Virus record (IMG/VR): IMGVR_UViG_3300032731_000114
Coordinates: 1 to 36,252 of that record
Length of the DNA: 36,252 nt
Reading direction: 5' to 3' (one strand)
Origin: a virus
Every line of letters begins with the position of its first letter. Within the stretch, counting starts at the first letter, position 1. The translations under genes and the position numbers were made by a program. Under the pieces are notes generated by a model. It was not told the origin of the DNA and made no database searches. It worked only from the letters and a program-made list of their open reading frames with translations. This document shows, piece by piece, positions 1 to 36,252 of the stretch.

Positions 1-1
1 G

Positions 2-2842
2 ACCGGGGGAGGCATCGGGGGGTTCATAGGGGCGATGGGTGCCGGTGCCAAGGGAGCTGGGAGTCGGTTTACCGAGATGGGAGCGGGTCTCCAACGGAAG
101 GGAGCGGCTCGGTCAGCGATGGGGAAAGGCGGCTCGGGCGAGACCATGAAGATGATGGGTAAGGCGATGGGGACCATGGGGACGGCTGCTAGTAGCCTAG
201 CTGCCGCAGCAGGGACCATCGCCGCTACGGTCGGGGCTCTGGGTGCCGTTGTTGCCCTCTTGATGAAGGCGTGGTCTCAGGCCACAGAGCTGAACAAGGC
301 GATCCTCGACGGGGCTTCGGCGATGGATGTGGCTGCCGCCAGCGGGGGTGACCTCTATAAGAGCTTGGAGACCATCAAGTACGCCGCCAACGACGTGGGC
401 TTCAATCTGCGGGAGGGGGTCAACGCCGAGGAATTCATCAAGGTCATCAACACCTTCCAGGAAGCAGGCATCACCTTCAAGGAGCTGTCGGAATACACGG
501 AGGACGCCTCGAACCAGGTGGCTGCGTACAAGGCGGCTGTGAAGTCGGCCACCGTCTGGGCACGGGCCTTCGGGATGTCCCAGGAAGAGATCTCCACGAA
601 CATGGCCGACTACATGCAGGAGTTGAGCTACAGCTTGGAGGACGTGAACCAACGATTCGCTGCTGTCTCCAAGGTCGCTCAGATGTCGGGCTTCGGGACC
701 AAGCGGTTCTTCTCCATGATCCTCCAGGCGACCTCGGGCATGGCCATGTACAACGTCCGGATGGAGGAAGCCTCGGGCTTGCTCACCCGATTAGGAAAGA
801 TCCTGGGAACTAAGATGGGTGGGGAATTCTTCCAAGACCTGGCCGGGGGGTTCATCGAGGAGAGTGCTGGAGAAAAGGTCAAGCGCATCATCATGACGGG
901 ACGGGGGGAAACCACCCGAATCCTGTCTGATGAAGCGGCTCGGCGATCCAAGGACTTCGTGACCAAGCTCAATGATAACCAAAAGACCATGATTGCCGAC
1001 ATCCTCGGTCTGAATGAGGTGGACCTTAAAAAAGGGAAGATTGCAGGGGGGGACATCGCCAGTGCCATCAATGCCCTGTCGGCAGACAAGCAGACCATGT
1101 TGCTGGGCAAACTCAACGCCCAGAATGCAGACCTCGGGAGGAACTTCAACAACCTTCTCGACTCGACCCGAGGGATGTCGGGGGACATGGGCGACATGAT
1201 GATTGCCATGAACAACCTGGGTCCAGGAGGTGTCCTGACGATGAAGCTCACCCAGGCGGAGAACATGCTGGGGGACATCTCGGGATGGGAAAGGGACCAG
1301 TTGTTCGCTGCCGAGGGAATGTTGGGGTTGTCTCAGAAGCAGATCTTTGAACTTCGCCAGCTCGACAAGTCCTCAGAGGCGAGCTTCAAGTACCTTCAGG
1401 GAGATGAAGCTCGGCAAGAGCGCCTGAACGCCGTTCTGTCGGGGACGTTCGAGGAATACCAGGTCCGGATGCTCACGGAGATGGGGGGCTATATCGACCT
1501 GAACGGCAAGATCGTCGCAGCATCCCTGGATGCCACGGGGAAAAGGATTGTCGAAGATTCTGAGATTCCCCTTGAAAGCGCCAAGGACTTGCTGGCGGCT
1601 AGTGCAGACATGATGGCTCTAATCGAGGAGCCTGACGAGCAAATCAAACTCGCTCGGCAGGTTGCCGTTCACACGATGACCCTCGGGGACATCATGAAGA
1701 ACACCATTGGAGCCTGGCTCCAGAAGATCTGGGAGAACACGCAATTTTACCTGGGTTGGTTCAAGAAGGACATGGGATCGCCACTCTCGAAAGAGCAGCT
1801 TGCGATGCAGCAGGAAACCATCATTGCCATTAACCAGGAACGCCAAGACCTCACAAACAAGCTGACAGACCTGAATACCCGCATCGACGAGGCTGACCAG
1901 CGAGGGGACAAGGAGGCCGTCAAGCAGCTCCAACAGGAAGCGGAGAGGGTGAAGATCCAACGGGATTCCCTGATGTGGCAACAGCAAGAAGTCGAAGCTA
2001 TCAAGGAGGCTAAAGAGGGGACCTTTACGAGTATAGAGGAGTTCCGAAGGGATGCAGTATCCGGGGGTCCTGTGAGTTCCTCGATGTTCGGAAAAGGTAT
2101 TGTTGGGGGTGGGTATGAAGTGGGCTATACAGGTCTGAAAGGAGAGGAGGCAACACGCCTCGAAAAAGAACTGGACTCTCGGAGTGCCCTTCTCACAGAA
2201 GAACAACAGAGCATCTATGGGAAGCTCACCATTGAGAAAGGGGGTAAGGCCGAAGCACGAGCCAAGGAGATGGTGGAAGGCGTTGGGGGGCTCTGGAAAA
2301 ACATGGATGAGGAAACGAAGCTGTTGTTGAAGCAGAAGGCAGCTCTGGAACTCATGGTCAAGGCTACTGAGAATCCCCAAGCCCTCCTCACGGCCATGGA
2401 TCGGTCGAAGGCGGTCCAGGAAGCTCAAGTTACGAAGACCGGAAAGGTTGTCGATCTACTCGAAGAACAGGGGAAACGACGGGGGTTGGAACACTTTGCC
2501 AAGGAAGCAGGGGTAGGCGGCCTTGGTATCGTCCCTCACTCACAGCCCTGGTACGACGAAGTAGCCAAAGCAGCCAAGGCCCAGGGGGGAACCCTGTACG
2601 ACGAGTTGAGCGGTCAATACCCTGAACTCAAGGACTTTCTGCTTCGCATCCCATCCACAGGTGGACGTGCCGAAGCCTTCTCCATTGACCCTGGTGATGT
2701 GGTATCGGGAGTCAAGCCTGGTGGACCTTTGGCTGGTGGCATGGGCGGTGGCGGGATTGTCAACATCTACGTCTATGGTGGGGATGAAACGAAGGTGCTC
2801 GCTACCCTCCGTCGTGGGCTCGAAGCGGCAAGGTTAGTGTGA
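2..2842 (+). CDS. Tail tape measure protein, 5'-truncated by window start
   Basis: Tape measure proteins fill the tail tube, set tail length during assembly and are ejected with the DNA. The frame is open without a stop from base 2 through the first ATG at 35, and the residues before that ATG (GGIGGFIGA) continue the same glycine-rich style, so the true start probably lies upstream. Counting from the ATG at 35, a hydrophobic Ala/Gly stretch lies at about 50-80, a helical region follows, a strong coiled coil rich in Q, E, K and L lies at about 585-665, and the end carries a Gly-rich linker then VNIYVYGGDETKVLATLRRG, a C-terminus typical of tape measure proteins. At least 946 residues are visible. 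Position directly before tube-adaptor and hub genes agrees with this role. No peptidase or lysozyme motif was recognised in it. Base composition looks somewhat less GC-rich than the genes downstream. The tape measure call is firm; the missing N-terminus is inferred. Confidence 0.85.
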   Translation, partial: TGGGIGGFIGAMGAGAKGAGSRFTEMGAGLQRKGAARSAMGKGGSGETMKMMGKAMGTMGTAASSLAAAAGTIAATVGALGAVVALLMKAWSQATELNKAILDGASAMDVAAASGGDLYKSLETIKYAANDVGFNLREGVNAEEFIKVINTFQEAGITFKELSEYTEDASNQVAAYKAAVKSATVWARAFGMSQEEISTNMADYMQELSYSLEDVNQRFAAVSKVAQMSGFGTKRFFSMILQATSGMAMYNVRMEEASGLLTRLGKILGTKMGGEFFQDLAGGFIEESAGEKVKRIIMTGRGETTRILSDEAARRSKDFVTKLNDNQKTMIADILGLNEVDLKKGKIAGGDIASAINALSADKQTMLLGKLNAQNADLGRNFNNLLDSTRGMSGDMGDMMIAMNNLGPGGVLTMKLTQAENMLGDISGWERDQLFAAEGMLGLSQKQIFELRQLDKSSEASFKYLQGDEARQERLNAVLSGTFEEYQVRMLTEMGGYIDLNGKIVAASLDATGKRIVEDSEIPLESAKDLLAASADMMALIEEPDEQIKLARQVAVHTMTLGDIMKNTIGAWLQKIWENTQFYLGWFKKDMGSPLSKEQLAMQQETIIAINQERQDLTNKLTDLNTRIDEADQRGDKEAVKQLQQEAERVKIQRDSLMWQQQEVEAIKEAKEGTFTSIEEFRRDAVSGGPVSSSMFGKGIVGGGYEVGYTGLKGEEATRLEKELDSRSALLTEEQQSIYGKLTIEKGGKAEARAKEMVEGVGGLWKNMDEETKLLLKQKAALELMVKATENPQALLTAMDRSKAVQEAQVTKTGKVVDLLEEQGKRRGLEHFAKEAGVGGLGIVPHSQPWYDEVAKAAKAQGGTLYDELSGQYPELKDFLLRIPSTGGRAEAFSIDPGDVVSGVKPGGPLAGGMGGGGIVNIYVYGGDETKVLATLRRGLEAARLV

Positions 2843-2846
2843 TCCG

Positions 2847-3458
2847 ATGACGGAAGTCTTCGAGAGTGCCTTCCAGAGCCCAGAGGACGAGTCCTCTGGG
2901 TTGGGCATCCGTCCGGTCGTCTTCGACATCCTGGCGACCGACATGGAGACCAGTCTCCTCCCCGAGGGGTTGAAGATGGTCCTCCATGTGAACCCCAAGT
3001 CCATGAACTTCACCTGGAGCAAGGTCATCTCCCGCATCCAGACCAAGGGGGGTTGGGTCGAGCAGCACTGGGGAGAAGGCCCCAGGAACGTCAGCTTCGA
3101 GCAGGCCACGGGGGGCTTCAAGAGGCTGTACGGTGGTTTGTCCAACATCACCGGACCTGGACCTACTGGGGACGGATTCGATGCGGGTGGGACGAGGCGG
3201 GACACCATCGCCTACGACAAATACCTGGACATGCTCGCCCTGTTCCACAACAACGGCTCGGTCTACGACCGCAGGGGTCAGATCGTCTTCCAGGGCATCA
3301 TCAAGATCACCTTCGACGGAGGGGCATACTTCGGTTGGTTCAACGACTTCACGGTGCAGGAAACTGCTGAGAAGGGTTACCAATTCACCCTGACCAGCTC
3401 CTTCACGATCTCCCACGAGGCGTGGGTGCTGCACACCCTCGGCTCGTTGTCCCTGTGA
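2847..3458 (+). CDS. Baseplate hub / tube adaptor protein (CIS tube / LysM-adaptor-like), short paralog
   Basis: This 203-aa protein probably sits at the junction of tail tube and baseplate hub. It carries VNPKSMNFTWSKVI at about residues 48-61, then WGEGPRNVSFEQATGGF at about 75-91, and a C-terminal beta region with GQIVFQG and FNDFTVQET at about 144-175. The 'NP..M.F.W.K' then 'WGE....S...TGGF' pattern resembles tube-adaptor proteins of contractile phages and injection systems (Afp7 / CIS tube protein type); that is recognition by eye. The same arrangement recurs in the next gene, so the two are paralogs. The ATG lies 4 nt after the tape measure stop, with only a weak AAGG upstream, which suggests coupled translation. 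I cannot tell whether it corresponds to T4 gp53, gp48/gp54 or a LysM adaptor. Confidence 0.6.
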   Translation: MTEVFESAFQSPEDESSGLGIRPVVFDILATDMETSLLPEGLKMVLHVNPKSMNFTWSKVISRIQTKGGWVEQHWGEGPRNVSFEQATGGFKRLYGGLSNITGPGPTGDGFDAGGTRRDTIAYDKYLDMLALFHNNGSVYDRRGQIVFQGIIKITFDGGAYFGWFNDFTVQETAEKGYQFTLTSSFTISHEAWVLHTLGSLSL

Positions 3459-3469
3459 GGTATTGAACA

Positions 3470-4840
3470 ATGGCTACACCCGTCAAGCCCAACGACAACT
3501 CCACCGTCATCGGTGCCGTGGAGATTGCTGCCGGGCAATACGAGGCGACCCACACGAACGTCCTGGAGTTGGTCAAGTCCCGTGAGTACAACCTCCAGAC
3601 GGGGACTGAAATCGGGTTTGCCTACGTGGATCAGCTCGGGCAGCCCATCGACGGGTCCAACGGGTGGCTGCGGACCCTCTCGCCCTTCACGCTGCGGGTC
3701 CTTCCTCCCCTGATGTACCTGGAGAACCCCTCCCTGCTGACGGGCCAGGAAACCAACGAGCTGGACGAGAACGGGAACCCCATCCCGGTGAACCTGGGCA
3801 TCTACCACAACGCCTTGAGCGGGTCGGACGCCTATGCCTCGGGACAGAGCTATGCCACCAGCCGGTGGACGGACGACATCACAGGAACGGTCTCCTCGAC
3901 GACAGGGGAGAATCAGACGGTCGTGACGAGTGGGGGAAGAGTCACCAGTCTCCCGCAGGAGGAGGGGAACTTCGAGTCTGCCATCACGGACATGGACACC
4001 GCCATGGACATGGCGATCCAGCTTGAAACTATCCTCTCGACCCCACCACTGACGTTGCTCATCAACCCGACGGACCTGAGCATCACCTACGCCAAGATCC
4101 ACCAGTTCCAGGAGCGGAGCCGGATGGGGTACATCTACCAGGCGTGGGGGGAGGACCAGGTACGTCTGAGTATCTCGGGCACGACAGGGGCCTTCTTCGC
4201 CGGAGCCTTCGAGTACGTGGACCCGCAGACCGGCCAGGGGACCATCCCCTCGGGGGCTCAGTTCGCCACCAAGAGGAACTCGGCGAGCTTCCAGAATCTC
4301 ATGGCCCTGTTCACCTTCTACAAGAGTGCAGGGTACATCTACGACACCCTCGGTAAGTCGAACGCGATGCTGGGGGTGGGGGCCTTGGGCATCGACTACG
4401 ACGGTTGGAGCTACATTGGCCATATCGAGAGCTTCACCTGGGGCTACACCGAGGAGAAGCCCAACGGTGGCATCGAGTTCTCGATGGAGTTCGTGGCCTC
4501 GTTCCAGCTCGACAACAAGGAGTCGAGCTACTCCATCTCGCCCTTGGACTCGCCGATCCCGAGCGTGGGGAACTATCGTTACGGGAATCCGGCCTACGGG
4601 GACGTGGGGAACCAACCAGGGAACCGTTCCCTGTTCGGAGATGCCACCGGCTCCACTCAATTCAGCACGGGCTCCGGTGGTCTGACCCAGGCCCTCGGGA
4701 GTGCCTTGACGACGCCTCCGACCTCAACAAGCAGCGAGGTCGGGGAAGGGGGGTTCGAGGCTCCAGTCGAGGAGGAAGACCCCGACGCTGACGTGATCAT
4801 CCCGTTGCCACCTTCCAACAGGTTCATCAAGGGGAGGTAG
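3470..4840 (+). CDS. Baseplate hub / tube adaptor protein, long paralog
   Basis: This 456-aa protein is the larger sister of the preceding gene. Residues about 197-245 carry INPTDLSITYAKI followed by QAWGEDQVRLSISGTTGAFF, matching the neighbour's NPKSMNFTWSK and WGEGPRNVSFEQATGGF in order and spacing. Residues about 289-349 (YIYDTLGK to SFTWGYTEE and FSMEFVASF) match the neighbour's C-terminal beta region. It adds an N-terminal domain of roughly 190 residues and a low-complexity tail of about 85 residues rich in G, S, T, P and E ending in RFIKGR, possibly a flexible tether. GAGGT at 3457-3461, overlapping the previous stop, gives an SD 8 nt before the ATG. It lies immediately upstream of the hub, so it likely contacts hub and tube. 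Function is inferred from family resemblance and position. Confidence 0.6.
   Translation: MATPVKPNDNSTVIGAVEIAAGQYEATHTNVLELVKSREYNLQTGTEIGFAYVDQLGQPIDGSNGWLRTLSPFTLRVLPPLMYLENPSLLTGQETNELDENGNPIPVNLGIYHNALSGSDAYASGQSYATSRWTDDITGTVSSTTGENQTVVTSGGRVTSLPQEEGNFESAITDMDTAMDMAIQLETILSTPPLTLLINPTDLSITYAKIHQFQERSRMGYIYQAWGEDQVRLSISGTTGAFFAGAFEYVDPQTGQGTIPSGAQFATKRNSASFQNLMALFTFYKSAGYIYDTLGKSNAMLGVGALGIDYDGWSYIGHIESFTWGYTEEKPNGGIEFSMEFVASFQLDNKESSYSISPLDSPIPSVGNYRYGNPAYGDVGNQPGNRSLFGDATGSTQFSTGSGGLTQALGSALTTPPTSTSSEVGEGGFEAPVEEEDPDADVIIPLPPSNRFIKGR
4831..4838 (+). promoter_or_regulatory. Strong ribosome binding site for the hub gene
   Basis: GGGGAGGT ends 4 nt before the ATG at 4843 and overlaps the stop region of the upstream gene. 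It supports ATG 4843 as the start of the 1556-aa hub protein. The spacing is on the short side. Confidence 0.6.
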
Positions 4841-4842
4841 TC

Positions 4843-7800
4843 ATGACGGTCGAACAACGCCCATACGTCGGTTCGTGGACCCTCAACAACAAGAAGGTTG
4901 TTCAGCATACGCCGGACTGCCTGGTGTACATCAACGGCGACTTGACGGTGCCGGGTTCCAACCTTCGAGGAGAGCAACGAGCGATCCCGGTCAACGAATA
5001 CATCACCTCGGTCTCGGTGGACAACGGTACGGAGCCGGGGTCACTGTCCTCCACCATCTCGCTTTCCATCCCCGTCCACGCACTCGATTCAGTCGTTCGG
5101 GACGCCCAGTTCATCTTCCGTCCGGGGCTCGAAGTCCACGTCTACATGCGAGGTTACTTCCCGGTGAGAGGTCTGTTCCGCGAGCAGAGTGATGATGGGG
5201 GCCAGGTTCCCGTCTTCGACGACGAGGGCAACTTCATCGGGTTCCAGGACGTGACCGACGAGGGCATCGCTGACACCACCTTCAAGGATGCTGCTGGTGA
5301 CGAGACTGGGGGTTTCGAGAACCAACAGACCTACGACGACGTGGGGAGCCTGATTTCGTCCATTCCGGGGTCTGACCGACAGCAGAATGCGTGGTTGATC
5401 TACGAGTCTTTCACCAACGCGGGGTACTCGAACGCCATCGCCCTGGCCGCCGTGGTCAACTCCTACGGTGAAAGTGGTCTCGATGCAAATGCCGTGAACG
5501 ACAAGAGTGGGGCTGTGGGGTTGTTCCAGCTCCTTCCTGATGGAGGAGCCGGGGCTGCTGATCCTGCTTTCAAGGAAGGAAGAACGGCGGGGACGACGAA
5601 CCAAACCGAATATAATGCCGAGGAAGATTATTACTACGACGCCCAGGATGCCCAGACGAACACCGACCGCATCCTGATGGAAATGGGTCGGTACGGGGAT
5701 GCTCTTGTCGAAGCGGACAAGAACGGGGCGTCGATGTCGGAGCTGATCGGCCTTTTTGCCCAGAACATCGAGCGTCTGAATTCCACGCCTGGAACAGGAA
5801 ATTGTGGAGATGGCCTGAGCGAACTGGAGTGTGCCACCAATCATAGAGTCGGGGTCGCCGAGAATTGGTGGGGTGATGAATTCGTTCAGGGGTCGAGCCC
5901 CAACACCGGCATCGTCGTCGAACCGGGGGAGGCCGGGGTCAACGACTACGAGGGTCGAGGGTGGCACTCCAAGCAGGCGTGGGATGACCTCCTGGCGTAC
6001 CCCTACTACCCGGTGTTCCACGGGGTCGTGACCTCGGTTGACTTCGCCTACAGTGGCGGCTTCCAGACAGCGACGATCTCCTGTTCCTCGCTCTTGCACT
6101 TCTGGTCTTACCAGAGCATGAGCACGAACGCCTCGCTGTTCGGGGCGAGGCCAAACAACTCGAAGCTGAAGATGTCCTTCCGGGGGCACAACTACACAGG
6201 ATCTCATCCCTTCGAGATCATCTACAGCCTTTTCCATGACACGGCGGGTGCTGCCGGAGGGGTCTCGTGGGCGTTATCCCAAAAGACCAACGTGGATGCC
6301 AACGTCCAGGGGCAGAGCATGTTCACGCTTGCTCTCGAATACTGGAGGAAGAGGTTCTCCACCAGGGTGAACAGCCTCCGGATGCACGGCATCTCCGGTG
6401 AGCTGTTCAACTCTGCCCAGGCTGCCTTCTTGGGACGCCTCTCCACGGGTGAAGCTGAAGTCTTGTTTCCATCCAAGGGCAATGTGAAGGCAGCCGAGGG
6501 CATCCTGAAGGCGTCCAAGACGTTGGGACTCGTCGATCCCCGCAAGGTCCCCACCTACGACAAGGACCAGGCGGTGACGGGCCAGGACAACACTTTCCAG
6601 GAGGGTGCCATCGAGATGAACGTCTTCTCCATGATCCCCTTCCTAAATGACATCACCCAGTATGCGAACATCAACCTGTTCGAGTCCTCTTATGAGACCA
6701 AGATGGACATTGCCCAGAAGGTCTGTGAGGTCACAAACTTCGAGTTCTTCCAGGACTCTGATGGCGATTTCGTCTTCAAGCCCCACTTCTACAACCTCGA
6801 TACCTCGGCGAGCCGGGTCTACCGGATCGAGGACATCGACATCATCAACATCAACTTCGGCGAGAAGGAGCCCATCGCCACCTATGTAACTTGCTCGGCA
6901 GGGCAATACGGGAGCACGGTTACAGGAGCGACTGAGGGTGAGTGGGGCGTCAAAGGAACCTACATCGACTACCGCCTGGTGGCCCAATTCGGCTGGAGGC
7001 CCCAAGCATTCGAAACGAACTACAAGACCAATCCCCGAGATCTGTTTTTCATGGCCGTCAACTTTTTGGATGTGCTCAACATCGACCGGACCTCGGCGAG
7101 CGTGACCGTTCCTCTCCGGCCCGAGATCCGGGTGGGCTACCCCTTCTACATCTCGTACCTGGACTGCTTCTACTATTGCAACAGCTTCAGCCACAGCTAC
7201 CAGGTGGGCTCCGACTGCACGACGACCCTCCAGCTCCAGGGCAAGCGGGCCAAGTTCTTTGCCCCCGGTGACGTGGGTAGCGAGGTTGGTGGTATCGACT
7301 CCGTGAGGCTGAACGACCTGACGTTCCCGCCGAAGCCCCTCCAGGTGTATGACGACGAGAACGCTCCCAAGCTCTCGGGCTTCCCTAACGTGGTCATGGC
7401 CCTCGACCCCGACCATATCAACCCGATGAATCTGATCGCTGGGGCCGACTTCACGGACATCACGAACCCGAGGACGCTCCGGGTGATGCTCTACTACGCT
7501 GCCCAGGAGCGTGGGGACATCTCGGGACCAGACACCTACGGCTACTACTCGTACAAGGGCGACCTCTACGGCGGGTCCGAGGTCAAGATGTACGTCAAGA
7601 CGGGGTCCGACGACATCGGTTTCCAAAACACCGAAGAGGGCTTTCTTGGAGGGATAGACCTGGTGGCCATCGCCCAGCAGTACGTCCAGAACCAGGCCCA
7701 AGGAAACGAGGGGGTCACGGCGGACGACGAGGCTATCCAGCTCTTGCTGGCGATCACCCAGTGGGCAAGTGGCTGGTTGGCCCAGGGAGCCCTCTCGGGT

Positions 7801-9513
7801 TGGGACAACCCCAACAGCTCGGCGAACCTCTTGGACCTCCTGAGCGAGCAGAAGGCTATCTTCACGAATGGCTCATTGCCCGGCTATTACCGTTACTTTT
7901 CCCAGTCCCATCCTGATCCTGAGCATCAGGGTCGAGCTTTCTCTATGGATGAGTTCGGGGACATCGTGGATGACGCGGGTCTCGCCTCCGAGGGTGAGTT
8001 CCCGCAGGATGGGGAGATCTACACGATGAACCCCTCCTCCCCCGAGGATGGGCTTCGGACTCCCGAGGCAGAGCTGGTGGAGACCACAGGTGGGGTGAAG
8101 CAGGGACTCTACGTGGAGTTGGCTGGTGAGGTGAGGGAAACGGTCCCGACGGGGGAAATCACAGCCATCGCCTTCCAGATTCACCCTGCCACGGTGTCGA
8201 TCAGGAACTACACCCCCAACATTGCGGTGGAACGGACCTATCGTTCCGGGGATGTGGGTGCGGGTGTGTCGAAGGTTGCCAAAGCTCAGTACGAGAAGGC
8301 GGACCCTGAGACCTTCGAGGCTCACCTCGATGACCAGATCGGCGAGTTTTTCCAGCCCATCGTGGACTACCTCAATGGGCTGGTGGACTCGGTGGCAAGT
8401 GATGGGGTTCCTCCGTTTGTCAACCCTTCAACATTGGAAGCGGCCTCCAGTGTTCACATGACATTCCGTGAATACCAGGAATTCGGAGGTGGGTTGGGCC
8501 GGTCGTTTACGACTCAGCAGACCTTCGACACGGCCTTCCGGGATTGGTCGTGGTATTTGGACCAGAGTTTTACGACGGATTGGGAGGCATCGAACAAGGA
8601 AGCCCTGAAAGCAGAGAACACCGGAAAGGTCAAGCGCATGAACAAGCAGCTTGCCTTGTTCGCCACACCCACCCTGTCTTCGAAGCCGTTGGAAACCCCG
8701 ATCAAGCAGGCGAAGGAATATGTCAGCCCTGTCTTCCCCATCAGTGATGCCTCGGGTCACGAGGTCATCGGCACTTACAGCTACGGTCGTGGCCTGGACG
8801 TGATCGCCAACAACCCATTCGACCAGCTCCTCCAAGCGGACCCCTTCCGAGCTGTGGACCCCCAGACAGTGGATACGTTCATCCGAGCCGTGTTCCTGGG
8901 GCAGACGGGTGTGGAGGAGGAATTCGAGACCGAGGACGGGAAGATCGAGAAGGTCACGGTGGAGTTCAATGCCAAGGATGCGTGGAATAACATGGTGCAG
9001 GACTTGGCGGGGAACCTCTCTGACCAGCAGCTCCTAGATTTCGGCTTGGCCCAGCTCAATGAGAACAAGACGGCCTTCCAGCTTAATCTGATGAATTGGT
9101 TTGCAGACCAGGGACGTGACGGTACTCAGAAGCTCCCCATCGAGAACTCTGCTTTCTCCCTGGCCGACCTGGGCTTCCATGAAGGTAACTTCCCGTCAGC
9201 GACAGCCCATCGCGGAGCTGAAGCGGACGTGGACCTGGGCCAAGCCTTCGCCATGAGTTTCGTCGAGGTGGCCCAGACCCAGGACATCTCGATGGCCGAG
9301 ACCTACGCGAACCTGGAGTTCAACGACGAAGGCGACCCTGTGATGGACGACGCCTCGGTATTCCAGGCGTTGGAGATCGGTCGGAGGACAGACGACTGGA
9401 AGCGTTCCCAGGAGGCTGTCCGTGGGAAGGCGTTGGAGAACCGGGAACCTAGCACCGAGCAGGAGTGGCAAGCGATCCTCGACCGCTTCACCAACAACCG
9501 GGGAGAGGGGTAG
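4843..9513 (+). CDS. Baseplate hub protein with inserted lysozyme-like domain
   Basis: A 1556-aa protein expected to form the trimeric baseplate hub between tail tube and spike. Residues 1-110 look like the first hub beta domain (SLSSTISLSIPVHALDSVV, then a 'GLEVHVYMRGYFPVRG' strand). The chain then leaves this fold, passes an acidic linker, and enters a lysozyme / lytic transglycosylase-like region at about 183-345: AWLIYESF, a helix ending VVNSYGESGLD with candidate catalytic Glu210, AVNDKSGAVGLFQLLP, then acidic and Cys-containing segments. The hub strand resumes at about 390 (PVFHGVVTSVDFAYSGGF). A second hub domain follows at about 615-805, ending in RPEIRVGYPFYISYLDCF and CTTTLQLQGKRAKFF, a pattern I associate with phage hub proteins. 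Residues 806-1556 form a long extension without recognised domains. The enzyme would locally cut peptidoglycan during penetration. Hub role is fairly sure; the exact lysozyme family is not (phage tail lysozyme or SLT type). Confidence 0.8.
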   Translation: MTVEQRPYVGSWTLNNKKVVQHTPDCLVYINGDLTVPGSNLRGEQRAIPVNEYITSVSVDNGTEPGSLSSTISLSIPVHALDSVVRDAQFIFRPGLEVHVYMRGYFPVRGLFREQSDDGGQVPVFDDEGNFIGFQDVTDEGIADTTFKDAAGDETGGFENQQTYDDVGSLISSIPGSDRQQNAWLIYESFTNAGYSNAIALAAVVNSYGESGLDANAVNDKSGAVGLFQLLPDGGAGAADPAFKEGRTAGTTNQTEYNAEEDYYYDAQDAQTNTDRILMEMGRYGDALVEADKNGASMSELIGLFAQNIERLNSTPGTGNCGDGLSELECATNHRVGVAENWWGDEFVQGSSPNTGIVVEPGEAGVNDYEGRGWHSKQAWDDLLAYPYYPVFHGVVTSVDFAYSGGFQTATISCSSLLHFWSYQSMSTNASLFGARPNNSKLKMSFRGHNYTGSHPFEIIYSLFHDTAGAAGGVSWALSQKTNVDANVQGQSMFTLALEYWRKRFSTRVNSLRMHGISGELFNSAQAAFLGRLSTGEAEVLFPSKGNVKAAEGILKASKTLGLVDPRKVPTYDKDQAVTGQDNTFQEGAIEMNVFSMIPFLNDITQYANINLFESSYETKMDIAQKVCEVTNFEFFQDSDGDFVFKPHFYNLDTSASRVYRIEDIDIININFGEKEPIATYVTCSAGQYGSTVTGATEGEWGVKGTYIDYRLVAQFGWRPQAFETNYKTNPRDLFFMAVNFLDVLNIDRTSASVTVPLRPEIRVGYPFYISYLDCFYYCNSFSHSYQVGSDCTTTLQLQGKRAKFFAPGDVGSEVGGIDSVRLNDLTFPPKPLQVYDDENAPKLSGFPNVVMALDPDHINPMNLIAGADFTDITNPRTLRVMLYYAAQERGDISGPDTYGYYSYKGDLYGGSEVKMYVKTGSDDIGFQNTEEGFLGGIDLVAIAQQYVQNQAQGNEGVTADDEAIQLLLAITQWASGWLAQGALSGWDNPNSSANLLDLLSEQKAIFTNGSLPGYYRYFSQSHPDPEHQGRAFSMDEFGDIVDDAGLASEGEFPQDGEIYTMNPSSPEDGLRTPEAELVETTGGVKQGLYVELAGEVRETVPTGEITAIAFQIHPATVSIRNYTPNIAVERTYRSGDVGAGVSKVAKAQYEKADPETFEAHLDDQIGEFFQPIVDYLNGLVDSVASDGVPPFVNPSTLEAASSVHMTFREYQEFGGGLGRSFTTQQTFDTAFRDWSWYLDQSFTTDWEASNKEALKAENTGKVKRMNKQLALFATPTLSSKPLETPIKQAKEYVSPVFPISDASGHEVIGTYSYGRGLDVIANNPFDQLLQADPFRAVDPQTVDTFIRAVFLGQTGVEEEFETEDGKIEKVTVEFNAKDAWNNMVQDLAGNLSDQQLLDFGLAQLNENKTAFQLNLMNWFADQGRDGTQKLPIENSAFSLADLGFHEGNFPSATAHRGAEADVDLGQAFAMSFVEVAQTQDISMAETYANLEFNDEGDPVMDDASVFQALEIGRRTDDWKRSQEAVRGKALENREPSTEQEWQAILDRFTNNRGEG

Positions 9514-9519
9514 TAACTC

Positions 9520-11979
9520 ATGGTCGATCCTACTGGTCGCAGCCATATCCCCCAGGCCAAGATTGAGGCTGAACTTGGACGGGCGTCCAGGGCCAAGCAG
9601 ATGTCCCCGAGCCGGGGTACTTCAGCCTATGCCCTCGGCATGTGTCGGGTCGTCGAGGTCAACTATGAGGAGTTCCTTGTCACCCTTCGGGTCGTCCAGG
9701 GGGCCGATGATGAGTACGAGCACGTCCCGGTGCCCCTCACCTTCCCCGGAGCGGGAGCACGGCATTTCTTCGGGGCGATGCCTCAGATCGGCGACTACTG
9801 CGTGGTGGGGTGGACTCCCCAGGAGAGTGCAGGAACGGGACGAGATCCTATTGGGTCCCGCATCCCCATCATTGTGTCGTGGGTTATCCCTGGTGCATGG
9901 CCTGGACAGGATTGGCTCACCACCCAGGACTTCGAGGCCGACGAGTACGACTTCACCGAGAAGGGCTCCTCCATGGTGGAAGGAGCCCACGTCCGAGTCC
10001 GCCATAAGCTCCCCCATTTGCAGCCTGGGAACATCGCTGCCTGTTCAGCTCAGGGCTCCGACCTGTTCCTCGACGAGGGGGTGCTCCTAGCCAACCGGCG
10101 TGGCAATGAAATTCGTCTCCGGGACCAGGACCAGGCGTTCGTGCTCCGTTCCCTCCAGCAGTTCCATGTGGGAGCGGGCTTCCGGATCTACGGCGGCATG
10201 GTCCAGCGGGATGCCACCCTCCTGGCCACCCAGGTCGTGTCCGACGGCAAGCGGTGGGATGGCAACCGCATCGTGGACGGCGATGGAGAGCCCATTCCTA
10301 TCCAAGACCTGGAGGAGTGGTCGGGATACCCCCAAGGGGCTCTCCTCCCAGCCGAGCTGCTCCGCCGGAACTACACCAGTCAGGGGCTTGGGGGTGCGGC
10401 CTTTGCGTTGCCGAAGAACCTGGACCCCTATGCCATCCTTGGACAGGGCTTGTTCCTCGATGGGTCCGGGCTCGTTGCAGCAGGCCACGGCACGGACGCC
10501 GTGTACGGTGGCAAGGGTATGTACCGGGTGGCGGCCACAGGGACAGTCAACTCGGTGGCGAACGGAAACGACCTGCCGACGTTCACCGAACATCGGCTGG
10601 AAGTGGCCCACACCTCGGATGGTCGCCTCCCGGTGACGGAGCAGACCGACGGTTTCGATGCGGACCGACTCCCCAAGAACCCGGAAGGGGCAGCCGTCAC
10701 CGATTTGTCCCAGAACCGGCCCTACGTCGAGGTCGTTCACGGCAGCGTGGTGGGGAACGATCCCTTCACTCAGGAGGGGAGATCCCAGTACGGCCTCCCC
10801 CTGGCTCCCGAGGTGATGACCATCGACAACGAGGCCACCGGGTCCGTGTCGGTGGCTCCACAGCTTGTCCCCAACCCCTCGGACTGGAGAGCACAGGCCG
10901 CCTCGTTGTTCCGCATTCGTCCGCCGATGGACAACTGGGGAAGCGGGGCCTTCTGTGCCTTCACGAAGGACGGTCGCTTCAAGGGCTACCTCGGTGGAGA
11001 CCCCAAGGAGGACTCCCTCCAGCTCGCTTGCGAGGGCAATGCCCGAATCGCTCTCGGAGGACAGTTGTTCCTCCAGTTCCACGGACCGCTGAAGATCAAC
11101 CACGCCTCCCAGGGGGATGAATCTAACCGGGGCCTGATTTTCCGCAGCTCCACATCAGCGGTGGTGATCGAGGGCGGCGGGGTTTTAGAGGACGATACCC
11201 AGGTCCAGAACCTCTCGCCGTCTAGCCCTGATGGGATGCCGGATGACAAACCCAGCGTCCTGATCAAGGGGCAGAACGCGGTCAACATCGAGGCCAACAC
11301 GGCGGTCAACATCGACGGCGGTCAGCGGGCTTCGATGAAGGCGTCCCAGGCCATCATCAACGGGACCAACAACACCCAGGTCAAGGCGGGGGATCGCCTC
11401 TCCCTGAGCGGCAAGCAGCATGAGCTGACGGTCACGGGGAGGAGCAATCAGAGCTTCTCGGGGCCGAAGGACTCCAACATCTCGGACCTCCCCTTGCGGG
11501 AGACCACGTTCACGGGGTCGATGATCCCGCCCGATTCGGACGTGGACAAGCACACCTACGAGGTGGGCAGTCGCAAGGAGGTGTTCAACGCCGGGAACCA
11601 CCACACCCAGATGCAGGTCGGCGACATGACCTACGAGACCCTGGGTGGGACGTGGAAGGCCAAGTCGGTGGAGAACACCGCCGCCATGTCCCCAAGCGGT
11701 TGGGATGTGTCCGTGACGAGCGGGACGGTTGCGGTGGAGGCCAAGGCGGGAGCAGCAACCCTGAAGGGCTCCGTGTCGGCCACGGTGTCGAGTCAGGGAC
11801 GGGCCACGGTGAGCGGAGCATCTGGGGTGACTCTGGGTGGACCAGTCGAAGGAACGAAGCTGGGCGGTATCGTCAGTGGTGGGGACCAAAACCCCATCAA
11901 CGGTCAGCCTCTCAGCTCGCCCCTCAACGGGAAGATGGGCAGCTCGGGACATACCCTCGGTCCGGCGGTGAGCACATGA
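9520..11979 (+). CDS. Baseplate central spike (gp5/gpV/VgrG-like), OB domain plus beta-helix needle
   Basis: This 819-aa protein is the likely membrane-piercing spike under the hub. Residues about 43-125 form an OB-fold of the Phage_base_V type: GMCRVVEVNYEEFLVTLRVV, then VPVPLTFPGAGARHFFGAMP, QIGDYCVVGW and RIPIIVSWV. A middle domain at about 185-285 contains GVLLANRRGNEIRLRDQDQA and YGGMVQRDATLL. The C-terminal part from about 585 is a repetitive beta region with alternating Val/Ile and small residues (NAVNIEANTAVNIDGGQ, later VSVTSGTVAVEAKAGAA and VSATVSSQGRATVSGAS), as expected of the triple-stranded beta-helix needle of T4 gp5-like spikes. No lysozyme domain is in this chain, unlike T4 gp5; that activity appears to be in the hub upstream. 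Start: ATG 9520, 6 nt after the hub stop, with GGGAGAGGGG at 9501-9510. The stop overlaps the next ATG (ATGA). Confidence 0.85.
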   Translation: MVDPTGRSHIPQAKIEAELGRASRAKQMSPSRGTSAYALGMCRVVEVNYEEFLVTLRVVQGADDEYEHVPVPLTFPGAGARHFFGAMPQIGDYCVVGWTPQESAGTGRDPIGSRIPIIVSWVIPGAWPGQDWLTTQDFEADEYDFTEKGSSMVEGAHVRVRHKLPHLQPGNIAACSAQGSDLFLDEGVLLANRRGNEIRLRDQDQAFVLRSLQQFHVGAGFRIYGGMVQRDATLLATQVVSDGKRWDGNRIVDGDGEPIPIQDLEEWSGYPQGALLPAELLRRNYTSQGLGGAAFALPKNLDPYAILGQGLFLDGSGLVAAGHGTDAVYGGKGMYRVAATGTVNSVANGNDLPTFTEHRLEVAHTSDGRLPVTEQTDGFDADRLPKNPEGAAVTDLSQNRPYVEVVHGSVVGNDPFTQEGRSQYGLPLAPEVMTIDNEATGSVSVAPQLVPNPSDWRAQAASLFRIRPPMDNWGSGAFCAFTKDGRFKGYLGGDPKEDSLQLACEGNARIALGGQLFLQFHGPLKINHASQGDESNRGLIFRSSTSAVVIEGGGVLEDDTQVQNLSPSSPDGMPDDKPSVLIKGQNAVNIEANTAVNIDGGQRASMKASQAIINGTNNTQVKAGDRLSLSGKQHELTVTGRSNQSFSGPKDSNISDLPLRETTFTGSMIPPDSDVDKHTYEVGSRKEVFNAGNHHTQMQVGDMTYETLGGTWKAKSVENTAAMSPSGWDVSVTSGTVAVEAKAGAATLKGSVSATVSSQGRATVSGASGVTLGGPVEGTKLGGIVSGGDQNPINGQPLSSPLNGKMGSSGHTLGPAVST

Positions 11980-12566
11980 GTTTGTCGGGAGCCCAGGTGA
12001 GCGGGGACATGGCGTTGGCGGCCACCTTCTTCGGGTGGAACGGCACGTCGATGAACCGGCTCGCCCAGGTGGTGGGCCAGGCGGTCTACGAGTGGGCCAT
12101 CATCCCGACCAACATGGCCCTGACTGGTAACGTCAAGGGGACCGCCGGAGCGGGGAAGGTGAGTGGGAAGCTGATTGTGCCACCAGGAGCGGACATCATC
12201 CTGGTGGAGTTCAAGGCATCGGGTATCGAGGGGACGCAAGCAGCTTCTCTGGCGTCCCTCGTGTCCACGGGGGTCTCGATGGCCTTCACGAAGGCGGGGC
12301 AGTACGAGGGGACCTCGACCGGCGTGAGCATCGGAGTGGACAACTCGAAAGTATCTCTGGTGAATGCCAAGACGTTGGGGTTCCAACTGATGGCGTCCTT
12401 GAGCCAGGTGTTCGGGGCACAGGGAACGGCGGCGAGCTTGTTGTTCTCGGCGATGTCGAAGGGTATCGCCAAGCAGCTTAAACGGGGAACAGGTGTGGGA
12501 GCGGTGACACCCGTGACAGCAGGGGTCTTCCCCTCTACCGGCACAAGCGCGAGCAAGGTGGTCTAG
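11976..12566 (+). CDS. Unknown 196-aa tail/baseplate protein following the spike
   Basis: I do not recognise this family. The start is taken as ATG 11976 because it makes an ATGA overlap with the spike stop; the frame is open further upstream (to 11652), but that part lies entirely over spike coding sequence and is probably spurious. The protein begins MSLSGAQVSGDMALAATFFG, has Gly/Ala/Lys beta stretches (GNVKGTAGAGKVSGKLIVPP), and two Ala/Ser/Leu-rich segments that look like amphipathic helices (TQAASLASLVSTGVSMAF at about 89-106 and QLMASLSQVFGAQGTAASLL further on), ending in KQLKRGTG and a Ser/Thr-rich tail. In many contractile systems a PAAR tip protein is encoded next to the spike, but I see no PAAR His/Cys pattern here. 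Position suggests a spike-tip, spike-assembly or hub accessory role; this is inference. Confidence 0.6.
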   Translation: MSLSGAQVSGDMALAATFFGWNGTSMNRLAQVVGQAVYEWAIIPTNMALTGNVKGTAGAGKVSGKLIVPPGADIILVEFKASGIEGTQAASLASLVSTGVSMAFTKAGQYEGTSTGVSIGVDNSKVSLVNAKTLGFQLMASLSQVFGAQGTAASLLFSAMSKGIAKQLKRGTGVGAVTPVTAGVFPSTGTSASKVV

Positions 12567-12569
12567 CAG

Positions 12570-15500
12570 ATGGGATTTGATCTGAGCGGATACGTGCTCC
12601 GAGGAGCGATGGCGGCCAACGCCAACTCGCAGACGACGGCCTTGGCCGAGAGCGGTGTGGTGCGGGACATGAAGCCCGTGCCCGGCTCTTGGACAATGGA
12701 GCCCTACAGCCCCCCCCTGGTGGAGCTGGACGCCGATCAGTACCGAGCGGCCATCCTCGATGCTCCTGGTGAGATCACGACCGAGTACCTGGTCTGGGCT
12801 GCCAACTCGGCCCAGCTCGGCATCATCGACACGACTGACCCCAACTGGCTGAAGATCGACGGCTCTGGGTTCATCCCAGAAGGCTCGATGACGGTCGAGG
12901 ACGCCCAGGGGAACTTCTACAACGACGGCACCAACCGGGTGATCGTGACGGACAACGGTGGCCGGGCCATCTCGGACATCGAGGCCATCCAGGTCAAGGT
13001 GCAGGGGACGCTCCTTCCACTGACCATCCCCTCGGCGTGGTTCACCTCGGTGGATGCGAACGCAGGGCTCGTCGAGGTCAACCAGGCGTTCCTCGATGCG
13101 AACCTCGGTGGTGGGCTCTCCCAGAGCCGGGGTGACGCCATCGTGGGGGTGGCGTACTTCGTGTCCTCTTCCCGCTTCTGGTGGACGAGGAACGATGTCT
13201 ACGAGACCCGCTTCGGGTGGAACGGTCGGAACCAGCGGTGGGAGCCCTTCAAGGGAACCGGCGTTCGGGACATCGGCCTTCTCGACTTCGACGGGGAGTA
13301 CGTGCTCTCTCCGCTGCCCACAGGGACCAGCATCGGCTCGTACCTGCCTGGTGTAGCTGGAGACCCCACCCAGTACGCCATGGTCCGCATCGGTCGGGTG
13401 CCGGACAGCGGCTCGTACCCGGTGGCGGAGAGCACGAGCCCCACGGGTTTCTCGGGTCTCCTCGTCGTGGACGATGACGAAGCGGGTGAGGTCTACGACT
13501 TCAGCGGTTCAACCCCCCCTCTGGCCGGGATCGTGGGTTTCTCCACGGGCCAGATCCAATGGAACCCGGCCTTCGTGCAGGAGTTCGCTGGGGAACACGT
13601 CTGGTACAGCTACCGGAGCTTCGAGGAGCAGGCGGACGGAATCGTAGCTCCTCTCCTCGATGCCAAGACGGGACCCTTGTTCGTGGCCCCGATCCCCAGT
13701 CCCGAGGACTACCCCTTCATCCGAATCGGGACACGGAGTCACCTGTCTCCGATCCTGGTCGAGACTGATGCCGAGCTGGAGACCCTGACCCTTTCCGAGA
13801 CCGAGGTGGGGGTCTCCCTCGCCTCCGGCAAGCTCCTGTTCCCTCCGGACCTGGTAGCCAAAGCGGACCCGACCTCCCTGGACTTCGATCCCAACTACCT
13901 GGCGGCGACCGTCCTCTACGATGGAGTGGCCCTCAACCAAGCCCCGCAACCCGCCAGGGAACCCGTGAAGCTGGTGGACAACCTCGGGAACCCTGCGGTC
14001 GCTCCTCTGCCGCCCTTCTTCGATCTGTTCGTTCCCGAGGCCGACCCCTTCGGGGCAGATGGCCTGGGCGTGTCGGGGATGCTCCACGTCCTCGACGGCA
14101 CGGGGGCAGTCCCGACGGTGACGGCCCAGCCACCGGGCGTCCGGCCTGGTGGGGATAACAGCCTGTTCACCACCACGGGATTGATCCGTGAGGCCGAAGT
14201 CCGTGACCTGGGAGCGGAGAACGTCACCATTGGAGACACATTCCTGTTCGCCTCCATCCGGGCAATCGAACAGCTCGAAGTGGTGGACACCGAGCTGGAT
14301 GTCCCCGAGTTCACCTTCAAGGTCAAGGGCGGTCGAGCGGTTGTGGCCCGTCAGGCGAGTCCCTTCTACGTGGGGTCTGGCACAGGCTCGAAGGCCAAGC
14401 TGAACTTCAACGCCGCCCGGAAGGTGCCGCCTGGGGACAACCTCTACTTCCTCCAGGCCCTCCTGAAGCCCTCCCGATATACGACAAAGGGCCGGATGTA
14501 CTCCCGCGTCCGGGACGAGTTCACCCTCGACGGCAACGAAGGGCTCTACCTCGCTATCAACGGAACGCCCTACCAGTGGAGTGCTGCAACTCTGGGAGCT
14601 GGCACCTTCTCGGCAGAGGAAGTATCGGCCAGTATCCTCAATGATTCCGCTGCCTTGAGCGGCCCGCCCAACCCCATCTCCAGTGACCCAGATGCCAACG
14701 TGTGGGCCTTGCACGGCCACATTGTGGTGGAGACTCTTTCGGCGGGTGGCGTCATCGAGATCGGCTGGGGGTCGATCCCGAGTGAGAGGGAATTCTCTGG
14801 GGCGGCGGCTCTGGGGCTCTTGCCGGGGTGGCGGGTCGAAGCGGGTGCCGGGACGTGGCGTGCGGACTCGGGCATGAGTTTCGGGGTGCATCGGAGCCCG
14901 CTCAACCGGGACTACAGCGAGGCGGTCTCCGACTTCCAGAACCGCTACCGATTCACCGACCAGCTCTTGACGGGGAGCAACGGCCTGCAAGCCCAGCCGG
15001 TGTTGAACCTCGACTACCCGCCCCTCCAAGACGTGGCGGGGTACGACACCAATGTGTTCTTCCGGCTGACGACGGCAGTTCGGAACGGTCCCACTGTGAC
15101 GCTGGTGGCGACCTACCTGGAGAACCTCATTGATGTGGCGTACCGCTTCGAGGAGGACCACTTCCTCTGGCTCGAACGGGATTCGAACGTCGTTGCCATC
15201 GAGCAACCGATCCAGGCCCTTACCTTGGGACAGCTCAACGTGCTGCCCGAGACCATGCTCGGGGTCGAGCCCAACCCACAGGGCGGCCTCTCTGTCTCGA
15301 TGGGAGGTCCCTACGAGGCTTTGACCCAGGGTAGCGACTACCTCCTCCCTGATGATGGAGCGGCGGGGTACGCCCTCCTGGTCGAGGAGATCGCCGGACT
15401 GATCGGCATGGGGTCGAGGGGCTCCTGGGTCGAGGGAACGACGACCTTCTTCAATGACTTTCAGGCCGGGCAGGCGAACTTCACGGCCCTTGGGGTCACC

Positions 15501-18500
15501 AAAGGTGACCTGTTGAAAATCCCGTCGGGGGATTCGGAAGGCTGGTACACGGTTTCCATGACCCCGACGGTGCCGGACGACCTGGATGTGACCCCGACTT
15601 TCCTGGCGGACTCCGGGGATCGCCTGGCCTCGTGGGAGGTCTACGACGGCTACCCGGATGACGTGTATGACCCGTCGATCCTCGCCGACGTGCAGTTCGT
15701 GGACTTCAACCACCTTCCAGAGGAGGTGTTCCACATCCGGCGATTGTCCCCGCTCGGGACAATTCCCAAGACCCCGGTAGCTCAGGAGGCGGATCGCCTC
15801 CAGGCGGTGGTGACGGATGCCCTCCTGAGCAACCGCCCTATCGCCATCCGGTATACGTTGACGGGAACCAACCCGGACAACCTCGCCTCGTTGACCCCGT
15901 TGCCGGACAGCGAGCTGGGGACCATCGCCAACGACTCGCTCTACGTGCCTGGTGCAGTTCCCCGCTCGCCCTTCAATCTCCGGTTTACCGACGAGGCGTT
16001 CGCCATCCTGGTGGGGGACACGCGGTTCGAACACGGGGTGGATCTGACGGGCGTGACCCAGTTCAGCAACCCCTTCCCGGCGAACGAGATCGAGTACCTG
16101 ACCACGACCGGTGAGCTGAAGTTCGGCTCCCAGGTGCTCACCGACTACGACCAGTCCCTCGTCTACTGGGTAGGTGAGTTCCTCGACCCTACCCTCCTGG
16201 CGGCCCAGACGGTGGAGTACGACCCGAGCACGGGATACCTGAACATCTCCGAGGCCGACATGCTGGCCCATCCCTCGGAGGAGGTGTACTTCGTCGAGCA
16301 GATGGTCACGGAGCAGCGGACGGACGTGGCCTTCTCCCCGATGGCCAGCTCGTTCGCCTTCTTGCGGCCCAACCGAGATCGCCAGATCGTCGAGGTGGAC
16401 TTCCTCGAAGCGGACCCGGCGGGGCACAAGAAGCTGGACGACGAGGGGAACCCCATCGAGGTCCGGGGCCTTTTGCCGGTGTTCGTCAAGGGTGAGCAAG
16501 CCACGAGGGTCGATTCCAAGACCTACAGCTTCAACCCAGTGGACACGGACGGCTTCCGCAGGACGGTGTTCGAGGCGGTGGAACCGACGGTCTGGGTGGA
16601 CGACTTCATCCAGAACTTCGGCACCGAGGACATGACCATCGACTTCGAGGCCAACGAGCTGCACTTCTTGGTAGACCTCGAAGCCACGTCTGCCGTCCGG
16701 ATCTCCTACGCCGTGGTCAATGCCTTCGGTGGGGAGAAGGCGTACTCCTCGGGGACGTACCCGGCCTACCGTCCGCCCTTCTTCTTGGAAGAAGGGCAAG
16801 ACGTGTTCGTGCTGGAGACCGACCGTACTGGGGACATCCGGAACGGGATGCTGATGCGGTTGGGGGGTAATCCCTTCTACATCAAGTGGGTGGTCTACGA
16901 CTCGGCCACGGACCAGACGACGGTGACGGTGTTCCCAACTCCCATCACCGAGGTGGGTTCCAGAGCGCCTGGAAACGATGTTCTCACCCTCCTCACCGAC
17001 AGGCCGGTTGCGACCGAGGTGGATGGGGTGCCCGTCCTGGATGCTCCTGCGGGCTTCCTGATGCTCGTCGAGGTGGACTGGGAGCCCGTGGATCGGGGGC
17101 AAACTACCATCGACTTCCAGGGGGACGTGACCCAGTTCGCGGTGCCGGGACATCTGCTGGACCTGGGTGGTGAGCCCCACATCATTTCCGATGCCCAGAT
17201 CTCGGAAGATGGTCAGGTCACGACGGTGCAGGTCACTTCGCCCTTCACGACGGGGTTCGCCATGGAGGAGGAGCACGAGGTCAAGCTCTCGGTCCGCCCC
17301 ATGTACCCGCCGATGCCAAGGCAGTTCCTCGGGCTGGGGGCCTTCGTCGAGAGCGAGGAATTCGAGTTGATCTTGTTGGGTGAGCTGAATGAAGAGGGGA
17401 ATGAGCTGCCAGGAAGGAGCTTGATCCTCGGCATCGAGTACACGGTGGATTCGGACACGGGCAACGTCACGTTGCTGGAGCCCATCCAAGCTCCGCTGAT
17501 GCCCAACCAGAAGCTCCTGTTCCGTCACACCAGGCTGGACACCTTGAAGCCTGGCTTCCTCAAGGGACGCCTGAGCTTGCCCAGGTACTCGACCCTCTAT
17601 CGCTACAACACGGTGCCCAGTACGGCCAATGGGCTGCTGGGCGGTGTCTTGGAAGCCTCCTACAGCTTCTACTCACCGGACTCCTTCTACTGCCGCATCC
17701 TCCCGATGGAGGAGTACGCCCCCGAGGTGGCTCAGGCTGTGGCAGGAACGCTCTCTGCCCTACAAGCAGGCCAGGGTCCCACCGTGACTACGGGAGCTGA
17801 AGTCGAACAAGAGCAAGGTCTGGAGAGCCTCACGACCCAGCGATCTGACTTGACGGACACGGACCGGGGTGCTCGCTCCTTCCTGACGTACTACAACCAG
17901 GTGGTCGAGACCTTCGAGCAGGTCATCGAGGCGATCCGTGGGGACGTAATCGGAGATCGTCACGGCAAGTTCCGTTTCTTCGTGGGGCGAGACAAGCTCT
18001 ACACGCCACCAGGCTACGAGGACAGCATCACGGGGCTCCTGAACGCCAGGAACCTGTGGTCCGAGGTATTCCAGGAGGCTGCCTCGTACCTGACGCCTCC
18101 GTTCGAGTCGCCGATCCTCGAAGACGATCCGCTGCTAAACCCGCTGTTCGCCACCGTGCTTCTCGCCAAGCTGGAGGGTATCCCTGGTACGCCGTGGATG
18201 ATGGACCCGGTGGTGCTCGACATCCTGGCCGAGCGGCAGAAGATCCTGATCTCTAACGACATCGACGACCGGGTGATCGTGGGTCTTGCTCGTCCGGAGT
18301 TCCGATGGGACCCCATCCTCGGGCCGGTGTTCCGTCCCAAGGGTGATTTCGACCGGATGGCTTCGCCCCATCCGTTGTCCCGCCTGTTCCCCGAGCGCAC
18401 GCGAGCGTTCTTCTTGTCTTACCCTGGGCTGAAGTCGAACCCGGCTCTCCGTGACCCGGTGAACAACAGCATCGAGCGGAAGGTCTGGGCGGGGAACTAC

Positions 18501-21500
18501 TCGTTCCTCACCGAGATGGAGCGGCCCACCTTCTCCTGGGAGCAGGGGCTCACACCGCCCACCTTCGCTTCGACCTTCCAGACGGAGATCGGGGCCATCT
18601 CGAACCCCGTGCTGGGCACCATCGACCAGATCCGCAACATCTTCTTGGACAAGAGGCGTCCCCGAGCCCGTGTCTGGAACTACTATCCGGACGGCATCGA
18701 GCAAGACCAGTTCGGCACGGGCTTCCCCGCTGCGGACATCACTCGACCTGCGGCGGTCCTGACGCCACTCCTGATCGCCGATTTCCCGGTGGACCCTGAG
18801 ACCGGCGGACCGGACATGAGCCGGTTCATCGCCAACAGCGGGGATCTCGAAGACCTGACCACGGGGGATGCGGCTCTGCGGACTCCGGCCTGGTCCGACT
18901 TCCCAGACCCCGTGATGCTCCTCAAGGGCATCCCGGACGGCCAGACGTTCATCCTGGGATACCGGGGTGGCTCTGCCACGGGCGCTGGGGGTTCAGTCCG
19001 ACGCTCTGGAGTGTTCCTCGACACCGTGCAGGACGGGGTGATCATCACCTTCAAGTCCCTGACCAAGCTCGGGGACGACATCCCCATCAACGACGCTGCG
19101 GACATCCTGGTACTCGACGATTTCGAGACCGGTGGGGAGATGACCCTGGAACGTGGGGACACCCTGGCCGCCATGTCCCCATCGCTGATGCCGGTGGAGA
19201 TGGACGAGCCCCCGACCAACGAGCAGCTCAACCTCCTGAAGGCGTCTTCCCCCAACTACCGACGAGGGTTCGACGTGGGCATCCGGCGGAAGGCGGGCGT
19301 CCTTCGAGACCTCTCATTGCCGGGTGGGGATGACGACATCCCGTTCGACCTTCAGAGACTCTTTGCCCAGAACACACCGTTGCCCATGTCCGAGCTGGAG
19401 GGCTTCGTTGAGTTCGCCAATGGAGATGTCTCCCCGCTCCAGATTCCGGCCCTGCTGGGAGAGACCAAGGATGACACGGGCGACTGGCAGATTCCCTACC
19501 TGACGTTGGGGAACACCGAGAAGGACCGCTTCCAGGAGATCCAGATCGGTATCTCCAAGGTCATCGGGACCATGAGTGCCGACGGCACCCAGTACGTGTA
19601 CCCCAACGAGGTCCGGGGTGCCGACGGGGCCATCGACACGGTGGGAGGTGCTCTGCAAGTCCCAGCCACGTTGGTCACGGGGGTCAACTACCAGCCGACG
19701 GGAGTGGGTACGGGATTCGTGGACGAGTACGACCTCCTGCTGATGGAGTACGGCTCTCCGGCGGCTCTGCCCCAGGCCAGCCAGGGTTGGCTCTCGGTGG
19801 GACGCATTCAGGCGGACCCCCTCTCGACCGATAGCCTGGTCGAGCCCCCGAGGTTCGTGACCCAGACGGCCCAGGGGGACGCGATCCGGTACACGATGGA
19901 CAACGCCATCGTTCACATCGTCACGCCGCCGCCTACAGCCCCGTTTACGATGGTCAACACCAGTGGTTGTCAGATCACGGTGGACAAGAGTGCTGGCGTG
20001 GGAAATCCCGGCATCTCGACCTTCGCCATGGACTCCATTGGGCAGCTCCGCCTTGATGACGGGGCCGGTGGAGCAGGCGTTGGCGGCTTGAACGACCTGT
20101 TCGTTAACACCAATGTTATCACTCTGGAGCTGTGGGCTCGGGAAGCCATCGGGCCTGTTGTTCCTGGGGACATCGTACTGACCATCACCTTCGACGCGAG
20201 CGGTGGTGGGACGGTCACGGGGCCGGACGGTGTGGTGGTTCCCGTTACGGTGATCTTCGGAACGGGAGTGGCAGACAAGAGCATCCAGGTCACGGGCTAC
20301 AACGTGGGCACGGAGTTCTTCGACCTTCCGGCCCATCCCGAGATGCCGAGCACGGACACGGGCGGTGGAGTGTGGGTCACGGACTATGCCTACGACCTCC
20401 GCATCCACCTCGACACGTACACGGCAGGGACAGGGGCCTCGGTCACGGGCTACATCTCCAGCGACCGCCTGACCTTCAACGACGTGGTGGACCTGCGGAC
20501 CTCCTTTGAGCGGGGTGCGGTGCATCCTGTGGGCGGCCAGTCGGTCCAACTGGAGCTGATCGTCTACGAGTGCCTGACTGAGAGCGACCCGGCCAGCACC
20601 ATCAACCGAGACATCAACGGGGCGGGTCCTGTGCCCCTGACGTTCCTCACTCGGGCGGACGACTACCTGGAGCCCTGGCTGCAGGGGACATCCGACAATG
20701 GCATCGGCATCTGGGTGGACGCCACGGGTGTCGGAGCTGGGGATGAGCTGGGAGCTATCCGGGTGATGGCATTCGAGGGCTACGGGGACACGCCCATCGT
20801 GGACTCGGACCTCCGCTTCAGCCTGATCCCGTCCTCGAACAAGGACGAGATCGGGACACCGGACCCCAACGGCGAGATCTGTGAGGGGACGGCTTTGGTC
20901 CGAGACACCCTCCAGAGCATCTTCTGGGAAGTGACTCCCTCCTTGGGAGCGGTCTCGAAGATCCAACACGGGGATGTGGTCGAAGTCCTGAGCGGTTCCA
21001 CGGTGGCAGGGACCATCAAGGCGGGGACGTACCTGGTGCGGCACGCGGTCGAGGAGAACACGGGGCCAGTGGTGGTGCTGCCAAGGCCCGTTCGAGCCTT
21101 GACCCTCCTGACGGTAGCCTCCGCCACGGGCTGGGCCGACATGCGGTTCCCCAAGATCGCCAACACGACCGATGGGGCTGACCCGGCGATCAACGACACG
21201 GCGGATACGGTGCGGCTCACCGACATCTACGACACCGAGCTGACGGGTGTATCCCCGACAGGGAATGCCTTTGCGGCACCTGGTGGGACCGACCACTACA
21301 TCTACTTCGTCACGACCAACGATGGAGCGGACAGCTTCACCGTTCGGGCCTTGTACACGGCCATCGAGACCAACCCGGTGTCTCCCAACTACCGCAAGGT
21401 GACGCTGGACAACACCAGCTTCGAGGACGAGACCGGGGCTGGGATCTCCGCTGCAACCTTCTACGCTGCCCTGAGCGAAGGCATGGCGGTCTCGGGGATG

Positions 21501-23837
21501 GTCTACTTCAAGGTCTTGGTCGCTGACGAGCAGAGCCTCCCAGAGAACAATGCCGTGGGTCACAACGCCCAGATCGCCCCGGCTCCCCAGCCTTGGTGCA
21601 TCTACGGCTTCGGTGGCATCACCATCTCGACGGAAGACCCGATCCCCGCTACGACCTTGACCTACGAGTTCGAGGCCGATGTCAACGAGATCGAGGACAT
21701 CTCGGCTTCAGCTCCCGCTACGGATCATGTCTACGTCCAGGAGTCGCCGGTCACGGCCTCCAGCTTGTTCGTCACACCCGAGGAAACCACGGTCTTCGAC
21801 AATGTGGCGGACCTCCTCGACCTCTCAGGCTTCGACCAGGCGGTGGGGGGTCCCGTATGGACCGCCTTGCGGAACAACGCTGGGGTCATGTGCCTCCTCC
21901 CCAACGACCGCTTCACCACTGAGCACTCGGCCTGGGCCTCGGGTGTTGGGGCTGACGTGGGCTCCAACGGCTTCTGGGCTACCTCCGGCATCTTCATCGA
22001 GCCCTCCTTCAGCTTGATGGCTCAGGACTTGGGAGCCAACGCTGCTGGGGACCAACGACTCGTAGACCAGCTCACGGTAGCGGTTGGAGCTGCGAGCATC
22101 GGCTTCCGCTTCGATGGCAACGATGAGGTGGTGGACATCCAGGTTCGGAGAATCCGTCGATTCCATGACGTGAGCACCGAGCTGGAAGGGAGCCTCACTC
22201 CGCTCCGGTTCGCCTACGAGACCCGCCGTGGGGACGTGACCGCCTACGCCCCGACGACCAAACAGAAGGGTGAGCTGGAAGCGACTGGGGCCACCCAGCT
22301 CGGTCCGTTCGACGACCCAGACGTGAACATCAACGGTGGGGACATCTTCCGGCTGATCGATCCGACGGGGGCTCTCGTCGAGACCATCGAAGTGGCTGGG
22401 GTCATGTCGGCAACCAAGCTGTTGCTCCGGCGACCCGGCCTCACGGACCCAGGCTTCCTGGCCAACCCGTCGCTCTACTCCTTCGAGGTGTACCTGCGGA
22501 AGCCTCCGGTGCCCCATGAGCAGAGCAACGAGCAGCTCCTTGACCTGGTGACGGATGAGATCCTCCACGAGACCAAGCCGGACTACGTGAACCAGACGGG
22601 CGGCTATGTCCCCCTTCCGCCGACTCCGGCGGACTGGGCGGATAACGCCAACCACCTGTATGACGACTCCCTGGCTGTGACCTTCCCCGAGCTGGGGATT
22701 CAAGAAGGGGACATCGTACTCGTCGATTCGGCAGGGGAGGTCCGAGGTTCCACTGGGGTGGCTTCTCCCGAGGAGAGCGGTATCCGTCCGTTCGGGGACA
22801 AGGGGATCGAGGAGAGGGCCTCTGGGACCATCCCGAATGGTGTGACCGGTGATCCGGTCTACGATCCGGGGGCTCCCAATCCGGTAGATGACAACCGGGG
22901 CTACTACCGAGTGGACGAGGTGGAGTCCGACCACCTGGTGCTCACGGCGGGGTACACGGGCGACTACGCCGGAAACCTCGGTGGTGACATCAAGTTCCCC
23001 GACAACGCGGTGCTCCAGCAAGACCTGGGGTACGTCGTCTACCCGACCATCCACAACTCAGTGGTCGGTCCCTCCAACGAAGAGGGGCAGATGGACCTGC
23101 GGCCCACCCAGCTCGCGGGCTTCGACAATGCCAGCGTGTTCAACCCGGCATTGCCCAACAGCTTCCGGGTCAGCGACTACTCCATCCGGCCCTTCGGTTA
23201 CCGGGTGCTCCGGCCCACGACCCTGTTCTCCGAGGAGAGCATCGACCTGGTGCTGATGATACGGGAGAGGATGCTCTCCTTGATCGAGCACCTCCAAGGA
23301 GCGATGGAGGGGGACAAGGCAGGCGACTACTACGTGTTCCAGGATGACCTTCATGCCAGGGACATTGGAACCCCCACCGACCCCGAATCCGGGCTGGGCG
23401 TCTACCACAACGCTTTGCTCCTCGACTTGCTGGGACGGGTCGATGTGTACCGTTTTGCCAGTGATTCCGACGCCTTGAGCGTCGTGGACCGACGCTTCTG
23501 GATCAGGGATGAGCAGCTCGACGAGCTGACTCCGGCCCTGGACGGCATCAGCATGAGGCTGGTAGCTGGCAGCGGTCAGGAGGCGTACACCTCCTACAAC
23601 GACACGACGAGTGCGACCCCTGGTGGGGCGGTGAGGCCGGTGTTGCCAGACCTGATCGACATCACGCTCAATGTGTCAGACCGTTTCCGGGACTTGCGGT
23701 TCGCCTGGGTGAAGTACCGGACGAATCGTACTGAGGGCACGTTGACCCAGATCGACCGTTTCGACGAGGAGTTGCCGGACGTGATCAAGGAGCAGGAGGA
23801 ATTCCTCCTCCTGAAGAAGGCGGAGTTGTTCGGATGA
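12570..23837 (+). CDS. Giant 3755-aa virion/baseplate structural protein, function unknown
   Basis: One uninterrupted 11.3-kb frame with a clear start (AAGGTGG at 12555-12561, ATG 3 nt after the previous stop). I do not recognise a family for the whole chain. It is acidic, low in Lys and Cys, and mostly beta-rich. Short beta modules of the form G-D-x-L-x-I followed by G-x-Y-x-V or a similar strand occur near residues 979 (GDLLKIPSGDSEGWYTV), 2801, 3257 and 3380; two related modules near 1426 (GMLMRLGGNPFYIKW) and 1527 (GHLLDLGGEPHIIS) stand close together. A helical region lies at about 1713-1900 (RSFLTYYNQVVETFEQVIEAI). Residues about 2450-2720 look Ig- or lectin-like, with many Gly/Thr/Val strands. 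The C-terminus is helical (VLMIRERMLSLIEHLQGAM near 3565; KEQEEFLLLKKAELFG at the end). No signal peptide, protease motif, Rhs/YD repeats or toxin domain was seen. Location between spike and wedge genes implies a peripheral baseplate scaffold or fibre; this is inference. Confidence 0.75.
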   Translation: MGFDLSGYVLRGAMAANANSQTTALAESGVVRDMKPVPGSWTMEPYSPPLVELDADQYRAAILDAPGEITTEYLVWAANSAQLGIIDTTDPNWLKIDGSGFIPEGSMTVEDAQGNFYNDGTNRVIVTDNGGRAISDIEAIQVKVQGTLLPLTIPSAWFTSVDANAGLVEVNQAFLDANLGGGLSQSRGDAIVGVAYFVSSSRFWWTRNDVYETRFGWNGRNQRWEPFKGTGVRDIGLLDFDGEYVLSPLPTGTSIGSYLPGVAGDPTQYAMVRIGRVPDSGSYPVAESTSPTGFSGLLVVDDDEAGEVYDFSGSTPPLAGIVGFSTGQIQWNPAFVQEFAGEHVWYSYRSFEEQADGIVAPLLDAKTGPLFVAPIPSPEDYPFIRIGTRSHLSPILVETDAELETLTLSETEVGVSLASGKLLFPPDLVAKADPTSLDFDPNYLAATVLYDGVALNQAPQPAREPVKLVDNLGNPAVAPLPPFFDLFVPEADPFGADGLGVSGMLHVLDGTGAVPTVTAQPPGVRPGGDNSLFTTTGLIREAEVRDLGAENVTIGDTFLFASIRAIEQLEVVDTELDVPEFTFKVKGGRAVVARQASPFYVGSGTGSKAKLNFNAARKVPPGDNLYFLQALLKPSRYTTKGRMYSRVRDEFTLDGNEGLYLAINGTPYQWSAATLGAGTFSAEEVSASILNDSAALSGPPNPISSDPDANVWALHGHIVVETLSAGGVIEIGWGSIPSEREFSGAAALGLLPGWRVEAGAGTWRADSGMSFGVHRSPLNRDYSEAVSDFQNRYRFTDQLLTGSNGLQAQPVLNLDYPPLQDVAGYDTNVFFRLTTAVRNGPTVTLVATYLENLIDVAYRFEEDHFLWLERDSNVVAIEQPIQALTLGQLNVLPETMLGVEPNPQGGLSVSMGGPYEALTQGSDYLLPDDGAAGYALLVEEIAGLIGMGSRGSWVEGTTTFFNDFQAGQANFTALGVTKGDLLKIPSGDSEGWYTVSMTPTVPDDLDVTPTFLADSGDRLASWEVYDGYPDDVYDPSILADVQFVDFNHLPEEVFHIRRLSPLGTIPKTPVAQEADRLQAVVTDALLSNRPIAIRYTLTGTNPDNLASLTPLPDSELGTIANDSLYVPGAVPRSPFNLRFTDEAFAILVGDTRFEHGVDLTGVTQFSNPFPANEIEYLTTTGELKFGSQVLTDYDQSLVYWVGEFLDPTLLAAQTVEYDPSTGYLNISEADMLAHPSEEVYFVEQMVTEQRTDVAFSPMASSFAFLRPNRDRQIVEVDFLEADPAGHKKLDDEGNPIEVRGLLPVFVKGEQATRVDSKTYSFNPVDTDGFRRTVFEAVEPTVWVDDFIQNFGTEDMTIDFEANELHFLVDLEATSAVRISYAVVNAFGGEKAYSSGTYPAYRPPFFLEEGQDVFVLETDRTGDIRNGMLMRLGGNPFYIKWVVYDSATDQTTVTVFPTPITEVGSRAPGNDVLTLLTDRPVATEVDGVPVLDAPAGFLMLVEVDWEPVDRGQTTIDFQGDVTQFAVPGHLLDLGGEPHIISDAQISEDGQVTTVQVTSPFTTGFAMEEEHEVKLSVRPMYPPMPRQFLGLGAFVESEEFELILLGELNEEGNELPGRSLILGIEYTVDSDTGNVTLLEPIQAPLMPNQKLLFRHTRLDTLKPGFLKGRLSLPRYSTLYRYNTVPSTANGLLGGVLEASYSFYSPDSFYCRILPMEEYAPEVAQAVAGTLSALQAGQGPTVTTGAEVEQEQGLESLTTQRSDLTDTDRGARSFLTYYNQVVETFEQVIEAIRGDVIGDRHGKFRFFVGRDKLYTPPGYEDSITGLLNARNLWSEVFQEAASYLTPPFESPILEDDPLLNPLFATVLLAKLEGIPGTPWMMDPVVLDILAERQKILISNDIDDRVIVGLARPEFRWDPILGPVFRPKGDFDRMASPHPLSRLFPERTRAFFLSYPGLKSNPALRDPVNNSIERKVWAGNYSFLTEMERPTFSWEQGLTPPTFASTFQTEIGAISNPVLGTIDQIRNIFLDKRRPRARVWNYYPDGIEQDQFGTGFPAADITRPAAVLTPLLIADFPVDPETGGPDMSRFIANSGDLEDLTTGDAALRTPAWSDFPDPVMLLKGIPDGQTFILGYRGGSATGAGGSVRRSGVFLDTVQDGVIITFKSLTKLGDDIPINDAADILVLDDFETGGEMTLERGDTLAAMSPSLMPVEMDEPPTNEQLNLLKASSPNYRRGFDVGIRRKAGVLRDLSLPGGDDDIPFDLQRLFAQNTPLPMSELEGFVEFANGDVSPLQIPALLGETKDDTGDWQIPYLTLGNTEKDRFQEIQIGISKVIGTMSADGTQYVYPNEVRGADGAIDTVGGALQVPATLVTGVNYQPTGVGTGFVDEYDLLLMEYGSPAALPQASQGWLSVGRIQADPLSTDSLVEPPRFVTQTAQGDAIRYTMDNAIVHIVTPPPTAPFTMVNTSGCQITVDKSAGVGNPGISTFAMDSIGQLRLDDGAGGAGVGGLNDLFVNTNVITLELWAREAIGPVVPGDIVLTITFDASGGGTVTGPDGVVVPVTVIFGTGVADKSIQVTGYNVGTEFFDLPAHPEMPSTDTGGGVWVTDYAYDLRIHLDTYTAGTGASVTGYISSDRLTFNDVVDLRTSFERGAVHPVGGQSVQLELIVYECLTESDPASTINRDINGAGPVPLTFLTRADDYLEPWLQGTSDNGIGIWVDATGVGAGDELGAIRVMAFEGYGDTPIVDSDLRFSLIPSSNKDEIGTPDPNGEICEGTALVRDTLQSIFWEVTPSLGAVSKIQHGDVVEVLSGSTVAGTIKAGTYLVRHAVEENTGPVVVLPRPVRALTLLTVASATGWADMRFPKIANTTDGADPAINDTADTVRLTDIYDTELTGVSPTGNAFAAPGGTDHYIYFVTTNDGADSFTVRALYTAIETNPVSPNYRKVTLDNTSFEDETGAGISAATFYAALSEGMAVSGMVYFKVLVADEQSLPENNAVGHNAQIAPAPQPWCIYGFGGITISTEDPIPATTLTYEFEADVNEIEDISASAPATDHVYVQESPVTASSLFVTPEETTVFDNVADLLDLSGFDQAVGGPVWTALRNNAGVMCLLPNDRFTTEHSAWASGVGADVGSNGFWATSGIFIEPSFSLMAQDLGANAAGDQRLVDQLTVAVGAASIGFRFDGNDEVVDIQVRRIRRFHDVSTELEGSLTPLRFAYETRRGDVTAYAPTTKQKGELEATGATQLGPFDDPDVNINGGDIFRLIDPTGALVETIEVAGVMSATKLLLRRPGLTDPGFLANPSLYSFEVYLRKPPVPHEQSNEQLLDLVTDEILHETKPDYVNQTGGYVPLPPTPADWADNANHLYDDSLAVTFPELGIQEGDIVLVDSAGEVRGSTGVASPEESGIRPFGDKGIEERASGTIPNGVTGDPVYDPGAPNPVDDNRGYYRVDEVESDHLVLTAGYTGDYAGNLGGDIKFPDNAVLQQDLGYVVYPTIHNSVVGPSNEEGQMDLRPTQLAGFDNASVFNPALPNSFRVSDYSIRPFGYRVLRPTTLFSEESIDLVLMIRERMLSLIEHLQGAMEGDKAGDYYVFQDDLHARDIGTPTDPESGLGVYHNALLLDLLGRVDVYRFASDSDALSVVDRRFWIRDEQLDELTPALDGISMRLVAGSGQEAYTSYNDTTSATPGGAVRPVLPDLIDITLNVSDRFRDLRFAWVKYRTNRTEGTLTQIDRFDEELPDVIKEQEEFLLLKKAELFG

Positions 23838-24073
23838 CCGATACTTTCGAGACACCCGAGGAGCTGCTGACCGAGCTGAAGCGTCGTGGCGTGTTGCCTG
23901 GTACGTGGGAGGAGCGGGGTGGTCACAAGATCGAGCCCGAGTTCGTCCAGCAGCAGAAGGAGCTTCTCCTCAAGACCCAGGACATGCTGAAGGGCAAGCT
24001 CAAGGAGGACCAGCATACGTTGGAGCACCTCCGGCAGACACGGGACCGCCTGAAGCACGGCGGAGGCTCCTGA
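23834..24073 (+). CDS. Small charged coiled-coil protein, 79 aa
   Basis: A short protein starting by ATGA overlap with the stop of the giant gene, preceded by AAGGCGGAG, so its translation is probably coupled to it. It is strongly charged and helical: PEELLTELKRRGVLPGTW at the N-terminus, then a heptad-like coiled coil from about residue 37 to 75 (EFVQQQKELLLKTQDMLKGK, DQHTLEHLRQTRDRLK), ending in GGGS. No known family is recognised. Good RBS, tight packing on both sides and coherent amino-acid pattern make it a real gene. It could be an assembly chaperone or a small clamp between the giant protein and the next 952-aa protein; this is a guess from position. Confidence 0.65.
   Translation: MTDTFETPEELLTELKRRGVLPGTWEERGGHKIEPEFVQQQKELLLKTQDMLKGKLKEDQHTLEHLRQTRDRLKHGGGS
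24062..24066 (+). promoter_or_regulatory. Ribosome binding site for the 952-aa gene
   Basis: GGAGG lies 8 nt before ATG 24075, inside the last codons of the 79-aa gene, and supports that start. The stop of the upstream gene and this ATG are separated by one base. Confidence 0.55.
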
Positions 24074-24074
24074 T

Positions 24075-26933
24075 ATGGCAGACACGGACATCATTGGGAC
24101 TTGGCAGACCGGCTCCTTGTGGGAGTGGCCCGAGGAGCTGCTCGCCTTCAAGGAAATCTTTTCCACCATCGCCGACTTCATCATCACGGTGTTGGAGATC
24201 GCCGTCACGATCCTGGAGCTGGTCAAGGCGTTCATGATCGGCTACCTGGACCCGCTGTTCGCCCTGGTCCAGTTCATCATCGGGGAGATCGAGAACTTCA
24301 TCCGGGACCTGCAACAGATGGGGGTGTTCCTGTCTGGCGACTGGGGCCTGGTCAACTGGCCCTTCGAGGACTTGCTGGGAGGCTACCAGGCATACGAGCG
24401 TCGAATGGTGTCCCGCTTCACCGACCGCACCGACCCCAACCGCCCTGACGTGTCTCCGAGTAGCCAGGTCTTGTCCCTATTCCTCTATTCCTCTGTGGAT
24501 GCCACGGCGGTCTACCAGCTTTACCAGCTCGTCCGGCAGTTCGCCAACCTGTTCAACTTCACGCCCTCGGCGAACCCGCTTCCCCAGTGCGCCGGGTTGA
24601 AGGCGAGCTACGGCAACGAGGACGTGGGGATCTTCGGCCTCGCCGAGCTGTTCGAAGGGCAATTCAAGTCGGGGTTCACGGGCGACCCTCCCCAGATGGT
24701 CAACCTCAAGTGGCAGCTCGCCCGGACCGTCCGACGGCCTCTGGGCATCACGGTTCCCCTCCCTCCACCTCCGGGCTTCCTGATCGAGGTCTCCACCGTG
24801 CAAGAGGGCTTGCCGGTCTACTTCGACCGGGGTGATCAGGCCCAGCCCACGAAGGTCGAAGGCAACGATGGGGAGCAAGTCGAGCCCCGTCAGAGCGCCC
24901 AGGTGATGGACCCTGCTGGTGAGCAACCCTTGGTCGTGTTCGGTGGGGCGGACGTGCTCGACATCAGCCGGGACTTGGAGTTCAACCGCTACGTGGACTC
25001 GGATGGCAACCTCAAAGATGGGGCTCGGAGGGTGTACGCCAAGCTGAACCAGTCGGAGCCTCTCCCCATTCCCCTGGACCAGCTCAAACTGGATGACGGC
25101 ACGTACCTTCTCCAGCGGACCTTCATCCACCGGACGGGTTCCGTCCCGACGCCGGGGCTCTCCTACGGGGCTTCCATCCTGTACGAGGACTTGCCCCATG
25201 CGGCGACGATTTCGGAGAGCAATGGGGAAGTGACGCTGGAGGATGACGGGCAGGCTCCGGTGTACTACATCAGGGTCTCCTCCATCGACAAAGCCGTGAC
25301 GCAGGGTGGTGATCCCGGTGAGGACACCTTCCTCTACAAGTTCCTTCTGGAGGGAACGCAGCTCGATAGTCCGGGCCAGGTCCGAGCTTTGCTGCCGCCC
25401 ACGGGTTCCTCGACGACAGCGGTTTCGTTCGCCAGTAAGAGCCAGGTGTCCCTCCCGTTGGAGATTACGGTCCCATCGGAGAACACGACTTCCTACCTCA
25501 ACTCGCTGGCAACGGCCCTAGCGATCCTGGTGCTGAGTCGATCTGACCTCTCCTCCATCTACGACGACGACAAAATCTCGGATGAGGACCGACAGGCGTT
25601 CCTTTTCGGGGCCGACACGATGGACGCTGAAGGATTCCATCTCCGTAACTGGACCCAGTACCCCCAGCACGCTGGCTCGGGCGGGACAGCCACTAACCTG
25701 GAGAGCTTCAAGGCCCTGGTCGCCGAGGTCGTTCGGGAAGATGACCCCTCGGTGTACTTCGCCAAGGAGGTCACGGCGGTCGAGTTCAGGGGCACCCTTT
25801 ACCAGCGGTGCATGGACGTAGCCCGGCAGCTTTATACTCGGTCTGGTCCCCTCTCCGGGGCGCTGGAGGAGATGGTCGTGGCCTCGACCGAGGAGCTGAC
25901 GACCTTCAAATGGTCGGACCTCAACGGCACCTACGGGGCAGAGTTCCCCGAGCAGACCATCTTGGAATCGTTGTATCCGATTGATCCCACGACGACAGAG
26001 GACCAGAACGGTTTGGGAATCAACCTCCAGAGCCTTTTCGTCGGCAAGTCCGAGCAGCTCCAGTGGTTTAGGGACAATCGGCTTCTCTTGGGGTGGGACG
26101 GGGAGTTCCTGAGCTACACGCAGAAGCCGTGGCCCTACATCTTGAGGTCCGAGGAGGTGATACTCCGGATGCTGGGACGTACTTTCGGGGAGATCGAAAC
26201 CCAACGGTTCGAGGACTGGTACACCGTTTTCCAGGAGGCCCAAGAGGACGGACGCTGTTTCGAGGTCGATGGCGAGAGGAAGTGTTGGGTGCCCGCCAAG
26301 GGCCGGGACAGTGCGCCCTCTACCCTCCCGTCAGCGATGAAGCTCTCCGTCGAGGACTTCCCAGTGCTTTACTCCGATCTGGATGCGGTGACGGAGCTGA
26401 TAGGGGGGTGGGCTGTGACCTGTCGGGGGGCCTTCCGGGTTTACAACAACGGGGTGCTCTACGACCAAGCCCAGGTCGTCCTCAACATCGCCGTGGCTGC
26501 CCAGTCGAGGGCGGTGAATGACACTCAGTGGATCGCCTTGCGGTGGCCCGGTTCCTGGCCTCCCATCGAGCGGCTCACCCAGACGATCCTCAACTGGATG
26601 GCTACCATTCAGGAGGGGGTGAAGGCGGTGACGGACGCCCTGATCGCCTACATCAACTTCATCGAGTCGAGGATCATCGAGCTGCAAAACCTGATCCGCC
26701 GCATCCAGGCCATCATTGACTCCATCGTGCTGTTCGAGGTGCCGGAGGCGAGCTACCTGGTGACCTTCTCCTCGGGGACGGACGGGACACTGACCGACTT
26801 CATCTCGGCGGACAACAAGCCCCAGGACAGCATCGCCAACTACGGGGCTGGAGCGGTGGCGGTGTTCCCCATCATTCCGGCGATGGGATTCCTGATCAAC
26901 CTGATGTTCCCCGAGAGCGGGCTGGAGACCTAG
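24075..26933 (+). CDS. Unknown 952-aa virion structural protein with helical ends
   Basis: Not recognised as a known family. Near the N-terminus, residues about 22-90 form long hydrophobic/amphipathic helices (FSTIADFIITVLEIAVTILE, LFALVQFIIGEIENFI). The middle (about 100-820) is mixed, with beta-rich segments including VDSDGNLKDGARRVYAKLNQ and VYYIRVSSIDKAV. A second helical block comes at about 833-887 (QTILNWMATIQEGVKAVTDA, ESRIIELQNLIRRIQAIIDS), followed by a hydrophobic end (VAVFPIIPAMGFLINLMFP). The two helical blocks resemble each other in style, so the ends might pack together or bind membrane or tube; I cannot show homology. No signal peptide or enzyme motif was seen. It sits between the giant protein and the wedge genes, one base after the 79-aa gene and one base before the 311-aa gene, which suggests one baseplate subassembly. 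Confidence 0.7.
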   Translation: MADTDIIGTWQTGSLWEWPEELLAFKEIFSTIADFIITVLEIAVTILELVKAFMIGYLDPLFALVQFIIGEIENFIRDLQQMGVFLSGDWGLVNWPFEDLLGGYQAYERRMVSRFTDRTDPNRPDVSPSSQVLSLFLYSSVDATAVYQLYQLVRQFANLFNFTPSANPLPQCAGLKASYGNEDVGIFGLAELFEGQFKSGFTGDPPQMVNLKWQLARTVRRPLGITVPLPPPPGFLIEVSTVQEGLPVYFDRGDQAQPTKVEGNDGEQVEPRQSAQVMDPAGEQPLVVFGGADVLDISRDLEFNRYVDSDGNLKDGARRVYAKLNQSEPLPIPLDQLKLDDGTYLLQRTFIHRTGSVPTPGLSYGASILYEDLPHAATISESNGEVTLEDDGQAPVYYIRVSSIDKAVTQGGDPGEDTFLYKFLLEGTQLDSPGQVRALLPPTGSSTTAVSFASKSQVSLPLEITVPSENTTSYLNSLATALAILVLSRSDLSSIYDDDKISDEDRQAFLFGADTMDAEGFHLRNWTQYPQHAGSGGTATNLESFKALVAEVVREDDPSVYFAKEVTAVEFRGTLYQRCMDVARQLYTRSGPLSGALEEMVVASTEELTTFKWSDLNGTYGAEFPEQTILESLYPIDPTTTEDQNGLGINLQSLFVGKSEQLQWFRDNRLLLGWDGEFLSYTQKPWPYILRSEEVILRMLGRTFGEIETQRFEDWYTVFQEAQEDGRCFEVDGERKCWVPAKGRDSAPSTLPSAMKLSVEDFPVLYSDLDAVTELIGGWAVTCRGAFRVYNNGVLYDQAQVVLNIAVAAQSRAVNDTQWIALRWPGSWPPIERLTQTILNWMATIQEGVKAVTDALIAYINFIESRIIELQNLIRRIQAIIDSIVLFEVPEASYLVTFSSGTDGTLTDFISADNKPQDSIANYGAGAVAVFPIIPAMGFLINLMFPESGLET

Positions 26934-26934
26934 C

Positions 26935-27870
26935 ATGGCTACCTTCACAGGCGTCACTCGACTCCGCAGCGGTTACTGGTGGGCCATCCGGAACTGGCTC
27001 CTCCGTGAACGCCGGGATGTCCCCAAACGCCTGAAGGTCATTGAGGCCGAGCTGAAGCGCATCGGCGAAGTCACGGTCGTCTACGGCGGCGAAGTCGATG
27101 GTGTGACGGGTGCTCGTCAAGCTACCGAGCATCGAGAGGGCATCTCTGTAACCTCGGGTTCGAGCTTGGAGAAGCTCCTTCAAGCGTACATCGCTCAAGG
27201 AGGCAACCCCTTCGACATCTCCATGTTCCTGAAACCGGACAAGACCCGCATCCTGGATACCAACGAGAGTGACGAGGCTATCCGGTACGAGTTGTATCCC
27301 CAAGGCGGGGTGGCAGCTCCCAAAAGCAGGTCAGGCCCCAGGGAAACCGACAATGCGGACTCGGGTAAGCAGACCTACGGACCGGACCCTGGTGGCTACA
27401 TCCCCCTGAAGGGCTACCAACCTGCACGACTAGGAGGACGCCGGAGCCCCACCCAGGAAACAACCCTCAATGCCAACCGGATGAGGAAGATCCGTCAGTG
27501 GGCTGACCCATCCATCCGAGAGCGCCTCAAGCTCTTGGAGCACCGCATTGTCAAGCTCTGCGACCTTCGGGAACAGCTTGAACAGGAGCGGGACCGGATG
27601 TTGGCCCAGGCATGGGGTGGTGTGTTCCCCGACTTTGATGCCCAGTGGGTGAACGTAACCTCGGGAGGGAACCTCGACCAAGGGCAGACCTTCGTGAAGA
27701 ACCACCGGGTCCAGAGCTTGATGGACAGCTTGGACCAGATCTTCGGCTACAAGCAGGAGGACGGCTCTGTTTTCAGTGATGTCCCCAACCAGGCGGAGAT
27801 CCGCAACCAGACTTGGGCCTACGAGGATGACCCCGAAGGCACCGAGCAGGTCTTGGGGCTGAAGAACTGA
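26935..27870 (+). CDS. Unknown 311-aa structural protein, basic N-terminus and coiled coil
   Basis: No family recognised. The N-terminus is basic and aromatic (TRLRSGYWWAIRNWLLRERR), followed by helix-forming sequence (PKRLKVIEAELKRIGEV). A Gly/Pro/Ser/Arg-rich linker occupies about 125-180 (KSRSGPRETDNADSGKQTYG, GYQPARLGGRRSPTQ). A second helical stretch at about 185-225 (MRKIRQWADPSIRERLKLLE, REQLEQERDRML) looks like a coiled coil. The C-terminus is acidic (WAYEDDPEGTEQVLGLKN). The start is 1 nt after the stop of the 952-aa gene with GGAG about 10 nt upstream. It is the last gene before the first real non-coding gap, so it closes one transcription or assembly block. Basic N-terminus and helical content suggest a linker or docking protein in the baseplate; this is inference. 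Confidence 0.65.
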   Translation: MATFTGVTRLRSGYWWAIRNWLLRERRDVPKRLKVIEAELKRIGEVTVVYGGEVDGVTGARQATEHREGISVTSGSSLEKLLQAYIAQGGNPFDISMFLKPDKTRILDTNESDEAIRYELYPQGGVAAPKSRSGPRETDNADSGKQTYGPDPGGYIPLKGYQPARLGGRRSPTQETTLNANRMRKIRQWADPSIRERLKLLEHRIVKLCDLREQLEQERDRMLAQAWGGVFPDFDAQWVNVTSGGNLDQGQTFVKNHRVQSLMDSLDQIFGYKQEDGSVFSDVPNQAEIRNQTWAYEDDPEGTEQVLGLKN

Positions 27871-27919
27871 TGCGGTGTTGGTCCTATAGAGATCTCCTTG
27901 ATGAAGGTACTGGTGCTCC
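27871..27919 (+). promoter_or_regulatory. 49-nt gap with CCTATAGA element; candidate phage promoter or RNA-processing site
   Basis: One of only two non-coding gaps above 15 nt. It contains CCTATAGA at 27883-27890, followed after 5 nt by CCTTGATGA. The other long gap has CCTATAGA, then CCTTCATTGA after 3 nt. The gap precedes the W/gp25-like wedge gene. TATAGA matches four of six bases of a -10 box, but no convincing -35 was seen at 17 nt, so a host sigma70 promoter is not supported. A CCTT/AAGG mini-hairpin is too weak for a terminator. Function is inferred from recurrence and position. Confidence 0.35.
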
Positions 27920-29125
27920 ATGTCGGTAGATGTCCGCCTGACCTATGCGTGCCCCCACCTTGCCGAGGAGGAACCTGTGGTTCTCGGCGAGGATCGGCGT
28001 TCGCTCGCCACGTCCCAGTACGTGGCGGGAATGCCGACCCGCATCCTGGTCAACGACGAGATTTGGGTGCCCCCGGCAGGGCTCTCGATCCCAGCCCAGC
28101 TCACGGGCGCTACCTCGGGGCCGTTCCAGATCGCTAACTGTGGACAGGACTTCATCGTGTCCAGTTCGGCAGAAACAGTCTCGATGACGTTGCCGACGAC
28201 GACGATTGGGAGTCGCCTGACGGCAGACGAATTCCTGCGTCTGTTCCGTCCCCTGACCGATCAGATCCTCGTCGAGAATATCGGCGGCTTCTTGGTGTTC
28301 ACCGACATGGCCCAGGTAGGGCCTTCCTCCATCATCCAGGTCGAGGGCTCGGCAGCCGGGTCGTTGGGCTTCAACCAGCAGCTCGGGACCAGAGGGAAGG
28401 ACTTGTATCCGGGGTGGAACTTCTACACGCCGCCGAACCAGGTCTCGAAGCGGTATCCCCGCTTCGTGTCCCCGGTGTGGACGAATCCCCAGTGGAAGGT
28501 CTCCTACCCGATGGCACCGGACCGTTGCCTCCGGTGCCAGGCGACCTGGATCGAGAACGACTACCGCTTCGCCACGACCGGGGACGTGATCCTGATCCGC
28601 AACGAGAACCTGTTGCACCAGGCGTCCTTGAAGATCCTGCTGACGACCCAGGGCTCGAACCCCTACTTCAAGGAGTACGGGACCAAGCTCCGGTCGAGGA
28701 TCGGGGCCAAGGCGGTGGGGGCGGTCTCAACCGCCATCAACCAGGAAGTCCGGAGCACTCTGGAGCGATACCAGAACTGGCAGAAGGTCCAGGGCAAGTA
28801 CCAGCGGGTGTCGAACAAGGAGAAGCTCTACAGCATCCTCAACGTGCGGACGATCCCCAAGCCGGACGACCCGACCACCTTCCTGATCGACGTGACGGTG
28901 CAGAACGCCTCCGCCGACCCCATCAACCTCACCGTGCTGTACACGGTTCCGGGGGTCGTAGCTCGACTGATCCAGGACGGCCAGATCCTCTCCCAGATTG
29001 GGGACAAGGGAGCTGGCTTCTTCCCGCTGCCTCCTCCCCAGCCTTCCGCCAAGCAGCCGGGACCGGCATACCTTGTGCCCCCTCGACCCCAGCTCACCTC
29101 CAATGATTCCGGGGAGGGACAGTAG
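27920..29125 (+). CDS. Baseplate wedge protein, gp25/gpW-like C-terminus with extra N-terminal domain
   Basis: A 401-aa protein. Residues about 225-345 look like the GPW/gp25 wedge family: NENLLHQASLKILLTTQGSN, YFKEYGTKLRSRIG, a helical stretch INQEVRSTLERYQNW, and closing strands FLIDVTVQNASADPINLTV. In T4-like and Mu/P2-like tails this protein initiates sheath polymerisation and packs with J/gp6. Family members are usually only about 100-150 aa; here about 220 residues precede it, beginning VDVRLTYACPHLAEEEPVVL and containing cysteines near 11, 73 and a CLRC pair near 202-205. The C-terminus is a Pro-rich tail of about 35 residues. The gene directly precedes the J-like gene with no spacer, the expected order. 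Start ATG 27920 has only a weak GAAGGT upstream; it is favoured because the reading frame before it runs out within the short gap. Confidence 0.75.
   Translation: MSVDVRLTYACPHLAEEEPVVLGEDRRSLATSQYVAGMPTRILVNDEIWVPPAGLSIPAQLTGATSGPFQIANCGQDFIVSSSAETVSMTLPTTTIGSRLTADEFLRLFRPLTDQILVENIGGFLVFTDMAQVGPSSIIQVEGSAAGSLGFNQQLGTRGKDLYPGWNFYTPPNQVSKRYPRFVSPVWTNPQWKVSYPMAPDRCLRCQATWIENDYRFATTGDVILIRNENLLHQASLKILLTTQGSNPYFKEYGTKLRSRIGAKAVGAVSTAINQEVRSTLERYQNWQKVQGKYQRVSNKEKLYSILNVRTIPKPDDPTTFLIDVTVQNASADPINLTVLYTVPGVVARLIQDGQILSQIGDKGAGFFPLPPPQPSAKQPGPAYLVPPRPQLTSNDSGEGQ
29111..29119 (+). promoter_or_regulatory. Strong ribosome binding site for the J-like wedge gene
   Basis: GGGGAGGGA lies 6 nt upstream of ATG 29126 and inside the last codons of the W-like gene, supporting that start and coupled translation. 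Confidence 0.5.
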
Positions 29126-32100
29126 ATGGCTCAGACCCCCCAGTTCCTTGGTCCCGACGGTGTGTACCGGAGCGACTATTCGTACTCGACTACCGTGGAG
29201 TCCCAGTTCTTGTCGGGCACCATCGACCCTGACACCGTGTTCATGCAGATCTCCATCTTCGGGCAGCCCTTCGTGGACGACCCCGACCTGGTGACTTTCG
29301 AGGGTAGCGTCTTCCAGATCCCCAACCCTTCCAAGTACCCGGAAGGATTGCGGATCTTCCCCGGTGAGAACAACATCCAGGTTCGCTCCATCACGACGAC
29401 GGGTGAAGTCTCGACCCCGGCAGAGGTTCGTATCCGGCTGCTTCAGGACAGCGACCTCGGGGTAGTCGCTGATGCCCCCACAGGTATCCGGATCGAGCGG
29501 CAAGACCAGACCGTGAAGATCACCCTCAACGGTTTGACGGTGGACCCCAACGTGCAGGGGTACAACTACTACTGCACGACCCAGCCTGGTGGTGGGACCA
29601 TCGGTTACTCCCGCATCAATCCGACGATGGTGACGGACCCGGACGACGTGACGGAGAACCTGACCACGCTGGGCACCTTGGAGGTGGACTCCAGGGTGGC
29701 CGTGGACTCCAACGGGGATGCCTTGGCCGACCCGCTGATGTTCCGGGTGACGGGGGACCAGGAGGACCGGACCGGTGAGGTGATCCAGGCGGACTTCAAC
29801 CAGCGGTTGGAGATCCCTGAGTCGGCCTCCCAGTTCCGGTCCACCGTGCAAGTAGACCAGGTGGACCAGGTGTTTTACTACGCCTTCACCCATCAACGGG
29901 CCGCTGGGTTCACCTCGGCCAACCCCGCTGTTCCCAATGGCGACTTTGCCGCCACGCCGAATACGGACCCGCTCTACTACGCGGCCACGGCGGTCTATTA
30001 CGACCCGGACAACCGGACGCAGTTCGAGAGCCCCTTCTCCATCGAGGTTCCCGGTGCCCCGCTGACGGTGACGCCTGTGGTCGGTGGGCTGCCGGAAGTG
30101 ACTCGGCAGATCATCGTGCGGGATACGGTCTCGGCCATCTACCGCTCCAATGACCAGATCCGGGTGGACCCCGGCTCGGTAGAGCGGGATGTGTTCATCG
30201 ACCCCTTCAGCTCCGAAGCCGAGCGACTCCGGTTCATCATGGACTTCCTGCATCGGGCTCAGAGCTTCAGCACGTTGCTGGAGATCGACGACCCCAACAA
30301 CACGGGCTTCTCCATCCCAGTGCAGCAGTCGAGCTACAAGCTGGCTCTCGGCCAGGCGTTCCACATGAGGGATGTCCGTCAGGTCCAGACCTTGATCGAC
30401 ATGGCGTTCGACAAGCTGGCTTCCAACCGGGGCATCGTCCGCAAGACAGGGAAGCGTTCTCGGGGAGAAGTCACCTTCTTCCTGACCTCCCGACCGACCA
30501 AGAGTTACACGATTGCCATCGGTACGGACATGCCTGCTGGGAGCTACACGGCTCGGACCACCTCCTCGTCGGTGATCGACGCTGGGAACATCGCCCAGTA
30601 TTACGACGCTACGACTGGGACGTACCGGGTCAAATCGTATGCCCGGATGACTGCTTCTGGGGCCTCTGGGAACATCTCCACCGGACAGATCCGCACCGTA
30701 CCGAGATTGCCCGAGCTGAACGTGACGAACGAGGATGCCTTCTTCGGAGGCACCGACCAGGAGACCAACCGCCAGCTCGCTGTCCGCTGCGACTACAAGC
30801 TCGCCTCCGTGGATTCAGGAACCCGATGGGGATACTGGCAGACCGTGGCCGACATTGCCGGAGTCGAAGAGGTCCAGATTGTCCAGGCGGGGAACGCCTT
30901 GATGGAGCGGGACTACGACACCGACTACCAGAAGCACACGGGTGGCAAGGTGGACATCTGGGTGCGGGGTGAACAGGAGTCCAGTGTCACGGACACGTTC
31001 GCCTTCGCCTTCGAGACCAAGTACGACGTGGTGTTCGAGCCCTGGGGCAACCCCCAAGACCTGATCTTCCGGGCGGTGGACCAGGCCCTCTCGCCGGAGA
31101 ACCCCATCATCGAGATGCTCGATTGCCCCACTTGCCTCCCTCCAGCAGGGATGAGGAACGCCACTACGGGCAAGGAGTTCGTCCTCACGGGCGTGCAGTA
31201 TCTCTCTTATGACACGATCCAGCTCGACGCCCAGAGCAATGACCCCAACGACATCGGGGTGACGGACATCGTGACAGGCGACTATCGCTACCGGACCTCC
31301 AGCGACTTCACGCTGCTCCGGCAGCCGGTCATCGAGGTCACGGAGATGGTGGGGCAGACGGGCTACACGGGGACTCTCGACCCATCGCTCTACACGCTGT
31401 ACCGCTTGGACTCCCCACTCCTGCTGGGCCGCTCCTCGGAAGACACGGCCTTCGTGAGGGTCTCGTCCGACCAGCAGATCGGCAACGTCCTCACGGTGCC
31501 GGACGAGGACCACATCATCCTCGCCTTCGAGATCGAGTACCTCGACTTCCTGGGGGTGAACGTCCTCACCATCGTCATCACCAACGACGACGGCTCCGTG
31601 ACGTACTCCGGGCCGGGGACGATAGCCCCCGACTACCGCATCATCGACTCGACGGACAACCAGACCCCTGTGGGCATCCAGAGGACAGAGACCAGCACCA
31701 TCCCCTCGGGCTCCATCATCCTCGTCACCTACGAGCACGATGAGAACTTCACCATCGCCTACACGACCAACTCCATCATCGGAGTGGTCCAAAACGCCCT
31801 GGCGAACTTCCGCCACATCACGGCAGACGTGCTGGCCAAGTGGGCTCTCCAGAGTGCCATTAACCTGGCAGGGACGGTCGTGCTCAAGCCGGGGACGGGG
31901 AACACGGCCCAGGTGACGAAGGACCAGGTGGACAAGGACATCCGGACCCGCATCACCAACCTGTTCAACGGGCTGGGGATGTCGGACGCTGTGCATCCCT
32001 CGGACGTGATCGCCGCCATCGAGGCTGCCGTCAGGGTGGATTACGTGGTCACGCCGCTGACCTTGATGGCCCGAGCAGACGACTCAATGGTGCTGATGGA

Positions 32101-32617
32101 GTTCCTCGACACCAGTGAATCCAACGATCTGTTCAAGGTCGAGTCGTGGTCCAGCGACACGGTGGATGTGTACCTGGTGCTCGATCCGCTCAACTCCTCC
32201 ACGACGACCGGCGGTGGCCCAACCAACGAGTATCGCTCGGTGTTCCAGGACGAGACCCGTCTGACCATCATCGACACGGTGCCCAACAGTGCGGGGGTGC
32301 CTGTAAACCAGGCGGTGGGCAACGCCTTCATCATCGGCAACGGTGGGCTCGTCATCCCCGACTACAACGACGACGTGACCCTCCAGCTCCTCTACCCGAC
32401 CATGACGGAAGACCAGCGGGCGGAAGAGGCTCGGATCATGTCGGCGAACCGGGTGGTCTTGACGGTCGAAACGACGGACTCACCAACTGAGCACTCCTAC
32501 AACGTGACCTACTGGGTCGAGGGCGATGACTCAGTGGGGAGTATCCGGCCTGCCACGGTCGAGTACCTGGTGCCGGGGGACCTCAACTTCATCTACGATG
32601 AGGAGGCGATTGCTTGA
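29126..32617 (+). CDS. Baseplate wedge protein, J/gp6-like
   Basis: This 1163-aa protein matches the Baseplate_J / gp6 family, whose dimers form the ring around the hub and transmit the signal for sheath contraction. The N-terminal part includes fibronectin-III-like sequence near 117-160 (APTGIRIERQDQTVKITLNG, VQGYNYYCTT). The J core runs from about 450 to 660: SRPTKSYTIAIGTDMPAGSY, later PELNVTNEDAFFGGTDQETN and RQLAVRCDYKLA, then ADIAGVEEVQIVQAGN, the usual 'GGTD.ET...L..R' and 'V.GV..V.V' signature. The C-terminal region has helices near 895-980 (HPSDVIAAIEAAVRVDYV), as expected for gp6 dimerisation or wedge contacts. It is much longer than phage Mu/P2 J, closer to large-phage gp6 homologs. 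The start directly abuts the W-like stop, and the end overlaps the next gene by TTGA. Confidence 0.85.
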   Translation: MAQTPQFLGPDGVYRSDYSYSTTVESQFLSGTIDPDTVFMQISIFGQPFVDDPDLVTFEGSVFQIPNPSKYPEGLRIFPGENNIQVRSITTTGEVSTPAEVRIRLLQDSDLGVVADAPTGIRIERQDQTVKITLNGLTVDPNVQGYNYYCTTQPGGGTIGYSRINPTMVTDPDDVTENLTTLGTLEVDSRVAVDSNGDALADPLMFRVTGDQEDRTGEVIQADFNQRLEIPESASQFRSTVQVDQVDQVFYYAFTHQRAAGFTSANPAVPNGDFAATPNTDPLYYAATAVYYDPDNRTQFESPFSIEVPGAPLTVTPVVGGLPEVTRQIIVRDTVSAIYRSNDQIRVDPGSVERDVFIDPFSSEAERLRFIMDFLHRAQSFSTLLEIDDPNNTGFSIPVQQSSYKLALGQAFHMRDVRQVQTLIDMAFDKLASNRGIVRKTGKRSRGEVTFFLTSRPTKSYTIAIGTDMPAGSYTARTTSSSVIDAGNIAQYYDATTGTYRVKSYARMTASGASGNISTGQIRTVPRLPELNVTNEDAFFGGTDQETNRQLAVRCDYKLASVDSGTRWGYWQTVADIAGVEEVQIVQAGNALMERDYDTDYQKHTGGKVDIWVRGEQESSVTDTFAFAFETKYDVVFEPWGNPQDLIFRAVDQALSPENPIIEMLDCPTCLPPAGMRNATTGKEFVLTGVQYLSYDTIQLDAQSNDPNDIGVTDIVTGDYRYRTSSDFTLLRQPVIEVTEMVGQTGYTGTLDPSLYTLYRLDSPLLLGRSSEDTAFVRVSSDQQIGNVLTVPDEDHIILAFEIEYLDFLGVNVLTIVITNDDGSVTYSGPGTIAPDYRIIDSTDNQTPVGIQRTETSTIPSGSIILVTYEHDENFTIAYTTNSIIGVVQNALANFRHITADVLAKWALQSAINLAGTVVLKPGTGNTAQVTKDQVDKDIRTRITNLFNGLGMSDAVHPSDVIAAIEAAVRVDYVVTPLTLMARADDSMVLMEFLDTSESNDLFKVESWSSDTVDVYLVLDPLNSSTTTGGGPTNEYRSVFQDETRLTIIDTVPNSAGVPVNQAVGNAFIIGNGGLVIPDYNDDVTLQLLYPTMTEDQRAEEARIMSANRVVLTVETTDSPTEHSYNVTYWVEGDDSVGSIRPATVEYLVPGDLNFIYDEEAIA
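32601..32606 (+). promoter_or_regulatory. Consensus AGGAGG that fixes a TTG start
   Basis: AGGAGG ends 7 nt before TTG 32614, ideal spacing. No ATG or GTG lies near in that frame, so this site decides the start of the 514-aa protein. Confidence 0.6.
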
Positions 32618-34158
32618 CCTCCTACGGCCAAGGCGGCGACGGGAACCCCAAGAACAACGACAAATGGGGTCCGAAGCTCCCCGAGGAGCACTACACGCCG
32701 GGGGGCGAGAAAATCATCCCCGACAGCGTGGATGTGAACCCGTCCACCTGGGACTTGAGCGGCCAGGAGTACATCGACTCCTACCGGTCCCAGACCGAAG
32801 CCATCATGCGTTTTTTCCACGCCGTCCTGCCGGACAACTACGTGTCCCAGGTGCGTGGCCCCTTCTACACCTTGCAGTTCCAGGCAGCGGCAGAGCAGAT
32901 CGCCAAGATCCAGGTCAACGCCAACGAGGTGTTCGCCGACGCCGACTACGACTTCACCCGGCCCGAGTTCCTCTACCAAATCCTCGGGAACCTGGTGTTC
33001 CCCGAGGGGCAGACAACGGGAAAGATCCCGGACATCCCCAACGACCTGGCCTTGAGGGACTTCCTCCGCAGGATGGTCATCCTGCTTCTCCGTGGGGCTC
33101 GGCCTGACACCATCGAGCAAGGCATCGGGCTGCTGACGGATGCCGAGATCCAGATCATCGAGTTCTCCATCGCAGCTCGGCATGATCCGCAATCGGCTTA
33201 CACGCTGGCGGACCAGTTCGGCTTCGAGGTCTCCCTCTCGAACATGGAGACTACCGAGGATGAAGACCATTCACATGTGGTGGACCTCTCCCCACAGGGT
33301 GAGGGCGAGACCAACAACACGATCTACCCGTTGGACTACCCCTTCCACGAGCACCGGGTGTACGGCTTCGAGGTGTACCCGGCGGGGGACCCGAGCCACA
33401 CCCACACGTTGCTGCCCAAGTTCCCCCACGAGGACAGCGACCCGATCCGGCTCTGGTACAACATTCAGCTCGCCTTGGCGGCCTTGGACCCGGCCCATGC
33501 CCTGATCGACTTCCGTTACCTGTTCCAGGATTTCTTCGGGGTGCTGTTCTCCGATGAGATGTCGTGGGAGATGCACAGCGTCTACTACGACGACTTCCGC
33601 AAGTTCTGTCTGGGAGCACGGGAGCTTACTGGAGAAGGGGACACGCTGGAGGACCGAAGCCTCTTCAGGGATGCGGACCGCTCCTTCAAGAACATCCCCA
33701 TCGGGGCTGAACTGATCCTCTCCTCTGGACCCAACACGGGTCGCTTCCAGGTGGAAGAGGTACTGGCCTTCATTCTCTCCGAGGACACGACCTCCAGGGC
33801 CTACACGACTTCCCCGACGGGGCTCACGGGCACCCTGGTGGTGTCCGACGGGGATACGGCGACCGATGCCTCACAGGACTGGGCTCTGGCCGATGAAGGA
33901 GAGATCCTCACCATCACCGACGGACCTAACAGCGGGGACTACCGCCTCGACTGGCTGATGGGGTCCGATGGAGGGCCGGTCGGGTTTTCACCTGGGCCAG
34001 CGACCCAGGTGAGGGTCTCTCCTTCAACGGTCAGACTCACCCAGAGGATGGCCTCGGTAGCCACGGCACAGCCTTATAAGCTCACGGTAGACCGGCTCGG
34101 GGTGCAGGTCCCGAGGGTGGTCTCCGGCGAGGATTCGACCGAGCAGTTCTGGCTCTAG
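32614..34158 (+). CDS. Third baseplate wedge protein (I/gp7 position), TTG start, HxH motifs
   Basis: A 514-aa protein in the position after J, where Mu/P2-type tails encode gpI and T4-type wedges have gp7/gp53. It starts at TTG 32614 (overlap TTGA with the J-like stop) behind a perfect AGGAGG. After a polar N-terminus (MTSYGQGGDGNPKNN), residues about 50-175 are helical with QEYIDSYRSQTEAIMRFFHA and LRDFLRRMVILLLRGARPDT, fitting a wedge core. Residues 215-275 carry three His-x-His motifs (219-221, 245-247, 262-264), candidates for metal binding as in trimeric phage fibres. Residues about 363-450 hold two copies of a small beta module (LILSSGPNTGRFQV and ILTITDGPNSGDYRL). Assignment to the gpI family is from order, not from a clear motif; it could instead be a wedge protein that anchors the fibre encoded next. 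Confidence 0.65.
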   Translation: MTSYGQGGDGNPKNNDKWGPKLPEEHYTPGGEKIIPDSVDVNPSTWDLSGQEYIDSYRSQTEAIMRFFHAVLPDNYVSQVRGPFYTLQFQAAAEQIAKIQVNANEVFADADYDFTRPEFLYQILGNLVFPEGQTTGKIPDIPNDLALRDFLRRMVILLLRGARPDTIEQGIGLLTDAEIQIIEFSIAARHDPQSAYTLADQFGFEVSLSNMETTEDEDHSHVVDLSPQGEGETNNTIYPLDYPFHEHRVYGFEVYPAGDPSHTHTLLPKFPHEDSDPIRLWYNIQLALAALDPAHALIDFRYLFQDFFGVLFSDEMSWEMHSVYYDDFRKFCLGARELTGEGDTLEDRSLFRDADRSFKNIPIGAELILSSGPNTGRFQVEEVLAFILSEDTTSRAYTTSPTGLTGTLVVSDGDTATDASQDWALADEGEILTITDGPNSGDYRLDWLMGSDGGPVGFSPGPATQVRVSPSTVRLTQRMASVATAQPYKLTVDRLGVQVPRVVSGEDSTEQFWL

Positions 34159-34219
34159 GCGTTTCTCAGCCTATAGACCCCCTTCATTGAGAACCCATCA
34201 CCTTCGGTGGAGTGTGCCG
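34159..34219 (+). promoter_or_regulatory. 61-nt gap with CCTATAGA element; candidate promoter or processing site before fibre gene
   Basis: The longest non-coding stretch in the window. CCTATAGA at 34170-34177 is followed by CCTTCATTGA after 3 nt, matching the element in the gap at 27871-27919. Closer to the gene, GGTGGAG at 34206-34212 is a plausible RBS 7 nt before ATG 34220. CACC at 34199-34202 can pair with GGTG at 34206-34209 over a 3-nt loop, so the RBS could be partly hidden; the stem is only 4 bp and may be chance. No T-run follows, so it is not a terminator. Confidence 0.35.
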
Positions 34220-36252
34220 ATGTCAGCAAGCATCACCACGTATGTCAACAACCTGAACGCCCTCGTCGATGTGAGCCGGAACGATGCTCGCAAGGGCGAC
34301 ACCATCAAGTGCGTGGCGAACGACGTTCACCTCACGTACTCGTGGACGCTGACGTTCACCCCCGACTCTCCGGACGGAACTCCCTCTTCGTCCGGCATCA
34401 TCGGGGACCCGACGCTTCAGCAGATCGAGTTCGACATCGACAACGAGGGGGCCTACCAGTTCCGCCTCGTCGTGGATGCTGGATTGCCGACGGAGGACAC
34501 TCGTTACCTGCGGGTGCGGTTCCTCAGTCGGTTCGGGGACATCAAGTACGTGTCCGCCGGAGAGCGACGAGACTCGGCAGGGGTGATCCCCTACGACATC
34601 GACGTGGTGGGTTGGACGGACGACCAGAACAACAACATCCAGCGGCTCCTGGCCTTCGTCCGCCGGATGTCAGTCTCCGGTCGCGTGCTTTACGTCGATC
34701 CCAACCGGGGTCGCAAGGCGTATGACCCGGTTCAGAATCCCAACGACTGGCAGCTCACCACCAACGTCCTGGTGGAGTTCCCTGGCCCCGACTCGGCGGA
34801 CCTCTCTGTGTCCGGTGTGGATGTGGACCCCGAGGGCTTCGGCGATTTCTGGTCGGTCAATGCCGCCATCGCCTATGCCCAAAGTGCGGCAGCTCGGGGA
34901 GAGACCCCTCTCTCGGCAGACTCCCCCTACATGGTGGTGGTCAAGCCTGGCCTGGTCATCGAAGACCTGGTGTTCGAGGAGAATGTCCACATCGTCGGCG
35001 AGCGGGCTCTGTTCAACTACAGCCCCGAGGTCGCGGTCGATACCAACATCCGGACCCAGAACGTGGCGGGTTCGGGACACCTGTACTCGGCTACCAGTCC
35101 CTCCGCTCTCTGCATCTGCGAGGGCATTCAGTTCGACAACACCACCACGGGCTTCTCCGCCCCGGTCATCGACATCACCCAAGGTCGCCTGGTCTTCGTC
35201 AACTGCAAGGCCCTCCAGCTCGCCGGAACGTCGGGTCCCGTCGTTCGTGGCGTGGATGGGGCGAACGAGGCCCACTTCGCTGCCTACTTCAGCAGTTTCC
35301 GCCAGACGGCTCCCCAGGACACCGACTGGGCCTTCGAGATGGACTCGCCGGACGGCAGCCTCGCGTTGGTCAACTGCCAGGTGGAGAGTGCGGGGAGCCT
35401 GGTCAAGGTCAACGAGAGCCTCTACCAGGACTTCGTGTGTGACCTGGAGCGAGTGACCCTGAACACGCCCCATGCCACGGGCTACGGTATCTACGGTTCG
35501 CCCTCCTTCTTGACGTTGACCCGATCCGAGATCTACACGGACGACCCGGCCCGGACGGTCGTGGTCCACCCCAGTGGTGCCGCCAAGGCTGGGGACATCC
35601 TGGTGGTCGCCGACTTCTGCAAGATCCGTGGCAATCTGTCCTTCGACACGGATGGGATCGTCGGGGTCAAGTCCCTGAACATGGGCGCGAGCGAGTACAT
35701 CGCTCTGGACTTCCCCGGTGTGGCAGTTCCGACCTACACGGCCAACACCCGGTCCGTGACGGTGGATTACCAGAACAACTACAACAACCCGTTCACGGGC
35801 GTGAACCCGGTCATCCCGGTTCCGATCCAGTTCACCACGACCAACACCCAGGACACCCTGGACAACCTGGTGCTCCTGGCGGCTGGCCCCAGTGCCTCCC
35901 TCCCGGCCAATACGTTGGACGACGCCTACGATGCGTGGGTCTCGATCTCCCCTCCGGTGGCCGGTGCGGGCGACGGTCGAACCATCATCGCTGATGAAGA
36001 AGCGGTCCAGATCATCTCCGGCGGGGCGGTGGGACCGTCCCCGACCATCTTCCAGACGACCTCCGACGGGATGCTCCAGGTGGAGCGGGCCATCGACGTG
36101 GGACCGGCTCCCCTCGACCCGACTCCCTTCGGTGCTCCCGAGATCCGGCTCGATGCGGACCCCTTCGAATACGGCCCGGCGGTGCAGATGGGCTGGACGG
36201 TCTGGCCTGCGGACATCACCGCCAGTGGGACGCCGACCAACCGCTCGATGCC
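34220..36252 (+). CDS. Tail fibre / tail spike with PKD-like N-terminus and beta-helix, 3'-truncated
   Basis: The frame is open from ATG 34220 to the last base, so the gene runs off the window; 677 residues are visible. Residues about 20-105 look like a PKD/Ig-like domain (YSWTLTFTPDSPDGTPSSSG, then FDIDNEGAYQFRLVVDAG). A linker with IPYDIDVVGWTDDQNNNIQR follows at about 120-142, similar to junctions in other phage fibre proteins. From about 208 (GDFWSVNAAIAYAQSAAARG) through PYMVVVKPGLVIEDLVFEEN to roughly 480, short strands with periodic Val, Asn and Gly (LVFVNCKALQLAG, LALVNCQVESAGS, LTLTRSEIYT) suggest a right-handed beta-helix of the pectate-lyase-like type, as in receptor-binding or depolymerase spikes. 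No catalytic residues can be assigned. It lies downstream of the wedge genes, the usual place for fibres. Fibre/spike identity is likely; enzymatic activity is unproven. Confidence 0.75.
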   Translation, partial: MSASITTYVNNLNALVDVSRNDARKGDTIKCVANDVHLTYSWTLTFTPDSPDGTPSSSGIIGDPTLQQIEFDIDNEGAYQFRLVVDAGLPTEDTRYLRVRFLSRFGDIKYVSAGERRDSAGVIPYDIDVVGWTDDQNNNIQRLLAFVRRMSVSGRVLYVDPNRGRKAYDPVQNPNDWQLTTNVLVEFPGPDSADLSVSGVDVDPEGFGDFWSVNAAIAYAQSAAARGETPLSADSPYMVVVKPGLVIEDLVFEENVHIVGERALFNYSPEVAVDTNIRTQNVAGSGHLYSATSPSALCICEGIQFDNTTTGFSAPVIDITQGRLVFVNCKALQLAGTSGPVVRGVDGANEAHFAAYFSSFRQTAPQDTDWAFEMDSPDGSLALVNCQVESAGSLVKVNESLYQDFVCDLERVTLNTPHATGYGIYGSPSFLTLTRSEIYTDDPARTVVVHPSGAAKAGDILVVADFCKIRGNLSFDTDGIVGVKSLNMGASEYIALDFPGVAVPTYTANTRSVTVDYQNNYNNPFTGVNPVIPVPIQFTTTNTQDTLDNLVLLAAGPSASLPANTLDDAYDAWVSISPPVAGAGDGRTIIADEEAVQIISGGAVGPSPTIFQTTSDGMLQVERAIDVGPAPLDPTPFGAPEIRLDADPFEYGPAVQMGWTVWPADITASGTPTNRSM

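Follow-up and report, generated by a model that had tools for sequence, protein, structure and literature searches.

The window, by which we mean the whole stretch of 36,252 nucleotides analyzed here, contains one gene that takes up 11,268 of its bases (31%). It runs on the + strand from an ATG at 12570 to a TGA at 23837 with no internal stop; AAGGTGG lies 8 bases upstream of the ATG, and the stop of the preceding gene falls 3 bases before it. An earlier note, made from the letters of the window alone, had described one uninterrupted 11.3-kb frame with a good start, and these features of the 3755-aa frame bear that out. Its characterization of the product as acidic and Cys-poor also stands, with 527 Asp and Glu residues against 242 Lys and Arg and 6 Cys. 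Searches of the window for tRNAs and Rfam families returned no matches. The genes of the region are as follows.

4843..9513, + strand: tape-measure-like protein with a tail lysozyme domain (Phage_lysozyme2, 6.6e-8)
9520..11979, + strand: hub/spike-like protein, 819 aa (weak matches and position)
11976..12566, + strand: 196-aa protein in the gap between hub and giant
12570..23837, + strand: the giant, 3755 aa and 406 kDa; putative structural protein of the baseplate wedge or periphery
23834..24073, + strand: 79-aa gene whose start overlaps the end of the giant; relatives keep a C-terminal GG(G)
24075..26933, + strand: 952-aa candidate partner protein with hydrophobic, helical-looking ends
26935..27870, + strand: 311-aa protein conserved in the operon of relatives
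27920..29125, + strand: gp25/W-like baseplate wedge protein/sheath initiator (domain at residues 214-312, E 1.2e-5)
29126..32617, + strand: gp6/J-like baseplate wedge protein (Baseplate_J, 8.6e-14)
32614..34158, + strand: F514, the gene after gp6, in a gpI-like position; family members carry the giant's barrel module

The gp25 and Baseplate_J assignments are firmer than the hub/spike call, which draws on a Phage_base_V match below cut-off (E 0.022), a PHROG hub/lysozyme match (E 0.027) and, for the rest, position. The lysozyme domain of the tape-measure-like protein lies near its N-terminus (residues 181-315) and scores above the Pfam cut-off. The earlier note had placed the giant between spike and wedge genes; the placement is right, but neither a spike-like nor a wedge gene adjoins it, as the 196-aa gene fills the gap on the hub side and the 79-, 952-, and 311-aa genes fill that on the gp25 side, the first of these sharing the ATGA at 23834 with the end of the giant. 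Within the giant gene lies an antisense ORF (13509-17528, - strand, 1339 aa). We set it aside as a rival gene: antisense open length in relatives is variable, reaching 1750 codons with a median of 399, so that the ORF seems to be a side effect of GC-rich codon usage. The giant frame itself is conserved over its full length in dozens of contigs, which excludes a chance ORF.

Sequence searches of Pfam, PHROG, and the PDB, run with the giant itself, a profile of 13 members, and profiles of slices, yielded no family for it, and the whole profile had no match among PDB sequences even at E 10. The earlier note had recognized no family either, and the profile searches likewise gave no strong full-length match to a well-characterized one; in the literature searched, no published description of the family was found. 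Among annotated phages, tblastn returned a sole record matching along the whole query, LR745208.1 (33.5% identity), from an uncultured 485-kb phage. This phage is of the same broad kind as those of Al-Shayeb et al. 2020 (PMC7162821), who report that huge phages encode predicted proteins of up to 7,694 aa, some tentatively called structural; the passage of that paper on these proteins gives no family, neighborhood, or function for the giant.

A first scan of IMG/VR detected one relative, and a scan with a three-sequence alignment detected 180 on viral contigs, with 70 loci kept; a scan of genome contigs added two, in bacterial genome bins. Each locus holds one giant frame by phmmer, split in two in a single locus (L040). 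The 44 non-redundant homologs uncut by locus ends measure 3446-4168 aa (median 3724, CV 4%), their length differences being spread along the chain with few single insertions of more than 30 residues. Homologs align end to end with the window protein at ~36% identity. Across 48 members, pairwise identity ranges from 30 to 82% (mean 39%), and 117 alignment columns are invariant. Exactly one full copy was present in each of the 11 contigs of 206-536 kb that were tested. The uncultured huge phages that carry the giant form a wide lineage, in which it is a conserved core gene present in single copy; an anonymous gene thereby becomes a marker family, absent from Pfam and PHROGs and represented by one intact copy per large contig tested.

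The neighborhood is conserved along with the gene. Dozens of contigs share the order B203-C456-TMP-hub-TIP-giant-D952-E311-gp25-gp6-F514. The giant lies upstream of gp6 in all 47 gp6 loci with at least 7.5 kb of upstream sequence, and near the hub in 69 of 77 hub loci, usually ~0.6 kb after it and within 1 kb; both locus sets comprise the best-scoring relatives, so these fractions hold for the giant-bearing lineage and not for all phages. In two of the eight remaining hub loci the contig carries the giant elsewhere, and the other six are fragments of 40-167 kb that show none. Colinearity with hub, tape measure, gp25, and gp6 thus characterizes most loci. Among the exceptions, LR745208.1 keeps the giant and the 952-aa gene together, with gp6 on the opposite strand at a distance of over 20 kb; in this phage and a few contigs the pair stands apart from gp6 or the hub, so operon membership is not strict.

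The earlier note had named homologs confined to large contractile phages as support for its reading. They do occur in huge phages, and a sheath domain was detected in 3 of the 11 large contigs, all three matching PF17482 (one over cut-off, two weakly); PF04984 had no match in the 11. The PF17482 frames are 1662-1779 aa long (L248:5422-10419, - strand; L249:786-5774, + strand; L250:940-6279, + strand), and sheath proteins are usually far shorter, at 400-700 aa. PHROG searches matched none of these frames as a whole, and a PDB search with one of them was likewise negative.

We modeled two slices of the giant with AlphaFold from 48-row alignments, residues 1-1190 (pLDDT 84.4, pTM 0.78) and 2620-3755 (pLDDT 83.7, pTM 0.74), which together cover 62% of the chain. 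Both are predicted to consist mostly of strands arranged as chained beta-domains, with long helices near the C-terminus, so that the note's "mostly beta, modular" description holds for this 62%. The models and alignments delimit the following regions.

12858..13169, + strand: residues ~97-200, Ig/FN3-like beta-sandwich (model; weak fold match, Z ~3.5-4)
13176..13256, + strand: residues ~203-229, conserved motif FWWTRND...TRFGWN...RWEPFKG (alignment of 48 members)
14481..14852, + strand: residues 638-761, beta-domain like the sheath outer domain and flagellar cap FliD (fold match to model)
15396..15674, + strand: residues 943-1035, beta-barrel module (GDLLKIPSGDSEGWYTV...) (model and sequence recurrence)
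16782..17318, + strand: residues 1405-1583, pair of related modules side by side (hhalign probability 87%, 27% identity, 71 columns)
19767..21809, + strand: residues ~2400-3080, most variable part (low conservation, more gaps)
21987..23834, + strand: residues 3140-3755, conserved C-terminal block (alignment and model)

Within the motif, W205, N208, R214, F215, W224, and G229 are invariant in all 48 members. The C-terminal block contains a barrel resembling EF-Tu domain 2 (residues 3210-3318; Z 7.9, rmsd 2.5, 81 aligned), which also matches lambda gpJ (Z 7.0), and two modeled helices (residues 3555-3579 and 3691-3754). The weak fold matches fall largely on tail proteins, namely the XM1 and E217 sheaths, lambda gpJ, and the JBD30 and Chi tail tips; all are local with Z below 8, and such values can reflect common folds. 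A Foldseek search of the PDB with slice 2620-3755 gave a best E of 1.3e-3 at probability 0.15 and TM below 0.1, a result to which we gave no weight. The fold matches listed for the two slices include no T4 wedge protein, which at 62% of the chain excludes nothing, and neither sequence nor fold searches returned a match that would assign the giant a defined baseplate position.

Two of these modules resemble parts of particular tail proteins. The barrel at residues 943-1035 has fold matches in chains of the tail tube and tail tip and in endosialidases (Z ~5-7), and it recurs by sequence in the gene after gp6 (the F514 homologs) of many relatives, down to E 4e-13; in LR745208.1 the 1764-aa gene after gp6 holds several copies. 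This recurrence provides independent support for tail modules in the giant. The domain at residues 638-761 resembles in fold the contractile sheath outer domain and FliD D2-D3, with XM1 (7kh1; Z 7.8, rmsd 3.6, 107 aligned) and E217 (8fvg; Z 6.4, 109 aligned) as its matches. In contrast to sheath and FliD proteins, the giant devotes to this fold one domain of 3755 aa, and a Pfam sequence search with that domain was without match.

A sheath-like outer domain would suit a protein that decorates the sheath or wraps the tail outside the baseplate, as does the uncharacterized outer coil of the phage G tail (PMC8570332). Bacillus phage G is, together with Tunturi_5 (Acidobacteriota host), the nearest cultured phage by gp6. 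However, no giant homolog was detected in phage G or in Tunturi_5, and the giant is colinear with baseplate genes and not with sheath or tube genes; we regard a coil or sheath decoration as improbable.

Another suggestion of the earlier note was a ruler for baseplate diameter; the great length of the chain, roughly constant within the lineage, would speak for it. The gene contains a single weak tandem repeat of 2.5 copies, and neither DNA nor profile shows a repeat array beyond the one module pair. The slices hold folded beta-domains and not extended helix. Given the lack of repeats, the low length variation (CV 4%), and the slight correlation with the length of the tape measure (r 0.23, n 31), a ruler is hardly credible. 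We also rejected the giant as the tape measure: a separate tape-measure-like gene is present, the slices are beta-rich, and the giant's length barely follows that gene's.

Conservation along the chain bears on a further alternative, that of a host-binding tail fiber or side fiber encoded in the baseplate operon, with the variable part binding receptors. The weakest-conserved stretches are residues 1951-2025 and ~2400-3080, and conservation is strong again over the C-terminal 600 residues. In two relatives, L053 (16565-19153) and L037 (16868-19327), the variable region contains a ~75-aa domain with matches to many PHROGs (tail fiber, baseplate wedge, head decoration, Hc2); it is probably a mobile module of Ig-like type. 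When the window giant and 12 relatives were scanned against PHROGs, this promiscuous domain was shared by the two relatives, and the window giant was without match.

The variable region, the tail-fiber PHROGs among the matches of the ~75-aa domain, the fibers among the BFVD fold matches, and the large, beta-rich, acidic, Cys-poor chain are all compatible with a fiber. Against this, the C-terminus (residues 3140-3755) is among the well-conserved parts, with no hypervariable receptor-binding region there, which disfavors a receptor fiber; the earlier note had entertained a folded fiber held against the tail. All members can be aligned over the full chain, the gene is single copy, and both slices are well predicted as monomers, while a trimeric fiber would often be expected to model poorly alone. 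Its rate is also like that of hub and gp6: in a comparison with 20 loci, the window proteins have a median identity of 36% for the full-length giant, compared with 41% for the hub, 44% for gp6, 45% for gp25, 40% for the tape measure, and 31% for the 952-aa protein. An identity near the hub and gp6 level is the behavior of a structural core protein and not of a receptor-binding tip, and we consider a fiber unlikely.

Synteny with hub, gp25, and gp6, a copy number of one, the hub- and gp6-like rate, and the barrel common to F514 homologs together argue for the giant as a core structural protein of the baseplate in a lineage of huge contractile-tailed phages. We hold this to be the probable reading, and the protein probably belongs to the structure of the tail tip. 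Of the earlier note's proposal of a scaffold wrapping the baseplate, the synteny and slice models support, as an inference, a mostly beta chain of extended shape with a structural role in the baseplate region.

Single chains of this size beside baseplate genes have precedent. The earlier note had held that no baseplate protein approaches this size, which is incorrect: Kyanoviridae phages carry giants of 2995-7124 aa beside gp25-gp6. In Synechococcus phage Bellamy, gp25 and gp6 are directly followed by a 4067-aa protein annotated "baseplate wedge initiator" (gp111), and comparable genes occupy this position in P-TIM68 (4307 aa), S-SSM7 (gp7, 3007 aa), S-SZBM1 (6619 aa), Syn33 (6376 aa), and P-SSM7 (7124 aa), and likewise in Sf-FS3, ACG-2014f, and S-CAM3. 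The first 2999 residues of the Bellamy giant match 466 phage records, nearly all of them cyanophages, and PHROG 2885 is a 4179-position "baseplate wedge subunit." A second giant is often encoded in Kyanoviridae, two genes downstream of the first one (2522 aa in Bellamy, ~3000 aa in S-SSM7; L079:22364-29932, L081:19078-25749, and L083:23246-25863), giving two giants per baseplate region.

The gp7-type giants (PHROG 2885 and related) and the window giant are alike in being single chains of at least ~3000 aa encoded next to gp25 and gp6 in phages with contractile tails, and the former are annotated as baseplate wedge initiator, wedge subunit, or virion structural protein. The window giant could therefore be a diverged ortholog, given the similar size and common gp25/gp6 neighborhood, and the Bellamy wedge initiator ranks third among BFVD fold matches of the C-terminal slice. 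However, hhalign of the giant family against cyanophage gp7 in 500-column windows gave a best probability of 3.4%, on which we rejected homology at the profile level. The best hmmsearch match (E 0.002) lies in the variable region, and TM-scores are below 0.1. Gene order also differs: the cyanophage giant directly follows gp6, whereas the huge-phage giant lies upstream of gp25-gp6 with three genes between. With neither sequence nor profile homology detected between the two groups, orthology is very doubtful. The giant may nevertheless function like the cyanophage proteins, whose role is itself an annotation. What is new is the family itself; giant proteins beside baseplate genes were known already, in marine cyanophages.

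For the core baseplate component that we favor, the following arrangement can be envisaged. Several copies of the giant, likely six from baseplate symmetry, would assemble with the wedge as an extended scaffold of the wedge or baseplate periphery, as the cyanophage wedge-adjacent giants are annotated. The conserved N- and C-terminal blocks would contact invariant partners (hub or wedge and the 952-aa protein), and the variable region at ~2400-3080 would be exposed to solvent or host. Such a scaffold could hold the baseplate together until contraction and offer attachment sites for fibers.

We speculate further, and tentatively, that the giant replaces several T4-type wedge or periphery proteins through domain fusion, that it arose independently of the cyanophage giants, and that giant wedge scaffolds thus evolved at least twice. 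As part of the same speculation, the baseplate periphery of this lineage would be built from a few giant single chains, and their dedicated assembly partners would be the 952-aa protein and the ~79-aa protein that ends in GGG. If the scaffold reading is true, giant wedge-adjacent proteins have at least two origins, in unrelated groups of large contractile phages, raising the question of why large tails need giant proteins.

The analysis also names two overlooked companion genes, those of 79 and 952 aa, whose products are, from gene adjacency, the likeliest partners of the giant. The 952-aa gene stays with the giant even in contigs whose gp25 and gp6 lie elsewhere, and its product has, by inspection, hydrophobic helical-looking stretches at both the N- and C-terminal ends. 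The 79-aa gene is absent from the earlier note; its homologs occupy the gap that separates the giant from the 952-aa gene. Of 66 loci scanned, 58 have a short frame there whose C-terminus is GG or GGG; in 53 loci GGG falls within the last six residues, compared with 0.8% of background frames.

Both giant homologs on contigs binned with bacteria (L075 and L074) bear on the host, one bin being assigned to Terriglobia (Acidobacteriota). Together with the position of Tunturi_5 as nearest cultured gp6 relative, and allowing that the binning may be wrong, this hints that Acidobacteriota are among the hosts of the giant-bearing lineage.
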